Shown piece after piece: positions 1 through 64,000 of a DNA stretch of 64,000 nucleotides (the stretch's first letter is position 1; the number at the start of each line of letters is the position of its first letter). Both the position numbers and the translations under genes were made by a program. This stretch comes from an uncultured Blautia sp. (lineage in GTDB: Bacteria > Bacillota > Clostridia > Lachnospirales > Lachnospiraceae), in NCBI GenBank assembly GCA_934378195.1, contig CAKRPO010000007.1, positions 21,231 to 85,230 of the forward strand, read 5' to 3'. The notes below the pieces were generated by a model, which was not told the origin of the DNA, searched no databases, and saw nothing but the letters and a program-made list of their open reading frames with translations.

Positions 1-1
1 A

Positions 2-2245
2 TGCCTGATCCTGATGTTATGTGTATGGATGATGGACCTGGCGGGAATTGCACAGATCAGTGGAAATTCCCTGCCGGCATCTGTACAAAGCTATATAGAA
101 GAGCATTCGGATGCTGTCGTCTGCGGGGAGATACAGCAGTATCAGGCTACGGAATATTCTCTTTCTGTCTATCTCAAACATGTCTTTCTGATCGTCGGAT
201 CAGAACAAATTCCCATAAAAAATTTAAGAGTATTTTTAAAATCGAATAAAGAGCTTCCGATTGGAACTACTGTGAAAATTACAGGAAAACTGGAGGAGGT
301 AACAGGTCCGCGAAATCCAGGAGAATTTGATTCGAGGCAGTATTATGCCTGCCAGAAAATCTATTATTTCATGAAAGACGGTATCGTCCGGGAGTGGAGT
401 GAAGATTATTCGCCATACAGACAGGTTATGTATGAACTTAAGACACGAATGATTCAGATACTGGAACTGGCAGCAGAGGAAGATGCAGGGATCTTTGAGG
501 CGATGCTGCTTGGAGACAAGAGTAACCTGGAAGATGAAATAAGGATTCGTTATCAGATGGCGGGAATCATACATATTCTGGCAATTTCCGGCTTACACAT
601 CAGCGTGATGGGAATCGGATTTTTTGACTTGCTGAAAAAAGCTGGTTTCGGAAATGGAGTTGCAGGACTTCTGGCACTTTCGGTGCTCTTTCAGTATGGA
701 ATCCTTACGGGTGAGGGTGTTTCAACGATGCGTGCAGTCTGTATGTTTCTGCTGGCAGTGGGGGCAAGACTTGCTGGTCGGACGTATGATCTGTTGACGG
801 CTTTGGCAGTGTCGGCAGTTCTTTTGCTTCTGGATGCACCGGCGAATCTGTATAACAGTGGATTCTGGCTGTCGTTTGGGGCGGTAGCAGGTCTGGGAGT
901 GGTGGCACCGGTGCTGTCAGGATATATTAGGACAGAAAATCGTCTGGTTGTATCTGTGGCGAAAACACTGGCAGGTTCACTGGCAGTACAGTTGACAACG
1001 CTTCCAATCATGCTGCGGAGCTACGGGGAGATTTCACTTGCCGGATTTTTTCTGAATCTGCTGGTGCTGCCGACAGTCAGTGTAGTACTGGTCAGTGGAA
1101 TTGCCGCAGTTGTGATCGGGATGCTATCAGCCAGCGCGGCAGTTTATGCAGTTTTACCAGGGAGAGCACTGCTTTTTCTGTATGAGAAGCTTTGCGAAGT
1201 GGCAGCAGAAATTCCGTTTTGCACGTGGATCGCGGGCAGTCCAAAACTGTGGCAGTGTGTGATGTATTATGTGCTGCTGTTTGGCGGGATAGGGATTTTG
1301 TGGCATTATGAAAAGTTATTTAAAAGAGACATTGCCAGGAGCAGAGAAACATCGGGGAAAAACAGGTGTATATTCAGGAGAAAGCGATGGCTTCAGGCAG
1401 TGGCGGCTGGGACTATGATAGTAGTTGGACTGGGAATCCTCATCTATCGTCCAGCCGGAAATCTGCAGATCACATGTCTGGATATTGGGCAGGGAGACTG
1501 TATTTCCATTCAGCTTCCACAGGGACAGAACTTCCTGATCGATGGCGGCAGCAGCAACAAGAAGAATATCACACGTTATCAGATTCTGCCATATCTCAAG
1601 AATCAGGGGATTGGTGTGATTGATGCTATTTTGATTTCACATACGGATAATGACCATATCAGTGGTGTGCTGGAACTGCTTGATTATATGAGGGCGCATC
1701 TTACTTCTGTCAGGGTGAAGAACCTGATCTTACCGGAATGGACACAACCGGACGATGCATATCAGCAATTGGTGGATAAAGCGCAGGCAGCAGGCGTGAA
1801 TGTACAGAAGGGAAGAAAAGGGGAACAGATTGCGCTTGGAAAAGCTTCTCTTCGATTTCTTTCACCAGATAGAGGGACTGCAGGAACAGATGCGAATGAA
1901 GACGGTATGGTCGTGGAACTGGTATATGGCGGTTTTGAAGGGCTGTTTACCGGTGATATCGGGGCAGAAACGGAGAAAAAACTTCTGTCGGAGCTGGAAG
2001 ATGTAGATTTTCTGAAAGTGGGACATCATGGATCGAGGTATTCTACCTGTCAGGAATTCCTGGATGTGGTGCTTCCGGAAGTGGCAGTGATCTCCTGTTC
2101 TGCGACAAATAGCTACGGACATCCGTCGAGCGAAACGATTGAGAGACTGGAAGGTGTCGGAGCAAAGATCTGGTATACGATGAAAGAAGGGGCGGTGACT
2201 ATGACTACAGATGGGAGGACAGTGTGGATGCAGAGGCATTCTTGA
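2..2245 (+). CDS. comEC: ComEC/Rec2 DNA-uptake channel protein, 5' end outside the window
   Basis: ComEC forms the inner-membrane channel that carries single-stranded DNA into the cell during natural transformation. The frame is open to the window edge, so the true start probably lies upstream; from the first ATG (base 14) 743 residues remain. In order I see an N-terminal soluble DUF4131-like region, a polytopic Competence domain (about residues 180-430, with ISGLHISVMG) and a C-terminal metallo-beta-lactamase-like domain beginning near TCLDIGQGDCISIQ, with the metal-binding style motif SHTDNDHISG and later VGHHGSRYST. holA follows after a short gap, the usual order in clostridia. Competence is rarely demonstrated in Lachnospiraceae, so the gene may have another role or be expressed only under special conditions. 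No frame damage is visible. Confidence 0.93.
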   Translation, partial: CLILMLCVWMMDLAGIAQISGNSLPASVQSYIEEHSDAVVCGEIQQYQATEYSLSVYLKHVFLIVGSEQIPIKNLRVFLKSNKELPIGTTVKITGKLEEVTGPRNPGEFDSRQYYACQKIYYFMKDGIVREWSEDYSPYRQVMYELKTRMIQILELAAEEDAGIFEAMLLGDKSNLEDEIRIRYQMAGIIHILAISGLHISVMGIGFFDLLKKAGFGNGVAGLLALSVLFQYGILTGEGVSTMRAVCMFLLAVGARLAGRTYDLLTALAVSAVLLLLDAPANLYNSGFWLSFGAVAGLGVVAPVLSGYIRTENRLVVSVAKTLAGSLAVQLTTLPIMLRSYGEISLAGFFLNLLVLPTVSVVLVSGIAAVVIGMLSASAAVYAVLPGRALLFLYEKLCEVAAEIPFCTWIAGSPKLWQCVMYYVLLFGGIGILWHYEKLFKRDIARSRETSGKNRCIFRRKRWLQAVAAGTMIVVGLGILIYRPAGNLQITCLDIGQGDCISIQLPQGQNFLIDGGSSNKKNITRYQILPYLKNQGIGVIDAILISHTDNDHISGVLELLDYMRAHLTSVRVKNLILPEWTQPDDAYQQLVDKAQAAGVNVQKGRKGEQIALGKASLRFLSPDRGTAGTDANEDGMVVELVYGGFEGLFTGDIGAETEKKLLSELEDVDFLKVGHHGSRYSTCQEFLDVVLPEVAVISCSATNSYGHPSSETIERLEGVGAKIWYTMKEGAVTMTTDGRTVWMQRHS

Positions 2246-2370
2246 TTTATTCGTTGAGAAAAAACAGAAAATCGTCTATACTAAACAGATAGAGAAGACT
2301 TGGTTACTGTTTGCATGAGATCAGACTGTTGCGAATGGAAGCGATATTTTATCAGGAGGTTTCACAGGAA

Positions 2371-3360
2371 TTGAAGAATTTACAGGAAGACATCAAGACA
2401 GGAAATTTCAAAAATGCATATCTTCTGTTCGGTGAGGAGGCATATCTCCGGATTCAGTACAAAGAAAAGCTGATTCATGCATTGAATCCGGATGATGATA
2501 CGATGAATTTCAGCAAATATGAAGGTAAGGGAATTGAGGTACGGGAGATGATCGACCTCTGCGAGACAATGCCCTTTTTTGCGGATCATCGAGTGGTTCT
2601 CGTGGAAAACTCCGGTTTTTTTAAGAATAAATGTGATGAACTTGCGGATTATATGAAAGATCTTCCGGAGTATGTGAGACTTGTTTTTGTGGAAGAGGAA
2701 GTGGACAAGCGAAGCCGTATGTATAAGGCAGTCAAGAGCTGCGGGCGTATTGTGGAGTTTGCAAAGCAGGACGAAAAGACCCTGATGCGATGGGCGGCAG
2801 GTATTCTTGCAAGAGAAGGCCGCAAGATCACGACCAGAGATATGGAGCTTTTTCTGACCAGGACCGGTACAGATATGGGAAATATCCGTATGGAGCTGGA
2901 AAAGCTGATTACGTACACGATGGGACATGATATTGTAACGAGAGAAGATATCGAGGAAATCTGTACGACAAGAACAGAGAATAAGATTTTTGATATGGTG
3001 CGCGCGGTTACGGAACGAAACCAGAGAAGAGCATTGGATCTGTACAATGACCTGCTGACACTGCGTGAGCCGCCAATGAGGATTCTGTTTCTTTTGTCAA
3101 AGCAGTTTCGACAGATGTGCCTGGCGAAAAAAATGGCGGGGGAAGGTGCATCCCAGAATGAAATTTCCGGCAGACTTGGTGTGCCGTCATTTGTGGCGAG
3201 AAATATACTTGCATGTGCGAGGGCTTACAGCGTTGAAGAGCTTGAGCAGGCGGAGGAGGACTTCGTGGATGCAGAGGAGGCCGTAAAGACCGGAAGACTG
3301 CAGGATGTACTAAGTGTGGAATTGTTGATAGTAAAATATAGTACTGAGAGAAATAAATAA
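2371..3360 (+). CDS. holA: DNA polymerase III subunit delta
   Basis: HolA is the clamp-loader subunit that opens the beta sliding clamp at replication forks. I place the start at the TTG at 2371 because an AGGAGG box (2354-2359) lies 11 bases upstream and the protein then begins MKNLQEDIKTG, followed by AYLLFGEEAYLR, the typical start of clostridial HolA. An in-frame ATG-type start further upstream (2311) would add 20 residues without family resemblance. The product is 329 residues, close to the usual 320-345. The P-loop-like region is degenerate, as is normal for delta, and the C-terminal collar domain contains the LLSKQFRQM region. It follows comEC and ends at a long hairpin. Confidence 0.93.
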   Translation: MKNLQEDIKTGNFKNAYLLFGEEAYLRIQYKEKLIHALNPDDDTMNFSKYEGKGIEVREMIDLCETMPFFADHRVVLVENSGFFKNKCDELADYMKDLPEYVRLVFVEEEVDKRSRMYKAVKSCGRIVEFAKQDEKTLMRWAAGILAREGRKITTRDMELFLTRTGTDMGNIRMELEKLITYTMGHDIVTREDIEEICTTRTENKIFDMVRAVTERNQRRALDLYNDLLTLREPPMRILFLLSKQFRQMCLAKKMAGEGASQNEISGRLGVPSFVARNILACARAYSVEELEQAEEDFVDAEEAVKTGRLQDVLSVELLIVKYSTERNK

Positions 3361-3402
3361 AGAATGTAACAGGTGAATTAAAATATTGTACCCGGAAAGT
3401 TT

Positions 3403-3485
3403 AAAAATCCCGAACAACTATACTACCTGCAAGCAGTTTCGATATCTGCAAAGGCTTGCGAGCAGTATAGTTGTTGGGATTTTTA
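3403..3485 (+). terminator. Long hairpin with T-run after holA
   Basis: Outer arms AAAAATCCC and GGGATTTTT flank the perfect 12-base arms AACAACTATACT / AGTATAGTTGTT, then after a 4-base internal loop GCAAGC / GCTTGC close around a 19-base loop. The right arm runs into TTTTT. It fits a rho-independent terminator for comEC-holA, but it is much longer than usual, so a small mobile or regulatory repeat is also possible. The rest of 3361-3640 is AT-rich and holds no gene I can support. Confidence 0.7.
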
Positions 3486-3642
3486 TGAATGGTTTTAATA
3501 GTTGGATAGACACCTTAGAAATTCTAAGTTCTGAAGCTGTTTCATACTCCTATATTTTCTCTAGCCGTGAATTAAGTAAATATAAAGCGGCTATTCTGGC
3601 ATATCTTTACACCAAATCAATATTTCTTTACACCAATATACA

Positions 3643-3660
3643 TAGGTGTCTTGACACCTA
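3643..3660 (+). promoter_or_regulatory. Probable NiaR operator of the nad operon
   Basis: Perfect palindrome TAGGTGTC-tt-GACACCTA. It overlaps the -35 box of the nadB promoter, and the operon encodes the NAD repressor NiaR, whose sites in Firmicutes are palindromic with a GACACC-type half site as I recall. Extra half-site-like sequences lie upstream: GACACC at 3509-3514 and a direct repeat TCTTTACACCAA at 3604-3615 and 3625-3636, 21 bases apart. Confidence 0.75.
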
Positions 3661-3679
3661 ACATGTCGGGTAGTATAAT
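3651..3679 (+). promoter_or_regulatory. Sigma-A promoter of nadB-nadC-niaR-nadA
   Basis: Consensus -35 TTGACA (3651-3656) and -10 TATAAT (3674-3679) separated by 17 bases. The right half of the NiaR-type palindrome contains the -35 box, so a bound repressor would exclude RNA polymerase. Confidence 0.85.
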
Positions 3680-3750
3680 CACAAATCAGAAAACACAAAA
3701 ATACAAAACCCAACAGAAAATCCGGCACAAACCGGTATGAGGAAACAAAA

Positions 3751-5040
3751 ATGAAAGAAAATTACGACGTCATTATCGTAGGAACAGGAGCCGCAGGTCT
3801 CTACTGTGCCCTGAACCTGCCATCCAGAATGAAAGTACTCATGCTCACCAAACAGCAGGCAGATCAGTCAGACTCCTTCCTGGCACAGGGCGGCATCTGC
3901 ATGCTCAGAGGCGAAGAAGATTATAACGACTATTTCGAAGACACCATGCGCGCAGGCCATTACGAAAATGACGCAAAGGCAGTCGAGCTGATGATTCGAA
4001 GCTCCAACAGCATTATTCGCGATCTTTTACAGAGAAATGTTACATTCGAACGAACAGAGACAGGAGAGCTGGACTTTACCAGAGAAGGGGCACATTCCCA
4101 GCCACGAATCCTTTTTTACGAAGATATCACAGGTAAACAGATCACCCAGACACTTTTGAATCAGGCACTGACAAGAGACAACATTGAAATCTGTGAATAT
4201 ATGACCATGGTTGACATTATTTCAAAAGATAACATCTGCGGTGGTGTCATCATCATGGACGAGAAGAACGAAGTATATCCGGTCAGAGCACCATATGTTG
4301 TTCTGGCATGTGGCGGACTTGGCGGTCTCTACAAAAATTCCACCAACTTCCCTCATATTGCAGGTGACGGACTTGGAATTGCCATGAAACACCAGGTAGT
4401 ACTGGAACATCTGGATTACATACAGATTCATCCGACAACCCTTTATTCACACAAACCAGGACGTCGTTTCCTGATCTCTGAATCTGTCAGAGGAGAGGGC
4501 GCGCTTCTGTACGATAAGAATGGACAGCGTTTTACCAATGAATTGCAGCCGCGAGACCTGCTCAGTCAGGCAATCTTTGCACAGATGGAAAAGGACGGTA
4601 CCGATTTTGTATGGGAAGATATGCGACCATTGGGAGAAGAAACAATCATGAAACATTTCCCGAATATTTTCCAAAGATGCGTGGAAGAAGGATTTGACCC
4701 GCGTAAAGAGCCGATTCCGGTTGTTCCGGCGCAGCATTATTTTATGGGCGGAATCAAAGTTGACCTTGGAAGCCGTACTTCTATGAAAGGTCTGTATGCC
4801 TGCGGTGAGACAAGCTGTAATGGTGTACATGGCAAAAACCGCCTTGCCAGCAACTCACTTCTTGAATCTCTGGTCTTTGCAAGACGCGCTGCAGATGATA
4901 TGATATTTGGAAGAAAACCAGACCCGTGCAGACCGGGTACCATAGATCTGAAACCATATGAAGACAGAGAAGCAGTATTGAATGTTTACCATGAAATGGT
5001 TTTAAATGAAATCGAAAGGATGAAGAAGAGTCATGAATGA
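3751..5040 (+). CDS. nadB: L-aspartate oxidase
   Basis: NadB oxidises L-aspartate to iminoaspartate with FAD, the first step of de novo NAD synthesis. The 429-residue protein starts with the FAD-binding motif IIVGTGAAGLYCAL, has the flavoprotein stretch SDSFLAQGGI, the active-site region HPTTLY and SESVRGEGALLYD, and the C-terminal FAD motif NRLASNSLLESLVF. It lacks the roughly 100-residue C-terminal helical domain of E. coli NadB (about 540 residues), as is common in clostridia. It is the first gene of an operon and overlaps nadC by 8 bases. The first third uses many C-ending codons (GAC, ATC, TTC, CTC), unlike the rest of the operon. A fumarate-reductase paralogue is the alternative, but the context settles it. 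Confidence 0.94.
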   Translation: MKENYDVIIVGTGAAGLYCALNLPSRMKVLMLTKQQADQSDSFLAQGGICMLRGEEDYNDYFEDTMRAGHYENDAKAVELMIRSSNSIIRDLLQRNVTFERTETGELDFTREGAHSQPRILFYEDITGKQITQTLLNQALTRDNIEICEYMTMVDIISKDNICGGVIIMDEKNEVYPVRAPYVVLACGGLGGLYKNSTNFPHIAGDGLGIAMKHQVVLEHLDYIQIHPTTLYSHKPGRRFLISESVRGEGALLYDKNGQRFTNELQPRDLLSQAIFAQMEKDGTDFVWEDMRPLGEETIMKHFPNIFQRCVEEGFDPRKEPIPVVPAQHYFMGGIKVDLGSRTSMKGLYACGETSCNGVHGKNRLASNSLLESLVFARRAADDMIFGRKPDPCRPGTIDLKPYEDREAVLNVYHEMVLNEIERMKKSHE

Positions 5041-5884
5041 AATTACAATGAAGATGCAGGCTGATCAGCTGATCCGTATGGCACTGCAGGAAGATATCAC
5101 AAGCGAGGACGTTTCCACAAACGCAGTTATGCCAACCGCAACCAAAGGAACTGTAGACCTGATAGCCAAAGAGGACGGTGTGGTTGCCGGACTTGATATT
5201 TATGCGAGAGTATTTACGATCCTGGATGAGAAAACAGAGATTGATTTTCATTGCAAGGATGGAGATGAAGTAAAAAAAGGTGAACTGATGGCAACTGTAA
5301 CAGGTGACATTCGTGTCCTTCTTTCCGGAGAACGTGTGGCACTGAATTACCTGCAGAGAATGAGTGGTATTGCAACCTACACCAGACAGGTTGCAAAACT
5401 TCTGGAAGGCAGCAACGTGACACTTCTGGATACCCGTAAGACAACTCCAAACTGTCGTGTATTTGAGAAATATGCTGTAAGAGTCGGTGGCGGATGTAAC
5501 CACAGATACAATCTTTCTGATGGTGTCCTGCTGAAAGATAATCATATCGGAGCAGCTGGAAGTGTTACTAAAGCTGTACAGATGGCAAAAGCATACGCGC
5601 CTTTTGTACGTAAGATTGAAATTGAAGTAGAGACACTGGAGCAGGTCAAAGAAGCCGTAGAAGCCGGTGCGGATATCATCATGTTGGATAATATGACACC
5701 GGAAGTGATGAAACAGGCAGTGGAACTGATCGATGGAAGAGCACAGACAGAATGTTCCGGCAACATCACAAAAGAAAATATTCAGAAGATATGTGAGATC
5801 GGCGTTGATTTTGTTTCCAGCGGAGCACTGACCCATTCCGCACCAATCCTTGATATTTCTATGAAAAACCTTCATGCATTATAA
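5033..5884 (+). CDS. nadC: Nicotinate-nucleotide pyrophosphorylase (quinolinate phosphoribosyltransferase)
   Basis: NadC converts quinolinate and PRPP to nicotinate mononucleotide. The 283-residue protein has the family hallmarks LLDTRKTTPN, GGGCNHRYNLSDG and LLKDNHI, followed by the TIM-barrel C-terminus with IMLDNMTPE and VDFVSSGALTHS. Length is normal for the family (280-300). The start codon lies inside the end of nadB (8-base overlap), implying translational coupling, and niaR begins 12 bases after its stop. Confidence 0.96.
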   Translation: MNEITMKMQADQLIRMALQEDITSEDVSTNAVMPTATKGTVDLIAKEDGVVAGLDIYARVFTILDEKTEIDFHCKDGDEVKKGELMATVTGDIRVLLSGERVALNYLQRMSGIATYTRQVAKLLEGSNVTLLDTRKTTPNCRVFEKYAVRVGGGCNHRYNLSDGVLLKDNHIGAAGSVTKAVQMAKAYAPFVRKIEIEVETLEQVKEAVEAGADIIMLDNMTPEVMKQAVELIDGRAQTECSGNITKENIQKICEIGVDFVSSGALTHSAPILDISMKNLHAL

Positions 5885-5896
5885 GGAGAAACACCT

Positions 5897-6448
5897 ATGA
5901 ATACAGGAGAAAGACGGAGAGAAATCTTAAGAATCCTGAAACAGACAGATACACCTGTGGCGGCGAGAGAACTGGCTGGAAGATTTGGTGTCAGCCGTCA
6001 GGTGATCGTGCAGGATCTTGCAGTGATCCGTGCGTCAACACCAGGGATACTTTCCACTACAAAAGGATATGTCATGCAGCAGGACAGCAGCTGTACCCGC
6101 GAATTTAAGATGCGTCACAGCCAGGATAAGGCGGCAGAAGAACTGAATCTGATCGTGGACTGTGGAGGACATGTCAAGAATATCAGTATCAGTCACAGGG
6201 TTTACGGGCGTGTCAGCGCGGAGATGGATATCCGCTCCAGACAGGATGTAAATGAATTTATTGAAGCATTGCAGAACAGCCACTCCACTGTATTGAGCAA
6301 TGCAACCTCGGGTTATCATTATCATCTGATCGAGGCTGCAAATGAAGAACGACTGGAGCTGATTGGGGAACAACTGAAAAAAGCAGGATTTCTGGCTCCG
6401 CTTCAGCCATGGGAACAGATTACGGAGAAAGGAAATATTAAATTATGA
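5897..6448 (+). CDS. niaR: NiaR-type repressor of NAD biosynthesis (HTH + 3H domain)
   Basis: The 183-residue protein has an N-terminal winged helix (RREILRILKQ, then ELAGRFGVSRQVIVQDLAVIR) and a C-terminal 3H domain. Candidate metal ligands H74, E82, H141 and H143 are spaced as I recall from the Thermotoga maritima homologue. NiaR (YrxA) represses NAD synthesis and niacin uptake when nicotinic acid is plentiful. The gene lies between nadC and nadA and its stop overlaps the nadA start by 4 bases, so it should repress its own operon through the palindrome at 3643-3660. An AAGGAG ribosome site precedes the ATG. Confidence 0.93.
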   Translation: MNTGERRREILRILKQTDTPVAARELAGRFGVSRQVIVQDLAVIRASTPGILSTTKGYVMQQDSSCTREFKMRHSQDKAAEELNLIVDCGGHVKNISISHRVYGRVSAEMDIRSRQDVNEFIEALQNSHSTVLSNATSGYHYHLIEAANEERLELIGEQLKKAGFLAPLQPWEQITEKGNIKL

Positions 6449-7362
6449 CAATACAGGAACTTCAGCAGGAGATCCTGCGAATGAAAAAAGAACAGGATGT
6501 ATGTATTCTGGCCCATGCTTATCAGGGACAGGAAATCCTGGAAGTTGCAGATTATATGGGAGATTCTTATGGACTGAGCGTGCAGGCATCCAAGAGTAAC
6601 TGCAGGGGCGTGATCATGTGCGGTGTACGTTTCATGGCAGAGACCTGCAAAGTTTTAAGTCCGGAAAAGAAAGTCTGGCTTGCCAATCCGACAGCCGGAT
6701 GTCCAATGGCAGAGCAGCTGGACCTGGAGAGTCTGCGCAAATTAAAAGCAGAGCACCCGGGATATGCGGTTGTTGCTTATATCAATACTACATCAGAATT
6801 AAAGACAGAATGTGATGTCTGCGTGACATCTTCTTCAGCAGTAGAAATCTGCAGTAAACTGGAAAACGATAAGATTCTGTTTATTCCGGATCCGAACCTG
6901 GGACGTTTTGTCGCAGAGAAACTTCCGGAAAAAGAATTTGCTTTCTATAAAGGCGGATGTCCAAGACATATCATTATGAGTGCCAAAGATGTAGAAAAAG
7001 CCAAACAGGCACACCCGAATGCTCTGCTTCTGGTTCACCCGGAATGTCGTCAGGAAGTCGTAGAACTGGCTGACTATGTCGGATCTACAACCGGAATCAT
7101 GGAATACGCAAAGAAATCTCCGAACAAAGAATTTATCATCGGAACAGAGAACAGCATCGTAGAGCATTTGCAGTTTGAATGTCCGGACAAACAGTTCTAT
7201 CCGCTGTCTGTCATGTTGACCTGTATGAATATGAAGATCACAACACTGATGGATATCTACAACTGCCTGAAAGGAACAGGCGGAGAAGTGATCGAACTTC
7301 CGGAGAATGTCATGGAAGGCGCCGGACGCTGCATTCACCGTATGGTGGAACTTGGAGGCTGA
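6445..7362 (+). CDS. nadA: Quinolinate synthase
   Basis: NadA condenses iminoaspartate (from NadB) with dihydroxyacetone phosphate to quinolinate using a [4Fe-4S] cluster. The 305-residue protein matches the short NadA type. Likely cluster cysteines lie in VIMCGVRFMAE, GGCPRH and MLTCMNMK. Substrate-binding motifs HAYQ near the N-terminus and VHPEC are present. The ATG overlaps the niaR stop (ATGA), so it is co-translated with the rest of the operon. Two hairpins follow the stop. Confidence 0.96.
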   Translation: MTIQELQQEILRMKKEQDVCILAHAYQGQEILEVADYMGDSYGLSVQASKSNCRGVIMCGVRFMAETCKVLSPEKKVWLANPTAGCPMAEQLDLESLRKLKAEHPGYAVVAYINTTSELKTECDVCVTSSSAVEICSKLENDKILFIPDPNLGRFVAEKLPEKEFAFYKGGCPRHIIMSAKDVEKAKQAHPNALLLVHPECRQEVVELADYVGSTTGIMEYAKKSPNKEFIIGTENSIVEHLQFECPDKQFYPLSVMLTCMNMKITTLMDIYNCLKGTGGEVIELPENVMEGAGRCIHRMVELGG

Positions 7363-7378
7363 GAGAGAAAATAAAGAT

Positions 7379-7410
7379 AATGACCGGGATTCGAAAGAGT
7401 CCCGGTCATT
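7379..7410 (+). terminator. GC-rich hairpin after nadA
   Basis: Perfect 11-base arms AATGACCGGGA / TCCCGGTCATT separated by 10 bases, 16 bases after the nadA stop. There is no long T-run directly behind it; it may act together with the next hairpin. Confidence 0.6.
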
Positions 7411-7421
7411 CAAGAATACAA

Positions 7422-7457
7422 AAAAAGACAGTCACTGACGGTTGTGACTGTCTTTTT
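7422..7457. terminator. Bidirectional terminator between nadA and rpsT
   Basis: Arms AAAAAGACAGTCAC / GTGACTGTCTTTTT (14 bases, perfect) with an 8-base loop. T-runs follow the stem on both strands, fitting the convergent genes nadA (+) and rpsT (-). Confidence 0.88.
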
Positions 7458-7495
7458 AATTATAAGCTTATAATTAAAAATGTATGTTTCCTGAA

Positions 7496-7759
7496 TTAGC
7501 CAATGCTGTTGACAGCTTTAGACAGACGGGAAATCTTTCTTGCACAGTTGTTTTTGTGATAAACACCTTTAGATGTTGCTTTGCTGATTGTAGAGATAGC
7601 CTCTGTAAGAGCAGCCTGTGCAGCAGCTTTATCGTTTTTCTGAACTGCAGTTTCTACTTTTTTGATGGAAGTTTTAACAGCAGAACGGATAGATTTGTTT
7701 CTAGCAGCTTTAGTTCTGTTTACTAAAATTCTTTTCTTTGCAGATTTGATGTTAGCCAA
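7496..7759 (-). CDS. rpsT: 30S ribosomal protein S20
   Basis: S20 binds 16S rRNA in the small subunit. The 87-residue product begins (M)ANIKSAKKRILVN and is rich in Lys, Arg and Ala as expected. I start it at the TTG whose complement is 7757-7759, because GGAGGT lies 6 bases upstream and this gives the universal S20 N-terminus; an in-frame ATG further upstream would add 25 unrelated residues. TTG is a weak start codon and is used by some bacteria for S20, consistent with translational control. It is a monocistronic gene, convergent with nadA. Confidence 0.96.
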   Translation of the reverse strand: MANIKSAKKRILVNRTKAARNKSIRSAVKTSIKKVETAVQKNDKAAAQAALTEAISTISKATSKGVYHKNNCARKISRLSKAVNSIG

Positions 7760-7842
7760 TTGGTACACCTCCATTTCAGATTTATAATAATGTGTCGTTG
7801 TTACAGAAACAGACACGGGCGCTTCTGTAAACATGCTTATAT

Positions 7843-7871
7843 ATATTATTATATTTGTCTGTGATTGTCAA
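7843..7871 (-). promoter_or_regulatory. rpsT promoter and leader hairpin
   Basis: On the minus strand TTGACA (complement of 7866-7871) and TAATAT (complement of 7843-7848) are 17 bases apart. The leader between it and the start codon carries an 8-base inverted repeat, TTACAGAA (7801-7808) / TTCTGTAA (7823-7830), which could be a regulatory hairpin for S20 translation. Confidence 0.75.
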
Positions 7872-7911
7872 GAGAAAATTGCAGAAATATTACAGGAAAT
7901 GTAAAAAAATA

Positions 7912-7959
7912 GTTACTGTTCACTCCGTTCACAGCGGAATATTACCTGTGAACAGTAAC
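7912..7959. repeat. Inverted repeat of the dispersed GTGAACAGTAAC family
   Basis: Perfect 12-base arms GTTACTGTTCAC (7912-7923) and GTGAACAGTAAC (7948-7959). The left half extends to CTCCGTTCACAG, which recurs in inverted orientation at 54367-54390. The intergenic stretch 7760-8134 otherwise holds the rpsT promoter and AT-rich sequence with no supported gene. Confidence 0.7.
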
Positions 7960-8134
7960 AAAAATATAATTATTATTTTCACTTATAAGTAATATTTTAT
8001 CCTGTATCTTCCATACATAATATTTTTCTGATCTGCAGAAATTAATGATAAGAAACAACGTAAAAAAAGAATAATTTGAATTTTTACAGATGATATGCAG
8101 AGACAAAAGATTCAGAGGAGCAGGAGGGTACGAA

Positions 8135-9043
8135 ATGGCAGGCGGCAGAAGAATCAGAACAGACCTTGCACTGGAGACAACGGAACGTTTTGCGGAGGAA
8201 AATACGGAGATTCGGGGCGTAGAGATCCATGAGGAGTATGATGAAGAGAAGGAGATCCGGACAACAGTTGTCAGAATTGTGACGGAGAATGGAGCAAAAT
8301 CAATGGGAAGGCCGCAGGGAACTTATATCACGATAGAAGCTCCGGATCTTTCTGAACCGGATGAAGATTATCACCGTGAGATTTCGGAGGAAATATCAAG
8401 TCATCTGAAACAGCTGATCGACTTGAAGAAGGAAAAATCAATCCTGGTTGTAGGACTGGGAAATTCAGCGATTACAGCAGATGCACTGGGACCGCATGTT
8501 GTGGAAAATTTGAGAATGACCCGGCATATTATAAGAGAATACAGTCTTCGGGGGATCGGTTATGACAAAATGCACCGGGTCAGTGGAATCGTTCCGGGTG
8601 TCATGGCGCAGACCGGTATGGAGACAGCAGAGATTATTCAGGGAGTTGTTTCAGAAACAAAACCGGATGTCGTGATCGCAATTGATGCTCTGGCAGCAAG
8701 AAGTGTCCGCAGGCTGAACAGGACGATTCAGATTACAGATACAGGAATCCATCCAGGATCTGGAGTGGGTAATCACAGAAATGGTCTGACAGAAGAAAAC
8801 CTGCAGGTGAAAGTAATCGGGATCGGGGTTCCTACCGTGGTAGATGCGGCAACGATCGTACATGATTCCATGGCGCATCTTTTGGATACGTTGGAAGAGA
8901 CCGAGCAGAAAGAATTTCTGGATGAGATGATTGCCCCGAATCTTTACAGTATGTTTGTGACACCCAAAGATGTGGATGAGACCGTGAAATATCTGAGTTT
9001 TACGATATCGGAAGGGCTGAATATGGCATTCGGCGAAGTTTGA
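8135..9043 (+). CDS. gpr: Germination protease (GPR endopeptidase)
   Basis: GPR degrades the small acid-soluble proteins that coat spore DNA, during germination. It is made in the forespore as a zymogen. I use the ATG at 8135 (AGGAGGG six bases upstream), giving 302 residues. The N-terminus reads MAGGRRIRTDLALE, which has the conserved self-cleavage context before TDLA. Further conserved stretches are VVGLGNSAITADALGPHV, GIVPGVMAQTGMET and the IDALAAR and HPGSGVGNHR regions typical of the family. spoIIP follows 114 bases downstream, a common pairing in clostridia. It marks the organism as an endospore former. No confident forespore promoter was found. Confidence 0.95.
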   Translation: MAGGRRIRTDLALETTERFAEENTEIRGVEIHEEYDEEKEIRTTVVRIVTENGAKSMGRPQGTYITIEAPDLSEPDEDYHREISEEISSHLKQLIDLKKEKSILVVGLGNSAITADALGPHVVENLRMTRHIIREYSLRGIGYDKMHRVSGIVPGVMAQTGMETAEIIQGVVSETKPDVVIAIDALAARSVRRLNRTIQITDTGIHPGSGVGNHRNGLTEENLQVKVIGIGVPTVVDAATIVHDSMAHLLDTLEETEQKEFLDEMIAPNLYSMFVTPKDVDETVKYLSFTISEGLNMAFGEV

Positions 9044-9157
9044 AAGGAATGTTGATGAGGTCTGTTCGACAGGGCAGCAACAGGAGTAATGAGAGGAAAA
9101 TGATGGGGGAATAATTCGGAGAAATTTATCATAGGATACTTTGAGAGGGGTGATCCT

Positions 9158-10438
9158 GTGGCAAGATTCCGGAAAACACTGCATCTGGTTGTGGAAGGAT
9201 GTGTACTTGTGACCTTATCCGTGACAGCGGGTGTTCTTATGCTGCATGAAAATGTTTTTCGGCAGCTGCCACTGTATTGTTTTCTGGAGGAAAAAGCACA
9301 GGAACGTGCATCTGGACAAGATCAGGAGACTTATGAAAAACTGATGCAAAGTAATGCCCGCTATCTTGGTAAAATGGTCGTAAATGAAAATAAAGAAGTC
9401 GGAAATAAAGAAAATGATAGAGTGACGGCGGACAAGCCGAATCTGGAGAATAATGCAGAGCAAAAAGAGATCACACCGACTGCAAAAACAGAGAAAAACG
9501 TAACACCAGTTGTGTCGGCACCGGAAAAGGAAGAACAGCAGAAAGTGGAACAGACTGAAAGTACAGATGGGCAGACAAAAGAAAGCCTGGTTGAAGAAAA
9601 GCAGGGGGAAGAGGAAGTCACTACGGCTGCGGCACAGGTGCAGCCCATGCCGGAAATCGACCTCGCGCCGGAGACACTTTCCAACTATGATTATTTGATG
9701 AATCATTTTTTTATTCTGGATTCCAATACGGAGATCAGCGCACAGCAGCTGAATGCGGCAACGCTTCTGGGAGAAGACCTGACATTGCCAAAAGAAATGA
9801 CAGATCCACAGATTCTAATCTATCACAGCCATTCACAGGAGACCTTTGCTGACTCCAGAGAGGGCAAAATAGAAGATACGATTGTTGGAGTAGGGGATTA
9901 TCTGACACAGCTTCTGACAGAAGATTACGGATATCAGGTCATGCACGTAACGGAAGCTTTTGATCTGGCAGGCGGGGAACTGGATCGGAGCAAAGCCTAT
10001 GATTATGCAAGGGAATGGTTGGAGCCTGTTCTGGAAGAGAATCCTTCCATACAGGTTCTGATTGATCTGCACCGGGATGGCGTGCCGGAAGACCGTCATC
10101 TGGTCACACAGATCAACGAAAAGCCGACAGCGCAGATCATGTTTTATAATGGCCTGAGCCATACGATTAACAGTGGAGATCTTTCATATCTTCCAAATCC
10201 TTATATACAGGATAATCTGGCTTTTTCTTTTCAGCTGGAATACCAGGCGGCGCTGTATTATCCGGAATTGTACCGTGGCATTTATCTTGCAGGTCTGCGT
10301 TATAATCTGCATCTGCGGCCACGGGCGCTTCTTCTGGAAGCAGGCGCACAGACCAATACGGTTCAGGAAGTAAAGAATGCGATGGAACCATTTGCGGATA
10401 TACTGAACAGGGTACTTCAGGGAGAAAGTAAAAAATAA
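9158..10438 (+). CDS. spoIIP: Stage II sporulation protein P
   Basis: SpoIIP is a membrane-anchored amidase/endopeptidase that, with SpoIID and SpoIIM, thins septal peptidoglycan during engulfment. The 426-residue protein begins at a GTG with a GAGAGGGG-type ribosome site. It has one N-terminal membrane segment (about residues 10-32), a long Glu/Lys/Gln/Thr-rich linker (about 60-160), and a C-terminal catalytic domain with ILIYHSHSQETF, VLIDLHRDGV and the ALLLEAGAQTN motif. It lies between gpr and lepA. Confidence 0.94.
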   Translation: MARFRKTLHLVVEGCVLVTLSVTAGVLMLHENVFRQLPLYCFLEEKAQERASGQDQETYEKLMQSNARYLGKMVVNENKEVGNKENDRVTADKPNLENNAEQKEITPTAKTEKNVTPVVSAPEKEEQQKVEQTESTDGQTKESLVEEKQGEEEVTTAAAQVQPMPEIDLAPETLSNYDYLMNHFFILDSNTEISAQQLNAATLLGEDLTLPKEMTDPQILIYHSHSQETFADSREGKIEDTIVGVGDYLTQLLTEDYGYQVMHVTEAFDLAGGELDRSKAYDYAREWLEPVLEENPSIQVLIDLHRDGVPEDRHLVTQINEKPTAQIMFYNGLSHTINSGDLSYLPNPYIQDNLAFSFQLEYQAALYYPELYRGIYLAGLRYNLHLRPRALLLEAGAQTNTVQEVKNAMEPFADILNRVLQGESKK

Positions 10439-10442
10439 CACT

Positions 10443-10470
10443 TGCAATTCAGAACAAATGTTCGTATAAT
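10443..10470 (+). promoter_or_regulatory. Promoter with LexA-like box upstream of lepA
   Basis: TTGCAA (10443-10448) and TATAAT (10465-10470) are 16 bases apart. The spacer contains AGAACAAATGTTCG (10451-10464), which matches the Gram-positive SOS box CGAAC-N4-GTTCG in nine of ten defined positions. The next gene on this strand is lepA, about 185 bases on. Confidence 0.55.
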
Positions 10471-10547
10471 AAAAAACATAGATCAGCCGTACAGATGTGA
10501 ACAGTGATACAATGGTGCATTTGCAGAAAATATCCCTTTACAAGAAC

Positions 10548-10577
10548 TGGACTTAAAGCAAAAAGCTATGCTATAAT
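10548..10577 (+). promoter_or_regulatory. Second candidate promoter for lepA
   Basis: TGGACT (10548-10553) and TATAAT (10572-10577), spacing 18, ending about 78 bases before the lepA ATG. A copy of the dispersed repeat (GTGAACAGTGATAC, 10497-10510) lies just upstream. Between the two promoters I see no gene. Confidence 0.5.
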
Positions 10578-10654
10578 GCCTCGTAGTATATCTTGTTATA
10601 GGAAATGATTTCCTGCACAAATACATGTAAGTACATAAGGAGGAATTCCGCAGA

Positions 10655-12463
10655 ATGATAGACCAGAGCAAAATTCGTAATTTCTGCATTATTGCACATA
10701 TAGACCATGGTAAGTCCACACTGGCTGACCGTATTATTGAGAAGACCGGTACACTGACAGAGCGTGAGATGCAGTCTCAGGTATTGGACAATATGGACCT
10801 GGAGCGTGAGCGTGGCATCACGATCAAATCCCAGGCCGTGCGAATCGTATACAAGGCAAACGATGGCGAAGAATATATTTTTAACCTGATAGATACACCA
10901 GGACATGTCGATTTCAATTATGAGGTATCCAGAAGTCTTGCAGCCTGTGATGGTGCAATTCTGGTTGTAGATGCGGCTCAGGGAATCGAAGCACAGACAC
11001 TGGCTAATGTCTATCTGGCACTGGATCATGATCTGGATGTCCTGCCGGTCATCAACAAGATCGACCTTCCGAGCGCAGATCCGGACCGTGTTGTCAATGA
11101 GATTGAGGATGTGATCGGACTTGAGGCACATGATGCACCGAGAATTTCTGCCAAGACAGGGCTGAATGTTGAAGAGGTTCTGGAGCAGATTGTTACGAAG
11201 ATTCCTGCACCGCAGGGTGATGTGGAAGCACCGCTGAAGGCACTGATCTTTGACTCAATCTACGATGCTTATAAGGGTGTTATTGTTTTTTGTCGTGTCA
11301 TGGACGGACGCGTTAAGAAAGGTACCCAGATTCGTATGATGGCGACCGGATTTACGACAGAAGTTGTAGAAGTTGGTTATTTTGGAGCCGGACAGTTCAT
11401 TCCTTGTGATGAGCTGACCGCCGGTATGGTTGGTTATATTACCGCAAGTATCAAGAATCTTGGAGATACCCGTGTTGGTGATACGGTTACTGATAATGAG
11501 AGACCGTGTGAGGAGGCACTTCCGGGATATAAGAAAGTACAGCCGATGGTTTACTGTGGACTGTATCCGGCCGACGGTGCCAGATATGGAGATCTTCGTG
11601 ATGCACTTGAGAAGCTGCAGCTGAATGATGCTTCCCTGTTCTTTGAGCCGGAGACATCTATTGCATTGGGATTTGGTTTCCGCTGTGGTTTCCTCGGACT
11701 TCTGCATCTGGAGATCATCCAGGAGCGTCTGGAAAGAGAGTATAATCTTGATCTGGTAACGACTGCCCCGGGTGTTGTTTACAAAGTATACAAGACTAAT
11801 GGCGAAGTGATCGAGCTGACCAATCCATCTAACCTGCCGGATCCATCCGAGATTGAATATATGGAAGAACCAATGGTGAATGCTGAGATTATGGTAACGA
11901 CGGAGTTTATCGGTGCGATCATGGATCTCTGTCAGGAACGCCGTGGCCAGTACAATGGTATGGAATATATGGAAGAGACAAGAGCACTTCTGAAATATAA
12001 ACTTCCGCTGAATGAGATTATCTATGATTTCTTTGATGCACTGAAGTCGCGTTCCAGAGGATATGCTTCTCTGGATTATGAACTCTGTGGTTATGAACGC
12101 AGTGAGTTGGTTAAGCTGGACATCCTTGTTAATAAAGAAGAAGTCGATGCACTTTCCTTTATTGTACATGCAGATACTGCATATGAGCGTGGACGTAAGA
12201 TGTGCGAGAAGCTCAAAGACGAGATTCCGAGACAGCTCTTTGAGATTCCGATTCAGGCAGCGATTGGAAGTAAGATCATTGCCCGTGAGACAGTTCGGGC
12301 TATGCGCAAAGATGTTCTTGCCAAATGTTACGGTGGTGATATTTCCCGTAAGAAGAAACTTCTTGAGAAACAGAAGGAAGGTAAGAAGCGTATGCGTCAG
12401 GTCGGAAATGTAGAGATTCCGCAGAAGGCGTTTATGAGTGTGCTGAAACTGGATGACAAATAA
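10655..12463 (+). CDS. lepA: Translation elongation factor 4 (back-translocating GTPase LepA)
   Basis: LepA is a ribosomal GTPase that can reverse translocation and helps subunit biogenesis under stress. The 602-residue protein has normal length. GTPase motifs: [13 protein letters not shown] (G1), DTPGHVDF (G3), NKIDLP (G4) and SAKTG (G5). Domains II, III and V follow, and the LepA-specific C-terminus contains [21 protein letters not shown] strong AAGGAGG site precedes the ATG. The gene is followed by a small lipoprotein gene and hemW, a common Lachnospiraceae order. Confidence 0.98.
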
Positions 12464-12546
12464 TTTGACGGGAACAGACCAGGAATATCGGTTGCTGTGA
12501 GCATTGTTAACAGTGACTGTTCAGACTACAGAAAGGGGGCAGGACC

Positions 12547-13002
12547 ATGAAAAAGGGTACTGCAAAGGCTGTAAGATATATTGTGGCAGGAAGTATACTG
12601 ACATTTTGTGTGATTATGACAGGATGCGGCTGTGGCCAGAAGAAAAAAGATCCAGCTTCGGAGCAGGTACTGAAGATCAGTATTACACCGGAGCCATCGC
12701 CGACACCGGAACCGGATACAGTAGATGCATCCGCAGTAACTGCCAATGGAGATATCAGCATGGTGAATCTGTATGTGGCAGAGAATCCGTCGGCTGTGTC
12801 TGGAAGTACTGCCGGGAATTCTGACAGTACGGACACTGTAAATCCATCGGATTCTGAAGCCTCTGACGGACAGGATCAGGCGGATGGTACTTTAGATTCG
12901 TCTGCTGACCAGAGTGGTGATGAGTCTGATGAGAGTTATGATGACAGTTCAGACAGTCAGGATGATGGTTCGTATGATGAGGATACAGACAGTGAAGAAT
13001 AA
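12547..13002 (+). CDS. Small acidic lipoprotein of unknown function
   Basis: I do not recognise a family. The 151-residue protein starts with a Lys-rich N-terminus and hydrophobic segment ending in a lipobox-like MTGC (cysteine about residue 27), so it is probably lipid-anchored. A Pro/Glu/Thr-rich stretch (PEPSPTPEPD) follows, and the C-terminal third is almost only Ser, Asp, Glu and Gly. The low-complexity tail suggests an extracellular spacer. The ribosome site GAAAGGGGGC is strong. The last 11 bases overlap hemW in another frame, so the two are likely co-translated. Confidence 0.75.
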   Translation: MKKGTAKAVRYIVAGSILTFCVIMTGCGCGQKKKDPASEQVLKISITPEPSPTPEPDTVDASAVTANGDISMVNLYVAENPSAVSGSTAGNSDSTDTVNPSDSEASDGQDQADGTLDSSADQSGDESDESYDDSSDSQDDGSYDEDTDSEE

Positions 13003-14137
13003 GAAGTGTATCCCTTTGGAACTGTATATTCATATACCGTTCTGTGTGCAGAAATGTCAGTACTGTGACTTCCTTTCCGGTCCGTCTGATCAGGAGGCGA
13101 GGAAACGATATATAGAGGCATTGCTTGCTGAAATACAGGCAGTGCAGGGCGTAGAAGCGTATGAGATCGTTTCTGTTTTCATTGGAGGGGGAACTCCTTC
13201 CGTACTGGAAGCAGGAGCGATTGCTTCTATTATAGAAGCAATCCGGGAGAAGTTTGCGTTTTCTGCAGATACAGAGATTACGATAGAAGCGAATCCGGGA
13301 ACCGTTGATCTGGAGAAACTTAAAGATTATCGCAGAGCAGGAATCAATCGTCTGAGTCTGGGACTGCAGTCCACAGAACCGGCAGAATTGAGAATGCTTG
13401 GCAGGATTCATAGCTATGAAGAGTTTTTGCAGAGCTACCGGCAGGCGCGGGAGGCTGGCTTTGCCAATATCAATATTGATATGATGTTTGCGATTCCGGG
13501 GCAGACCGGAGAAGCATGGCGAGAGCATCTTCATCAGGTGGCAGAGCTGAAACCGGAGCACATTTCTGCATATAGCCTGATTATTGAGGAAGGGACTCCG
13601 TTTGCAGAGAGAAAATTGAATCTGCCGGATGAGGACACAGAATATCAGATGTATGAGGATACGGCTGCCGTTCTTGCTGAATATGGATACCGGCAGTATG
13701 AGATATCCAATTATGCAAGAGAAGGTTATTCCTGCCGGCACAATATTGGTTACTGGAAGCGAACAGAGTATCTGGGGCTGGGTTTGGGAGCGTCCTCGCT
13801 TTTCAGAGGAGAACGTTTTTCTAATACGAGAGATATGCAGGAATATCTTGCATTTTCAAAAGATACAGCTTGCATCCGCAAAGAGAACACGAAGCTTTCC
13901 AGAAATGACCAGATAGAGGAATTTATGTATCTGGGACTTCGCATGACGGAGGGAATCTCAGAGAAAGATTTTGAAGAAAATTTCCATGAGAATCTGGAGC
14001 ATGTTTACGGAACGGTTCTGCAAAAATATAAAGAGACCGGATTTCTGGAAAAGGTTGGCAGGAACTGGAAATTTACAAGAAAAGGAATTCATGTGAGCAA
14101 TCATATTCTGGCAGAATTTTTGCTGGATGAAGATTGA
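12992..14137 (+). CDS. hemW: Radical SAM heme chaperone HemW
   Basis: HemW is a radical SAM protein that binds heme and is thought to deliver it to membrane enzymes; it was long misannotated as an oxygen-independent coproporphyrinogen oxidase. I choose the GTG at 12992, which gives [18 protein letters not shown] and 381 residues, normal for the family; a more upstream in-frame start would read through the lipoprotein tail as Met/Val/Arg-rich nonsense. The cluster motif is C18-x3-C22-x2-C25 followed by DF. GGGTPS (SAM binding) and the HNxxYW-type motif [19 protein letters not shown] support HemW rather than HemN. It overlaps the lipoprotein gene by 11 bases. Confidence 0.93.
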
Positions 14138-14163
14138 GCAGGCAGCAGATAAGAGGAGAAAAA

Positions 14164-17004
14164 ATGGCTGAACGAACAACAGGAAAAAAGTTTATTAAGA
14201 TTCGAGGGGCAAATGTCAACAATCTTAAGAATCTGAGCGTGGATATTCCGAGAGATGAATTTGTGGTCCTGACAGGAGTCAGCGGCTCGGGAAAGTCGTC
14301 TCTGGCATTTGATACGATCTATGCAGAGGGACAGAGGCGTTACATGGAATCGCTGTCATCTTATGCGAGACAGTTCCTGGGACAGATGGAGAAACCCGAT
14401 GTAGAGTCAATCGAAGGACTGCCGCCGGCAATTTCCATCGACCAGAAATCTACAAACCGCAACCCACGTTCGACTGTTGGTACCGTTACGGAAATTTATG
14501 ATTATTTCAGACTTCTTTATGCACGTATTGGTATTCCGCATTGTCCAAAGTGTGGTAAGGAGATCAGGAAACAGACGGTTGATCAGATGGTCGATCATAT
14601 CATGGCACTTCCGGAGAGAACGAAACTACAGCTTTTGGCACCGGTAGTCCGCGGACGCAAGGGTACACATGCCAAACTTTTGGAACAGGCAAAGCGCAGT
14701 GGTTATGTGCGCGTGCAGATTGATGGCAATCTGTATGAACTGTCTGAAGAGATCAAACTGGATAAAAATATCAAGCACAATATTGAGATTATTGTAGACC
14801 GTCTGGTTGTGAAGCCAGGTATAGAGAAAAGACTTTCCGATTCTATTGAGACAGTACTGGATCTTTCGGACGGATTACTCATGGTGGATACGATGGATGG
14901 CAATGTGAAGACATTCAGTCAGAGTTTTGCATGTCCGGACTGTCAGATCAGCATTGATGAGATTGAACCGAGAAGTTTTTCTTTTAACAACCCGTTTGGG
15001 GCATGCCCGGACTGCTTTGGTCTGGGATACAAGATGGAATTTGATATTGACCTGATGATTCCGGATAAGTCTCTCAGCATTTCGCAGGGTGCAATCGTGG
15101 TTATGGGATGGCAGTCCTGCACGGATAAGGGCAGCTTTACCAGGGCGATTCTGGATGCCCTTGCAAAGGAATATGATTTCAGTCTGGATACACCGTTCCA
15201 GGATTATCCGGATGAAGTCAAGAATGTTCTGATCAATGGAACAAATGGTCATTCAGTCAAGGTCTATTATAAGGGGCAGCGTGGAGAGGGCGTTTATGAT
15301 GTAGCATTTCCAGGTCTGATCAAGAATGTAGAGCAGAGATATCGTGAGACAGGGTCTGATGCAATGAAGCAGGAATACGAGACCTTTATGCGTATTACTC
15401 CTTGTAAGACCTGCAAAGGCCAGCGTCTGAAAAAGGAATCCCTGGCAGTGACAGTCGGAGACCGTAATATTTATGAACTGACTTCTCTTTCTATTGAGAA
15501 TCTGAAGAAATTTATGAATGAACTGCAGCTTACAGAACAGCAGGAACTGATCGGGAAACAGATCCTGAAGGAAATTCGTGCAAGAGTTGGTTTCCTTTCA
15601 GAGGTCGGTCTGGATTATCTGTCTCTGAGCCGTGCAACAGCTACTCTTTCCGGAGGAGAAGCACAGAGGATCCGTCTGGCGACACAGATTGGTTCTGGTC
15701 TGGTTGGAGTTGCCTATATTCTGGATGAACCGAGTATCGGACTTCATCAGAGGGATAATGACAAACTTCTGCGTGCGCTGATGCGTCTCCGCGATCTGGG
15801 AAATACACTGATCGTAGTTGAACACGATGAAGATACGATGCGTGCAGCGGACTGTGTTGTGGATATCGGACCGGGAGCAGGAGAACATGGTGGAGAACTG
15901 GTTGAGATCGGCACGGCAGAGACTCTGATGAAGAATGAGAGATCTGTTACCGGGGCATATCTGAGTGGCAGATGCAAGATTCCGGTACCGACGGAGCGTA
16001 AGCAGCCAACGGGCTGGCTGAAGATTCGCGGAGCCGCAGAAAATAATCTGAAGCAGGTAAATGTAGATATACCATTAGGAATCATGACTGCTGTGACCGG
16101 TGTCAGTGGATCCGGTAAGAGTTCACTGATCAATGAGGTGCTGTACAAGACACTTGCAAGAGATCTTAACAGAGCAAGAGTGATTCCCGGCAAACATAAA
16201 GAAATCCTTGGACTGGAACAGCTGGACAAAGTCATCAGTATCGACCAGTCACCGATCGGACGTACACCTCGCTCCAATCCGGCAACCTATACCGGTGTGT
16301 TTGATCAGATCCGTGATCTGTTTGCATCTACCGCGGATGCCAAGGCCCGTGGATATAAGAAGGGGCGTTTCAGCTTTAATGTCAAGGGCGGACGCTGCGA
16401 GGCATGCAGTGGTGACGGTATTATCAAGATTGAGATGCATTTCCTGGCGGATGTTTATGTGCCATGTGAGGTCTGCAAGGGAAAACGATATAATCGTGAG
16501 ACGCTGGAAGTAAAATACAAAGACAAGAGCATTTACGACGTCCTGAATATGACGGTAGAGGAAGCGCTGACTTTCTTTGAAAACATTCCATCTATCAAGA
16601 GAAAGATACAGACACTTTACGATGTGGGACTTTCCTATATCCGTCTTGGACAGCCGTCCACAGAGCTCTCCGGAGGAGAAGCACAGAGAATCAAGCTGGC
16701 GACAGAACTCAGCAAGCGCAGTACAGGCCGTACGATCTATATCCTGGATGAGCCGACGACGGGACTGCATTTTGCGGATGTGCACAAATTGGTGGAAATC
16801 CTGCAGCGTCTGACGGAAGGCGGCAATACGGTCGTTGTCATTGAACACAATCTGGATGTCATCAAAACAGCTGATTATATTATAGATATGGGACCGGAAG
16901 GCGGTGAGCGTGGAGGTACAATGATCGCAGCCGGAACACCGGAAGAAATTGCGCAGTGCTCACAGTCTTATACCGGACAGTATGTGGCAAAGTATCTTAA
17001 ATAA
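14164..17004 (+). CDS. uvrA: Excinuclease ABC subunit A
   Basis: UvrA recognises DNA lesions in nucleotide excision repair. The start at 14164 has AGAGGAG just upstream; a further in-frame start at 14134 adds only ten unconserved residues. The protein has 946 residues (usual 940-960). It contains two ABC ATPase modules with Walker A sequences [14 protein letters not shown] and [14 protein letters not shown], two LSGGEAQRI signatures, and zinc-binding cysteine pairs at [12 protein letters not shown]...CPDC and CEAC...CEVC. No uvrB is in the window, so regulation must be judged elsewhere; no LexA box was found before it. Confidence 0.98.
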
Positions 17005-17127
17005 GTGGCTGGCTACAGGGAATAGGGACTTTTCATTTGTGGAAAAGTTGTTTATAATGATTGTGATTATGAATGAAGAATGATTTGAAATCAAAATCTT
17101 ACAGGAAACATATGGAAGGGAGATCTT

Positions 17128-18117
17128 ATGCCTGCAAATGATATAGGAATAGATCTGGGAACGACAAACAGTCTGGTATATTCTACAGGAAAAGGCCTCG
17201 TTTTGAGTGAGCCATCTGTAGTTGTATATGATAAAGATACAGAGAAAATCAAAGCAATTGGCGAGGAAGCGCGTCAGATGAGCGGTCATGTTACTTCTAA
17301 TATGGAGGTGATATGTCCGATCAGACAGGGTGTGATCGTGGACTTTGTTGTTATGGAGAAGATGCTGAAGTATTTTATCTCCAAGGCAATGGGAAGACGT
17401 GCATTCCGTAAACCCAGGATCAGTGTCTGTGTTCCAAGTGGTATTACCGAGATCGAATGTAAGGCTGTGGAGGAAGCAACCTATCAGGCCGGAGCGAGGG
17501 AGGTATTTCTGGTCGAAGAGCCAATTGCAGCAGCAATCGGAGCCGGCGTGGATATTACAAAGCCGTTTGGTAATCTGATTGTGGATATTGGAGGCGGTAC
17601 GACTGACATTGCGGTTATTTCTGTTGGCGGTGTTGTGGTTTCGTCAACAATCAAGGTTGCCGGAGACGCTTTTGATCAGGCAATCATGAGCTATATACGA
17701 AAGACACACAGTCTGTTTATCGGATCGGATACTGCAGAGGCGATCAAAATCAAAATCGGTACAGCTATTGAAGAAGCAAACCCACAGGTAATGGAAATAA
17801 AAGGACGTAATGTGCTTACTGGACTTCCAAAGAAAGTCAAGCTGACATCAGAGGAGATTCGTGTGGCACTGAAAGATGCGACGGGACAAATTGTGGAAGC
17901 AGTCCATGGAGTTCTGGAAAAGACGCCGCCGGAACTGGCCGCTGATATTGTGGACAGAGGAATCGTTCTGGCTGGCGGAGGAGCACTGCTTCGGGGAATG
18001 GATACACTGATCGAGCAGAGAACAGGGGTTAATACACTTACTGTTCAGAATGCAATGCATGTGGTGGCTGTCGGAACCGGCAAATACGCAGAAATAATGA
18101 CCAGAATGGAATCTTAA
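17128..18117 (+). CDS. mreB: Rod shape-determining actin homologue, MreB/Mbl family
   Basis: MreB-family proteins form membrane-bound filaments that guide lateral wall synthesis. The 329-residue protein has the actin-fold motifs GIDLGTTNSLVY (phosphate 1), IVDIGGGTTDIAVIS (phosphate 2) and VLAGGGALLRGMD (adenosine), and VEEPIAAAIGAG between them. Length is typical. It stands alone here, without mreC or mreD, so it is more likely an Mbl/MreBH-type paralogue than the main mreB; the symbol names the family only. A TATAAT (17053-17058) upstream may be its -10 box, but no good -35 is seen. Confidence 0.9.
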   Translation: MPANDIGIDLGTTNSLVYSTGKGLVLSEPSVVVYDKDTEKIKAIGEEARQMSGHVTSNMEVICPIRQGVIVDFVVMEKMLKYFISKAMGRRAFRKPRISVCVPSGITEIECKAVEEATYQAGAREVFLVEEPIAAAIGAGVDITKPFGNLIVDIGGGTTDIAVISVGGVVVSSTIKVAGDAFDQAIMSYIRKTHSLFIGSDTAEAIKIKIGTAIEEANPQVMEIKGRNVLTGLPKKVKLTSEEIRVALKDATGQIVEAVHGVLEKTPPELAADIVDRGIVLAGGGALLRGMDTLIEQRTGVNTLTVQNAMHVVAVGTGKYAEIMTRMES

Positions 18118-18119
18118 AT

Positions 18120-18133
18120 GTAACTGTTCACAG
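18120..18133. repeat. Copy of the dispersed ACTGTTCAC repeat
   Basis: GTAACTGTTCACAG begins 2 bases after the mreB stop; it is almost identical to the left arm at 7912-7923. Confidence 0.55.
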
Positions 18134-18136
18134 GAG

Positions 18137-18176
18137 CCAGGAATATTTATGACACGATCATAGATATCCTGGTTTT
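18137..18176 (+). terminator. Probable terminator after mreB
   Basis: CCAGGAATAT (18137-18146) pairs with ATATCCTGG (18164-18172) with one bulge, followed by TTTT. It separates mreB from recD2. Confidence 0.6.
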
Positions 18177-18251
18177 ACTGTTATATGGTAAAATAAAACT
18201 GTAAGTGTGACAGCTATGGGCTGCCTGATCTGCTGTCAGAAAGAGGAAAAA

Positions 18252-20480
18252 ATGAGCGAGAGCATTACGGGATATATAGATCATATTATTTTTCGAAATG
18301 AAGATAATGGATATACTGTCATGGTATTAAAAGGAGCAGAAGAGGAAGAGGAACTGACCTGTGTAGGGAGTTTTCCGGTGGTTACACAGGGAGCTTCAGT
18401 GGAACTGGAAGGGAATTTTACACAACATCCGGTTTACGGGAAACAGTTTCAGGCAGTCCGTCTGACCGAAAAGATGCCGGAAGATGCACTGGCTATGGAA
18501 CGTTACCTGGGGTCTGGTGCAATCAAAGGAATTGGGGCTGCACTGGCAGGAAGAATCGTCCGGCATTTTGGTGAAGATACACTGCGAATCGTGGAAGACG
18601 AGCCGGAACGGCTGTCAGAAGTCAAGGGGATCAGTGAAAAGAAAGCCAGAGAGATTGCCATGCAGATCGCAGAGAAATCAGACATGCGAAAAGCAATGAT
18701 GTTTCTTCAGAAGTATGGAATCTCTCTGAACCTTGGTGCAAAGATCTACCAGAAATACGGTGATTCTGTGTACAGCGTTCTTCAGGAGAATCCGTATCGC
18801 CTGGCAGATGACATCAGTGGAGTCGGATTTAAGATTGCGGATGAGATTGCTTATCGCATTGGTATTCACACAGATTCAGATTACAGAATAAAAAGTGGAA
18901 TGATATATACTCTTCTGCAGGCAACCGGTGAAGGACATGTCTTCCTTCCAAAAGAAGAGCTTTTTCAGCGTGCATCGGAGCTTTTGGGTGTGGATTCCTC
19001 CTATATGGAAAAACATCTGGTTGATCTGTCCATGGACCGCAAGATCATCCAGAAAGAACAGGAGGATCAGATTCTGATTTATCCGGCACAGTATTATTAT
19101 CTGGAATTAAACACCGCGAGAATGCTGCGTGAACTGGATATTTTCTGTCCGGAAGATGGAAAGATGGTAGAACGCCGGATCGCTCAGATTGAGAAAGAAA
19201 CAGGTACGGTCCTTGATGAAATGCAGAAGAAGGCGATTATGGAAGCTGCGGGGCATGGCCTCCTTGTTCTTACCGGTGGACCGGGTACAGGAAAAACAAC
19301 GACAATCAATGCAATCATCCGGTATTTTGAAGGCGAAGGAGCAGAGATACGTCTGGCAGCACCGACAGGAAGAGCGGCGAAACGAATGACGGAAACAACT
19401 GGCTATGAAGCACAGACAATTCATCGCCTGTTGGAACTGTCTGGTATGCCGGAAGATGACAGAGAGGGACAGCTGATTCATTTTGAGCGAAATGCAGAGA
19501 ATCCGCTGGAGGCGGATGTAATCATTATTGATGAAATGTCGATGGTGGATATTCATCTGATTCATTCACTTCTTATGGCGGTTACAGCAGGAACCAGACT
19601 GATTCTGGTCGGTGATGAAAATCAGCTGCCAAGTGTCGGACCCGGCAATGTTCTCCGCGATATTATCCGCAGCGGGCAGTTTCCGGTAGTAGAATTGAAG
19701 AAGATTTTCCGCCAGGCATCGGAGAGTGACATTGTTGTGAATGCTCACAAGATCAATAAAGGCGAACAGGTAGAAATCAACAACAAGAGCCGTGATTTCT
19801 TTTTTCTCAAAAGATACGATGCAGATATCATCATTCGTGTGGTGATTGCATTGATCCAGGAGAAACTTCCGAAATATGTAGAGGCAAAACCATTTGAGAT
19901 TCAGGTCCTGACGCCTATGCGTAAGGGACTTCTTGGCGTGGAACGCCTGAATCAGATCCTTCAGAGATATCTGAATCCGCCAGATGCATCCAAGAAGGAA
20001 CGGGAAGTCGGCCAGGGACTTTTTCGTGAAGGCGACAAAGTCATGCAAGTGCGTAATAATTACCAGTTGGAATGGGAAATCAGAGGAAGATACGGAATTC
20101 CGATTGAAAAAGGTGTTGGTGTGTTTAACGGGGACACCGGGATCATCAAGACGATCAATGAATTTGCGGAAACAGCAGAAGTGGAGTTTGAGGATGGCCG
20201 CTGGGCGGAGTATTCTTTTAAACAGCTGGATGAGCTGGAACTTGCTTATGCAGTGACGATACATAAATCACAGGGCTCGGAATATCCGGCTGTGATCATA
20301 CCGCTGCTTTCCGGCCCGCGCATGCTGATGAACAGGAATCTTCTGTATACTGCAGTGACCAGAGCGAGAAAATGTGTGACAGTTGTGGGAAGCGAAGAGA
20401 CTTTCCGTGAGATGATCAGAAATGAAAAACAACAGAGAAGATATAGTTCCCTGGATCTGCGTATTCAGGAAACAGAATAA
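18252..20480 (+). CDS. recD2: RecD2-type ATP-dependent DNA helicase
   Basis: RecD2 is a 5'-3' superfamily 1B helicase acting in DNA repair without RecBC. I start at the ATG at 18252 (AGAGGAA just upstream), giving 742 residues, normal for RecD2. The N-terminal OB-like region is followed by helix-hairpin-helix motifs (GIGAALAGRIVRHFG, VKGISEKKAREIA), then Walker A GGPGTGKTTT near residue 341, Walker B IIIDEMSMVD, and C-terminal UvrD-like motifs including AVTIHKSQGSEYPAVI and LLYTAVTRARK. The order recD2-comFC is common in clostridia. Confidence 0.95.
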   Translation: MSESITGYIDHIIFRNEDNGYTVMVLKGAEEEEELTCVGSFPVVTQGASVELEGNFTQHPVYGKQFQAVRLTEKMPEDALAMERYLGSGAIKGIGAALAGRIVRHFGEDTLRIVEDEPERLSEVKGISEKKAREIAMQIAEKSDMRKAMMFLQKYGISLNLGAKIYQKYGDSVYSVLQENPYRLADDISGVGFKIADEIAYRIGIHTDSDYRIKSGMIYTLLQATGEGHVFLPKEELFQRASELLGVDSSYMEKHLVDLSMDRKIIQKEQEDQILIYPAQYYYLELNTARMLRELDIFCPEDGKMVERRIAQIEKETGTVLDEMQKKAIMEAAGHGLLVLTGGPGTGKTTTINAIIRYFEGEGAEIRLAAPTGRAAKRMTETTGYEAQTIHRLLELSGMPEDDREGQLIHFERNAENPLEADVIIIDEMSMVDIHLIHSLLMAVTAGTRLILVGDENQLPSVGPGNVLRDIIRSGQFPVVELKKIFRQASESDIVVNAHKINKGEQVEINNKSRDFFFLKRYDADIIIRVVIALIQEKLPKYVEAKPFEIQVLTPMRKGLLGVERLNQILQRYLNPPDASKKEREVGQGLFREGDKVMQVRNNYQLEWEIRGRYGIPIEKGVGVFNGDTGIIKTINEFAETAEVEFEDGRWAEYSFKQLDELELAYAVTIHKSQGSEYPAVIIPLLSGPRMLMNRNLLYTAVTRARKCVTVVGSEETFREMIRNEKQQRRYSSLDLRIQETE

Positions 20481-20490
20481 TATAATACCA

Positions 20491-20562
20491 GAGATGCGCA
20501 GAAGAAGTATGTCATGCATTGCATGACGCGCATCTCGCAGCAAGAATGCAGAGGCATTCTTG
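20491..20562. repeat. Two nested hairpins between recD2 and comFC
   Basis: First element: outer arms GAGATGCGC (20491-20499) / GCGCATCTC (20528-20536) enclosing GTCATGC (20511-20517) / GCATGAC (20521-20527). Six bases later a second perfect hairpin, AAGAATGC / GCATTCTT (20543-20562), with a 4-base loop. There is no T-run, so a simple terminator is unlikely; a small regulatory RNA structure or a REP-like repeat is possible. Confidence 0.6.
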
Positions 20563-20607
20563 AACAGAACAGAGCAGAGAGCGTGTCATCAGGGAGAAAG
20601 GGCAGCT

Positions 20608-21315
20608 TTGAAGATAAAAGAAATATGTCTGGATATTTTGTATCCGCCCAGATGTCCGGTATGCAATGGGATTCTGAGAGACCGGCAGAGGAACATCTGT
20701 CCGGAATGTGAAAATCTCCTGCATCCGCTTACAAAACATTACTGTATGAAATGCGGCAAACCGGTAAAAGAGACAGAAGAGTACTGTACGCAGTGCAGCA
20801 CTGTACACCGGAGTTTTGAACGCGGCAGAGGAGTGTTCCTGTATAATACACAGATGAAACAGTCTCTTCTCAGGTACAAATTTTTTGGAAGCCGTGAATA
20901 TGGAAAGTACTATGCAGAAGCTATCTGCAGGTACGTGGGACGGGATATCCGGAGATGGAATCCGGATGTGATTGTACCGGTACCGCTCCATCGACGCAAA
21001 ATGAAGATGCGTGGCTTTAATCAGGCTGCAGATCTGGCAGAACGTACGGGATCACTTCTTCAGATACCGGTCGCGGAATGGCTTGTATATAAGGAAAAAG
21101 AGACTCGTTCTCAGAAAAAACTGGATGCACGGGAACGAAAGCAAAATCTGAAAGATGCTTTTCAGGCGGCATATCCTGTGAATGGATTGCGGATACTGCT
21201 CATGGATGACGTGTATACCACGGGGAGTACGGTGGAAGCAATGACAGAATGTCTGTTGGAAAATGGTGCAGAAGCCGTGTTTTTTGTGACTTTGTGTATG
21301 GGAAGTATTTCATAA
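20608..21315 (+). CDS. comFC: ComF family phosphoribosyltransferase-like protein
   Basis: ComFC-type proteins are linked to DNA uptake in competent bacteria, though most carriers are not known to be competent. I prefer the TTG at 20608 as start, since AGGGAG and AAAGGG lie upstream and the product begins MKIKEICLDILYPPRCPVC, the usual ComF N-terminus; another TTG at 20560 lies in a hairpin without a ribosome site. The 235-residue protein has a zinc ribbon built from CPVC, CPEC, CMKCG and CTQC, and a C-terminal PRTase motif LLMDDVYTTGSTVE. It could be co-transcribed with recD2. Confidence 0.88.
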   Translation: MKIKEICLDILYPPRCPVCNGILRDRQRNICPECENLLHPLTKHYCMKCGKPVKETEEYCTQCSTVHRSFERGRGVFLYNTQMKQSLLRYKFFGSREYGKYYAEAICRYVGRDIRRWNPDVIVPVPLHRRKMKMRGFNQAADLAERTGSLLQIPVAEWLVYKEKETRSQKKLDARERKQNLKDAFQAAYPVNGLRILLMDDVYTTGSTVEAMTECLLENGAEAVFFVTLCMGSIS

Positions 21316-21354
21316 TAGTATGTAATAGTATGTAAATGGCAATAGAAAAAGGGC

Positions 21355-21383
21355 TTTTCATGCTTTGCGATATATGTTACAAT
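21355..21383 (+). promoter_or_regulatory. Candidate promoter of the cdaA operon
   Basis: TTTTCA (21355-21360) and TACAAT (21378-21383), spacing 17, about 48 bases before the first gene. A short direct repeat ATAGTATGTA (two copies) lies upstream. Confidence 0.45.
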
Positions 21384-21431
21384 CTATTTATGTATGATTA
21401 TTTCTAATATTATGTTTGTAAGGAGCAGGAT

Positions 21432-21866
21432 ATGATCAACGAAGAGAAGGTTAAGATAATGACGAAGCTTGCCATGTATGAGCAGGGCAAAGGCAGAAAA
21501 TATCTTCCGGTCAGCAAATACTATCGGAGTGATTATATAGGTTTGGCGCTGATCAAGAATTTCTTCCTTGTAACGATCGGTTATTGTCTGATCATTGCAG
21601 CAGTGGCAGTTTATTTCGGCGAGTATCTTCTGGAAAATATACACAAAATGAATCTGGTGATGGTGGGAGTATACATTGTGATCGGCTATCTGGTCGTACT
21701 TGTAGTGTATTCAATCCTGACATATGTACAGTATTCTGTTCAGTATTACCGGGCGAAGAAGAGTGTCAGAGAATACTACGGTCAGCTTACAGAGCTGAAT
21801 AAGATTTATGCCAGAGAAGAAAAAAAATCTTCCGGCAGAGGAACAGCAGGAGGGTATCGTAAATGA
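21432..21866 (+). CDS. Small two-helix membrane protein in the cdaA operon
   Basis: I do not recognise a named family. The 144-residue protein has a charged N-terminal third with RKYLPVSKYYRSDYIGL, two membrane segments (about residues 43-62 and 73-95) and a basic, hydrophilic C-terminal tail. An AAGGAG site precedes the ATG. Its last 4 bases overlap the next gene (ATGA), and the arrangement with the next membrane protein, cdaA and ybbR suggests one transcript, so it may assist the diadenylate cyclase complex or the cell envelope; that is inference from context only. Confidence 0.8.
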   Translation: MINEEKVKIMTKLAMYEQGKGRKYLPVSKYYRSDYIGLALIKNFFLVTIGYCLIIAAVAVYFGEYLLENIHKMNLVMVGVYIVIGYLVVLVVYSILTYVQYSVQYYRAKKSVREYYGQLTELNKIYAREEKKSSGRGTAGGYRK

Positions 21867-22978
21867 CAGCATTACTGGAATTCAAACAGAAAATCAAAGG
21901 AATTTATGCACAGTATGAAATGTATCTGCTTCCTTTGCTGAAATTTGTTCTTGCACTTGTTTATTTTATCTGGATCAATTCCAATATGGGATATATGACA
22001 GCACTGGACAGTATTTTTGTTGTACTGATCCTGGCACTGATCTGCAGTATCCTTCCATCAGGTATGATGATCTTTGCAGGTTTTGCACTGATGTTGGGAC
22101 ATTGTTATGCATTGGGGATTGAAGTGGCAGGTTTTCTGCTTGTACTGGGCCTGTTTATGATGATCCTGTTTCTGCGTTTCAGCAGCGGAAAAAATATTGT
22201 ACTTGTATTTACGCCGCTTGCATTCGCATTTGATCTTCCGGTCCTGCTTCCGATTGGCTGCGGTCTTCTCAGCAGTGCTGTATCCGCACTTCCGGCAGCC
22301 GGTGGTGTGATCATCTATTATTTTGTACGTACAGTACGAATCCAGTCGCAGGTGCTTCTTGGCATGGATTCCGATATCGTAGGCAAACTGACACTGTTAT
22401 CAGACAGTCTCATGAAAAATGGTGAGATGTGGCTGACGCTGATCGCATTTGTGGCTGTAGTACTTGTGGTAAATCTGATTCGTACCCGCATGGTTGATTA
22501 TGCATGGAGAATCGCGATCGTAGCTGGTGGCGTGATCTATGTTGTAATCATGCTGGCAGGAAGTATGAGCCTTGGAGTTTCTATTTCCGTTGTATCTCTG
22601 ATCATTTATACAGTGGTCACGGTTCTGATCGGAATTATATTGGAGTTCTTTGTTTTTGGCGGTGACTATACAAGAACAGAACGCCTGGAGTATGAGGATG
22701 ATGATTACTACTACTATGTGAAAGCAGTTCCGAAGGCTCTTGTAGCCACTTCAGAGAGAAGCATCAAGAAGATCAACGGAGAGCCTGCAAGAGAAGAACG
22801 TAAGGCAGCGGAGCGTGTAGTGAATTATTCCACACCGCTTTTCCAGGGTGAGGAAGTTCCCAAAAAGCCAAAAAGAACACAGCCGCAGGAAAATGAAACT
22901 GCTTCTGTAGTACAGAAGGCAGATATAGATGATATTGATTTCGAGAAGAAACTTGAAGAATCTTTAAAGGATTTGTAA
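21863..22978 (+). CDS. Polytopic membrane protein of unknown function upstream of cdaA
   Basis: The 371-residue protein has about ten hydrophobic segments in residues 20-265 and a cytoplasmic, charged C-terminal tail (EDDDYYYYVKAVPK, then Lys/Glu-rich to the end). I cannot assign a family. It starts within the stop of the previous gene and lies 42 bases before cdaA, so co-expression with the c-di-AMP cyclase is likely. The tail ends in an acidic amphipathic stretch, DIDFEKKLEESLKDL, which might bind a partner. A transporter or wall-related role is possible but not shown by the sequence. Confidence 0.8.
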   Translation: MTALLEFKQKIKGIYAQYEMYLLPLLKFVLALVYFIWINSNMGYMTALDSIFVVLILALICSILPSGMMIFAGFALMLGHCYALGIEVAGFLLVLGLFMMILFLRFSSGKNIVLVFTPLAFAFDLPVLLPIGCGLLSSAVSALPAAGGVIIYYFVRTVRIQSQVLLGMDSDIVGKLTLLSDSLMKNGEMWLTLIAFVAVVLVVNLIRTRMVDYAWRIAIVAGGVIYVVIMLAGSMSLGVSISVVSLIIYTVVTVLIGIILEFFVFGGDYTRTERLEYEDDDYYYYVKAVPKALVATSERSIKKINGEPAREERKAAERVVNYSTPLFQGEEVPKKPKRTQPQENETASVVQKADIDDIDFEKKLEESLKDL

Positions 22979-23020
22979 TTAAAAGTAACCGACAACAGCT
23001 GCAAAAGGAGAGGAGAGTTT

Positions 23021-23908
23021 ATGCGGAGTATTACAGATATATTGGCAAGATATTTATCAGATATCAATCTGCCATCTGTCAGTATTATCGATGTAATTGA
23101 AATATGTCTGATCACATTTTTTGTGTATCAGTTTATGGTGTGGATCAAATTCACACGTGCATATACTCTGTTGAAGGGGCTTCTGGTGATCGGAGCCTTT
23201 CTTATCATTGCCTATATTTTTAAGATGAATACGATTTTGTGGATCGTATCAAAATTGGCGGGGGCATTGATCACGGCAATCGTTGTAATTTTCCAGCCCG
23301 AACTGAGAAAAGTCGTGGAGCAGCTGGGACAGAAAAAAATCATGGCATCAATCATTCCTTTTGATTCCGGGAAGGAAGTAAAAGAACGATTTACAGACAA
23401 GACCGTGAATGAGCTGATTAAAGCCTGCTTCGATATGGCAGAGGTCAAGACTGGTGCATTGATCGTGATCGAACAGGAAATCCGTCTGGATGAATATGTT
23501 CGTACGGGTATTAATGTGGATGCACTTCTTACCAGTCAGCTTATGATCAACATTTTTGAACACAACACACCGCTGCATGACGGTGCAGTGATTGTTCGGG
23601 AAAACCGTATTGTGGCAGCTACCTGTTATCTTCCATTATCCGACAATATGGAGCTGAGTAAGCAGCTTGGAACCAGACATCGTGCAGGTGTCGGAATCAG
23701 TGAAGTGACAGATTCTGTTACGATTATTGTTTCTGAAGAAACCGGACAGGTTTCCGTAGCTCAGGACGGTAGACTGATGCGTAATATCAGTAGCAGCCAG
23801 CTTCGAGATGTTCTGGAAAAAGCCCAGAACAAGAAAATAGTTGATAACAATAAACTGAGGCAGTTGTTGAAGGGAAGAGTGAAGCATGAAGAAAAAACTG
23901 GGAAATAA
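23021..23908 (+). CDS. cdaA: Diadenylate cyclase CdaA
   Basis: CdaA makes the second messenger c-di-AMP from two ATP and controls potassium and osmolyte balance and wall homeostasis. The 295-residue protein has about three N-terminal membrane helices, then the DAC domain with the catalytic DGA motif (HDGAVIV, D187) and the ATP-binding RHR motif (TRHRAGVGISE, R219). AGGAGAGGAG lies just upstream of the ATG. ybbR starts inside its 3' end (23-base overlap), the standard cdaA-ybbR pairing in Firmicutes; glmM is not adjacent here. Confidence 0.97.
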   Translation: MRSITDILARYLSDINLPSVSIIDVIEICLITFFVYQFMVWIKFTRAYTLLKGLLVIGAFLIIAYIFKMNTILWIVSKLAGALITAIVVIFQPELRKVVEQLGQKKIMASIIPFDSGKEVKERFTDKTVNELIKACFDMAEVKTGALIVIEQEIRLDEYVRTGINVDALLTSQLMINIFEHNTPLHDGAVIVRENRIVAATCYLPLSDNMELSKQLGTRHRAGVGISEVTDSVTIIVSEETGQVSVAQDGRLMRNISSSQLRDVLEKAQNKKIVDNNKLRQLLKGRVKHEEKTGK

Positions 23909-25160
23909 TCTTTCTTTAAAGATTCTGTCTCTTGTGATTGCGATTCTGGTATGGCTTTTGGTCGTGAATGTCAACAATCCGATCAGTACCAAGACATTTG
24001 TCGTATCCGATGTAGAATTGCTGAATGAGGCATATATTGATGCAGACGGCAAGATGTGCATGCAGGACGAACAGCAGGTCCCGATCCGTGTTACGATCAA
24101 GGCACAGAGAAAGATTCTGGATCGGATATCAATCAATGACATCCGCGCGGTTGCAGACCTGCAGCAGGCAGTAAGCCTGAAGACGGATCCGGTCATGGTT
24201 CCGATCACAGTATCTTGCGGGAGAATATCAGCAGACCATATCGAGGTGAGTCCGCAGAACCTGAGCCTGCATCTGGAGGATAAAGACACACAGGAATTTG
24301 TGGTCAATGTCACTACAAATAATACAAAGCCTGACAGAGGGTATGAGATTGGCTCACTGACTTCCAATCCGGAGAAAATCAAGATTACAGGTCCGACCTC
24401 TCTGATGAATAAAATAGATAAGGTAAATGCCTCCATTGATGTAGAGGGAGCAACGGAAGATGTGACACAGGAAACAGATGTCAAGATCATTGACAAGAAT
24501 GGTGAAGAATTTACAGATACAGATATGGGTTATCTTAATGTATCCAAAGTATATGTAAACGCCAGATTATGGAAAGTGCAGTCCAATGTCAAGATCAGTG
24601 CAGAATATTCCGGTACACCGGCATCCGGCTATCAGGTAGAGAGTGTCAGCACAACACCGAATGTGATCAGTGTTGCCGGAAGTGAGGATGCTCTGGCTTC
24701 ACTGAAAGAGCAAAATAATACGATCTGGCTTCCGGAATCAGTGGCTGATATTTCCGGAAGAGACAGTGATTTCGAAGAAAAGATCAATATTTCAGATTAT
24801 CTTCCGGATGGCCTGAAACTTACCAGTGATTCCAGTGAAGATGTATTTGTTAGAGTCAATATTCTTCCGGAGGGAAGTAATGTATGTGAAGTTCCGACAA
24901 AGAATATTGTTGTGAATGATTCACCTGACGGAATGCAGGTTTCATTTGATACTGCAAAGATAGAGATTCGTGTTAAGAAGACATCGGACGATCTTGATGA
25001 TCTTACGGAAGCGGATATTAATGCTTCAATTGATCTCAAGGGAATGAACGAAGGAAGTTATGAAGTACCTGTCAGTATTGAAATACCGAAAGGTTATGAA
25101 CTGGTAGATGAAGTGACAACTGGTGTGGAGATTTCAAAGATTTCTACAGCAAATAATTAA
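23886..25160 (+). CDS. ybbR: YbbR-domain protein, probable regulator of CdaA
   Basis: YbbR/CdaR is a membrane-anchored extracellular protein that modulates the diadenylate cyclase. The 424-residue protein has an N-terminal membrane segment (ILSLVIAILVWLLVVNV, about residues 13-29), followed by four beta-rich YbbR repeats up to the C-terminus; typical repeat pieces are YEIGSLTSNPEKIKITGPTS and YQVESVSTTPNVISVAGSED. It overlaps cdaA by 23 bases, so translation is probably coupled. The HPr-family gene follows 14 bases after its stop. Confidence 0.93.
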   Translation: MKKKLGNNLSLKILSLVIAILVWLLVVNVNNPISTKTFVVSDVELLNEAYIDADGKMCMQDEQQVPIRVTIKAQRKILDRISINDIRAVADLQQAVSLKTDPVMVPITVSCGRISADHIEVSPQNLSLHLEDKDTQEFVVNVTTNNTKPDRGYEIGSLTSNPEKIKITGPTSLMNKIDKVNASIDVEGATEDVTQETDVKIIDKNGEEFTDTDMGYLNVSKVYVNARLWKVQSNVKISAEYSGTPASGYQVESVSTTPNVISVAGSEDALASLKEQNNTIWLPESVADISGRDSDFEEKINISDYLPDGLKLTSDSSEDVFVRVNILPEGSNVCEVPTKNIVVNDSPDGMQVSFDTAKIEIRVKKTSDDLDDLTEADINASIDLKGMNEGSYEVPVSIEIPKGYELVDEVTTGVEISKISTANN

Positions 25161-25174
25161 CAGGAGATCTTGTA

Positions 25175-25438
25175 ATGGTAAGTCAGAAGATAACAGTGAA
25201 CAACCCGTCGGGCCTTCACCTGCGCCCGGCAGGGGTGTTGTGTAATGAAGCTATGAAATACAGTTCTGTGATCACATTTTTATTTGAAGGGGGCTCTGCA
25301 AATGCAAAGAGTGTTCTGAGTGTTCTGGGAGCCTGTGTAAAGTGTGGAGATGAGATTGAACTGGTCTGTGAAGGGGCAGACGAAGAAGAAGCATTGAAAG
25401 CTTTGACTGATGCGATCAGCAGCGGTCTTGGTGAATAG
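25175..25438 (+). CDS. ptsH: HPr-family phosphocarrier protein
   Basis: HPr carries phosphate from enzyme I to sugar permeases and, when phosphorylated on Ser46, acts in carbon catabolite control. The 87-residue protein has GLHLRPAG with the active His at residue 15 and NAKSVLSVLG with Ser at residue 46, both at canonical positions. The region GACVKCGDEIELVCEG departs from the usual sequence and holds two cysteines. No ptsI is adjacent; the gene follows ybbR closely and precedes a wall enzyme. It could be the main HPr or a dedicated paralogue. Confidence 0.88.
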   Translation: MVSQKITVNNPSGLHLRPAGVLCNEAMKYSSVITFLFEGGSANAKSVLSVLGACVKCGDEIELVCEGADEEEALKALTDAISSGLGE

Positions 25439-25473
25439 AAAATGTATGTAAAGAATTTTAAGGAGGAGTAGTT

Positions 25474-28185
25474 GTGAAAAAACAAGTTGTGGCAGTTATG
25501 CTTAGCCTTGCAATGTGTACGTCTACTGCAGCAGAAGCAAGTATTGTCAGTGCAGCGGAGTTTTCTTCAGAGGCATCTGTGGACACAGAGACAGAATCTG
25601 AAGAGAGTCCTGTAGCTGATGATTCTACAGATGCGGCAGACACAGAAGATGTGGCAGATGCAGAGGTTGCTGTTGAAACAGATGATGAAGATAGTAACAC
25701 CGTTCAGAATGACGGAGAAGTAGCAGATGATCAGGTGGCAGACTTCAGCGCTGAGGATACGACAGATGCAGTTGTATTTGAAGATGAGACACAGATTGCC
25801 GAAGCTACAGCTGCTGAAGCTGGTGCGAAGGTGAATGAATCAGCAAATGAGCATGAAGCAAGTCTTTTATATACGAGATGGGAGCCGGACAATGCACAGA
25901 ATCCTACCAAATGGAAACTGAAAAAGCTTTCCACTCCAAAGCCACAGGAAGCGCAGGACGCTACTGCTGTTGTTGGAACAGAGACAGCAGAAACAGAACC
26001 TGCAGCTGATGAGACTGTTTCTGCAGAAGAAAATATTGATGCAGCGGCACAGGCTGATACAGAGACACAGACAGATGCTGTGGATACGGCTGAAGCAGCA
26101 GAACAGGATGCAGATACAACAGCAGATACAACAGACACAGCGGATGTTCAGCAGGATGCAGATACAACAGCAGATACAACAGACACAGCGGATGTTCAGC
26201 AGGATGCCGATACAACAGCAGATACGACAGACACAGCAGATGTTCAGCAGGAAGTAGATACACAGACAGCAGAGGAGACTGGCGAGGCATGTGAATATTA
26301 CACATCTGCCGATGGACTGATGAAGATTACAACTCTGAACAGCGATGGAAGTGAACTTTTCACAGCTTATTATGCATTTGATAAAGATGGATATCTGCTG
26401 ACTGGCAGAAATCAGGTAGGAGACAATGATATTGATTATTACTATTTCCTCACATCAGGAGAGGTAAAAGTCAGCAATACTCTGAATACATCTGTTAAGA
26501 CACCATATAACTCCAAACTTGGTCAGATGATCACAAAGGAATGGAGATGGAATGCAAAGGACGGCGTATTTAATTTTTACGCTCCGAAGCAGGAATACTT
26601 TGTAGTTAACAGAACTTACAAGATCAATGGTGTTTCCTACTACCTGCTGAAAGGTGGTAAACCGTACGTTGGAGACAAGACGATCAGCGGCGCTGTTTAT
26701 TATTTCCGTCCGGCAGCATCTTCCAAGGATATTCCTGGTAAGATGGCAAGCAATGGATGGTTCAGCAAAAACGTAAAGAATAATGTTCAGTGGCGTTACT
26801 TTGATGCAAACGGACGTTACCAGAAAAAGGGTATCGGCGCATACAAAGTTAAGAGCAACGACAAGAGGCTCTATCTTCTTGATGCAAATGGATATCTGAT
26901 CCGCAGCAAAAAGATGGTAAAGGGTGCAGACCGTTACTATTATCTTGCTGATGGAAATGGCGTTGCATATACAAATAAACTTGTAAAATATGGCAGATAC
27001 AGATATTATTTTGTTGGCAACGGACGTCGTGCAACATGGAAGAACCGTTGGGTCAAACTTACAGCAGTAGGAAACCGTTACTATTACTTCGGAAAGACGC
27101 CAGGCTGTGTACAGGAACAGAAAGGTATCAAGAAAGTTACTGTAAACGGTAAGTTTGTTGGATGGTTTAACTTCCCGGCAAATGGAAATCATTTAAAGGG
27201 ATGCTGGAGTGGAAACAGATATTATCTGGCAGATGGACGTATGGCAAGTGGCGTGACCAAGATCGGAAGCAGATACTATTTCTTCCAGAGATCCAGCACA
27301 ACAGCATACAAAGGTCTGGTATATAAGAGCAAATGGATCAAATACAATAATAAATACTATTTTGCATGCTCCACAGGTGTCCTTGCTGATAACGGCTGGA
27401 GACGTATCAAGATGAACGGAACTTACTATTATTTCCTGTTTAAGAACTGTACAGCAGTAACAAATAAATCCGGTGTACAGCATAATGGTACTTACGGAAG
27501 TCTGGACAGCATGGGACGTTTCGTTACAGCAGGATGGGTTATTGTAAATAACAGCCGAAATCTTATCCGTTATATGGATCCGAAGACTGGCAAGTATGTG
27601 AAGAATACAGTCAGAATGATCAATGGTGTACAGTACAGATTTAACAAGAATGGATACAGAGTCAATGATCGTACCAATGAGTTTAAGCAGAGCAGCTATT
27701 ATCTGACATGTGACCGTGTAAATGGTGTCATGACAGTATACACCAACAGTCGTATGACAATCCCGATCAAGACAATTCGTGTATCCGTTGGTAAGGCAGG
27801 TACAGATACTCCGAGAGGAACATTTACCCTCAGGAGATCTGCTCGCTGGCAGCCACTGATGGGACCGTCCTGGGGTCAGTATGGTACAAATGTAGTCGGT
27901 GGTATCTTTGTTCATTCTGTAGCATGCAGCCAGATGAATGATCATAACCTTCCGGTTGGAGAATATTTAAAACTTGGAAATCCGGCATCTCATGGATGTA
28001 TCCGCTGTTGTGTGGCAGATGCAAAATGGGTTTATGATAACTGCAACGGTTCCAGAATTAATATTTTTGATGGAACATATACAGCAGATGAGACAAAGAA
28101 GGGACCGCTGGGAAGAAAAGCAATCACACCTCTGAGAGGAAATTATACTTTCGACCCGACAGACCCGGCTTACGCTGGCAGATAA
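25474..28185 (+). CDS. Secreted L,D-transpeptidase with cell-wall-binding-like repeats
   Basis: The 903-residue protein starts at a GTG behind AAGGAGGAG and has a signal peptide. Residues about 25-270 are a Thr/Asp/Ala/Glu-rich low-complexity stalk containing a threefold 16-residue repeat. Residues about 275-740 hold many aromatic repeats of the YYYFLTSGEVKV / GRYRYYFVGNGRRATW type, like choline/glucan-binding repeats. The C-terminal domain is a YkuD L,D-transpeptidase: HSVACSQ, then SHGCIRCCVADAKWVYD with the catalytic Cys in HGCIR. Such enzymes cross-link peptidoglycan 3-3 or anchor proteins. It ends at a strong terminator, next to the polysaccharide region. Confidence 0.92.
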   Translation: MKKQVVAVMLSLAMCTSTAAEASIVSAAEFSSEASVDTETESEESPVADDSTDAADTEDVADAEVAVETDDEDSNTVQNDGEVADDQVADFSAEDTTDAVVFEDETQIAEATAAEAGAKVNESANEHEASLLYTRWEPDNAQNPTKWKLKKLSTPKPQEAQDATAVVGTETAETEPAADETVSAEENIDAAAQADTETQTDAVDTAEAAEQDADTTADTTDTADVQQDADTTADTTDTADVQQDADTTADTTDTADVQQEVDTQTAEETGEACEYYTSADGLMKITTLNSDGSELFTAYYAFDKDGYLLTGRNQVGDNDIDYYYFLTSGEVKVSNTLNTSVKTPYNSKLGQMITKEWRWNAKDGVFNFYAPKQEYFVVNRTYKINGVSYYLLKGGKPYVGDKTISGAVYYFRPAASSKDIPGKMASNGWFSKNVKNNVQWRYFDANGRYQKKGIGAYKVKSNDKRLYLLDANGYLIRSKKMVKGADRYYYLADGNGVAYTNKLVKYGRYRYYFVGNGRRATWKNRWVKLTAVGNRYYYFGKTPGCVQEQKGIKKVTVNGKFVGWFNFPANGNHLKGCWSGNRYYLADGRMASGVTKIGSRYYFFQRSSTTAYKGLVYKSKWIKYNNKYYFACSTGVLADNGWRRIKMNGTYYYFLFKNCTAVTNKSGVQHNGTYGSLDSMGRFVTAGWVIVNNSRNLIRYMDPKTGKYVKNTVRMINGVQYRFNKNGYRVNDRTNEFKQSSYYLTCDRVNGVMTVYTNSRMTIPIKTIRVSVGKAGTDTPRGTFTLRRSARWQPLMGPSWGQYGTNVVGGIFVHSVACSQMNDHNLPVGEYLKLGNPASHGCIRCCVADAKWVYDNCNGSRINIFDGTYTADETKKGPLGRKAITPLRGNYTFDPTDPAYAGR
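26104..26247 (+). repeat. Three tandem 48-base repeats inside the L,D-transpeptidase gene
   Basis: Units at 26104-26151, 26152-26199 and 26200-26247 differ at only a few positions and encode QDADTTADTTDTADVQ. They keep the frame, so copy number can change by slippage and alter the stalk length. Confidence 0.95.
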
Positions 28186-28194
28186 TAAAATAAT

Positions 28195-28221
28195 GCGCTC
28201 TCCCGGAGGGAGGGCGCTTTT
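28195..28221 (+). terminator. Terminator after the L,D-transpeptidase gene
   Basis: Stem GCGCTCTCC / GGAGGGCGC (one G-T pair) followed by TTTT. The rfbB ribosome site AGGAGG lies directly behind it. Confidence 0.85.
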
Positions 28222-28239
28222 CAGGAGGAAAAGTAAAAT

Positions 28240-29322
28240 ATGAGAACATACCTTGTAACGGGTGGTGCAGGATTCATCGGATCTAATTACATTCATTATA
28301 TGTTTAAGAAATATGATAACGAGATCCGTATCATTAATGTAGATAAACTGACTTATGCAGGAAATCTTGAGAATCTCAAAGATATCGAAGGCCGTGACAA
28401 TTATACATTTGTCAAGGCTGATATCTGTGACAGTGAAGCAATCATGAAGATCTTTGATGAAAATGATATCGACAGAGTGGTTCATTTTGCAGCAGAGAGT
28501 CATGTTGACAGAAGCATTCGTAATCCGGAAGTGTTTGTAAAGACAAATGTTCTCGGAACACTGGTTATGCTGAATGCTGCAAAATCTGCATGGGAGCTTC
28601 CGGATGGAACGTTCAAGCCGGATAAGAAATTTCTGCATGTTTCCACAGACGAGGTATATGGTTCTCTGGAAGAAGATGGCGGATTCTTTTATGAAACGAC
28701 ACCATATGATCCGCACAGCCCGTATTCCGCAAGTAAAGCATCTTCAGATATGCTGGTAAAATCCTATATGGATACTTACAAATTCCCGGCAAATATCACA
28801 AACTGCAGTAATAACTACGGACCATATCAGTTCCCGGAAAAACTGATTCCGCTTATTATCAACAATGCACTTCAGGGTAAGAAGCTTCCGGTGTACGGAG
28901 ATGGCAAGAATGTTCGTGACTGGCTGTATGTTATGGATCATGCAAAGGGTATTGATATGGTTCAGGAAAAGGGAAGACTTTTTGAGACCTATAATATCGG
29001 TGGCCATAATGAGAAACAGAATATCCAGATCATTCATATCATTCTGGATACATTACAGGAGATGCTTCCGGAGGGAGATCCACGTAAAGAGCTTGTCAGT
29101 GAAAACCTGATCACATACGTAGAAGACCGTAAAGGACATGACCGCCGTTATGCGATTGCACCGGACAAGATCAAAGAAGAAGTTGGCTGGTATCCGGAGA
29201 CCTGTTTTGAAGATGGTATTCGTCTGACAATTCAGTGGTTCTTTGAGCATGAAGACTGGATGAAGAATGTTACCAGTGGTGACTATCAGAAATATTATGA
29301 TGAAATGTACAAAACCAAATAA
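28240..29322 (+). CDS. rfbB: dTDP-glucose 4,6-dehydratase
   Basis: RfbB/RmlB converts dTDP-glucose to dTDP-4-keto-6-deoxyglucose. The 360-residue protein is an extended SDR with the NAD motif VTGGAGFIGSNY, the catalytic region STDEVYGSL with adjacent acid, and YSASKAS (YxxxK). Conserved HFAAESHVDRSI and NIGGHNE also fit. Its product is the branch point for rhamnose (rfbC, rfbD in this window) and for the aminosugar made by the WecE-like enzyme at 34411. A strong AGGAGG precedes the ATG. It is separated from rfbA by 7.6 kb of inserted genes, an unusual arrangement. Confidence 0.97.
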   Translation: MRTYLVTGGAGFIGSNYIHYMFKKYDNEIRIINVDKLTYAGNLENLKDIEGRDNYTFVKADICDSEAIMKIFDENDIDRVVHFAAESHVDRSIRNPEVFVKTNVLGTLVMLNAAKSAWELPDGTFKPDKKFLHVSTDEVYGSLEEDGGFFYETTPYDPHSPYSASKASSDMLVKSYMDTYKFPANITNCSNNYGPYQFPEKLIPLIINNALQGKKLPVYGDGKNVRDWLYVMDHAKGIDMVQEKGRLFETYNIGGHNEKQNIQIIHIILDTLQEMLPEGDPRKELVSENLITYVEDRKGHDRRYAIAPDKIKEEVGWYPETCFEDGIRLTIQWFFEHEDWMKNVTSGDYQKYYDEMYKTK

Positions 29323-29323
29323 A

Positions 29324-29411
29324 ATGCTCCGGTGATCATACGGAGAGTGAAATGCTGCGAGATTCTGGATCCAACCTGAAATTGCAGCATTTCTTATCTT
29401 TCCAGGAGCAT
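29324..29411 (+). promoter_or_regulatory. Nested inverted repeats before the ATP-grasp cassette
   Basis: Outer arms ATGCTCC (29324-29330) / GGAGCAT (29405-29411) enclose perfect inner arms AAATGCTGC (29350-29358) / GCAGCATTT (29384-29392). The inner stem followed by TTTCTTATCTTT could be a weak terminator of rfbB; the outer pairing would involve the GGAG just before the next gene. Function not established. Confidence 0.5.
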
Positions 29412-29425
29412 GAAAAGAGGAAAAA

Positions 29426-31531
29426 ATGAAGAAAATCGTTATTATTGGTGCCAACGACTTTCAGCGGCCACTTATTCAGAAGGCACATACCATGGGGTAT
29501 GAGACACATGTATTTGCATGGCGCGAAGGCGCAACAGGCGCAGAGGATGCTGACTATTTTTATGAGATCAGTATTACAGAGAAAGAGGAAATTTTGGAAA
29601 TCTGCCGGAAGATAGAGCCAGATGCAGTGGCAACGATTGGATCAGATCTGGCGAATATTACGGTACAGTATCTTGTAGAGAAGCTTGGTCTTCCGGGGAA
29701 CAGCAGTTCCTGTATTTACCATTCGACAAACAAATATGCTATGCGTGAGGCATTTCGAAATGCAGGAATTCCAGTACCGTTCTTTCAGTGTGTTTCGGAG
29801 GGAGAAACTGTCACACCGCCTTCGTATCCTGTCGTAGTGAAACCGACGGATCGTTCCGGAAGCAGGGCAATCACAAAGGTCAATACACCCGCTGAACTTG
29901 CAGAGGCAATCTCGCTTGCGGCGGAGCAGTCTTTCGAAAAGAAAGCAATTGTGGAAGAATATATTTCCGGTGCCGAGTATAGCGTGGAAACTATCAGTTT
30001 TGAAGGAAAACATACATGCCTGGCAATTACAAAGAAATTTACAACGGGAAGTCCTCATTATATAGAAGTCGCACATCTTCAACCAGCACCATTGTCGGAT
30101 GAGATGAGGCAAAAAGTTGAGGATACAGTTTTTCAGGCCCTGGATGCACTGGAAGTGCGATATGGGGCAGGACACAGTGAACTTCGCATTGGCCGTAACG
30201 GTCAGATCCGTATCATAGAAATTGGGTCCAGAATGGGCGGTGACTGCATCGGTTCGGATCTGGTGCCGCTTTCGACAGGGCAGGATTTCGTCGGTATGGT
30301 AGTAGATACAGCAGCCGGTAAGTCTCCTGTATTCTGTGAGGCAGAGCAGCATGTCTCGGCAATCCGGTTTCTCATGAATGAAAATGATGAGAAATTACTT
30401 GCACATCTTCAGGAATATCATCCGGATAAGATAAGGAAGACCGTTATAGAACATACGGTAAAAGACGCACACATTGTGGACAGTGGAAGCAGACCGGGAT
30501 TCTTTATTCTGCAGGCAGACAGTACAGAAGAAATGATGCAGCTGCTTCATCACGGACCATGGGAAAATCCAATCCATATTTTTGATACACCGATACAGAA
30601 GCTGCGTTTTGGCGAAGGACATAATGCGTTTTATATGAAGAGGGATGATCTGCTTCCGTTTGCATTTGGTGGAAATAAGGTTCGATTTGCACAAAAATTT
30701 GTGGAAGATATGCAGGCAGAACGCTGCGACAGCATGATCATATATGGAAACTATCATTCTAATCTGTGCAGGATCCTTGCAACACTGTGTCATGAGCTGC
30801 AGATTCCGTGTTATATGGTTCACAATACAGAGGATATCCGGGAAGAGAAAGAAACGGCGAACAGCCGTATCATAAAAAGAATGGGTGTTACGGAGATTCC
30901 GTGCGGCAAGGCAGGAATCGCAGCAGCTGTGGAACAGGCAATGGAAGAACTGAAGGAAAAGGGATACCGACCATATTATATATATGGAAATTCCAGAGGA
31001 CAGGGCAGAGAATGGGTTCCAATGAGGGCTTATGAAGCTGCCTTTGATGAGATCTGCTGCTATGAGAAACAGCATAGTACTGTTTTTGATTATATTTTTC
31101 TGGCATCCAGTACGAATGCAACACAATCCGGACTTCTGACTGGAAGCCTCCGTCAGAAAGATGGACGGAAGATCATTGGTATTTCTGTTTCCAGAAATGC
31201 TAAAAGAGGAAAAGAGGTAATTTCTGGAAATCTGCGGGAATATGCAGATAAATTTCAGTGTGAACTGCCGGCAGATTTTGAAAAGAGTATTTATTTTACA
31301 GATGCTTATATGGAAGGCGGGTATGGCGCCTGGTCTGAGGCGGTTGCTGAACTGATCGATACGATTTATGGGACAGATGGGATTCCACTGGATATGACCT
31401 ATACAGGAAAGGCTTTTTATGGTATGGTTAAGTATCTGGAGGAAAATCATATTCAGGGAAAGAATGTGCTGTTTCTGCACACAGGTGGTACACCGCTGTT
31501 TTTCGATTTCCTGGAGAATGAGAAAATATAA
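29426..31531 (+). CDS. ATP-grasp ligase fused to a PLP-dependent D-cysteine desulfhydrase/ACC-deaminase-like domain
   Basis: The 701-residue protein joins two enzymes. Residues 1 to about 385 are an ATP-grasp protein: pre-ATP-grasp fold from KKIVIIGAND, YPVVVKPTDRSGSRAI (ATP lysine), IVEEYISGAEYSVE, and IRIIEIGSRMGGD (Mg-binding region). Such ligases activate a carboxylate as acyl phosphate and join it to an amine. Residues about 390-701 are a fold-type II PLP enzyme with KRDDLLPFAFGGNKVRFA (probable Schiff-base lysine K418), YGNYHSNLCR and VLFLHTGGTPLFF, as in D-cysteine desulfhydrase and ACC deaminase. It opens a cassette with a second ATP-grasp gene, SMR proteins, a GT2 and a WecE-like aminotransferase. 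Substrate unknown; I infer a role in making or attaching an acyl or amino-acid group. Confidence 0.85.
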   Translation: MKKIVIIGANDFQRPLIQKAHTMGYETHVFAWREGATGAEDADYFYEISITEKEEILEICRKIEPDAVATIGSDLANITVQYLVEKLGLPGNSSSCIYHSTNKYAMREAFRNAGIPVPFFQCVSEGETVTPPSYPVVVKPTDRSGSRAITKVNTPAELAEAISLAAEQSFEKKAIVEEYISGAEYSVETISFEGKHTCLAITKKFTTGSPHYIEVAHLQPAPLSDEMRQKVEDTVFQALDALEVRYGAGHSELRIGRNGQIRIIEIGSRMGGDCIGSDLVPLSTGQDFVGMVVDTAAGKSPVFCEAEQHVSAIRFLMNENDEKLLAHLQEYHPDKIRKTVIEHTVKDAHIVDSGSRPGFFILQADSTEEMMQLLHHGPWENPIHIFDTPIQKLRFGEGHNAFYMKRDDLLPFAFGGNKVRFAQKFVEDMQAERCDSMIIYGNYHSNLCRILATLCHELQIPCYMVHNTEDIREEKETANSRIIKRMGVTEIPCGKAGIAAAVEQAMEELKEKGYRPYYIYGNSRGQGREWVPMRAYEAAFDEICCYEKQHSTVFDYIFLASSTNATQSGLLTGSLRQKDGRKIIGISVSRNAKRGKEVISGNLREYADKFQCELPADFEKSIYFTDAYMEGGYGAWSEAVAELIDTIYGTDGIPLDMTYTGKAFYGMVKYLEENHIQGKNVLFLHTGGTPLFFDFLENEKI

Positions 31532-31535
31532 ATTT

Positions 31536-32723
31536 ATGAAAAAACTAATGATACTGGGGGCAAGCTATTCACAGCTCCCTCTTTATAAAAAGGCTCATGA
31601 AATGGGATTTGCAACGATTGCAGTCAGTACACCGGGAGACTGGCCGGGATTTGCACAGGCAGATGAATGTTCCTATACGGATATTACAGATCCGGAGAAA
31701 GTGTTGGAAGCAGCCAGAGCGATGCATGCGGATGGAATCACAACATGTTGTCTGGATGCAGGAGTGCGGGCAATCGGATATACCTGCGAGAATCTGGGAC
31801 TGAAGGGTCTTTCAGCCGAAGCTGCCGATATCAGCAATGACAAATTCAAAATGAAAGAAGCATTTATGCAGGGCGGAGTCAGCTGTGCACGTCACGTCTG
31901 TATCCAAAGCAGAGAAGAACTGGAAAAAGCTATTGAAACATTTGTATTTCCGGTTGTTATCAAAGCAGTTGACCTGATGGGTAGCAGAGGAATCTTTCGC
32001 TGCAATGACCGCGAAGAAGTGTTCCGATATTATGAGAAAACAATGGAAGCTACAGGCAGGTCATACTGTCTGCTGGAAGAATTTATTGAAGGACAGATCC
32101 TTGGGTGTGAAGCAATGCTCTCTGACGGGGAAATGCTGTATTGTCTTCCAAATAATATAGAAGCATTTCAGAGTTATGTGCCAACTCCGGTCGGTCATTC
32201 TGTTCCATATCGGAAGCAGGAAGAGCTGGGAGAGGAAGTAAAGCGACAGGTATTTTTGGCTGCGAAGGCAGTAGGACTTGATAACTGTCCGGTCAACTGT
32301 GACCTGATCGAAAAGGACGGCAGGATCTATGTAATTGAGATCACGGGACGTGCAGGAGGAACCTGTCTGCCGGAAATGGTAAGTCTGTACTATGAGATTG
32401 ATTATTATGAGGCAATCATCCGCCTGGCGATGGGGATGCCGGTGGCGCATCTGTTTGATGAAGAGAAGCCACATACGGCGAATCTTTCCAGAACACTGCT
32501 CTCAGAGCGAGATGGTGTTGTGGCATCTGTTCAGAATGAAAATCCACCATCGGATGACATTGTGGATCTGTCTTTTAATATAGAACCAGGTGAGGAAGTC
32601 CACCGTTATACAAACGGAAGAGACCGCCTTGGTCAGGTGATCATAACCGGAGAGAGTCTTTCACGTTGCGAAGAGCGCATCAGGGAGATTTTGTCGAAAA
32701 TTAACATTGAATTTACTGTATGA
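31536..32723 (+). CDS. ATP-grasp ligase, second of the cassette
   Basis: The 395-residue protein (start ATG at 31536, 4 bases after the previous stop) is a carbamoyl-phosphate-synthase-like ATP-grasp enzyme: KKLMILGASYSQLPLYKKA at the N-terminus, FPVVIKAVDLMGSRGI, LLEEFIEGQILGCEAML and IYVIEITGRAGGTCLPE. It is a paralogue of the ATP-grasp half of the preceding gene (same N-terminal layout). A start at 31518 is possible but has its GGAG only one base away. The family forms amide or ester bonds at the cost of ATP; which acid and amine are joined cannot be read from the sequence. The aminosugar made by the WecE-like enzyme is a plausible acceptor by context. Confidence 0.85.
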   Translation: MKKLMILGASYSQLPLYKKAHEMGFATIAVSTPGDWPGFAQADECSYTDITDPEKVLEAARAMHADGITTCCLDAGVRAIGYTCENLGLKGLSAEAADISNDKFKMKEAFMQGGVSCARHVCIQSREELEKAIETFVFPVVIKAVDLMGSRGIFRCNDREEVFRYYEKTMEATGRSYCLLEEFIEGQILGCEAMLSDGEMLYCLPNNIEAFQSYVPTPVGHSVPYRKQEELGEEVKRQVFLAAKAVGLDNCPVNCDLIEKDGRIYVIEITGRAGGTCLPEMVSLYYEIDYYEAIIRLAMGMPVAHLFDEEKPHTANLSRTLLSERDGVVASVQNENPPSDDIVDLSFNIEPGEEVHRYTNGRDRLGQVIITGESLSRCEERIREILSKINIEFTV

Positions 32724-32738
32724 TTGTGAGAAAATAAC

Positions 32739-33116
32739 ATGAGAAATTGTCTTACTTCAAAGAAAAGTATTTTTTTATTGCTTCATATCAGTCTGCTGTT
32801 CAGCTCATTAAGCGGCGTATGCTCCAAGATGGCATCCCGGCATACCGGAAATGTCTTTTCTCTGGAGTTTATTTTCTGGTTTGGGCTGGTATTTGTCATT
32901 ATGTTTGCATACGCGATCATCTGGCAGCAGATCCTCAAAAGGATGCCATTGACGGTTGCCTATGCGAATCGTCCGGTGACTCTGATCTGGGGTATTATCT
33001 GGGGCGCACTGATCTTCGGAGAAAAGGTCACCTGGAATATGCTGGCAGGTGCAGCGGTGATCTTTGCCGGAATCTATCTGGTCACAGGTGAAGAGAAAGG
33101 CGGTGAAGAAGCATGA
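32739..33116 (+). CDS. SMR/EamA-type small membrane protein, first of a pair
   Basis: The 125-residue protein has four predicted membrane helices with small-residue and aromatic pattern (SLEFIFWFGLVFVIMFAYAIIW, in two pieces; LTVAYANRPVTLIWGIIWGALIFGE) like EmrE and the ArnE/ArnF flippase subunits. ArnE/F carry an aminosugar-phosphate-undecaprenol across the membrane in Gram-negative bacteria. The next gene is a second protein of this kind, starting within its stop (ATGA), so a heterodimer is likely. Both lie directly before an ArnC-like glycosyltransferase, which strengthens the flippase reading. A multidrug exporter is the alternative. Confidence 0.82.
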   Translation: MRNCLTSKKSIFLLLHISLLFSSLSGVCSKMASRHTGNVFSLEFIFWFGLVFVIMFAYAIIWQQILKRMPLTVAYANRPVTLIWGIIWGALIFGEKVTWNMLAGAAVIFAGIYLVTGEEKGGEEA

Positions 33117-33457
33117 GCCGTCTTCAGATGTCTGTATGTCTGTTGCTTTTTTCTGTATTTATTTCATCTGTTTCACAGATCCTGCTGAAAAAGGCTGCCA
33201 ACAGAACATACGAAAGTACAATAAAAGAATATATGAATCCCCTGGTTATTGGTGCCTATGGCATGTTTTTCTGTTCGGTGATCCTGACTATGCTGGCACT
33301 GCGGTATGTTCCGCTTTCCATGTCACCGATTCTGGAATCTACAGGATATATTTTTGTATCGGTCATGGGTTACTTCTTTCTGAAAGAAAGATTCACCAGA
33401 AGAAAACTGCTTGGTTTTGCACTGATCCTGGTGGGAGTTATAATTTTTAATCTTTAG
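33113..33457 (+). CDS. SMR/EamA-type small membrane protein, second of a pair
   Basis: The 114-residue protein has four membrane helices. The N-terminal helix ends in SSVSQILLKKAA, a pattern shared with ArnF-like proteins, and the last two carry ILESTGYIFVSVMGYFFLKE and LLGFALILVGVIIF, typical of EamA/SMR halves. It overlaps the preceding homologue by 4 bases and precedes the polyprenyl-phosphate glycosyltransferase by 18 bases. I infer that the pair forms one asymmetric flippase for the lipid-linked sugar made by that enzyme. Confidence 0.82.
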   Translation: MSRLQMSVCLLLFSVFISSVSQILLKKAANRTYESTIKEYMNPLVIGAYGMFFCSVILTMLALRYVPLSMSPILESTGYIFVSVMGYFFLKERFTRRKLLGFALILVGVIIFNL

Positions 33458-33475
33458 AAATGAGGGAAATACATA

Positions 33476-34414
33476 ATGCTGGTATCTATTGTCATACCAT
33501 GCTATAATTCAGAACACACCATTGGTAAAGTGGTAGAACTGGCTATAGAAGAATTTAATAAACTGGAAAAATACGACTGTGAGTTTGTACTTGTGAATGA
33601 TTATTCCAGAGACGGAACCTGGAATTCGATCGCGGCACTTGCAGAAGCGCATCCGAATGTAAAAGGCATTAATCTGGCGAAGAACTTTGGTCAGCACAAT
33701 GCAATCATGGCAGCACTGAATTACACAGAAGGTGATCTGATCATAGGAATGGATGATGATATGCAGAATCATCCGTCACAGATTCCACAGTTCCTGGACA
33801 AGATAGAAGAAGGCTATGATATTGTATTCGGAGTCTTTAAAGAACGTAAATTCTCCGCATTCAAGAATTTTACAGGTGCAGTCAGCAGATTTCTGTTGTG
33901 GCATCTGCTGGATCGTCCGAAGGATATTCAGATGAGCAGCTTCTGGTGCTGCAGACGATATGTGAGAGATGAAGTCGTGAAATATGATGGATATAATACA
34001 TTTCTCCAGGTGTTGTTTTTTCGGACAACACACAACATTGCCAACATTGAGATTGAGCATTTTGAGCGCGAAGTTGGAAGTTCCAACTATAATTTCAGAA
34101 GGGGATTGAATCTGTTTCTTTCCTGTCTGAACTTTACCGTCATACCGCTTCGGGCGGCTACCTTTTTTGGAACTCTTTTTTCGGCAGCAGGATTTATCGG
34201 TGCAGTGGTTGTTCTGGTACGTAAGCTCCTTGATCCGACGATTGCGATCGGCTGGTCATCTCTGATGTGTGCGATGCTGGTATTCTTTGGCATTGCATTC
34301 CTGATGCTTGGAATTATAGGAGAATATCTGGGCAAACTGATGCTGAACATAAATAAGACGCCTCAGTTTGTAATCCGGGAGAAAGCGAATATTACAGGAA
34401 AAGAGGACTTATGA
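33476..34414 (+). CDS. Polyprenyl-phosphate glycosyltransferase, ArnC/GtrB/CsbB-like GT2
   Basis: The 312-residue protein has an N-terminal GT-A domain (VSIVIPCYNSEHTIG, LVNDYSRDGTW, LAKNFGQHNAIMAAL, and the metal-binding MDDDMQNHP) and two C-terminal membrane helices (about residues 235-260 and 270-295). This is the layout of enzymes that move a sugar from a nucleotide donor to undecaprenyl phosphate: ArnC, GtrB, CsbB and dolichol-phosphate mannose synthases. It begins 18 bases after the SMR pair and overlaps the WecE-like gene by 4 bases. The likely sugar is the aminosugar of that enzyme, free or acylated, but this is inference. Confidence 0.88.
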   Translation: MLVSIVIPCYNSEHTIGKVVELAIEEFNKLEKYDCEFVLVNDYSRDGTWNSIAALAEAHPNVKGINLAKNFGQHNAIMAALNYTEGDLIIGMDDDMQNHPSQIPQFLDKIEEGYDIVFGVFKERKFSAFKNFTGAVSRFLLWHLLDRPKDIQMSSFWCCRRYVRDEVVKYDGYNTFLQVLFFRTTHNIANIEIEHFEREVGSSNYNFRRGLNLFLSCLNFTVIPLRAATFFGTLFSAAGFIGAVVVLVRKLLDPTIAIGWSSLMCAMLVFFGIAFLMLGIIGEYLGKLMLNINKTPQFVIREKANITGKEDL

Positions 34415-35538
34415 TAGATTTTAACAGACCGGCGATCGTTGGAAATGAACTGAAATACATTCAGGATGCCGTGGATCAGGGAATGCTCTGCGGCGATGGA
34501 AAATACACGAAGCTCTGTTCGGCATGGATGAAGGAACGCTTTGCAGTCAATCAGGTTTTTCTTACAACTTCATGTACACATGCACTGGAGATGGCTGCAT
34601 TTCTCAGTGAGGTTCAGCCGGGAGATGAAGTGATCATGCCATCCTATACTTTTGTTTCTACGGCAGACGCGTTTGTCCTGCGTGGAGCAAAGATCGTATT
34701 TGTCGATATCCGCCCGGATACGATGAATATGGATGAAAATCTGATCGAACAGGCAATCACGGCTAAGACAAAAGCCATTGTACCTGTGCATTACGCAGGA
34801 GTGGCCTGTGAAATGAATAAGATCATGGAGATTGCACAGAAATATAATCTGAAAGTTATAGAAGATGCTGCACAGGGTGTGGAAGCCTACTATTATGGCA
34901 AAGCCCTGGGAACCATCGGAGACTTTGGATGTTACAGTTTTCATGAGACAAAAAATTATACCATGGGGGAAGGCGGTGCACTTGTCTTTCAGAAGAATGA
35001 ATATCAGGAGAAGGCAGAAGTACTGAGAGAAAAGGGCACGGACAGAAGTAAATTTTTCCGTGGACAGATAGATAAATACCGCTGGATCGATTATGGGTCT
35101 TCTTATCTTCCCAGTGAAATGAATGCGGCGTATCTGTATGCACAGCTGGAAGAATGCGAGAAGATCAATCAGAAACGTCATCAGATCTATGATTATTATC
35201 ATGCCAGTCTGGCAGATCTGGAAGCAGAAGGCAAGATCACTCGTCCATATGTGCCGGAAGGCTGTGTTCATAATGCGCATATGTACTATATAAAAGTCAA
35301 AGATCTTGCAACGCGGACACGGCTGATCGCTTACCTCAAAGAAAATGGAATCTGCGCGGCATTTCATTATGTGCCACTGCACAGTTCGCCGGCAGGCGAG
35401 AAATTCGGCAGGTTCAGTGGAGAGGATATTTATACGACAAAGGAGAGCGAGCGGCTTCTCCGCCTCCCGATGTTCTATGACCTTTCCGAGCAGGATCAGG
35501 AATATATCGTAGATAAAATACAGAAATTTGAGTTTTGA
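34411..35538 (+). CDS. WecE-like dTDP-4-keto-6-deoxyglucose aminotransferase
   Basis: The 375-residue protein is a DegT/DnrJ/EryC1-family PLP enzyme that closely resembles E. coli WecE (RffA) throughout, with the same length: MIDFNRPAIVGNELKYIQ at the start, LCGDGKYTKLC, VIMPSYTFVSTADAFVLRG, VPVHYAGVACEM, SFHETKNYT with the PLP lysine at K181, and YTTKESERLLRLPMFY. WecE aminates dTDP-4-keto-6-deoxyglucose at C4 to give dTDP-4-amino-4,6-dideoxygalactose (dTDP-Fuc4N). The substrate is supplied by RfbA and RfbB of this region. No WecD-like acetyltransferase is nearby; two ATP-grasp genes are instead. It is the last gene of the cassette; dacA follows 21 bases later. Confidence 0.9.
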   Translation: MIDFNRPAIVGNELKYIQDAVDQGMLCGDGKYTKLCSAWMKERFAVNQVFLTTSCTHALEMAAFLSEVQPGDEVIMPSYTFVSTADAFVLRGAKIVFVDIRPDTMNMDENLIEQAITAKTKAIVPVHYAGVACEMNKIMEIAQKYNLKVIEDAAQGVEAYYYGKALGTIGDFGCYSFHETKNYTMGEGGALVFQKNEYQEKAEVLREKGTDRSKFFRGQIDKYRWIDYGSSYLPSEMNAAYLYAQLEECEKINQKRHQIYDYYHASLADLEAEGKITRPYVPEGCVHNAHMYYIKVKDLATRTRLIAYLKENGICAAFHYVPLHSSPAGEKFGRFSGEDIYTTKESERLLRLPMFYDLSEQDQEYIVDKIQKFEF

Positions 35539-35559
35539 CAGAACTACGGAGGAAAATAA

Positions 35560-36888
35560 ATGAATAAGAGAATATACCGGATCGCAGCCGGAGTCTGTGC
35601 GGCGATGATCCTGGTGTCTTCTGCAACCGTACAGGCAGCATCTGTAACGACGAATGGTACACCGGCTCCGGTGGTGACGGACAGCATTGCAGGATGGCCG
35701 GCTGCTCCGGCAATCACATCAGAAACAGCAGTGCTGATCGATGCAGAGACAGGTGCGGTATTGTATGATAAAGGAATGGATGAGTGTCGATATCCGGCCA
35801 GCACAACGAAACTGATGACACTGCTGGTTGCAATTGAGAACAGTTCTCCGAGAGATATCGTTACTTTTACAGAAACCGGTGTGAGGGATGTTACCTGGGA
35901 CAGCAGCAACATCAATGCAAAGCTTGGCGAAACTATGACGATGAAGGATTGCTGGATGGCAGCGTATATTCAGTCGGCTAATGAGGTTTGTGCGGAAATC
36001 GCAGAAACAGTTGGCGGGACAGAAGCCGGTTTTGTTGAAATGATGAATCAGAAGGCACAGGAACTTGGATGTACGCATACACATTTTGTCAATGCGAGCG
36101 GACTGCCGGACGAGAATCATTATTCGAGTGCACACGATCTGGCGAAGATCATGCAGGCGGGACTGAAGAATCACAGATTCTGTCAGGTATTGAAGAAAGT
36201 CAGTTATACGATTCCGGCAACCAATATGAGTGAGGCAAGAAGCATGCATACACATATGCCGCTGATGGCAAAGGAATCTGATCTGTATTATGAGGGATGC
36301 CTGGGCGGTAAGACCGGTTTTGCGACAGAAGCACAGCATACACTTGTGACAGCGGCAGAGCGAAATGGACGCACCTATATTGCGGTTACTATGCGTGCAG
36401 CAGATCTGGGAACAAACTGTACAGACAGCAGGGCTTTGTTCGATTATGCATTTAATAATTTTGATACGATCGATGTAGATGGTACAAAGATGACGGTACC
36501 GAAAGGTATTACGGTGAATGATCTGACAGCAGATATGTCTGAAAGTAATGGAGAAACTCTGAACAGCTATTATTACAACGGACAGTTCGTAGGTAGTGCA
36601 GCTGAGGCAAAGCCGACGGAAACACCGAGCCCGGAACCTACGGGTGAAATGGTGGATACTGAGACGCAGGAAACAACAGAGACAGCATCCTTAAATGCAA
36701 ATGAAACTGCGAATGAAACAACAGACGGGACAGAATCAGTTACTTCACAGAAATCCATTACGGAGCAGATCAACGAGATCCGTACCAATGGACTTTCTGA
36801 TACGATGAAGGTGCTGCTGATAGTAATGGGCGTTATGGGAGGTATTCTTCTCATCCTTCTGATCGCACTTTTTATAAAAAACAGATAA
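35560..36888 (+). CDS. dacA: D-alanyl-D-alanine carboxypeptidase (S11 family, intact)
   Basis: This penicillin-binding protein trims the terminal D-Ala of peptidoglycan side chains. The 442-residue protein has a signal peptide (ending near VQAAS) and all three catalytic motifs: S81-TT-K84 in YPASTTKLMT, S139-A-N141, and K251-T-G in LGGKTGF. The C-terminal domain is followed by a Glu/Thr/Asn-rich spacer and a C-terminal membrane helix (about residues 415-438) with a basic end. AGGAGG-like GGAGG precedes the ATG. A degenerate paralogue lies at 51080-52333. Confidence 0.95.
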   Translation: MNKRIYRIAAGVCAAMILVSSATVQAASVTTNGTPAPVVTDSIAGWPAAPAITSETAVLIDAETGAVLYDKGMDECRYPASTTKLMTLLVAIENSSPRDIVTFTETGVRDVTWDSSNINAKLGETMTMKDCWMAAYIQSANEVCAEIAETVGGTEAGFVEMMNQKAQELGCTHTHFVNASGLPDENHYSSAHDLAKIMQAGLKNHRFCQVLKKVSYTIPATNMSEARSMHTHMPLMAKESDLYYEGCLGGKTGFATEAQHTLVTAAERNGRTYIAVTMRAADLGTNCTDSRALFDYAFNNFDTIDVDGTKMTVPKGITVNDLTADMSESNGETLNSYYYNGQFVGSAAEAKPTETPSPEPTGEMVDTETQETTETASLNANETANETTDGTESVTSQKSITEQINEIRTNGLSDTMKVLLIVMGVMGGILLILLIALFIKNR

Positions 36889-36922
36889 ATACTTAAGAAC
36901 CTGATATAAAGGAGGAAACCTA

Positions 36923-37801
36923 ATGAAAGGTATTATTTTAGCAGGTGGTTCAGGAACCAGATTATATCCGCTGACAAAAGCGATCTCCAAACAGATCATG
37001 CCGGTGTATGATAAGCCGATGATCTATTATCCGTTATCTACACTGATGCTCTCTGGAATCCGCGAGATTCTGATCATTTCCACACCGCGGGATCTGCCGG
37101 TATTCCGTGATCTCCTGGGAGACGGAAGCCAGCTGGGAATGCGGTTTGAATATGCAGTTCAGGAACAGCCCAGAGGACTTGCAGATGCATTCATCATCGG
37201 TGCAGACTTTATTGGAAACGATGCAGTTGCACTGGTTCTCGGAGACAACATTTTCTACGGTCAGAGTTTCTCTAAAGTACTTCAGAATGCATACAGGCGT
37301 ACAGAGGAAGAAAAGGGAGCCACTATTTTTGGTTATTATGTAAGAGATCCGAGAGAATACGGCGTTGTAGAATTTGATGAGAATGGAAAGGCTCTTTCTA
37401 TCGAAGAGAAACCGGAGCATCCAAAGTCAAACTATGCAGTTCCGGGACTGTATTTCTATGACAATGATGTTGTTGAGATCGCAAAGAATGTAAAGCCGTC
37501 TGCCCGTGGTGAGATCGAGATCACAAGCATCAACAATGAGTATCTGCAGAGAGGAACTCTGAAAGTTGAGACACTTGGACGTGGTTTTGCATGGCTGGAT
37601 ACTGGAAATCATGATTCTCTTCTGGATGCGGCAGACTTTGTATCTGCATTCCAGAAACGTCAGGGACTGTATATTTCCTGCATCGAGGAAATAGCGTACA
37701 AACGTGGATTTATCACAAAAGAGCAGCTTGTAGAACTGGCACAGCCACTTCTTAAGACTGCATATGGCAAATATCTGATCGAAGTAGCGGAGGGATTATA
37801 A
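36923..37801 (+). CDS. rfbA: Glucose-1-phosphate thymidylyltransferase
   Basis: RfbA/RmlA makes dTDP-glucose from dTTP and glucose-1-phosphate. The 292-residue protein has the nucleotide motif [33 protein letters not shown], and VLGDNIFYG, normal for the short RmlA type. AAGGAGG lies 7 bases before the ATG. rfbC follows after one base. It feeds both the rhamnose branch and the WecE-like aminosugar branch. Confidence 0.98.
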
Positions 37802-37802
37802 A

Positions 37803-38372
37803 ATGGGCAAAATTACAGTAGAGACCTGTCATATTGAAGGTCTGAAAGTGATCACACCAACCGTATTTGGTGATGAGCGCGGATATTTTATGGAAACATA
37901 CAATTATAATGATTACAAGGCTGCGGGAATTGATATGGAATTTGTGCAGGACAACCAGTCCAGCTCCCGCAAAGGCGTTCTTCGTGGACTTCATTTCCAG
38001 ATCAATTATCCACAGGATAAGCTGGTCCGCGTAGTGAGCGGAGAAGTTTTTGATGTGGCCGTTGACCTTCGCGAAGGTTCTCCGACATATGGACAGTGGT
38101 ATGGAGTGCTGCTTTCAGCAGAAAATAAGAAACAGTTTTTCATTCCGAAGAATTTTGCGCACGGTTTTGTTGTTCTTTCTGATACAGCTGAATTTGCTTA
38201 CAAATGTACAGATTTCTATCATCCGAATGATGAGGGCGGTCTGGCATACAATGACCCGGACATTGGAGTGGAATGGCCGATTCCGGAAGGCATGGAACTG
38301 ATTCTTTCTGACAAAGATCAGAAATGGGGAGGCTTCAAAGAATATACTGCCAACAGGAGTAAAAAGGATTGA
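37803..38372 (+). CDS. rfbC: dTDP-4-dehydrorhamnose 3,5-epimerase
   Basis: RfbC/RmlC epimerises dTDP-4-keto-6-deoxyglucose at C3 and C5 toward L-rhamnose. The 189-residue cupin has FGDERGYFMETYN, the active-site region SRKGVLRGLHFQ with the catalytic His, and PKNFAHGFVVLSD. It follows rfbA by one base and overlaps the TTG start of the ABC permease gene, so the operon is tightly coupled. Confidence 0.97.
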   Translation: MGKITVETCHIEGLKVITPTVFGDERGYFMETYNYNDYKAAGIDMEFVQDNQSSSRKGVLRGLHFQINYPQDKLVRVVSGEVFDVAVDLREGSPTYGQWYGVLLSAENKKQFFIPKNFAHGFVVLSDTAEFAYKCTDFYHPNDEGGLAYNDPDIGVEWPIPEGMELILSDKDQKWGGFKEYTANRSKKD

Positions 38373-39175
38373 AAAAAGAAACCTGGCTGCCGGGAGAACT
38401 CTACAGAAACCGTAAATTAGTATTTTCCCTGGCAAAAAATGATTTCAAAACAAAATATGCAGGTTCCTATTTTGGAACTGTCTGGGCTTTTATCCAGCCA
38501 ATAGTAACAATCTGTGTGTACTGGTTTGTATTTGGCCTGGCACTTCGCAATGGTTCTGATAAGGGCGTTCCTTTTGTATTATGGCTGATCGCCGGACTCG
38601 TTCCGTGGTTCTTTATCCAGGATGGCCTGGTCGGGGGAACGAACTCCCTGCTGGAGTATAATTATCTGGTAAAAAAGGTCGTTTTTAATATCCGTATCCT
38701 TCCGGTGGTGAAGGTCTTTTCAGCGATATTCGTACACTGCTTCTTTGTGGTGATCGTACTCGTGATCTATACGGCCATGGGATATCCGCCGAGTCTGTAT
38801 GCATTGCAGCTGGTATATTACAGCTTCTGCATTTTTATGCTGATCCTGGCGGTAACCTACATGACAAGTGCTGCAGTTGTATTTTTCCGTGACCTGAGCC
38901 AGATCATCAACATCATGCTTCAGGTTGGTGTATGGGTGACTCCGATCATGTGGGATTTTAATGACCTTGGACTTGGAGGACTCCTTGCGAATATACTGAA
39001 ACTGAATCCGGTATTCTATATCGTACAGGGATATCGTGATTCTCTGATCAATAAAGTAGCAATTTGGGAGCATCCGGTGCTGACACTTTATTTCTGGGCA
39101 TTTACCCTGATCGTGTTTGTACTTGGAACCAGACTGTTCAAAAAACTTCAGGTACATTTTGCCGATGTACTGTAA
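38369..39175 (+). CDS. Polysaccharide ABC exporter permease (Wzm/TagG type)
   Basis: The 268-residue protein starts at a TTG (38369) with AGGAG nine bases upstream, inside the end of rfbC. It has six membrane segments and the ABC-2 pattern KNDFKTKYAGSYFGTVWAF at the N-terminus and PVFYIVQGYRDSLI near the end. With the following ATPase it should export a complete undecaprenyl-linked glycan. Rhamnose genes around it point to a rhamnose-containing polymer. Confidence 0.92.
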   Translation: MKKETWLPGELYRNRKLVFSLAKNDFKTKYAGSYFGTVWAFIQPIVTICVYWFVFGLALRNGSDKGVPFVLWLIAGLVPWFFIQDGLVGGTNSLLEYNYLVKKVVFNIRILPVVKVFSAIFVHCFFVVIVLVIYTAMGYPPSLYALQLVYYSFCIFMLILAVTYMTSAAVVFFRDLSQIINIMLQVGVWVTPIMWDFNDLGLGGLLANILKLNPVFYIVQGYRDSLINKVAIWEHPVLTLYFWAFTLIVFVLGTRLFKKLQVHFADVL

Positions 39176-39195
39176 GCGGAGAGTAGAAGAATAGA

Positions 39196-40452
39196 ATGAG
39201 TGAATTTGCAATTCAGGTAAAACATCTGGACAAGATGTATAAATTATATAACAAGCCATCAGACCGGTTAAAAGAAGCTCTGGGATTTAAGGTCCCGGTA
39301 AGAGAGCACTATGCACTCCGGGATGTGAGCTTTGATGTAAAAAGAGGAGAAACCGTGGGAATTATCGGAACGAATGGTTCCGGTAAATCCACGATTCTTA
39401 AGATCATTACCGGTGTACTGAATCCGACCGGCGGTGAAGTGGTGGTAGATGGAAGAATCTCTGCACTTCTGGAGCTTGGAGCCGGATTTAATATGGAATA
39501 CACCGGAATCGAGAACGTATATCTCAATGGAACCATGATGGGATTTTCCAGGGAAGAGATTGATGCCAGACTGCAGGATATTCTGGATTTTGCGGATATC
39601 GGCGATTTTGTATACCAGCCGGTTAAAGCATATTCCAGTGGTATGTTCGTCCGTCTGGCTTTTGCCGTTGCGATTAATATTGATCCGGAGATCCTGATCG
39701 TTGATGAGGCACTTTCTGTAGGCGATGTCTTTTTCCAGGCGAAATGCTATCGTAAATTTGAAGAGTTCAAGAAGATGGGTCGGACAATCCTTTTTGTAAG
39801 TCATGACCTGAGCAGTATCTCCAGATATTGTGACAGAGTCGTTCTGCTAAACAAAGGTGTGAAGCTGGAAGAAGGTTCACCGAAGCAGATGGTGGATATG
39901 TACAAGCAGCTTCTGGTAGGACAGGATCCGACGAAGCAGCAGGAACAGGAAATAAAGAAAAAAGCAAGCTGGAGTGAAGAATTTCAGGTGAATCCGAACA
40001 TGCTGGAATATGGAAGCAAGCTTGCCGAGATTACGGATTTTGCAGTAATCGATGACAAAGGCAGATCGACCAACACGATCGAGAAGGGAAGTACCTTTCA
40101 GATACGTATGAAAGTATTGTTCCATGAAGCGATTCAGGAGCCGATCATGGCCTATACCTTCAAGGATATCAAGGGAAATGAGATTACCGGGACCAACACG
40201 ATGTTTGAGAAGATGCATATCGAGCATTCGGATGAAGGAGATACCTGTACAGTAACCTTTACGCAGGAGATGTTCCTGCAGGGTGGAGAATATCTGCTTG
40301 CCTTTGGCTGTACGGGATACAAGGATGGTGAGTTCACCGTATTCCACAGACTGTATGATGCATGTAACATTACGGTTGTTTCAGAGCAGAATACCGTAGG
40401 TTTTTATGATATGAATTCAAAAGTAGAGATTCAGTACGGAGAAGAAAAATGA
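39196..40452 (+). CDS. Polysaccharide ABC exporter ATPase with C-terminal recognition domain (Wzt/TagH type)
   Basis: The 418-residue protein has an N-terminal ABC domain with Walker A IGTNGSGKSTILK, signature AYSSGMFVRLAFA and Walker B ILIVDEALSVGD. From about residue 260 a beta-rich domain of the Wzt C-terminal kind follows (FAVIDDKGRSTNTIEKGSTF, FTQEMFLQGGEYLLAFGC). In E. coli O9a and related systems this domain recognises the modified non-reducing end of the glycan before export. The next gene, overlapping by 4 bases, encodes a methyltransferase-kinase protein that could make such a modification. Confidence 0.92.
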   Translation: MSEFAIQVKHLDKMYKLYNKPSDRLKEALGFKVPVREHYALRDVSFDVKRGETVGIIGTNGSGKSTILKIITGVLNPTGGEVVVDGRISALLELGAGFNMEYTGIENVYLNGTMMGFSREEIDARLQDILDFADIGDFVYQPVKAYSSGMFVRLAFAVAINIDPEILIVDEALSVGDVFFQAKCYRKFEEFKKMGRTILFVSHDLSSISRYCDRVVLLNKGVKLEEGSPKQMVDMYKQLLVGQDPTKQQEQEIKKKASWSEEFQVNPNMLEYGSKLAEITDFAVIDDKGRSTNTIEKGSTFQIRMKVLFHEAIQEPIMAYTFKDIKGNEITGTNTMFEKMHIEHSDEGDTCTVTFTQEMFLQGGEYLLAFGCTGYKDGEFTVFHRLYDACNITVVSEQNTVGFYDMNSKVEIQYGEEK

Positions 40453-42635
40453 GTGAAAAAATAGGACAGGTTGTTCTGGATGATACGTATTATCCGGGAC
40501 AGGACTTATATACAGATGGTGCGATCGAAGATGAGATGCTGGAGATTGCCAGAACCTATCCGGAAGAAAAATGGAATCAGGTGATCGCAGAAAGAAAGAG
40601 CTGGCCGATTCTGTATCATTATTCACATATCAGAGAAAATATCTTGAGCTGGCTTCCGTTCACCGGTAAAGAAAGTGTGCTGGAAGTTGGCGCAGGCTGC
40701 GGAGCAGTGACAGGGGCACTCTGCAAGAAGGCAGAGAAAGTCACCTGTATTGAACTGTCCAGGAAACGCAGCATGATCAATGCCTGGAGACATAAGGATT
40801 TCGACAATCTTCAGATTCTGATGGGGAATTTTCAGGACATTGAGCCAAATCTTACAGAAAAATACGACTATATCACACTGATCGGTGTGTTTGAATATGG
40901 AGAAGCCTATATCAAGAGTGAGACTCCTTATGTAGACTTTCTCAAGATCATTTCCAGACATCTGAAACCGGACGGTAAGATTGTACTCGCAATCGAAAAC
41001 CGTCTGGGTCTGAAATACTGGGCCGGATGTACAGAAGATCATTTTGGAACACTTTTTGAGGGGCTGGAGGGCTATCCGACAACAAGTGGTGTCAAGACAT
41101 TCTCAAAGAAAGAATTATCTGCAATCTTAAAAGAAGCCGGAAATCTTCAGGCATCCTGGTATTATCCGTTCCCGGATTATAAGCTGCCGATGACCATTTA
41201 TTCAGATAAACGCCTTCCGGCCAAGGGTGAGCTGAATCGTCTGGAGACAAACTATGACAGACTGCGTCTGCAGCTTTTTCAGGAATCACCAGTATACGAT
41301 TCTCTGATCGAGAATGATCTGTATCCGGAATTTGCGAACTCGTTTCTTCTTCTGATCGGCAAAGATAAGATGGAGACCGGAACGATCTACGCGAAATTTT
41401 CCAACGAGAGAGCTCCGGAATTTTCTATCTGTACTGAAATCTGTGAAGATCACATGAAGGGAAAGTATGTGCGGAAACTTCCTGCTGAAAGTGCAGCAGA
41501 AGAACAGGTGAAAAACCTTCAGAAGATATGCAGGGAACTGACGACATTTTATGGCAGAGAGGGTCTGGAACTGAATACCTGCACTACTGAGCCAGATGGA
41601 GTCCGGCTGGAATATTTGACCGGGAAAACACTGGAAGAACGGCTGGATGAGCTTCTGGAAGCTGGCAGGATCGAAGAACTTGAGAAAATGTTTTTCACTT
41701 ATCTCAACAAGATCCGTCATATTCATGAGAGTGAGATGTTCTTTAAGACACCGGAGTTTACCGAGGTGTTCGGAAATGTAGAAATCAGTGACAATTGTCG
41801 CTGCAGTGGTATGTCCAATATTGATCTGGTACCGGCAAATATCCTGATCGAAAAAGACCGGGTTTCTGTCATTGATTATGAATGGACATTCCGTTTTCCG
41901 ATTCCGTGTAAATACATTCTGTACCGTATGATCCATTATTATCTGGAGAGTGATGGCAAGCGCCGCGTTTTAAAAAATCTGGATTTTTATGGAAAAGCCG
42001 GAATCACTGCAGAAGAGATGGAAGTCTATACAGAGATGGAACACAATTTCCAGAAATATATGGAAGGGGATCATATTCCGCTGTTGGCAATGTACGAGGA
42101 AGTCTCACCGGGAAAAGTAGATGTTCTTTCTTATTATGAACAGATCCGCCTTGCCGGTGAACAGAGGAAACTTCAGGTATTTTATGACCGTGGAAGAGAT
42201 TTCTGCGAGGAAGATTCGGTGATCTTTCCAATGGGAAAACAGGGTGTGAAGCTTGAGATACCGATTCCGGCAGGAGTACACAGACTTCGTCTGGATCCGG
42301 GAGAGGCAGTCGGAGGACTTTACCTTAAGAATCTTTCACTGGGAAAAGGAAAGAAGACTGCATTTACAACAAATGGTTTCCCGATTGAGAAACATAAATA
42401 TTATTTTGGTGCCGGAGATCCGCAGTTTATCGTGTCCGATATTTCAGACGGAGAGAACACTCTCAAATTTGAAATAGAAGTGCTCAGAGAGCAGGAGGCA
42501 AGAGACCATTTCTGGAAAGAATTCAGTCGTGTTTCTGCCGAGCGTGAACAGGAGATCCAGCAGTTGAAACGCCAGATCCATGAGATGGAAAACACCAAGG
42601 TCTGGAAAATGTACAGAAGCATCAAAAAGAAGTAA
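40449..42635 (+). CDS. Methyltransferase-kinase fusion, WbdD-like candidate chain terminator
   Basis: The 728-residue protein has an N-terminal SAM methyltransferase (motif I VLEVGAGCGAVTGAL, residues 77-91; IVLAIENRLGLKYWAG later), then a kinase-like domain with NIDLVPANIL (D459, N464) and VIDYEW (D476), matching the catalytic and metal-binding loops of APH/protein-kinase folds, a beta-rich segment (about 590-690), and a C-terminal coiled coil (about 690-720) with a basic end. WbdD of E. coli O9a has methyltransferase, kinase and coiled-coil parts and caps the glycan with methyl phosphate. Adjacent wzt with a recognition domain fits the same logic. Overall sequence similarity to WbdD could not be tested, so the role is inferred from architecture. 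Confidence 0.72.
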   Translation: MSEKIGQVVLDDTYYPGQDLYTDGAIEDEMLEIARTYPEEKWNQVIAERKSWPILYHYSHIRENILSWLPFTGKESVLEVGAGCGAVTGALCKKAEKVTCIELSRKRSMINAWRHKDFDNLQILMGNFQDIEPNLTEKYDYITLIGVFEYGEAYIKSETPYVDFLKIISRHLKPDGKIVLAIENRLGLKYWAGCTEDHFGTLFEGLEGYPTTSGVKTFSKKELSAILKEAGNLQASWYYPFPDYKLPMTIYSDKRLPAKGELNRLETNYDRLRLQLFQESPVYDSLIENDLYPEFANSFLLLIGKDKMETGTIYAKFSNERAPEFSICTEICEDHMKGKYVRKLPAESAAEEQVKNLQKICRELTTFYGREGLELNTCTTEPDGVRLEYLTGKTLEERLDELLEAGRIEELEKMFFTYLNKIRHIHESEMFFKTPEFTEVFGNVEISDNCRCSGMSNIDLVPANILIEKDRVSVIDYEWTFRFPIPCKYILYRMIHYYLESDGKRRVLKNLDFYGKAGITAEEMEVYTEMEHNFQKYMEGDHIPLLAMYEEVSPGKVDVLSYYEQIRLAGEQRKLQVFYDRGRDFCEEDSVIFPMGKQGVKLEIPIPAGVHRLRLDPGEAVGGLYLKNLSLGKGKKTAFTTNGFPIEKHKYYFGAGDPQFIVSDISDGENTLKFEIEVLREQEARDHFWKEFSRVSAEREQEIQQLKRQIHEMENTKVWKMYRSIKKK

Positions 42636-42671
42636 CGGCTGGTCACAATAAAAGTAGAACGAGGATAAAAC

Positions 42672-45092
42672 ATGGAAGAATTACGCTTCAGCGTAGATGA
42701 GCAGAAATATAATGACAGACATGGGCATGTTTTAAGCCTGGAAGGCTGGTACATTCCGGTTTCCGGGAAGGAGTGCAGGTTTGAACTGGTAGCAGACGGA
42801 CATGAAAAAATAGAAATTCCGGCTGTTGTATTCCGGACAAGACCGGATGTTGAACAGGCACTTCAGACAGAACTGGGAGATTTTCTTCCGGGATTTACCG
42901 TGCGCATTCCGGAAGTCCTTGAGCTGATCAACAAGTATCAGGAGCTGGAACTGTTTGTATATGACGGAGAGACGAAATGTTTAATCTGGGAACAGACTTC
43001 TGATGAACTGGAAGAATTTCTGAAGGAGAGTCTGGTAGAGTTCCATCTGGACAGAGTAGAAATCCTGTATGATACCATGCTGGAGATTCAGGGCTGGGTA
43101 CTCGATCAGAGAGGCGAAGTAGAAGTCGCTGTGCATAAGGAAGATACCAGTATTCTGGATTGCCGTATCAGCAGAGGCAGACGGCCGGATGTTGTAGAGC
43201 GACTGGGGCTGGACGATGAGTACCGGCAGCAGGAGATCGGTTTTCGTATTTCGGCTGTCCTCCAGGAGATTCCGGGCAAGAGGATTGTCCTTCATTTCAG
43301 GGGCGATTCTGTGACCAAGACGTATGAGATTGATGTACAGGAACTGCAGAAAGCAAATAAACCAAAGGGATTCTGGGGAAGACTGTTTGGTAAGAATGAA
43401 CCGGAAACAAAGGGCAGCTATGAGGCGTGGCTTAAGCAGCACCAGGTGGACAAAAAGACACTTCGCAGGCAGAAACATGGATCTTTTGTCCAGAATCCGA
43501 AGATCAGCATCGTGATTCCACTTTATGCGACACCACTTCCTTATCTGAAAGAGTTGTTAGAGTCCGTACGTGCGCAGAGTTATATGAACTGGCAGCTTTG
43601 TCTGGCAGACGGAAGTCCGGATGACAAGGTGAAAGACTTTGTAGAGAAACATTATGGACGCGAGAAGCGCATTCTGTATAAGAAACTAGAAAAAAATGGC
43701 GGGATTTCTGTCAATACCAATGCAGCAATCGATATGGCTGATGGTGAATATCTGATGCTCTGTGATCATGATGATACACTGGAACCGGATGCCCTGTACG
43801 AGATCGTGCAGGCTGTGAATGAGAAATCAGCAGATGTTATTTATACAGACGAAGATAAAGTGAGCATGGACGGACAGCATTATTTTGATCCGAACTTTAA
43901 ACCGGAGTTCAACCTGTTCCGTTTACGTGAGAACAATTATATCTGTCACATTTTTGCAGTGAAGAAAAGCCTTGCTGACAAAGTTGGATATCTGCGTTCG
44001 GAATTCGATGGGGCGCAGGACTATGATTTCATTTTCCGCTGCTGTGAGCAGGCAGAACATATCGCACATATTCCGAAGGTCCTGTATCACTGGAGATGTC
44101 ATATGGATTCTACGGCGGCAGATCCGGAGAGCAAGAAGTATGCGTATGAAGCGGGACGGAATGCAATCCGTGAACATTATCAGAGACTGGGAATCGATGC
44201 AAGAGTAGAGATGACAGAGCGCCCGGGCTGGTACAGAAGTCAGGTGAAGATACAGGGAAATCCACTGATCTCGATCATCATTCCGAATAAGGACCATATT
44301 GATGATCTGGAACTTTGTCTGTTCTCACTGACAAAGAAATCTACGTATCGCAATTATGAAGTACTTGTAGTTGAGAACAACAGTGTACAGGAAGAGACTT
44401 TGGCTTACTACGAAAAACTGACCGCACGATATCCAAAAGTACGTGTGCTGAAATGGGAAAAAGAGTTCAACTATTCCGCTATCAACAATTTTGCTGCAAA
44501 AGAAGCAAAAGGCGATTACTTTTTGTTCCTGAATAATGATGTGGAGATTCTCACGCCACAGTGGCTGGAGGAAATGCTTCAGGTTTGTCAGCAGGAAAAG
44601 GTTGCTGCTGTAGGTGCAAAGCTTTATTATCCGGATGATACGATCCAGCACGCAGGTGTTGTGCTTGGACTTGGCGGAATTGCCGGACATATCATGTGTC
44701 GTGCATCCAGAGAAGATCCGGGATATTTTGGCAGAATGATCAGTGTGCAGGAAATCAGTGCAGTCACTGCAGCCTGTATGATGGTAAGAAAAAGTGATTT
44801 TGATGCAGTTGGTGGATTTGACGAAACTTTCCAGGTGGCATTTAATGATATTGATCTGTGCATGAAGTTTGTGGCAGCAGGAAAGAAGATCGTATTCACT
44901 CCTTATGCAGAGTTGTATCATTATGAATCAAAATCAAGAGGACTGGAAGATACACCGGAAAAACAGTTCCGTTTTGATAAAGAGATTAGCAGATTCAAAG
45001 AAAAATGGGGTACCCGGCTTGAAGCGGGAGATCCTTATTACAGTCCGAATCTTTCCGTGACAGAGGGCGACTGCTCTCTCAGGGAAAACTAA
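42672..45092 (+). CDS. Double GT2 glycosyltransferase with N-terminal beta domains
   Basis: The 806-residue protein has two N-terminal beta-rich units (about residues 1-110 and 115-235, each with a GW motif and an RPDV motif), then two GT-A domains. The first starts at ISIVIPLYATPLPYLKELL with DHDD (metal site) and YTDEDK; the second starts at ISIIIPNKDHIDDLELCL with LNNDVEI. Such double GT2 enzymes add alternating sugars, often rhamnose, in wall and O-antigen polymers. The next gene is a paralogue with closely similar C-terminal domains. No membrane segment is seen, so it probably works with the membrane-bound lipid-linked glycan. Confidence 0.88.
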   Translation: MEELRFSVDEQKYNDRHGHVLSLEGWYIPVSGKECRFELVADGHEKIEIPAVVFRTRPDVEQALQTELGDFLPGFTVRIPEVLELINKYQELELFVYDGETKCLIWEQTSDELEEFLKESLVEFHLDRVEILYDTMLEIQGWVLDQRGEVEVAVHKEDTSILDCRISRGRRPDVVERLGLDDEYRQQEIGFRISAVLQEIPGKRIVLHFRGDSVTKTYEIDVQELQKANKPKGFWGRLFGKNEPETKGSYEAWLKQHQVDKKTLRRQKHGSFVQNPKISIVIPLYATPLPYLKELLESVRAQSYMNWQLCLADGSPDDKVKDFVEKHYGREKRILYKKLEKNGGISVNTNAAIDMADGEYLMLCDHDDTLEPDALYEIVQAVNEKSADVIYTDEDKVSMDGQHYFDPNFKPEFNLFRLRENNYICHIFAVKKSLADKVGYLRSEFDGAQDYDFIFRCCEQAEHIAHIPKVLYHWRCHMDSTAADPESKKYAYEAGRNAIREHYQRLGIDARVEMTERPGWYRSQVKIQGNPLISIIIPNKDHIDDLELCLFSLTKKSTYRNYEVLVVENNSVQEETLAYYEKLTARYPKVRVLKWEKEFNYSAINNFAAKEAKGDYFLFLNNDVEILTPQWLEEMLQVCQQEKVAAVGAKLYYPDDTIQHAGVVLGLGGIAGHIMCRASREDPGYFGRMISVQEISAVTAACMMVRKSDFDAVGGFDETFQVAFNDIDLCMKFVAAGKKIVFTPYAELYHYESKSRGLEDTPEKQFRFDKEISRFKEKWGTRLEAGDPYYSPNLSVTEGDCSLREN

Positions 45093-45114
45093 GAAATGAG
45101 GTAGGATATTTTTT

Positions 45115-47568
45115 ATGGCAAGAGAAATTTTTGAGGTAACAAAGGACCGTTTTCATCTGCAGGATCCCTGCTGTTATATCCTGCAGGGAACATGGCCAAA
45201 AGAAGCCAAAATGCATGCCAGACTTGACAGCTCTGAAATAAAAGCAGAGATCCAGCGTCTGGAAGTTGTCAGTGCACTGGAGCGATTTAAAGATCCTGAC
45301 CTGATGAGAGGGGAGCGGATCACGGCTGCGGTACAGCTTCCGGAGTCACTGGAAGGATATCAGAAACTCAGCATTTATGCCGAGACACCGGAAAAAACAT
45401 TCTGCTGGTTTTCTGTTTCGGTTAAGAGCCTGGAGAAACGAAGAGGCAAACCACAGTTTTATATTGAAGAAGAAAAAGTACAGCAGGGATTCCTGCGTAT
45501 CCGTGGATGGGCAGTAGCAGTAGAACCGGTGCGCATTCAGATTTTTGATGAAAATAAAGAGAAGATTCAGGCGGAGATCCTTCGTACAGAACGTGTGGAT
45601 GTGGAACAGCTTTATGAGGAAATGGAGCAGATGGACAGAACTGACAAATCCGGATTTTTTGTAGAACTGACCAATCTGCATGGTAAAGTGGTCTATGTTG
45701 TTTTCTATGCAGGAAATACAAAATCCGTACATGTAGTTCATCTGCAGCCGACAGTTGTTCTCCGCAAAAAAATCGAGAAATATGCACAGAAAGGACTTCG
45801 TTACTGGAGAAGCCAGGGAAGTGCAGCTCTTGTAGGTAAAGTTGCGGCAAAGGTCAGGACTGCCTCTACAAGAGAAATCCCTTATCAGAAATGGATTGTC
45901 AGACATCTTCCGGGTGCAAAAGAACTGGAACGTCAGAGAAGAGAGAAATTTGATTTTCAGCCAAAGATATCCATTGTAATTCCACTGTACAGGACCCAGG
46001 AAAAATATCTCCGTCAGTTGGTGGATACGATCAGGGCACAGACTTATCCGAACTGGGAATTATGCCTGTCAGACGGAAGCGGAGCAAATTCTCCGATTGC
46101 CGGTCTGCTCAGAGAACTGGAAGCCTCTGATGAGCGAATCAAAGTTGTTTCACATGACCAGCCACTGCAGATTTCTGAGAATACCAATGCCGCGATCGCA
46201 ATCGCGACCGGCGATTATATTGCGTTTGCCGATCATGATGATGAGCTGACACCGCATGCATTGTTTGAATGTGTGAAAGCACTGAATAAAGACAGAGAGA
46301 TCAAAGTGCTTTACTCTGATGAAGATAAAATGTCCATGGACGGACACAAATTCTTCCAGCCGCATTTCAAACCGGATTACAATCCAGATCTGCTCTGTAC
46401 GGTAAACTATATCTGCCATCTGTTTGTGGTAGATCGTAAAGTAATCGATCAGGTAGGAACTCTTCGCAAAGAATTTGACGGGGCACAGGATTATGATTTT
46501 ATCTTCCGTTGTATTGAAGCAGTAAAGCCGGAAGAAATCCATCATGTGCCGAAGATCCTGTATCACTGGAGATGTCATGAAGATTCTACGGCAGAGAATC
46601 CGGAGAGCAAGACCTATGCATTTGATGCCGGCAAGCGTGCTATCGAAGAGCATTATAGAAGAACCGGTATTGATGCGGAAGTATATCAGGGCGAGTTCCT
46701 GGGACTCTACAGGACCAGATTCCACAGAGACCATGATCCGCTGATCTCGATCATTATTCCGAATAAAGATCATATTGATGATCTGAAGAGATGCATGGAC
46801 TCAATCGACCAGAAGTCAACTTACCAGAATTATGAATACATTATTGTAGAGAACAACAGTACGGATGATGCGACTTTCCAGTATTACAAGAAGCTGGAAG
46901 CAGAGAATCCAAAGGCGCATGTTGTCTACTGGGACAGGGAATTCAACTATTCTGCGATCAACAACTATGGTGCTGCTTTTGCAAAAGGCGAGTATATCCT
47001 TCTGCTGAATAACGATACAGAGATTATTAATGAGGACTGTCTGGAAGAACTGTTAGGCTATTGTATGCGCAGTGATGTCGGGGCAGTCGGTGCCAGAATG
47101 TACTATGAAGATGATACGATTCAGCATGCGGGAGTTGTCATTGGATTTGGTGGAATCGCGGGACATTGTTTTGTGCTTCAGCCGCGTGGAACGACCGGAT
47201 ACTGTCACAGGATCATCTGTGCACAGGATTACAGTGCAGTAACGGCGGCCTGTATGATGGTGAAGAGAGAAGCTTTTGACAAGGTCGGAGGACTCACTGA
47301 AGAACTTGCCGTTGCATTTAATGATATTGATTTTTGTATGAAGCTTCGTTCGGCAGGATATCTGATCGTATACAATCCATATGCAGAGCTGTATCATTAT
47401 GAATCCAAGTCCAGAGGACTGGAAGACACACCGGAGAAGGTGGCACGATTTAATAAAGAGATTCAGATCTTTGAAAGACGCTGGCCGGATATCATGCGTG
47501 ACGGGGATCCATATTATAACCCGAACCTGACATTAAAGAGCCAGGATTTCTCATTGAAACGGATATAG
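45115..47568 (+). CDS. Double GT2 glycosyltransferase, paralogue of the preceding gene
   Basis: The 817-residue protein has an N-terminal beta-rich region (about residues 1-230, including RIRGWAVAVEPVRIQIF) and two GT-A domains: ISIVIPLYRTQEKYLRQLV with DHDDELTP, and ISIIIPNKDHIDDLKRCM with LNNDTEI. From about residue 280 it is nearly colinear with the previous protein and keeps motifs such as EFDGAQDYDFIFRC and YHWRCHEDSTA, indicating a tandem duplication. It probably adds a further sugar of the same repeat unit. rfbD follows after 11 bases. Confidence 0.88.
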   Translation: MAREIFEVTKDRFHLQDPCCYILQGTWPKEAKMHARLDSSEIKAEIQRLEVVSALERFKDPDLMRGERITAAVQLPESLEGYQKLSIYAETPEKTFCWFSVSVKSLEKRRGKPQFYIEEEKVQQGFLRIRGWAVAVEPVRIQIFDENKEKIQAEILRTERVDVEQLYEEMEQMDRTDKSGFFVELTNLHGKVVYVVFYAGNTKSVHVVHLQPTVVLRKKIEKYAQKGLRYWRSQGSAALVGKVAAKVRTASTREIPYQKWIVRHLPGAKELERQRREKFDFQPKISIVIPLYRTQEKYLRQLVDTIRAQTYPNWELCLSDGSGANSPIAGLLRELEASDERIKVVSHDQPLQISENTNAAIAIATGDYIAFADHDDELTPHALFECVKALNKDREIKVLYSDEDKMSMDGHKFFQPHFKPDYNPDLLCTVNYICHLFVVDRKVIDQVGTLRKEFDGAQDYDFIFRCIEAVKPEEIHHVPKILYHWRCHEDSTAENPESKTYAFDAGKRAIEEHYRRTGIDAEVYQGEFLGLYRTRFHRDHDPLISIIIPNKDHIDDLKRCMDSIDQKSTYQNYEYIIVENNSTDDATFQYYKKLEAENPKAHVVYWDREFNYSAINNYGAAFAKGEYILLLNNDTEIINEDCLEELLGYCMRSDVGAVGARMYYEDDTIQHAGVVIGFGGIAGHCFVLQPRGTTGYCHRIICAQDYSAVTAACMMVKREAFDKVGGLTEELAVAFNDIDFCMKLRSAGYLIVYNPYAELYHYESKSRGLEDTPEKVARFNKEIQIFERRWPDIMRDGDPYYNPNLTLKSQDFSLKRI

Positions 47569-47579
47569 GAGGAACTTGT

Positions 47580-48428
47580 ATGAAAGTATTAGTAACAGGT
47601 GTAAAAGGACAGCTCGGTTATGATGTGATGAACGAGCTTGCCAAAAGAGGTTATGAAGGTGTCGGCGTTGATGTGGCAGAGATGGATATCACAGATAGTG
47701 CCGCAGTTGAGAAAGTGATCGGAGAAGTACATCCGGACCGTGTCGTACACTGTGCAGCGTGGACAGCAGTGGATGCTGCTGAGGATAACCAGGAAGTTTG
47801 CCACAGGGTAAATGTGGATGGAACAGCAAATATCGCGAAGATGTGTGGAAAACTTGACATTCCGATGATCTATATCAGTACAGACTATGTGTTTGACGGA
47901 CAGGGAACACGTCCATGGGAGCCGGATGATCCGGTCGTAGAGCCACTGAATGTGTATGGACAGTCCAAATATGAAGGTGAAGTTGCCGTAGAAAAATATG
48001 CACCGAAACACTACATTGTACGTATCGCATGGGTATTCGGCCTCAACGGCAAGAACTTTATCAAGACAATGGTGAATCTTGGAAAGACACACGATACACT
48101 GACTGTTGTAGATGATCAGATTGGTACACCGACCTATACCTATGATCTTGCCAGACTGCTCGTAGACATGCTGGAAAAAGAAGAGTACGGCAAATATCAT
48201 GCAACAAATGAAGGTGGTTACATTTCCTGGTGTGATTTTGCAAAAGAGATCTTCCGTCAGGCAGGCATGGATGTCAAAGTACTTCCGGTGACTTCTGCGG
48301 AGTATCCGGCAAAGGCAAAACGTCCGACAAACAGCCGTCTTGAGAAGAAAAAACTGGATGAACATGGATTTACCAGACTTCCGGACTGGAAAGATGCACT
48401 GGGACGTTATCTGAAGGAAATTATGTAA
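47580..48428 (+). CDS. rfbD: dTDP-4-dehydrorhamnose reductase
   Basis: RfbD/RmlD carries out the last step to dTDP-L-rhamnose. The 282-residue SDR has VTGVKGQLGYDVMNEL, the active-site STDYVFDGQG and YGQSKYEGE (YxxxK), and a C-terminal RPTNSRLEKKKLDE region typical of the family. AGGAGG lies close upstream. It is separated from rfbA/rfbC by the exporter and transferase genes, so rhamnose synthesis and use are co-transcribed. Confidence 0.97.
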   Translation: MKVLVTGVKGQLGYDVMNELAKRGYEGVGVDVAEMDITDSAAVEKVIGEVHPDRVVHCAAWTAVDAAEDNQEVCHRVNVDGTANIAKMCGKLDIPMIYISTDYVFDGQGTRPWEPDDPVVEPLNVYGQSKYEGEVAVEKYAPKHYIVRIAWVFGLNGKNFIKTMVNLGKTHDTLTVVDDQIGTPTYTYDLARLLVDMLEKEEYGKYHATNEGGYISWCDFAKEIFRQAGMDVKVLPVTSAEYPAKAKRPTNSRLEKKKLDEHGFTRLPDWKDALGRYLKEIM

Positions 48429-48432
48429 ATCT

Positions 48433-50961
48433 ATGAATGAGAAGAATACTTCGAGATCAGGGATCCGGACAGCGAATAAGTTGTCCGGATTTTGTCAAAA
48501 CACTGATGTGAGGGCTCTTTGCTTTTTGGTGATCATACTGAGTGTGAGCTGTTGTTTTATGTTCCGAGATTATCTGTTTGGAAATGAACTGATGATCTTC
48601 AATGATATCGGAAGTGATACCTGGCAGCAGTATATCATGAATTATACGAGCATTGTCAATCACCTGAGAGACGGAAGTTTCTCTCTGTGGGACTTCAGCA
48701 ATGGGCTGGGCATCAACATGTTTAATTTTAACCTGTTTGACCCGTTTCTTATGCTTCTGTATGCAATCGGCGTCGTACTGGGACCTGCACATATGCTGCT
48801 GTATATTAATGTGATACAGATCATAAAAATACTTGCTGCGGGGATGGTATTTTACTGGTTTTTATCACAATTTACCTTCAGCTGGCAGGCGAAGACGGTT
48901 GCGTCCTATGTCTATGGATTGAACGGATTTCTCCTTGTATGGGGGCAGCATTACCAGTTTGGGACAGCCGTGATTTATCTGCCGCTGCTTCTTCTGTTTT
49001 GTGAGAAATTCATTAAGAAGAAAAAAGGGCGTGCCCTTTTTCCGGTAATGGTCTTCCTGTGCGGAATCTACAGCGTATATTTTACATATATGTGTCTGGC
49101 GGCGACCGGACTGTATCTTCTGTTTCGGATCCTGATGCTGGAGGATATGACCTGGAAAGAACGGATACAGAGATTCCTGTTTGGCTGTGTCGAAATGCTT
49201 CTTGGCATGGGAATGAGCATGGTTGTTTTTCTTCCGATGGCTGAAGTGCTGTTGAATGTTTCTTCACGTCTGGACAGTGATGGCAAAGGGTTTTCCGCAT
49301 TTATACAGGAATGCTTTACCCCGTATTCCGGGAAGTTTTATCTGTCGCTTCTGAAGCGTATGTTTTCGAGCAACCTTCAGAATGGATACGGACTTGCAAA
49401 AGGACCGCAGAAATATGCAATGAATTATTACGAGGATCCGGTATTGTTCTGTTCGGTATTTGCTGTGTTTATGAATGTACAGTTCCTGGTTATTCTCCAC
49501 AGGACAGAAATCACTAAAAGAGCGAAAAGAGTGCTCAGTGTGGTGGCGGGTCTGATCATTATAGGCGTTGCCTTCCCAATCGGTGGAACGGTGTTCAATT
49601 ATTTTACCATTCCAACCCAGCGCTATACATTTGTACTGATGCCGGTGTTCATGCTGCTGATGGCATGGATGTGGGATTATATGCGAAGGGGAGGCAGACT
49701 GAATCTGCTCTTTATCGTGCTTGTTACCATTTTGATGGGATGGGCGTATCAGGAGGGATGGAAACAGGCCGGATATGAGGTCTATAAACGAAATATCTGC
49801 TGTCTGGCAGTTACCGGAATCATAATGGCCATCTGCCTTATCCTGCTCACTCTGTTAAAAAAACAACAGATCCGAAGTGCAGTGATGGGGCTGCTGGCAG
49901 TGGTGATCGTGGTGAATGTGATCTCGGAAGAAGGGACAAACTTCCAGAATCGTGTCACTATGAAAAAAACAGATACTTCTGTTGAAGAGATGGCAGAGGA
50001 AACTGCAAGGTATCAAAAGATGCGAAGCTCCAAAGATAAGAGCATAAAGTATCAGGCAGAAAATGAGAAACCACAGGACTTTTTCCGGGAAATGTATCGT
50101 GTGGATCTGCAGGACTGTCTGGCTTATCTGAAGAATCTTGATCCGGAATTTTATCGGGTGGAAAAAGATTATATTTCCGGAACGGTAGCGATGGATGCGT
50201 CTGCACAGGGCTATCGGGGGATTTCGACTTACAATTCAGTCATGAATGGAAATATCAAAGATTTTGTCAAAATCTGTTATCCGGAGTTATTTTTTGCAGA
50301 CCATAATCATTACACATTCTGGAATAATGTAGATGATAACTGGCTGGCTGCATTCCTCGGAATAAAATATATCCTTTCAGGAAATGAGGATCCGGACGAA
50401 AGTAAGTATAAACTTCTGGATCGTGTAGGAAGTCTTTATATCCATGAGAATGTTCTGGATACGGAGACTGCTCATTTCTACAGCATTGCGATCGCGGAAG
50501 AAAGTCTGCGGGAGCTTTGTACGGAGGAAAACAGACAGGAACTCCTGGGAGAGGCAGTTGCGCTTGAGGACGGACAGGAGATTACGGAAGTTTCGGATCT
50601 GGATACGCTGAAGACAGAAGAGCTGGAACGTGGCGAGGAGGCTTCCAGTGTGACGCTGGATGCGCCGGAGACGGATTCCATGATAACCGGAAGCATCCAT
50701 GCAGAGCTTGATGGATATGTCATGTTTATGATTCCGTATGAAAAAGGCTGGAGCCTTATGATCGATGGAAAAGAGACAGAACTGCTTCGGGGCGATATTG
50801 GTTTTCTGGCCTGCAAAGTATCGGAAGGTGACCATACATTGACACTTTCTTTCCAGGCACCGGGTCTGAAAGCAGGGGCTGCAGGAAGTCTTGTATTCTG
50901 GCTGCTGTATGTGGCATTTTTGGCAGGAACACAGATATACAGAAAGAAAAAGCAGGCATAA
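48433..50961 (+). CDS. YfhO-like polytopic membrane glycosyltransferase candidate
   Basis: The 842-residue protein has about a dozen membrane helices in residues 25-495 and a large extracellular domain after it, closing with a C-terminal membrane helix and RKKKQA. FNDIGSDTWQQY in the first loop, SNGLGINMFNFNLFDP and YGLNGFLLVWGQHYQFG match the YfhO family. In Listeria and Bacillus, YfhO-type proteins move a sugar from undecaprenyl phosphate to a wall polymer outside the membrane, working with a CsbB-like GT2 and a flippase. The cassette at 32739-34414 supplies the other two parts. The gene starts 4 bases after rfbD and ends at a bidirectional terminator. Confidence 0.85.
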   Translation: MNEKNTSRSGIRTANKLSGFCQNTDVRALCFLVIILSVSCCFMFRDYLFGNELMIFNDIGSDTWQQYIMNYTSIVNHLRDGSFSLWDFSNGLGINMFNFNLFDPFLMLLYAIGVVLGPAHMLLYINVIQIIKILAAGMVFYWFLSQFTFSWQAKTVASYVYGLNGFLLVWGQHYQFGTAVIYLPLLLLFCEKFIKKKKGRALFPVMVFLCGIYSVYFTYMCLAATGLYLLFRILMLEDMTWKERIQRFLFGCVEMLLGMGMSMVVFLPMAEVLLNVSSRLDSDGKGFSAFIQECFTPYSGKFYLSLLKRMFSSNLQNGYGLAKGPQKYAMNYYEDPVLFCSVFAVFMNVQFLVILHRTEITKRAKRVLSVVAGLIIIGVAFPIGGTVFNYFTIPTQRYTFVLMPVFMLLMAWMWDYMRRGGRLNLLFIVLVTILMGWAYQEGWKQAGYEVYKRNICCLAVTGIIMAICLILLTLLKKQQIRSAVMGLLAVVIVVNVISEEGTNFQNRVTMKKTDTSVEEMAEETARYQKMRSSKDKSIKYQAENEKPQDFFREMYRVDLQDCLAYLKNLDPEFYRVEKDYISGTVAMDASAQGYRGISTYNSVMNGNIKDFVKICYPELFFADHNHYTFWNNVDDNWLAAFLGIKYILSGNEDPDESKYKLLDRVGSLYIHENVLDTETAHFYSIAIAEESLRELCTEENRQELLGEAVALEDGQEITEVSDLDTLKTEELERGEEASSVTLDAPETDSMITGSIHAELDGYVMFMIPYEKGWSLMIDGKETELLRGDIGFLACKVSEGDHTLTLSFQAPGLKAGAAGSLVFWLLYVAFLAGTQIYRKKKQA

Positions 50962-50979
50962 AAAGAAAAAATAGAAATA

Positions 50980-51047
50980 AAAAAGACAGTTTTATCTGAA
51001 TGAGTTGAGATGTTTCCTCAAGACGAGTCAGGTGAAACTGTCTTTTT
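50980..51047. terminator. Bidirectional terminator between yfhO-like gene and pseudo-DacA gene
   Basis: Arms AAAAAGACAGTTT / AAACTGTCTTTTT, with an inner TTGAG / CTCAA pair. T-runs on both strands fit the two convergent genes. Confidence 0.8.
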
Positions 51048-51079
51048 CATGTAAAAAGATCTGAGACAATGAAACTATA

Positions 51080-52333
51080 TCAGGAATGTGAGGCCCTGAT
51101 AATCCTCCAGATGATCAGAAGTGAGAGAACAGCGCCAATCGCTCCAATGATCATATAAGGAAGGTTCGTGTGGCTGTCTGTATAATTCTGTGCATCTGTC
51201 AGATTTTGCGTGCTGGCTTCAATGACAGCAGTGTCTTCTTCTGTGGATGCTACAGACATAACAGCTGTACCGACCGGTGTTCCATTAAAGAAGAACTGGC
51301 GGCTGTACTGACCATCCTGCACATCTCCGTCCTGTGTGGTGAGTGCATCGGAAGCTGTACCATTTGGAACAAATACTTCACCACCGGAGATCATATTGAA
51401 ATCATTATCTCCGAGGGAGAGAAGCTGGAAATTGTCAAATCCATAGTTAAGAAGGCTTACTGCTTCAGCAGCAGTTGTACCGGAAGCACCCTGAAGGACA
51501 ACGGCGATCAGAGAAATACCATCTTTCTCAGCCCCGCAGACCAGAGTACTGCCGGATGCTTCGGTGTAACCTTCCCTTCCGCCGAGACAATACTGATAAT
51601 AAGAGGCATCTGTATTGTTCAGCATGGCAAAATTATTGGTCAGGACACGTTCGCCGCCGGACACATTGGTTGCCGGTATTGTATAAGAAGAAGTGCCGGC
51701 GATGGTTCGGAATGATTCATTATCAATAGCAGCTTTCATGATGAGAGCCATGTCATGAGCAGTTGTATGCTGATTTTCATCCGGAAGACCGGTTGGATTG
51801 GTAAATACGGTATTGGTACAGCCAAGTTCTGCCGCGCGGGCATTCATCATCTGGACAAAGCTGTCAACAGATCCACCGATGTGTTCTGCAATCTGAAGAG
51901 CAACATCATTAGCGGAGGAAAGCATAATCGCATACAGGCATTGTTCCACTGTAAAAACTTCATCCAGCTGGGCTGAAATACTTGCACCACCATCGGTCAC
52001 GCCGGAAACACCGGTTGCAGTCATGGTAACCTGATCGCTCAGCTGCGCATTTTCCAGTGCAAGGAGTGTTGTCATGACTTTGACGGTAGCTCCCGGATAA
52101 AGAACCTGATCCATATTTTTAGCGTAAATAGTAGTTTCGGTAGTATCTTCCATGATCACAGCGGCGGTAGAAGTAATCTCAGGTCCCTGTGGCCAGTTGG
52201 AAATACTGTTTGTAGAAATAGAAGAAGTCTGTGTATCAGCAGATTCCTCAGCGGCCAGTACCGGAGTCTGGAATAACAGGGAGCATGCAAGTCCCATGGC
52301 TGCCAGACCATTGTATAATCTTTTTAATTTCAT
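51080..52333 (-). CDS. D-Ala-D-Ala carboxypeptidase-like protein lacking catalytic residues
   Basis: The 417-residue S11-family paralogue of the protein at 35560 has a signal peptide and a C-terminal membrane helix (about residues 388-410). Aligned with that protein, the SxxK motif YPASTTK has become YPGATVK, with A82 in place of the nucleophilic serine (GCT codon), and LGGKTGF has become LGGREGY (R253-E254-G). Only S140-A-N142 is kept. The frame is long and uninterrupted, and a promoter and ribosome site are present, so it is probably expressed but not a peptidase. It may bind wall peptides or act as a regulator. It is the only gene on the minus strand inside the glycan region. Confidence 0.9.
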   Translation of the reverse strand: MKLKRLYNGLAAMGLACSLLFQTPVLAAEESADTQTSSISTNSISNWPQGPEITSTAAVIMEDTTETTIYAKNMDQVLYPGATVKVMTTLLALENAQLSDQVTMTATGVSGVTDGGASISAQLDEVFTVEQCLYAIMLSSANDVALQIAEHIGGSVDSFVQMMNARAAELGCTNTVFTNPTGLPDENQHTTAHDMALIMKAAIDNESFRTIAGTSSYTIPATNVSGGERVLTNNFAMLNNTDASYYQYCLGGREGYTEASGSTLVCGAEKDGISLIAVVLQGASGTTAAEAVSLLNYGFDNFQLLSLGDNDFNMISGGEVFVPNGTASDALTTQDGDVQDGQYSRQFFFNGTPVGTAVMSVASTEEDTAVIEASTQNLTDAQNYTDSHTNLPYMIIGAIGAVLSLLIIWRIIRASHS

Positions 52334-52365
52334 AAATCTGTACTCCTGTTTTATTATCGAAATCT

Positions 52366-52394
52366 ATCATATCCTATTTCGGACCTTAATTCAA
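52366..52394 (-). promoter_or_regulatory. Promoter of the pseudo-DacA gene
   Basis: On the minus strand TTGAAT (complement of 52389-52394) and TATGAT (complement of 52366-52371) with a 17-base spacer. Confidence 0.65.
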
Positions 52395-52412
52395 GCAGAA
52401 TGACATACGCCC

Positions 52413-52441
52413 TTGCAAAAACAGGGGTGGAATGATAAAAT
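52413..52441 (+). promoter_or_regulatory. Promoter of the downstream glycosyltransferase operon
   Basis: TTGCAA (52413-52418) and TAAAAT (52436-52441), spacer 17. It faces away from the minus-strand promoter. Confidence 0.55.
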
Positions 52442-52495
52442 AAAATCCGATTATAATGAAAAGAAATGAACAGAACCTGAGGGTGTAAATAAAGT

Positions 52496-54361
52496 ATGAG
52501 TAAAAATAAAGATGTGACAGGGCATATTCAGTGGGGAAGAATGCTGAAAAAACTCAATCCATATACAATAAAGAAAGGACTGCGTTATTTCAAGCATTAT
52601 GGACCGAAGGAATTCTGGATCCGACTTCACGAACGCTTTGAGCCTGAAGAAGTACCATATGGTCCGTGGTATGAAGCCTATGTGCCGGATGAAGAAGAGC
52701 TTGAGAGACAGCGTCGACACAGATTTTCCAGTGAACCGCTGCTGAGTGTTGCAGTTCCGGCATACCATACACCGGAGCTTTTTCTCAGACAGATGATAGA
52801 TTCTCTTCTGGCACAGACTTATCCGAACTGGGAACTGTGTATTGCCAACGGAAGTCCGGACGATGAAGCGATGAAACGGGTGCTGGATGAATACACGCAG
52901 AAAGACAGTCGTATACGTGTAAAGGAACTCAGAGAGAATCTGGGAATTGCGGGGAATACGAATGCCGCACTTGAGATGACAGAAGGAGAGTTTGCAGGAA
53001 TTCTGGATCATGATGACCTGCTTGCACCAAATGCTCTGTATGAGATTGCACGGGCACTGGAAAAGGATCCGAAGCTGGATGCAGTATATACAGATGAAGA
53101 TAAAGTGACAACGGATCTGAGCGAACATTTTCAGCCGCATCTGAAGCCGGATTTCAATCTGGATCTGCTGCGTTCCAATAACTATATCTGCCATTTTTTT
53201 GTAGTCAGACAGTCTGTGATCCGCAAGGTTGGCGGATTTAGGCAGGAGTTTGACGGAGCACAGGATCATGATTTTATTTTCCGCTGTGTGGAAGAGGCAA
53301 AGAGGATCGGACATGTTCCGGAGATACTGTATCACTGGCGGACACATAAGGCATCAACGGCAGATAATCCTGCAAGCAAAATGTATGCGTTTGAGGCCGG
53401 CAGACGTGCGATAGAGGCACATCTTAAGAGAGTGGGTGAGCTGGGAACAGTAACACATACGCCGGATCTGGGATTTTTCCGTGTACAGTATCCGGTACAG
53501 GGAGAACCGCTTGTTTCCATTATCATTCCAAATAAGGATGAGACAGAGTCCTTACGTGCATGCATTGAATCCATCCGTAAAAAGACTGTATATCCGAATT
53601 ACGAGATCATTATTGTTGAGAATAACAGTACGTCGGATGAGATTTTTAAATATTATAAAGAACTGTCAGATGATCCAAAGATCCGACTCCTTCGCTGGAA
53701 AAAGGAATTCAATTATTCTGCCATCAATAACTATGGTGTACGCCATGCGAAAGGGGATTATCTTCTCTTCCTGAATAATGATGTGACAGTCATAACAGAG
53801 GGATGGCTTTCAGAAATGCTTGGCATGTGCCAGAGAAAAGAAGTTGGAGCTGTCGGTGTGAAACTGATCTACCCGGATAATACGATTCAGCATGCAGGCT
53901 GCGTAATCGGGATTGGAGGTATCGCAGGTCATATGTTCGTAGATATGCCGGCAAACCGTACCGGTTATCTGCACAAGGCGTCGATCATCCAGGATATGAG
54001 TGCAGTGACTGCTGCATGTATGATGATGAAAAAAGAAGCTTTCGAGGAAGTTGGAGGCTTTACAGAAGAACTGTCCGTTGCATTCAATGACGTAGATCTC
54101 TGCTTGAAAGTCAGAGAGACCGGCAGACTGATCGTATATGATCCCTATGTACAGCTGTATCATATGGAATCAAAGACAAGAGGTGCCGAAGACAGTGAGA
54201 CAAAAGTACGGCGCTTTCAGGAGGAAATAGAGTATATACGATGTCATTGGATCGATATTCTGAAAAACGGAGATCCGTATTACAATAAGAACCTTTCTCT
54301 GACAAAATGGAACTACTCCCTCCGTCCGCTGAAGGGTATGAATATAAAAGACAATAAATAA
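52496..54361 (+). CDS. Double GT2 glycosyltransferase without N-terminal beta domains
   Basis: The 621-residue protein is a third paralogue of the enzymes at 42672 and 45115, but has only a short basic N-terminus before the first GT-A domain (LLSVAVPAYHTPELFLRQM, with DHDDLLAP and YTDEDK). The second domain starts at VSIIIPNKDETESLRACI and holds LNNDVTV and AVTAACMMMKKEAF. Conserved pieces EFDGAQDHDFIFRC and YHWRTHKAST show the relation. A GAGGGTG site lies upstream. The likely job is adding sugars, probably rhamnose, to the wall glycan. Confidence 0.88.
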   Translation: MSKNKDVTGHIQWGRMLKKLNPYTIKKGLRYFKHYGPKEFWIRLHERFEPEEVPYGPWYEAYVPDEEELERQRRHRFSSEPLLSVAVPAYHTPELFLRQMIDSLLAQTYPNWELCIANGSPDDEAMKRVLDEYTQKDSRIRVKELRENLGIAGNTNAALEMTEGEFAGILDHDDLLAPNALYEIARALEKDPKLDAVYTDEDKVTTDLSEHFQPHLKPDFNLDLLRSNNYICHFFVVRQSVIRKVGGFRQEFDGAQDHDFIFRCVEEAKRIGHVPEILYHWRTHKASTADNPASKMYAFEAGRRAIEAHLKRVGELGTVTHTPDLGFFRVQYPVQGEPLVSIIIPNKDETESLRACIESIRKKTVYPNYEIIIVENNSTSDEIFKYYKELSDDPKIRLLRWKKEFNYSAINNYGVRHAKGDYLLFLNNDVTVITEGWLSEMLGMCQRKEVGAVGVKLIYPDNTIQHAGCVIGIGGIAGHMFVDMPANRTGYLHKASIIQDMSAVTAACMMMKKEAFEEVGGFTEELSVAFNDVDLCLKVRETGRLIVYDPYVQLYHMESKTRGAEDSETKVRRFQEEIEYIRCHWIDILKNGDPYYNKNLSLTKWNYSLRPLKGMNIKDNK

Positions 54362-54366
54362 AGGAA

Positions 54367-54390
54367 ACTGTGAACGGAGTGAGCAGTGAC
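54367..54390. repeat. Copy of the dispersed repeat, inverted relative to 7912
   Basis: ACTGTGAACGGAGTGAGCAGTGAC; its reverse complement matches the left half at 7912-7934 (GTTACTGTTCACTCCGTTCACAG) except at two positions. It lies just before the next GT gene. Confidence 0.7.
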
Positions 54391-54408
54391 AGACAGATAG
54401 GAGAAAAT

Positions 54409-55362
54409 ATGGAAGTATCGGTGGTCATACCGAATTTTAATGGAATTGCGTTTCTGGATAGCGTTCTGGGCAGTCTGGAAGGGCAGACACTGAAAAATTT
54501 CGAAGTGATTCTGGTGGACAATGGATCTTCGGATGGAAGCTGTTCTTTTGTGACAGCCAATTATCCGTGGGTACACATTATTGAACTGCCGGATAATTTT
54601 GGATTCTGCAGGGCAGTCAATGAAGGAATAAAAGCAGCCAAAGCACCATATGTACTGCTTCTGAATAACGATACAGAAGTGACGGAAGATTTTGTAGAGC
54701 AGATGCTGCTGGCGATAAGAAGACACAAGAAAGCTTTTTCCTGTGCTGCAAGAATGGTGCAGTACCATGACAGAGACAAACTGGATGATGCAGGCAATTA
54801 TTATTGCGCGCTGGGCTGGTCTTTTGCCCGGGGCAAGGGAAAGGATATTGAACAGTATCAGAAAGAAGAGAAGATTTTTTCCGCTTGCGGAGGCGCGGCA
54901 ATCTACCGCAAAAAAATCATGGAAAAGATCGGATATTTTGATGAGGAGCATTTTGCATATCTGGAGGATACAGATATCGGATATCGTGCAAGAATCTATG
55001 GTTATGAGAACTGGTATGCACCGGATGCCATCGTATATCATGTAGGAAGCGGAACGAGCGGATCCAGGTACAATCATTTTAAGACGCGTTATTCTTCCCG
55101 GAATAATGTATATCTGATCTATAAGAATATGCCGTTGCTTCAGATCATTCTGAATCTTCCGTTTCTGGCAGCAGGATTTCTGATCAAGTTTCTGTTTTTT
55201 GCTGTCAAGGGAATGGGAAAAGAGTACCTGGCGGGAATCAAAAATGGATTTTCCATCAGCAGTCATCACAAAAAAGTACCATTCAGATTCAGACACATTC
55301 CAAATTACTGTGTGATACAGCTGGAACTCTGGGCAAATATATTCCGCAGATTTCGTGGATAA
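54409..55362 (+). CDS. GT2 glycosyltransferase, rhamnosyltransferase-like
   Basis: The 317-residue protein starts at the ATG at 54409, with TAGGAG six bases before; the frame is open further upstream but that part is repeat sequence. It has a GT-A domain: VSVVIPNFNGIAFLDSVLG, LVDNGSSDGS, LLNNDTEV and the acceptor-side acid region LEDTDIGYRARIYG. A hydrophobic segment near the C-terminus (about residues 243-268) may anchor it. The architecture matches WbbL-like rhamnosyltransferases. It ends the transcription unit that begins at 52413. Confidence 0.88.
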   Translation: MEVSVVIPNFNGIAFLDSVLGSLEGQTLKNFEVILVDNGSSDGSCSFVTANYPWVHIIELPDNFGFCRAVNEGIKAAKAPYVLLLNNDTEVTEDFVEQMLLAIRRHKKAFSCAARMVQYHDRDKLDDAGNYYCALGWSFARGKGKDIEQYQKEEKIFSACGGAAIYRKKIMEKIGYFDEEHFAYLEDTDIGYRARIYGYENWYAPDAIVYHVGSGTSGSRYNHFKTRYSSRNNVYLIYKNMPLLQIILNLPFLAAGFLIKFLFFAVKGMGKEYLAGIKNGFSISSHHKKVPFRFRHIPNYCVIQLELWANIFRRFRG

Positions 55363-55377
55363 AACGAAAATGCTTTT

Positions 55378-55389
55378 GTGAACAGTAAC
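55378..55389. repeat. Copy of the dispersed GTGAACAGTAAC repeat
   Basis: Exact GTGAACAGTAAC, 16 bases after the stop of the preceding glycosyltransferase gene. Confidence 0.65.
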
Positions 55390-55439
55390 ATCGATTTTAC
55401 AGGGTTTTATGAAAATTTAATAAAATAAAAATTAAGATT

Positions 55440-55469
55440 TTGTTGCTTTTGAAGAGTAACTATTATAAT
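55440..55469 (+). promoter_or_regulatory. Promoter of the sugar-transferase / LCP operon
   Basis: TTGTTG (55440-55445) and TATAAT (55464-55469), spacer 18; an alternative -35 TTGCTT (55443) gives a spacer of 15. The sequence between 55390 and 55440 is A/T-rich, like an UP element. Confidence 0.6.
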
Positions 55470-55564
55470 ATAGACGTGGCTGTCCGGGGATATCAGGGAA
55501 GATAACGGACATTTCTGGCAGCTATAATCAGAAAACAATTGGAAATGAATAGAGGTGGCAGAAG

Positions 55565-56968
55565 TTGATTCAGGATAATCAGAAGAATTTCAGTCGTCTT
55601 CAGATGCTGATTGACGCTATTGTCATTGCTGTTACCTACGTGCTTGCCTGGATGATCCGTTTTATCGGGCCATTTGCATATTCTGCAGTCCGGGCGCTTG
55701 CTTTTGAAGAGTATATGTTTGCTCTGATATTTATCATACCGGGATATCTGCTTTTGTATCAGGCATTTACACTGTATGAACCGTTGCATATGCAGGGGCG
55801 CAGGCTGGTTCTTGCGAATATCATTAAGGCAAATGTACTTGGACTTCTGTTGGTCGTATTCAGTTTGTATATGATGGGAGAATCTGATTTCTCCCGAATG
55901 ACTGTATATATTTTCTGCGTGATCAATATTCTGGCAGAATGGGGAGTCCGGCTTCTTGTTTTTTCCATGCTGCGCAATATGCGAAAGCGTGGACTGAATC
56001 AGAAGCAGATGATACTGGTAGGTTACAGCCGTGCGGCGGAAGAATACATTGACAGGATCCAGCAGAATCCACAGTGGGGATATGTTGTAAGAGGAATCCT
56101 GGATGACAATGTTCCTGCGGGAACAGTATATAATGGAATCAAAGTGATCGGGCGCATTGCGAATCTTTCTGTAATACTTCCTGCCAACAGACTGGATGAG
56201 ATTGCGATCACTCTGGGACTGAGTGAGTACTATCGTCTGGAAGAGATTGTCGGAATGTGCGAGAAGTCCGGTGTGCATACCAAATTTATACCGGATTACA
56301 ACAAAATCATTCCAACGAAGCCATATACAGAAGATATTCTGGGACTTCCGGTGATCAATATCCGTTATGTTCCCCTGAGCAATACGTTTAATGCGATGGT
56401 CAAGAGAGCGATGGATATTGTGGGATCGATCATGGCAATCATTGTTTCTTCACCGGTCATGTTTCTGATGTGTATCCTCATTAAGCTGACATCGCCGGGA
56501 CCGCTTATATATAAGCAGGAGCGAGTGGGACTTCACAATAAGACATTCTGGATGTATAAGTTCCGTTCGATGGAGATTCAGCCGGAGGCAGAAGAGAAGA
56601 AGGCATGGACGGTCAAGAATGATCCGAGAGTTACAGAAATCGGCAGATTTATGAGACGGACCAGTATTGATGAACTTCCTCAGCTGTTTAATATTCTGAG
56701 GGGAGATATGAGTCTGGTCGGACCGAGACCGGAGCGACCGTTCTTTGTTGAGAAATTCAGGGAAGAGATTCCAAGATATATGGTAAAACATCAGGTGCGT
56801 CCGGGGCTGACCGGATGGGCACAGGTAAATGGATACAGAGGTGATACCTCGATCCGCAAACGAATTGACTGTGATTTGTATTATATAGAGAACTGGTCGA
56901 TTGGATTTGACATCAAGATATTGTTTCTGACGATTTTCAAAGGATTCATAAATAAAAACGCATATTAA
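55565..56968 (+). CDS. Undecaprenyl-phosphate sugar phosphotransferase (WcaJ/CpsE type)
   Basis: This enzyme starts glycan synthesis by moving a sugar-1-phosphate from a nucleotide to undecaprenyl phosphate. The 467-residue protein begins at a TTG with AGAGGTGG upstream. It has four N-terminal membrane helices, a CoA-binding-like domain (MILVGYSRAAEEYIDRI), a fifth hydrophobic segment (MDIVGSIMAIIVSSPVMFL) and the catalytic domain with KFRSM, SIDELPQLFNILRGDMSLVG, PRPERP and GLTGWAQVNGYRGD. The sugar, perhaps glucose or galactose, cannot be read from the sequence. It forms an operon with the LCP gene. Confidence 0.94.
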   Translation: MIQDNQKNFSRLQMLIDAIVIAVTYVLAWMIRFIGPFAYSAVRALAFEEYMFALIFIIPGYLLLYQAFTLYEPLHMQGRRLVLANIIKANVLGLLLVVFSLYMMGESDFSRMTVYIFCVINILAEWGVRLLVFSMLRNMRKRGLNQKQMILVGYSRAAEEYIDRIQQNPQWGYVVRGILDDNVPAGTVYNGIKVIGRIANLSVILPANRLDEIAITLGLSEYYRLEEIVGMCEKSGVHTKFIPDYNKIIPTKPYTEDILGLPVINIRYVPLSNTFNAMVKRAMDIVGSIMAIIVSSPVMFLMCILIKLTSPGPLIYKQERVGLHNKTFWMYKFRSMEIQPEAEEKKAWTVKNDPRVTEIGRFMRRTSIDELPQLFNILRGDMSLVGPRPERPFFVEKFREEIPRYMVKHQVRPGLTGWAQVNGYRGDTSIRKRIDCDLYYIENWSIGFDIKILFLTIFKGFINKNAY

Positions 56969-56985
56969 AGATAAGGGGAGAAAAG

Positions 56986-58494
56986 ATGGCAAGACCTAAG
57001 TCAAAAACAAAAAAGATACTATTTGCTGTTGAAATTGTTGTTCTTCTGCTGTTTATCGGTGGTCTTTATGTATATGGACAGCTGAACTCCAAACTGGATA
57101 AGATCAATCAGCCGGTTCTGGATGACAGTAAGATCAAGGTAAACCAGGAAGTTCAGGATTCTATCGATGCACAGGAATCAACGCTGACAGGCTATACGAC
57201 ATATGCACTGTTTGGTATTGACCACCGTGACAAGAATACTGCCCTGGGTGGAGAGAACAGTGATACGATCATCATTGCAAGTGTAAACAATGACACAAAA
57301 GATGTGAAGCTCGTTTCTGTATATCGAGATACACTTCTCAATCTTGGCAATGATACCTATTCCAAGGCAAATGCGGCATATGCTTATGGTGAAGCAGAGC
57401 AGGCGATCACCATGCTGAACACAAACCTTGACCTGAATATTTCAGAGTATGCAACAGTAAACTTCAATGCACTGACAACGATCATTGACGATCTTGGTGG
57501 TCTGGATATGCCAATGTCCTATGCGGAAATTGTTCATATGAACAACTACTGTGTTGAAACATCTGAAGAAACCGGTAAAGATTATACACCGATTGAACTG
57601 CCGGAGCGTCCGGATGATATCGAAAAGATTCAGTATACCTATCATCTGAATGGTGTACAGGCTACTTCCTACTGTCGTATTCGTTATACAGCAAGTCTGG
57701 ATATGGGACGTACAGAAAGACAGAGACGAGTGATTCAGATGATCGTAAGCAAGGCGAAATCAGCAGGTCTTGGTAAGATCTTTACGATTATGGATGATGT
57801 GTTCCCGATGGTAACTACTTCTATGGATAAGACGGAGATCCTTCAGCTTCTTCCGTCTCTGATCGGTTACAGCATCGATGATACGACTGGCTTCCCGACA
57901 TCCTACAAATTCTCAAATGTCAAGGGAAGTATTATCGTTCCGACTTCTCTGGAAACAAATGTTGTCGAACTGCATAAGTTCCTTTATGGAGATGAGGCAT
58001 ATACTCCATCTGCAACAGTAAAAGCAAACAGCGAAAAGATTCTTGAGATCGTCGGTGGTGAAGGAAGTCTTGACGAGACACAGACTACTGTTGAAGAAAA
58101 CTCTGCAAATGATACTGTCATTTTCGAGAACAATGGAGGCGGATGGTCTGATACCAGTGGCGGCAGTGATGATTCTGACGACAGTGGAAGCACCGGAGGC
58201 GGCGATTATAATTATGATGGTTCAGATAATACCGGTGGAGGCGGCGACTCGGATTACGATAATAGTGGAAACACTGGAAGCGGCGACTCGGATTACGATA
58301 ATAGTGGAAACACTGGAGGTGGCGATTCGGGTTACGATGGTTCGGATAATACCGGTGGCGATGATTCCGGAAATACCGGCGGAGACGATTCCGGAAATAC
58401 CGGTGATGATGGCTCTGGCGGCGATATCATTGACGAGGGCAGCGGAGACGAAGGTGGTACAGCTGAGCAGACAGGCGCCCCGAGTGAAGCATAA
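56986..58494 (+). CDS. LytR-CpsA-Psr (LCP) family wall-glycan ligase
   Basis: LCP enzymes transfer undecaprenyl-linked glycans to peptidoglycan. The 502-residue protein has a basic N-terminus and membrane anchor (about residues 9-28), then the LCP domain with FGIDHRDKNT, SDTIIIASVNNDTKDVKLVSV in two parts followed by RDT, and RIRYTASLDMGRTERQRRVI. From about residue 350 the tail is Glu/Asp/Ser and then Gly/Asp/Asn/Ser/Thr-rich with short repeats and ends in GTAEQTGAPSEA. It follows the initiating sugar transferase by 17 bases, so first and last steps are co-expressed. Confidence 0.93.
   Translation: MARPKSKTKKILFAVEIVVLLLFIGGLYVYGQLNSKLDKINQPVLDDSKIKVNQEVQDSIDAQESTLTGYTTYALFGIDHRDKNTALGGENSDTIIIASVNNDTKDVKLVSVYRDTLLNLGNDTYSKANAAYAYGEAEQAITMLNTNLDLNISEYATVNFNALTTIIDDLGGLDMPMSYAEIVHMNNYCVETSEETGKDYTPIELPERPDDIEKIQYTYHLNGVQATSYCRIRYTASLDMGRTERQRRVIQMIVSKAKSAGLGKIFTIMDDVFPMVTTSMDKTEILQLLPSLIGYSIDDTTGFPTSYKFSNVKGSIIVPTSLETNVVELHKFLYGDEAYTPSATVKANSEKILEIVGGEGSLDETQTTVEENSANDTVIFENNGGGWSDTSGGSDDSDDSGSTGGGDYNYDGSDNTGGGGDSDYDNSGNTGSGDSDYDNSGNTGGGDSGYDGSDNTGGDDSGNTGGDDSGNTGDDGSGGDIIDEGSGDEGGTAEQTGAPSEA
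58243..58320 (+). repeat. Two identical-phase 39-base repeats in the LCP tail
   Basis: Units 58243-58281 and 58282-58320 are nearly identical and encode GDSDYDNSGNTG plus one residue; a third, diverged unit and a 24-base GATTCCGGAAATACCGG repeat follow. The repeats keep the frame. Confidence 0.85.
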
Positions 58495-58500
58495 GAATTG

Positions 58501-58516
58501 TTACTGTGAACAGTAA
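58501..58516. repeat. Palindromic copy of the dispersed repeat
   Basis: TTACTGT-ga-ACAGTAA, directly after the LCP stop, is a compact form of the GTGAACAGTAAC family. Confidence 0.65.
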
Positions 58517-58541
58517 TTAAGAAGTTCATAATGACTTATTC

Positions 58542-58575
58542 AGAAGGGAATTTCTCGTTGAAGAAATTCCCTTCT
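58542..58575 (+). terminator. Terminator after the LCP gene
   Basis: Perfect arms AGAAGGGAATTTCT / AGAAATTCCCTTCT with a 6-base loop, followed by TCTGTT; the T-run is short. Confidence 0.7.
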
Positions 58576-58617
58576 TCTGTTACCATACAATCATAAAGAG
58601 ATATAAAGGGAGAACTT

Positions 58618-59544
58618 ATGGAGAACATAAAAGTAGATGTGATCATTCCGACATACCATCCGGGAAGGGAATTTTCTGCATTACTTGATCGTCTTATGAA
58701 ACAGACGATGCCAGTACATCGGATCATTGTAATGAATACGGAAGAGGCATTCTGGAAGAAGGAATCAGAAGAGAAATATCCTGTCCTGGAAGTGCATCAT
58801 CTGAAAAAAACAGACTTTGATCATGGCAGGACGCGCGCACAGGCAGCAGAGATGTCCGAGGCAGATGTCATGATCTTCATGACACAGGATGCAATGCCGG
58901 CAGATAAAGAACTGGTAAAAAGACTTGTCTGTGCACTGACACAGGATGATAAGATCGCAGCTGCATATGCCAGACAGCTGCCGAACGCAGACTGCAGCTT
59001 TGTAGAACGATATACAAGATCATTTAATTATCCGGAAACATCCGTTGTCAAGACCAAAGATGATCTGCCGGTCTACGGAATCAAGACTTTTTTCTGCTCG
59101 AATGTATGCGCAGCTTACAGGCGGGATATTTATCTGGAGATGGGCGGATTTGTAAAACGGGCAATTTTTAATGAAGATATGATCTATGCGGGAAGACTGA
59201 TACAGGAAGGGTATGGGATTGCGTATGCGGCAGATGCAAAGGTGATCCATTCACATAATTATTCCTGTATGCAGCAGTTTCACAGGAACTTTGATCTTGG
59301 AGTATCACAGGCTGAACATCCGGAGATTTTTGAAGGCGTGCCATCTGAAGGGGAAGGAGTCAAACTTGTAAAAAAGACGATTAGCTATCTGTTCCGAAAG
59401 GGAAAAATCTGGTTGATCCCGGGTGTGATCCTGCAGTCCGGATGTAAATATGCCGGTTATCTTGCAGGCAAAAAATACCGGAAACTTCCACGCAAAATGA
59501 TCCTCTGGTGTACGATGAACAGGGAATATTGGAAAGACCTTTAA
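58618..59544 (+). CDS. GT2 glycosyltransferase, rhamnosyltransferase-like
   Basis: The 308-residue protein has a GT-A domain: VDVIIPTYHPGREFSALLD, KTDFDHGRTRAQAAEMS, and FMTQDAMP, a pattern seen in RfbN-like rhamnosyltransferases, then YGIKTFFCSNVCAAYRRD and FNEDMIYAGRLIQEGY with the probable catalytic acid. The C-terminal 60 residues are basic with a weak hydrophobic stretch. AAAGGGAGAA precedes the ATG. It is the last glycan gene of the region and lies between the LCP gene and htrA. Confidence 0.87.
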   Translation: MENIKVDVIIPTYHPGREFSALLDRLMKQTMPVHRIIVMNTEEAFWKKESEEKYPVLEVHHLKKTDFDHGRTRAQAAEMSEADVMIFMTQDAMPADKELVKRLVCALTQDDKIAAAYARQLPNADCSFVERYTRSFNYPETSVVKTKDDLPVYGIKTFFCSNVCAAYRRDIYLEMGGFVKRAIFNEDMIYAGRLIQEGYGIAYAADAKVIHSHNYSCMQQFHRNFDLGVSQAEHPEIFEGVPSEGEGVKLVKKTISYLFRKGKIWLIPGVILQSGCKYAGYLAGKKYRKLPRKMILWCTMNREYWKDL

Positions 59545-59639
59545 CACACGGTTTTTTAAAGGAGTTGTCACATTTTGAACACAATTGACTGATAAACTGT
59601 TTTCATAAAATAAAAAGAGAAAAAGAAAGGAGCACAGGC

Positions 59640-61112
59640 ATGGATAACGAAAGAAATTGGAATCTGAATGCTCCGCAGAATGATACAGAAGACAGTCGGC
59701 AAAATGAACCGCCGAGATATGGACATTATCGCATGCACCAGAGTACAGATCCAGATATCGAACAGAAAACGCAACGGGAAAAGAAGAAACGTCGCAGTGG
59801 TGGAAAGAGACTGGTTTCTACTATTTCTCTTGCAGTCGTATTTGGACTGGTAGCAGGCGTTGTATTTCAGGGTGTGAATTATGTGGCAGACCAGTTTCTT
59901 ATGACAGATGTACAGGATACAGAGACACAGATAGAGACGGCACAGCTTGCGGTGGATGCTTCAGCAGATGGCAGTTCGACAGATGATGCAGCAGAAACTG
60001 CAGATACTTCAGCTTCGATTTCACAGAGTGGTTCTGTGGCAGAGGTTGCAGAGGCTGCAATGCCTACCGTAGTAGCCATCACATCTGTCAGTGTACAGGA
60101 AATTCCGAATTATTTTCGTGCATTTGGATTTGGATATGGAACACAGCAATATTCCAGTGAGGGAAGTGGATCAGGAATCATCGTTGGAGAGAATGATGAT
60201 GAGCTCCTGATAGCAACGAACAATCATGTAGTATCCGGAGCTACGACATTGAGCGTATGTTTTGTTGGAAATGATGTGGCGAATGCGGAAGAAGAAACAG
60301 TAGACATGTCTCAGAATGATGGGGACGTCAACGTAGAAGATGCTGTCAGTGCCAAGATCAAGGGAACAGATGAAGCTAATGATCTGGCAGTGGTAGCAGT
60401 ACAGAAGTCTGATATTCCGGAAGATACACTTTCACAGATCAAGATTGCACAGCTTGGCAATTCTGATGATCTGAAGGTCGGAGAACAGGTTGTTGCCATA
60501 GGTAATGCACTTGGTTATGGACAATCAGTTACTTCCGGATGGATCAGTGCACTGAACAGAAGTATTTCCACAGATGACGGAACGAGTTCGGGACTTATCC
60601 AGACAGATGCAGCAATCAACCCTGGTAACAGTGGTGGAGCACTTTTGAATATGCAGGGAGAAGTCATTGGTATCAATTCAGCGAAGTATGCAGACAGCGC
60701 AGTTGAGGGAATGGGATATGCAATCCCGATCTCCAAAGCACAGCCAATTCTGGAAAATCTGATGAATCGCCAGACAAGAGATAAAGTGGATTCTGATAAT
60801 GCAGGATATCTTGGAGTAGTACCGGCGGATCTTTCTACAGAGGCGATTCAGATGTATGATATGCCGGTGGGGGCATTTGTGATCCGCGTAGAAAAGAATT
60901 CAGCAGCGGGAGATGCCGGTATTCAGAAGGGCGATATTATCACAGGCTTTGACGGTCAGACGATCAGCGGCAAAGATGAGCTGGAAAGCAAACTTGCCTA
61001 TTATGCAGCCGGTGAGACAGTGGATGTTGTGGTCTCAAGAGCCGATAATGGAGAATATGTAGAAAAGACTTTCCAGGTGACATTGGGCAGCAGAGATGGA
61101 ACCGGTCAATGA
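59640..61112 (+). CDS. htrA: HtrA/DegP-like membrane serine protease with PDZ domain
   Basis: HtrA proteases degrade misfolded envelope proteins. The 490-residue protein has a polar basic N-terminus, one membrane helix (about residues 59-82), a Ser/Thr/Asp-rich linker, a trypsin-like domain with triad H196 (NNHVVSG), D248 (ANDLAVV) and S331 (NPGNSGGAL), and a C-terminal PDZ domain (from about residue 390; QKGDIITGFDGQTISG). AAAGGAGC precedes the ATG. Upstream, 59545-59639 is A/T-rich with TTGACT (59585) and TAAAAT (59606) only 15 bases apart, a poor promoter candidate. Confidence 0.95.
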   Translation: MDNERNWNLNAPQNDTEDSRQNEPPRYGHYRMHQSTDPDIEQKTQREKKKRRSGGKRLVSTISLAVVFGLVAGVVFQGVNYVADQFLMTDVQDTETQIETAQLAVDASADGSSTDDAAETADTSASISQSGSVAEVAEAAMPTVVAITSVSVQEIPNYFRAFGFGYGTQQYSSEGSGSGIIVGENDDELLIATNNHVVSGATTLSVCFVGNDVANAEEETVDMSQNDGDVNVEDAVSAKIKGTDEANDLAVVAVQKSDIPEDTLSQIKIAQLGNSDDLKVGEQVVAIGNALGYGQSVTSGWISALNRSISTDDGTSSGLIQTDAAINPGNSGGALLNMQGEVIGINSAKYADSAVEGMGYAIPISKAQPILENLMNRQTRDKVDSDNAGYLGVVPADLSTEAIQMYDMPVGAFVIRVEKNSAAGDAGIQKGDIITGFDGQTISGKDELESKLAYYAAGETVDVVVSRADNGEYVEKTFQVTLGSRDGTGQ

Positions 61113-61144
61113 GAAACGGAACCATGAATTTATAAAAACTTTAG

Positions 61145-61172
61145 TTTACACTTTAACAGGTTATGATATAAT
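61145..61172 (+). promoter_or_regulatory. Promoter of the clpX-like operon
   Basis: TTTACA (61145-61150) and TATAAT (61167-61172), spacer 16. Transcription would begin within or just before the inverted repeat described next. Confidence 0.75.
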
Positions 61173-61173
61173 G

Positions 61174-61220
61174 AACGCATAGATCAGAAAAGGCAACCAG
61201 CACTTTTGGGTCTGTGCGTT
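61174..61220 (+). promoter_or_regulatory. Leader hairpin before the clpX-like gene
   Basis: AACGCATAGATC (61174-61185) pairs with GGTCTGTGCGTT (61209-61220): 12 pairs including two G-T, with a 23-base loop. It sits at the predicted 5' end of the mRNA, 80 bases before the start codon. No long T-run follows, so it may stabilise the message or regulate it rather than terminate. Confidence 0.55.
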
Positions 61221-61299
61221 CTTTATATCCTGTGAGTGGATGATATGTGTAAGAAGAACAGTTGAATAAAAATAATCATTTAGTTGGTAAGGAGTTTAT

Positions 61300-62730
61300 A
61301 TGACAGATAAATACGATGACGAGATCCTGGAAGGGGAGATCAGCGAGGATGACGAGCAGGAAGAGGACAGACACGAGCCTGAGAAATATTGTACACTTTG
61401 TCATCGTGCTGAGAGCCAGGTGGGAAAGATGATCGATCTTCCGAATAACATACATATATGTCCGGACTGTATGCAGAGAAGTTTTGACAGCATGAATCAG
61501 CAGATGCAGACGGGAAATTTCAATTACGGAGATCTGTTTAATATGCCGAATGTCAGCATGATCGATCTCAGCAGCTTCCAGAATCAGATGGGACAGCAGA
61601 AGAAGCCAAAGAAGAAAAAAGTCGAAAAGAAAGAACCGGTTCTTGATCTGAAGAAAATCCCGGCTCCACACAAGATCAAGGCAACGTTGGATGAATATGT
61701 GATCGGGCAGGAATATGCCAAGAAAGTGATGTCAGTAGCCGTTTATAACCATTATAAACGAGTAGCTACAGATACGATGGATGAGATTGCGATCGAGAAA
61801 TCCAATATGCTGATGATCGGACCTACCGGCTGTGGCAAGACCTATCTGGTCAAGACACTTGCGAAACTTCTGGATGTTCCGCTTGCAATCGCAGATGCGA
61901 CCTCTCTTACCGAAGCCGGATATATCGGGGATGATATCGAGAGTGTAGTTTCCAAACTGCTTGCAGCAGCAGATAATGATGTAGAGAAAGCAGAGCATGG
62001 AATCATCTTTATTGATGAGATTGACAAGATCGCAAAGAAGAAAAATACCAACCAGCGTGATGTCAGTGGAGAAGCTGTACAGCAGGGAATGCTGAAGCTT
62101 CTGGAAGGTGCTGACGTTGAGGTGCCGATCGGTGCCAACAGCAAGAATGCAATGGTTCCGCTGACAACAGTCAATACAAGAAATATTCTTTTTATCTGCG
62201 GAGGTGCATTCCCGGATCTTGAGAATATCATCAAAGAGCGTCTGAACAAGCAGGCTTCAATTGGTTTTTATGCTGATCTGAAGGATAAATATGATGATGA
62301 TCCGCATATTCTCGAGAAGGTGACTGTAGATGATCTTCGAAGTTTCGGTATGATTCCGGAATTTATCGGCCGTCTGCCAATCCTATTTACGATGAACGGA
62401 CTTACTGAGGATATGATGGTACAGATTTTAAGCGAGCCTCGAAATGCGATTCTCAAACAGTATCAGAAGCTTCTGGCACTGGATGAGGTCAAACTGGAGT
62501 TTGAAGAGGGCGCGCTGCATGCGATCGCTGCCAAAGCAATGGAGAAGCATACTGGTGCAAGAGCACTTCGTGCAATCCTGGAGGAATACATGCTGGATAT
62601 CATGTATGAGATCCCGAAGGATGATAATATTGGACAGGTCACTATTACAAGAGAATATATAGAGGGAAATGGTGGCCCGAAGATCCTTCTCAGAGGACAG
62701 GAGGTTCCACTTCTGGAAGGAAACCACTAA
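61300..62730 (+). CDS. clpX: ClpX-like AAA+ unfoldase, divergent paralogue
   Basis: ClpX unfolds proteins and feeds them to ClpP. The 476-residue protein has an acidic N-terminus, a zinc-binding domain (YCTLCHRAE, HICPDCMQ), a Lys-rich linker, Walker A GPTGCGKTYLVKTL, pore-1 loop GYIGDDIES (usually GYVGEDVE), Walker B IIFIDEIDKIA and the ClpP-contact motif IGF. The RKH pore loop, normally GGRKHPQQEF before the NILFICGGAF segment, is replaced by GANSKNAMVPL. It is longer than usual (about 420) and has no clpP or tig neighbour. It is likely a second ClpX with altered substrate choice; the symbol names the family. Confidence 0.88.
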   Translation: MTDKYDDEILEGEISEDDEQEEDRHEPEKYCTLCHRAESQVGKMIDLPNNIHICPDCMQRSFDSMNQQMQTGNFNYGDLFNMPNVSMIDLSSFQNQMGQQKKPKKKKVEKKEPVLDLKKIPAPHKIKATLDEYVIGQEYAKKVMSVAVYNHYKRVATDTMDEIAIEKSNMLMIGPTGCGKTYLVKTLAKLLDVPLAIADATSLTEAGYIGDDIESVVSKLLAAADNDVEKAEHGIIFIDEIDKIAKKKNTNQRDVSGEAVQQGMLKLLEGADVEVPIGANSKNAMVPLTTVNTRNILFICGGAFPDLENIIKERLNKQASIGFYADLKDKYDDDPHILEKVTVDDLRSFGMIPEFIGRLPILFTMNGLTEDMMVQILSEPRNAILKQYQKLLALDEVKLEFEEGALHAIAAKAMEKHTGARALRAILEEYMLDIMYEIPKDDNIGQVTITREYIEGNGGPKILLRGQEVPLLEGNH

Positions 62731-62760
62731 ATTGTTTATAAAGAAAGAGAGGTAAGTATT

Positions 62761-63348
62761 ATGGCAAAAGACTTTTTTGGAAATCTCGGGGAAACACTTA
62801 GCAAGACAGCAAAGGAACTGAGTGGCCGTGCAGAAGAAGTCTATGAGACACAGCGCCTGAAAAACAAGATCTCCGGCGAAGAGAGACAGGTTGAAAAGGC
62901 AATGGTGGATCTCGGAAGAATCATATACAAGCGATACAAAGAAGGTATTCCGGTAGATGATGCACAGAAGGCTCTCTGTGAACAGATCAATCAGCGTATG
63001 GAGCAGATCGGGAAATACAAAACAGATATTTCTGAGTTGAAAGTAAGAAGCAAACGTTTCTGTCCGTCCTGTGGATGCCAGATTGAAAAAGATGCAGCAT
63101 TCTGTTCACAGTGCGGAGCGGCATGTCCGACACAGGAATCAGAAGAAGCGGCCGGAGATGATGTGATCGAGGGAAGTGCAACAGAAGTTGCATCCGAAGA
63201 GACAGAAGCTTCAGAAGAGTCGGCTGCTGTGGAGGAAAGCGAAACAACAGAAGAAACGGTTGAAGAAGAGACTGCAACAGAAGAGACTGAAGGTTCAGAA
63301 GCGCAGCCGGAAGAAACAGCAGAAGAAAAAGAGGTAACAGAAGAATAA
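62761..63348 (+). CDS. Zinc-ribbon protein with acidic tail, unknown function
   Basis: The 195-residue protein has a helical N-terminal half (FFGNLGETLSKTAKELS and a coiled-coil-like region to about residue 95), one zinc ribbon (FCPSCGCQIEKDAAFCSQCG, residues about 101-120), and a Glu/Thr/Ser/Ala-only tail of about 70 residues. No membrane segment or signal peptide is seen, so it is probably cytoplasmic. It lies 30 bases after the clpX-like gene with AGAGAGGTAAG before the ATG, so the two are likely co-transcribed and may work together. Confidence 0.78.
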   Translation: MAKDFFGNLGETLSKTAKELSGRAEEVYETQRLKNKISGEERQVEKAMVDLGRIIYKRYKEGIPVDDAQKALCEQINQRMEQIGKYKTDISELKVRSKRFCPSCGCQIEKDAAFCSQCGAACPTQESEEAAGDDVIEGSATEVASEETEASEESAAVEESETTEETVEEETATEETEGSEAQPEETAEEKEVTEE

Positions 63349-63367
63349 AAAATAACGAGGGGATAAA

Positions 63368-63875
63368 ATGAAACAGAGAAATACATACAGAAGCGTTCAA
63401 TCAGCTGGTACGCTATAACAGCAAATCACGAAATTTCAGGAGTGGCGCAGCGACAGTCAATAAATATCTGAAAGCAAATGGATACACCAGGACAGGATGT
63501 CATCATACATTACATCCGGCATCGTCTTCTTATTCCGGAGACGGACAGAGCAATGCAGCATCAGCAAAGGACTGCGGAGTTCTGTTGGAGAAAATTTACA
63601 ATGGTACCTGTGTATCAGCGAAGTATTCCAGAGAGATGAAGAATCTTCTTCTGAAACAGACAAGAAGATGGAAGATTCCGGCAGGAATTCCGTCAGGCAT
63701 CAAGGTTGCCAACAAGACCGGAGAGACATCCAGTGTACAGCATGATATAGCTCTTGTTTATGGAAAGAAAACAGATTACGTTATCTGCGTCTTTTCTAAT
63801 ACAGGAAGTGAAGGATACGCCGTATCACGGATACAGAGCATTTCCAAAACAGTATATAATTATCTGAATAAATAA
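63368..63875 (+). pseudogene. Beta-lactamase-like serine hydrolase with internal deletion
   Basis: From 63372 one frame stays open to the TAA at 63875 and encodes about 167 residues resembling the C-terminal part of class A beta-lactamase-like hydrolases: EAFNQLVRYNSKSRN, VNKYLKANGY, DCGVLLEKIYNGTCVS and VANKTGETSSVQHDIALVYG with the KTG motif. There is no in-frame ATG and the SxxK-bearing half is missing. An ATG with GAGGGG site at 63368 starts a different frame (MKQRNTYRSV) that stops soon. The simplest reading is an internal, frame-shifting deletion that left the start and the 3' half. Confidence 0.78.
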
Positions 63876-63880
63876 AAAAG

Positions 63881-63920
63881 CAGACCGGGATGAGCGAAGA
63901 ACTCGTTCCGGTCTGTTTTT
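63881..63920 (+). terminator. Terminator after the pseudogene
   Basis: CAGACCGG (63881-63888) / CCGGTCTG (63908-63915) with inner GAG / CTC pairing, followed by TTTTT. Confidence 0.85.
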
Positions 63921-63934
63921 GCGTAAAAAAAGAA

Positions 63935-64000
63935 TGCAGGAGATGGGACTTGAACCCACACGATCTTGCGACCACAGGCACCTGAAGCCTGCGCGTCTGC
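63935..64000 (-). tRNA. tRNA-Leu (anticodon CAG), 5' part outside the window
   Basis: Read on the minus strand: anticodon stem CAGGC / GCCTG with loop TTCAGGT (anticodon CAG), a long variable region, T-arm GTGGG-TTCAAGT-CCCAT, acceptor 3' strand CTCCTGC and discriminator A. CCA is not encoded. The D-arm and the 5' acceptor strand lie beyond the right edge. The long variable arm fits a class II (leucine) tRNA. Confidence 0.9.

Follow-up and report, generated by a model that had tools for sequence, protein, structure and literature searches.

The six-gene cassette and its surroundings

The window, the whole stretch of 64,000 nucleotides of uncultured Blautia sp. DNA that was analysed, carries six genes that an earlier note had described as tightly packed. 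ORF calls on the window confirm the six genes and their packing, with gaps of -4 to 18 bp (4, 15, -4, 18 and -4 bp between successive ORFs), at the coordinates listed here together with three further genes of the locus:

28240..29322, + strand: RmlB, dTDP-glucose 4,6-dehydratase (TIGR01181, 480.2 bits, cut-off 365.1)
29426..31531, + strand: fusion A-P, 701 aa, ATP-grasp ligase A joined to PLP domain P (Pfam, AF2, Foldseek)
31536..32723, + strand: ligase B, 395 aa, ATP-grasp with L-amino-acid-ligase C-terminal domain (LAL_C2)
32739..33116, + strand: SMR1, SMR/EamA half-transporter, probable flippase subunit, ArnE-like (EamA, 29.4 bits, cut-off 28.2)
33113..33457, + strand: SMR2, SMR/EamA half-transporter, probable flippase subunit (EamA, 43.1 bits, cut-off 28.2)
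33476..34414, + strand: GtrB/ArnC/PgfS-like polyprenyl-phosphate glycosyltransferase (GT2 Pfam, 101.6 bits, cut-off 23.3)
34411..35538, + strand: WecE, dTDP-4-amino-4,6-dideoxygalactose (Fuc4N) transaminase (NF008687, 632.9 bits, cut-off 375)
36923..37801, + strand: RmlA, glucose-1-phosphate thymidylyltransferase, dTDP-glucose supply (NTP_transferase, 262.4 bits)
48433..50961, + strand: YfhO-family membrane protein, probable GT-C enzyme, putative role (PF09586, 222.9 bits, cut-off 28.5)

The RmlB gene adjoins the fusion gene on the upstream side, and the RmlA, RmlC and RmlD genes all lie downstream of the cassette; the window RmlA is 95% identical to the copy at locus L001. For ligase B the start at 31536 is preferred: the alternative, longer ORF from 31419 runs into the fusion gene, and MKKLMILGAS is the start of ligase B in nine aligned relatives. 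Promoter-like sites (22 vs. 17.5 +/- 3.8 in shuffles) and terminator-like sites (7 vs. 6.1 +/- 2.9 in shuffles) in 28100-37100 occur in approximately chance numbers, and we therefore claim no transcript boundary for the cassette. A Pfam scan of 24 window proteins between 25474 and 59541 found no acetyltransferase and no formyltransferase.

WecE scores above a second NCBIfam cut-off (TIGR02379, 615.9 bits, cut-off 434.85) as well as that of NF008687, and matches DegT in Pfam (301.8 bits, cut-off 19.8); its product, judged by sequence family, is probably galacto-configured dTDP-Fuc4N. The 4-keto intermediate from RmlB is common to dTDP-rhamnose and dTDP-Fuc4N. The remaining assignments are to broader families: the GtrB-like glycosyltransferase scores 170.0 bits against PgfS and 167.1 bits against ArnC (cut-off 529), both below the NCBIfam cut-off, SMR1 scores 39.8 bits against ArnE (NF011625, cut-off 92), and SMR2 scores 31.1 bits against the ArnF model (cut-off 99).

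Two ATP-grasp ligases and a PLP domain

The N-terminal part of the fusion, approximately residues 1-375, is ligase A (ATP-grasp_4, 83.2 bits, cut-off 27; no Pfam match to LAL_C2). In the predicted structure of the fusion (AF2; pLDDT 87.4, pTM 0.82) this part matches L-amino acid ligase 3vot by Foldseek, and the solved relatives nearest to ligase A, by sequence and fold, include the L-amino acid ligases 3vot, 30vh, BacD and RizA, with 16-22% identity to BL00235/3vot, BacD and RizA (Foldseek). Ligase B has both domains that define L-amino acid ligases, LAL_C2 (48.1 bits, cut-off 29.4) and ATP-grasp (ATP-grasp_4, 37.3 bits, cut-off 27), and its closest structure is PDB 4dim (334 bits), deposited as phosphoribosylglycinamide synthetase of Anaerococcus prevotii. 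The two ligases form separate groups in the ligase tree. Besides the window, the ligase and P trees draw on 6 of the 21 A-P loci and 18 of the 19 B-P loci; fusion loci L125, L129, L133, L146, L150 and L175 were omitted, five of these survey loci being repeats of L029, L018, L036, L010 and L035, and L133 not being a repeat. Since survey loci repeat named ones, the 53 named loci and the 94 WecE neighbourhoods described below overlap.

Domain P, approximately residues 381-701, has PLP fold-type II (PALP, 92.2 bits, cut-off 35) and matches D-cysteine desulfhydrase 4d9e by Foldseek, with a score below the cut-off of the D-cysteine desulfhydrase family model (TIGR01275, 124.8 vs. 289.4 bits). Residues K418, S445, N446, Y633, Y659 and T686 are present in 33 of 33 near relatives; we take them to have the catalytic roles of the Lys, Ser-Asn, Tyr and Thr of D-cysteine desulfhydrase, the Ser-Asn pair presumably binding a free carboxylate. 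Assignment of P as an ACC deaminase was rejected: P has Thr and Thr at the positions of Glu and Leu in ACC deaminase 1rqx, matching D-cysteine desulfhydrase 4d97. (The entry 1j0a, deposited as ACC deaminase, likewise has Thr and Thr.) By these residues, P resembles D-cysteine desulfhydrase and retains the full catalytic set.

The near relatives of P form a separate group with invariant residues of its own, and every one of the 33 is fused to or adjoins an ATP-grasp, a count that describes a chosen group, since its members were labelled in advance of the tree, by identity and context. Fourteen distant relatives have no recognised ATP-grasp; several of their loci (L044, L046, L049, L050, L053, L198) are short, at 4.6-10.2 kb, and L050, L051 and L053 are missing from the P tree. 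Of 40 named fusion loci, 21 carry P on ligase A and 19 carry it on ligase B. P is present in 7 of 11 neighbourhoods with a B-type ligase, vs. 0 of 23 with another ligase (p 6e-5; five of the 11 placed by tree and six by similarity), and 13 ligase A genes within WecE neighbourhoods stand alone, without P.

Recurrence of the cassette and the alternation of ligase and acetyltransferase

The earlier note had made its reading depend, beforehand, on co-occurrence of the genes outside this strain. Such co-occurrence is found: among the 40 fusion loci, WecE is present in 33, GtrB in 33 and the SMR pair in 29, and the whole set, including the second ligase, in 19. We conclude that the gene neighbourhood is shared beyond chance, the 40 fusion loci having largely the same neighbours. 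Of the seven loci without WecE, five end at a contig edge; at L012 the cassette is present but GtrB is not followed by WecE, L030 has no WecE within reach, and the B-P loci L027-L029 have no GtrB nearby. GtrB and the SMR pair, named as cassette parts in the earlier note, are thus frequent but not universal. YfhO relatives occur in 11 of the 40 within the flanks available. A full-length fusion match at E <= 1e-30 was found in 1 of 398 genomes of the phylum, the query's own, and P was found in 7 of 94 WecE neighbourhoods; the ligase-PLP fusion seems to be restricted to Blautia and its relatives. Blautia caecimuris DSM 29492 (L007) and B. schinkii DSM 10518 (L009) are two strains that carry the cassette.

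The survey of WecE neighbourhoods (8 kb on each side) used 94 of 97 WecE places, leaving out G001 (already in the set), G097 (partial) and G170 (below cut-off). With a loose cut, an ATP-grasp was found in 38, a GNAT or WecD-like protein in 29, both in 1 and neither in 28 (Fisher p 2.3e-7). With a strict cut, which after inspection drops four ATP-grasp hits, namely L108 (98 bits), L123 (52 bits), L127 (51 bits) and L165 (rejected as a ligase, being carbamoyl-phosphate synthase), the counts were 34, 29, 0 and 31 (p 8.7e-8). Within 5 kb, with the weak GNAT matches L091, L126 and L136 (49-55 bits) omitted, the counts were 28, 26, 0 and 40 (p 2.3e-5). In an underpowered phylogeny-corrected test of the exclusion, with only two pairs on starred branches, the ligase was opposite in 1.3 on average and the same way in 0. 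Because ligases and acetyltransferases mutually exclude each other in the 94 neighbourhoods, the ligases probably replace the acetyltransferase beside WecE, and the placement of ATP-grasp ligases in the acetyltransferase's position by the earlier note is supported. Its naming of WecD as the enzyme replaced needs correction: the alternative enzyme is mostly a GNAT (26 of 94, by a model built in the analysis), and a WecD-like protein, called with a model made from one sequence, takes this place in 3 of 94. The one GNAT representative that was checked is PseH-like (89.1 bits, cut-off 93.1), PseH being an aminosugar N-acetyltransferase type. At L190, which is not one of the 94, ligase A is accompanied by a GNAT above its Pfam cut-off (41.7 vs. 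25.4 bits) and by a weak match to WecD (27.9 bits, cut-off 219); ligation and acetylation are therefore able to coexist.

Proposed pathway and known systems

We consider it reasonably probable that the product of the cassette is an N-acylated Fuc4N, which is loaded on undecaprenyl phosphate and ends up on the wall polysaccharide that the surrounding rhamnan-type locus produces. RmlA and RmlB would provide dTDP-4-keto-6-deoxyglucose, which WecE, on strong family evidence, would aminate to dTDP-Fuc4N. The ATP-grasp ligases, standing in for an acetyltransferase, would activate carboxylic acids with ATP to form an amide at the 4-amino group, a putative chemistry supported by the exclusion of acetyltransferase and ligase and by the fusions. 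Of ligases A and B, one may add an amino-acid-like residue and the other a second acid; alternatively, each may act on a different, alternative acid. P most likely makes or adjusts a free acid used by B, since the Ser-Asn pair that presumably binds a free carboxylate is invariant; for the same reason, action of P on a sugar-bound aminoacyl group is less likely. We infer the acid, the order of ligation and the PLP reaction. The family of GtrB suggests that it would move the acylated sugar onto undecaprenyl phosphate, as ArnC acts after formylation in the Arn pathway; the SMR pair, likewise by family, would flip the lipid-linked acylated sugar, and YfhO may transfer the sugar from undecaprenyl phosphate to the polysaccharide outside. 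The earlier pathway interpretation, as a whole, is partly supported.

More specifically, and only tentatively, the Fuc4N side chains on the wall glycan of Blautia and related Lachnospiraceae could bear a two-residue, peptide-like amide from two consecutive ATP-grasp ligases, with the PLP domain supplying an unusual amino acid: a lipid-carrier aminoacylation route apart from Dlt-type D-alanylation. It is unlikely, though still a serious contender, that the pathway is the same but uses a hydroxy or oxo acid (e.g. glycerate, cf. Neisseria GATDH), A and B not being sequential peptide-like ligases. PglB2, described in the available passages as an ATP-grasp/phosphoglycosyltransferase, yields a glyceramido group (PMC11130364, PMC6959607); however, L-amino acid ligases are among the closest solved relatives of A, and B has LAL_C2, though its nearest structure is 4dim.

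GtrB/YfhO-type pairs serve glucose or GlcNAc side chains, and of the 40 fusion loci 7 lack GtrB and 11 lack the SMR pair (some of these loci lie at contig ends), as would be expected of two separate side-chain systems, with WecE and the ligases serving one sugar and GtrB, the SMR pair and YfhO serving an ordinary sugar, e.g. glucose. We regard this arrangement as decidedly improbable. In the window the GtrB and WecE genes share 4 bp, and at L179 a single 648-aa protein combines an ArnC-similar GT2 with an ATP-grasp half (below Pfam cut-offs) and overlaps WecE by 4 bp. Moreover, the GtrB tree, built from the window and the 50 of 94 loci in which a GtrB scores above 330 bits no more than 8 kb away, with five "none" rows then dropped, follows the acyl module: among its 46 labelled rows the label switches twice between ATP-grasp and GNAT, vs. 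a mean of 15.4 and a minimum of 11 switches with shuffled labels (200 shuffles), and the WecE tree of the same rows shows 4; this pattern would also arise from cassette parts inherited as a block. That the product of the ATP-grasp and PLP proteins is a small free metabolite such as a dipeptide, their place in the sugar locus being incidental, as the dipeptide-making L-amino acid ligases among their nearest solved relatives might suggest, is very hard to credit given the mutual exclusion of ligases and sugar acetyltransferases, the sugar loci in which near P relatives sit, and the GT2-ATP-grasp fusion.

If delivery of N-acylated Fuc4N to the wall is correct, substitution of an ATP-grasp for an acetyltransferase would be a recurrent diversification of lipid-linked 4-amino sugars in gut Firmicutes, beyond Neisseria; the surface glycan chemistry of Blautia would become predictable; new aminosugar-ligating enzymes would be at hand; and "ACC deaminase-like" genes in polysaccharide loci would be explained. 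Wall charge and host recognition would also change if the surface glycan bore a free amine.

The proposed pathway resembles the Arn pathway (ArnB/A/C/D/E/F/T) in having a 4-aminotransferase, an N-acyl step before a GT2 loads undecaprenyl phosphate, an SMR pair as flippase and a membrane glycosyltransferase last. It differs in dTDP-Fuc4N by WecE, ATP-grasp ligases for ArnA formylation and YfhO for ArnT, and in scores below the curated ArnC, ArnE and ArnF cut-offs. With the ECA Fuc4NAc branch (RmlA/B, WecE, WecD) it shares the nucleotide sugar enzyme, WecE being over its cut-off; unlike ECA, it has no WecD in the 24 scanned window proteins, and would use GtrB-type transfer to undecaprenyl phosphate in place of direct transfer to a lipid-linked chain. 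The ligases share the ATP-grasp fold and, in B, LAL_C2 with the L-amino acid ligases BL00235/3vot, BacD and RizA, but differ in their sugar-locus setting and in the fusion of A to a PLP enzyme. P has the PALP fold and the catalytic Lys, Ser-Asn and Tyr of the D-cysteine desulfhydrase/ACC deaminase family, but scores below the family cut-offs and forms a separate group.

The closest precedent is the PglB2/GATDH branch of Neisseria pgl O-glycosylation, in which, according to the available passages, PglB2 has an ATP-grasp domain where PglB has an acetyltransferase, the two being mutually exclusive, and a 4-amino sugar with a glyceramido group is made on an undecaprenyl-phosphate-based carrier (PMC11130364, PMC6959607). 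Both systems, L190 excepted, have ATP-grasp and acetyltransferase as alternatives at one pathway position. By the published description, on which this likeness rests, PglB2 differs in using a UDP-2-acetamido sugar, undecaprenyl pyrophosphate via a phosphoglycosyltransferase, and one ligase; a PLP partner, present in our cassette, is not mentioned for PglB2 in the available passages of these papers (PMC11130364, PMC6959607). Fusion of an ATP-grasp to a phosphoglycosyltransferase (PF02397), as in PglB2, is not seen here, the window ATP-grasp being fused to PALP and that of L179 to GT2. A search limited to open-licence papers found no description of a WecE/ATP-grasp/PLP cassette. The exchange of an acetyltransferase for an ATP-grasp is, on the available passages, already known in kind from PglB2. 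What is probably new is the combination of two ligases with a distinct PLP subclade carried on either of them, a probable dTDP-Fuc4N/undecaprenyl-phosphate route, and a rhamnan-type locus.

The cassette and its locus

ORF calling in the window defines a cassette of six same-strand genes, encoding the fusion protein A-P (ATP-grasp ligase A plus PLP fold-type II domain P), another ATP-grasp ligase (B), a pair of SMR-type half-transporters, a GtrB/ArnC-like GT2 protein (GtrB), and WecE, with intergenic spacings (4, 15, -4, 18, and -4 bp) compatible with a single operon. The six-gene observation of the earlier note stands, and Pfam and NCBIfam concur with its gene labels. The firmest family assignment is WecE (632.9 bits vs. 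an NCBIfam cut-off of 375); the NCBIfam models for GtrB, ArnE, and ArnF matched below their own cut-offs, and we therefore describe these proteins as like ArnC, ArnE, and ArnF, not as members. RmlB lies 103 bp upstream of the cassette. In a Pfam scan of window proteins, RmlA, RmlC, and RmlD fall downstream of it, as do an ABC exporter that carries Wzt_C, large double GT2 proteins, and one YfhO membrane protein. This is probably a rhamnan-type wall polysaccharide locus. Gene order is conserved with Blautia sp. MSJ-19 (locus L001), in which 17 of the reference genes keep their order and 15 of these are 80-98% identical to those of the window, the others being YkuD (57%) and a carboxypeptidase (73%). 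Further features are:

25474-28185: L,D-transpeptidase (YkuD); its N-terminal part has Asp/Thr-rich repeats, and wall-binding-like repeats are visible by eye
35560-36888: D-Ala-D-Ala-carboxypeptidase-like gene, directly after WecE
40449-42635: 728-aa protein adjoining Wzm/Wzt with Wzt_C; a profile scan places a methyltransferase domain at its N-terminus
51080-52333, minus strand: second D-Ala-D-Ala-carboxypeptidase-like gene (Peptidase_S11)

A YkuD L,D-transpeptidase often neighbours the cassette in Blautia loci. The second carboxypeptidase-like gene lies on the minus strand within a locus that is otherwise plus-strand. The 728-aa protein, which resembles a WbdD-type chain-end capping enzyme, has by eye a kinase-like stretch and a coiled-coil-like C-terminal tail; two ORFs correspond to it in L003, L008, L009, and L019.

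A single profile search for the fusion across species genomes yielded 53 loci: 40 with a ligase-PLP fusion (L001-L038, L042, L043), three in which a near relative of P stands alone (L039-L041), and ten with distant P-like genes. Among the 40 fusion loci, WecE is present in 33, GtrB in 33, and the SMR pair in 29, and 19 have the complete set (fusion, second ligase, SMR pair, GtrB, WecE); the genes thus co-occur outside the query strain, as the earlier note's single-pathway reading expected. WecE is missing from seven fusion loci, in five of which the contig ends. In L012 (14127-16375), a carboxypeptidase gene comes straight after GtrB with no WecE between, indicating that the aminotransferase is lost or elsewhere; in L030, no WecE was found within reach of the fusion.

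Two ligases and a shared PLP domain

P is carried by A in 21/40 fusion loci, with a separate B in 20 of the 21 (L015 stops within the fusion), and by B in the other 19. These 19 B-P loci comprise seven with a second, different ligase (A2), three with a WbqC protein (PF08889 match in all three), and nine with neither at the threshold used. The WbqC-family gene (L022:2399, L031:12227, L042:12138) separates the B-P fusion from the SMR pair in these three loci, which lack a second ligase; we know of no demonstrated activity for WbqC. In a ligase tree of 68 rows, A (20 rows), A2 (7), and close B (26) form separate groups, each with support of 100, and P-bearing A and P-bearing B proteins belong to different groups. 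Because P occurs on either of two separate ligases and the set is kept together, the sequences give good evidence that A, B, and P work together. The P tree gave no answer on the direction of P's move between ligases.

In that tree, the near relatives of P, 33 in all, cluster together (support 92) and separately from 14 distant desulfhydrase-like proteins; 25 of the 33 are fused to a ligase and the remaining eight lie beside one. P adjoins a B-type ligase in L145 and abuts an ATP-grasp gene in L039-L041 and L191-L194 (Pfam-positive in the six tested, by similarity in L193), loci that also hold a WecE-like aminotransferase (26-36%). A small phosphoglycosyltransferase in L192 and L193 (Bac_transf, 237 bits in L192) is like those of bacillosamine-type pathways. 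Near the 14 distant proteins, at loci of which some are short, no ligase was recognised with the references used. Residues K418, S445, N446, Y633, D656, and Y659 are invariant in near and distant sets, and Y440 and T563 distinguish the near set; the Ser-Asn pair presumably binds carboxylate.

The AlphaFold2 model of A-P is confident and has two domains (pLDDT 87.4, pTM 0.82). In Foldseek, its N-terminal half best matches an L-amino acid ligase (3vot, E 6.8e-28) and its C-terminal half D-cysteine desulfhydrases (4d9e, E 3.5e-23). The closest sequence relative of A is Bacillus ligase BL00235 (92.1 bits), and that of B is 4dim of Anaerococcus prevotii (334 bits), deposited as phosphoribosylglycinamide synthetase. 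In a WecE survey, P accompanies 7/11 B-type ligases and 0/23 others (p 6e-5). We infer that B uses an acid that P has prepared or corrected; the reaction of P may be racemisation, elimination, or replacement.

In an even sample of the phylum, the fusion matched at E <= 1e-30 in 34/398 genomes, full-length only in the query genome itself, and P occurs in 7/94 WecE neighbourhoods of the family sample. This makes the precise arrangement in the window a Blautia-type specialty; lone ligases beside WecE are commoner.

Ligase or acetyltransferase beside WecE

In 299 genomes of the family of the L001 genome, WecE exceeds its cut-off in 95; 94 of 97 WecE places were taken, with neighbours scored within 8 kb. 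The p values below are inflated by relatedness among genomes.

Neighbours of WecE at 94 loci
Loose cut, 8 kb: ATP-grasp 38, GNAT/WecD-like 29, both 1, neither 28; Fisher p 2.3e-7
Strict cut (ATP-grasp >100 bits, carbamoyl-phosphate synthase removed; chosen after hits were seen): 34, 29, 0, 31; p 8.7e-8
Within 5 kb: 28, 26, 0, 40; p 2.3e-5

Among the GNATs, the one representative checked is similar to PseH (89.1 bits, under the cut-off of 93.1), and the PseH type acetylates 4-amino sugars. Exclusion is not absolute, since L190, outside the 94, combines WecE and A with a Pfam-positive GNAT and also encodes a weak WecD-like protein. Along the WecE tree, the ATP-grasp label requires 19 changes (shuffled mean 28.5), and well-supported branches force at least four changes, indicating that the module changed more than once; a kinship-corrected pair test on this tree had few pairs only.

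L179 (10528-12474) links a ligase to the lipid-carrier step: a single 648-aa protein joins an ArnC-similar GT2 to an ATP-grasp, and its gene overlaps a WecE gene by 4 bp. The GT2 half scores 53.7 bits vs. the ArnC cut-off of 529 and 70.5 vs. the Pfam GT2 cut-off of 23.3; the ATP-grasp half is below Pfam cut-offs (ATP-grasp_4 20.8/27, LAL_C2 27.7/29.4) and scores 184 bits with our ligase model and 65.5 with the PRK02186 ligase-lyase model. The WecE next to this fusion is divergent. On a GtrB tree of 51 proteins (46 labelled rows counted), GNAT and ATP-grasp labels require two changes, whereas 200 shuffles averaged 15.4 and never went below 11; the WecE tree of the same rows requires four. The GtrB pattern is compatible with acylation preceding transfer to undecaprenyl phosphate; block inheritance of cassette parts would also yield it.

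Comparison with known systems

The earlier note proposed that ligases replace the acetyltransferase in acylating an aminosugar loaded on undecaprenyl phosphate. This reading is well supported for the gene partnership and for what the ligases replace; its chemistry is putative. ArnC/ArnA chemistry, GtrB/YfhO side-chain systems, and WecD form the background for comparison. The open-licence literature searched yielded no description of the WecE/ATP-grasp/GtrB/SMR cassette or of the ligase-PLP fusion.

A-like ligases (29-34% identity) occur in bacillosamine-type clusters L195 and L196, with a PglF-like dehydratase (Polysacc_synt_2 + CoA_binding_3), a DegT-type aminotransferase, and a small phosphoglycosyltransferase, and an A-like ligase occurs in cluster L204 with a NeuB gene; LAL_C2 is matched in L195 (66.2 bits) and L204 (61.7 bits; cut-off 29.4). 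A review and a research article describe Neisseria PglB2 as an allele combining ATP-grasp with phosphoglycosyltransferase; it and the acetyltransferase allele PglB exclude each other, and it yields glyceramido in place of acetamido (PMC11130364, PMC6959607). The principle of the swap is thus known, and, taking the L195, L196, and L204 clusters with PglB2, ATP-grasp acylation of 4-amino sugars appears to recur.
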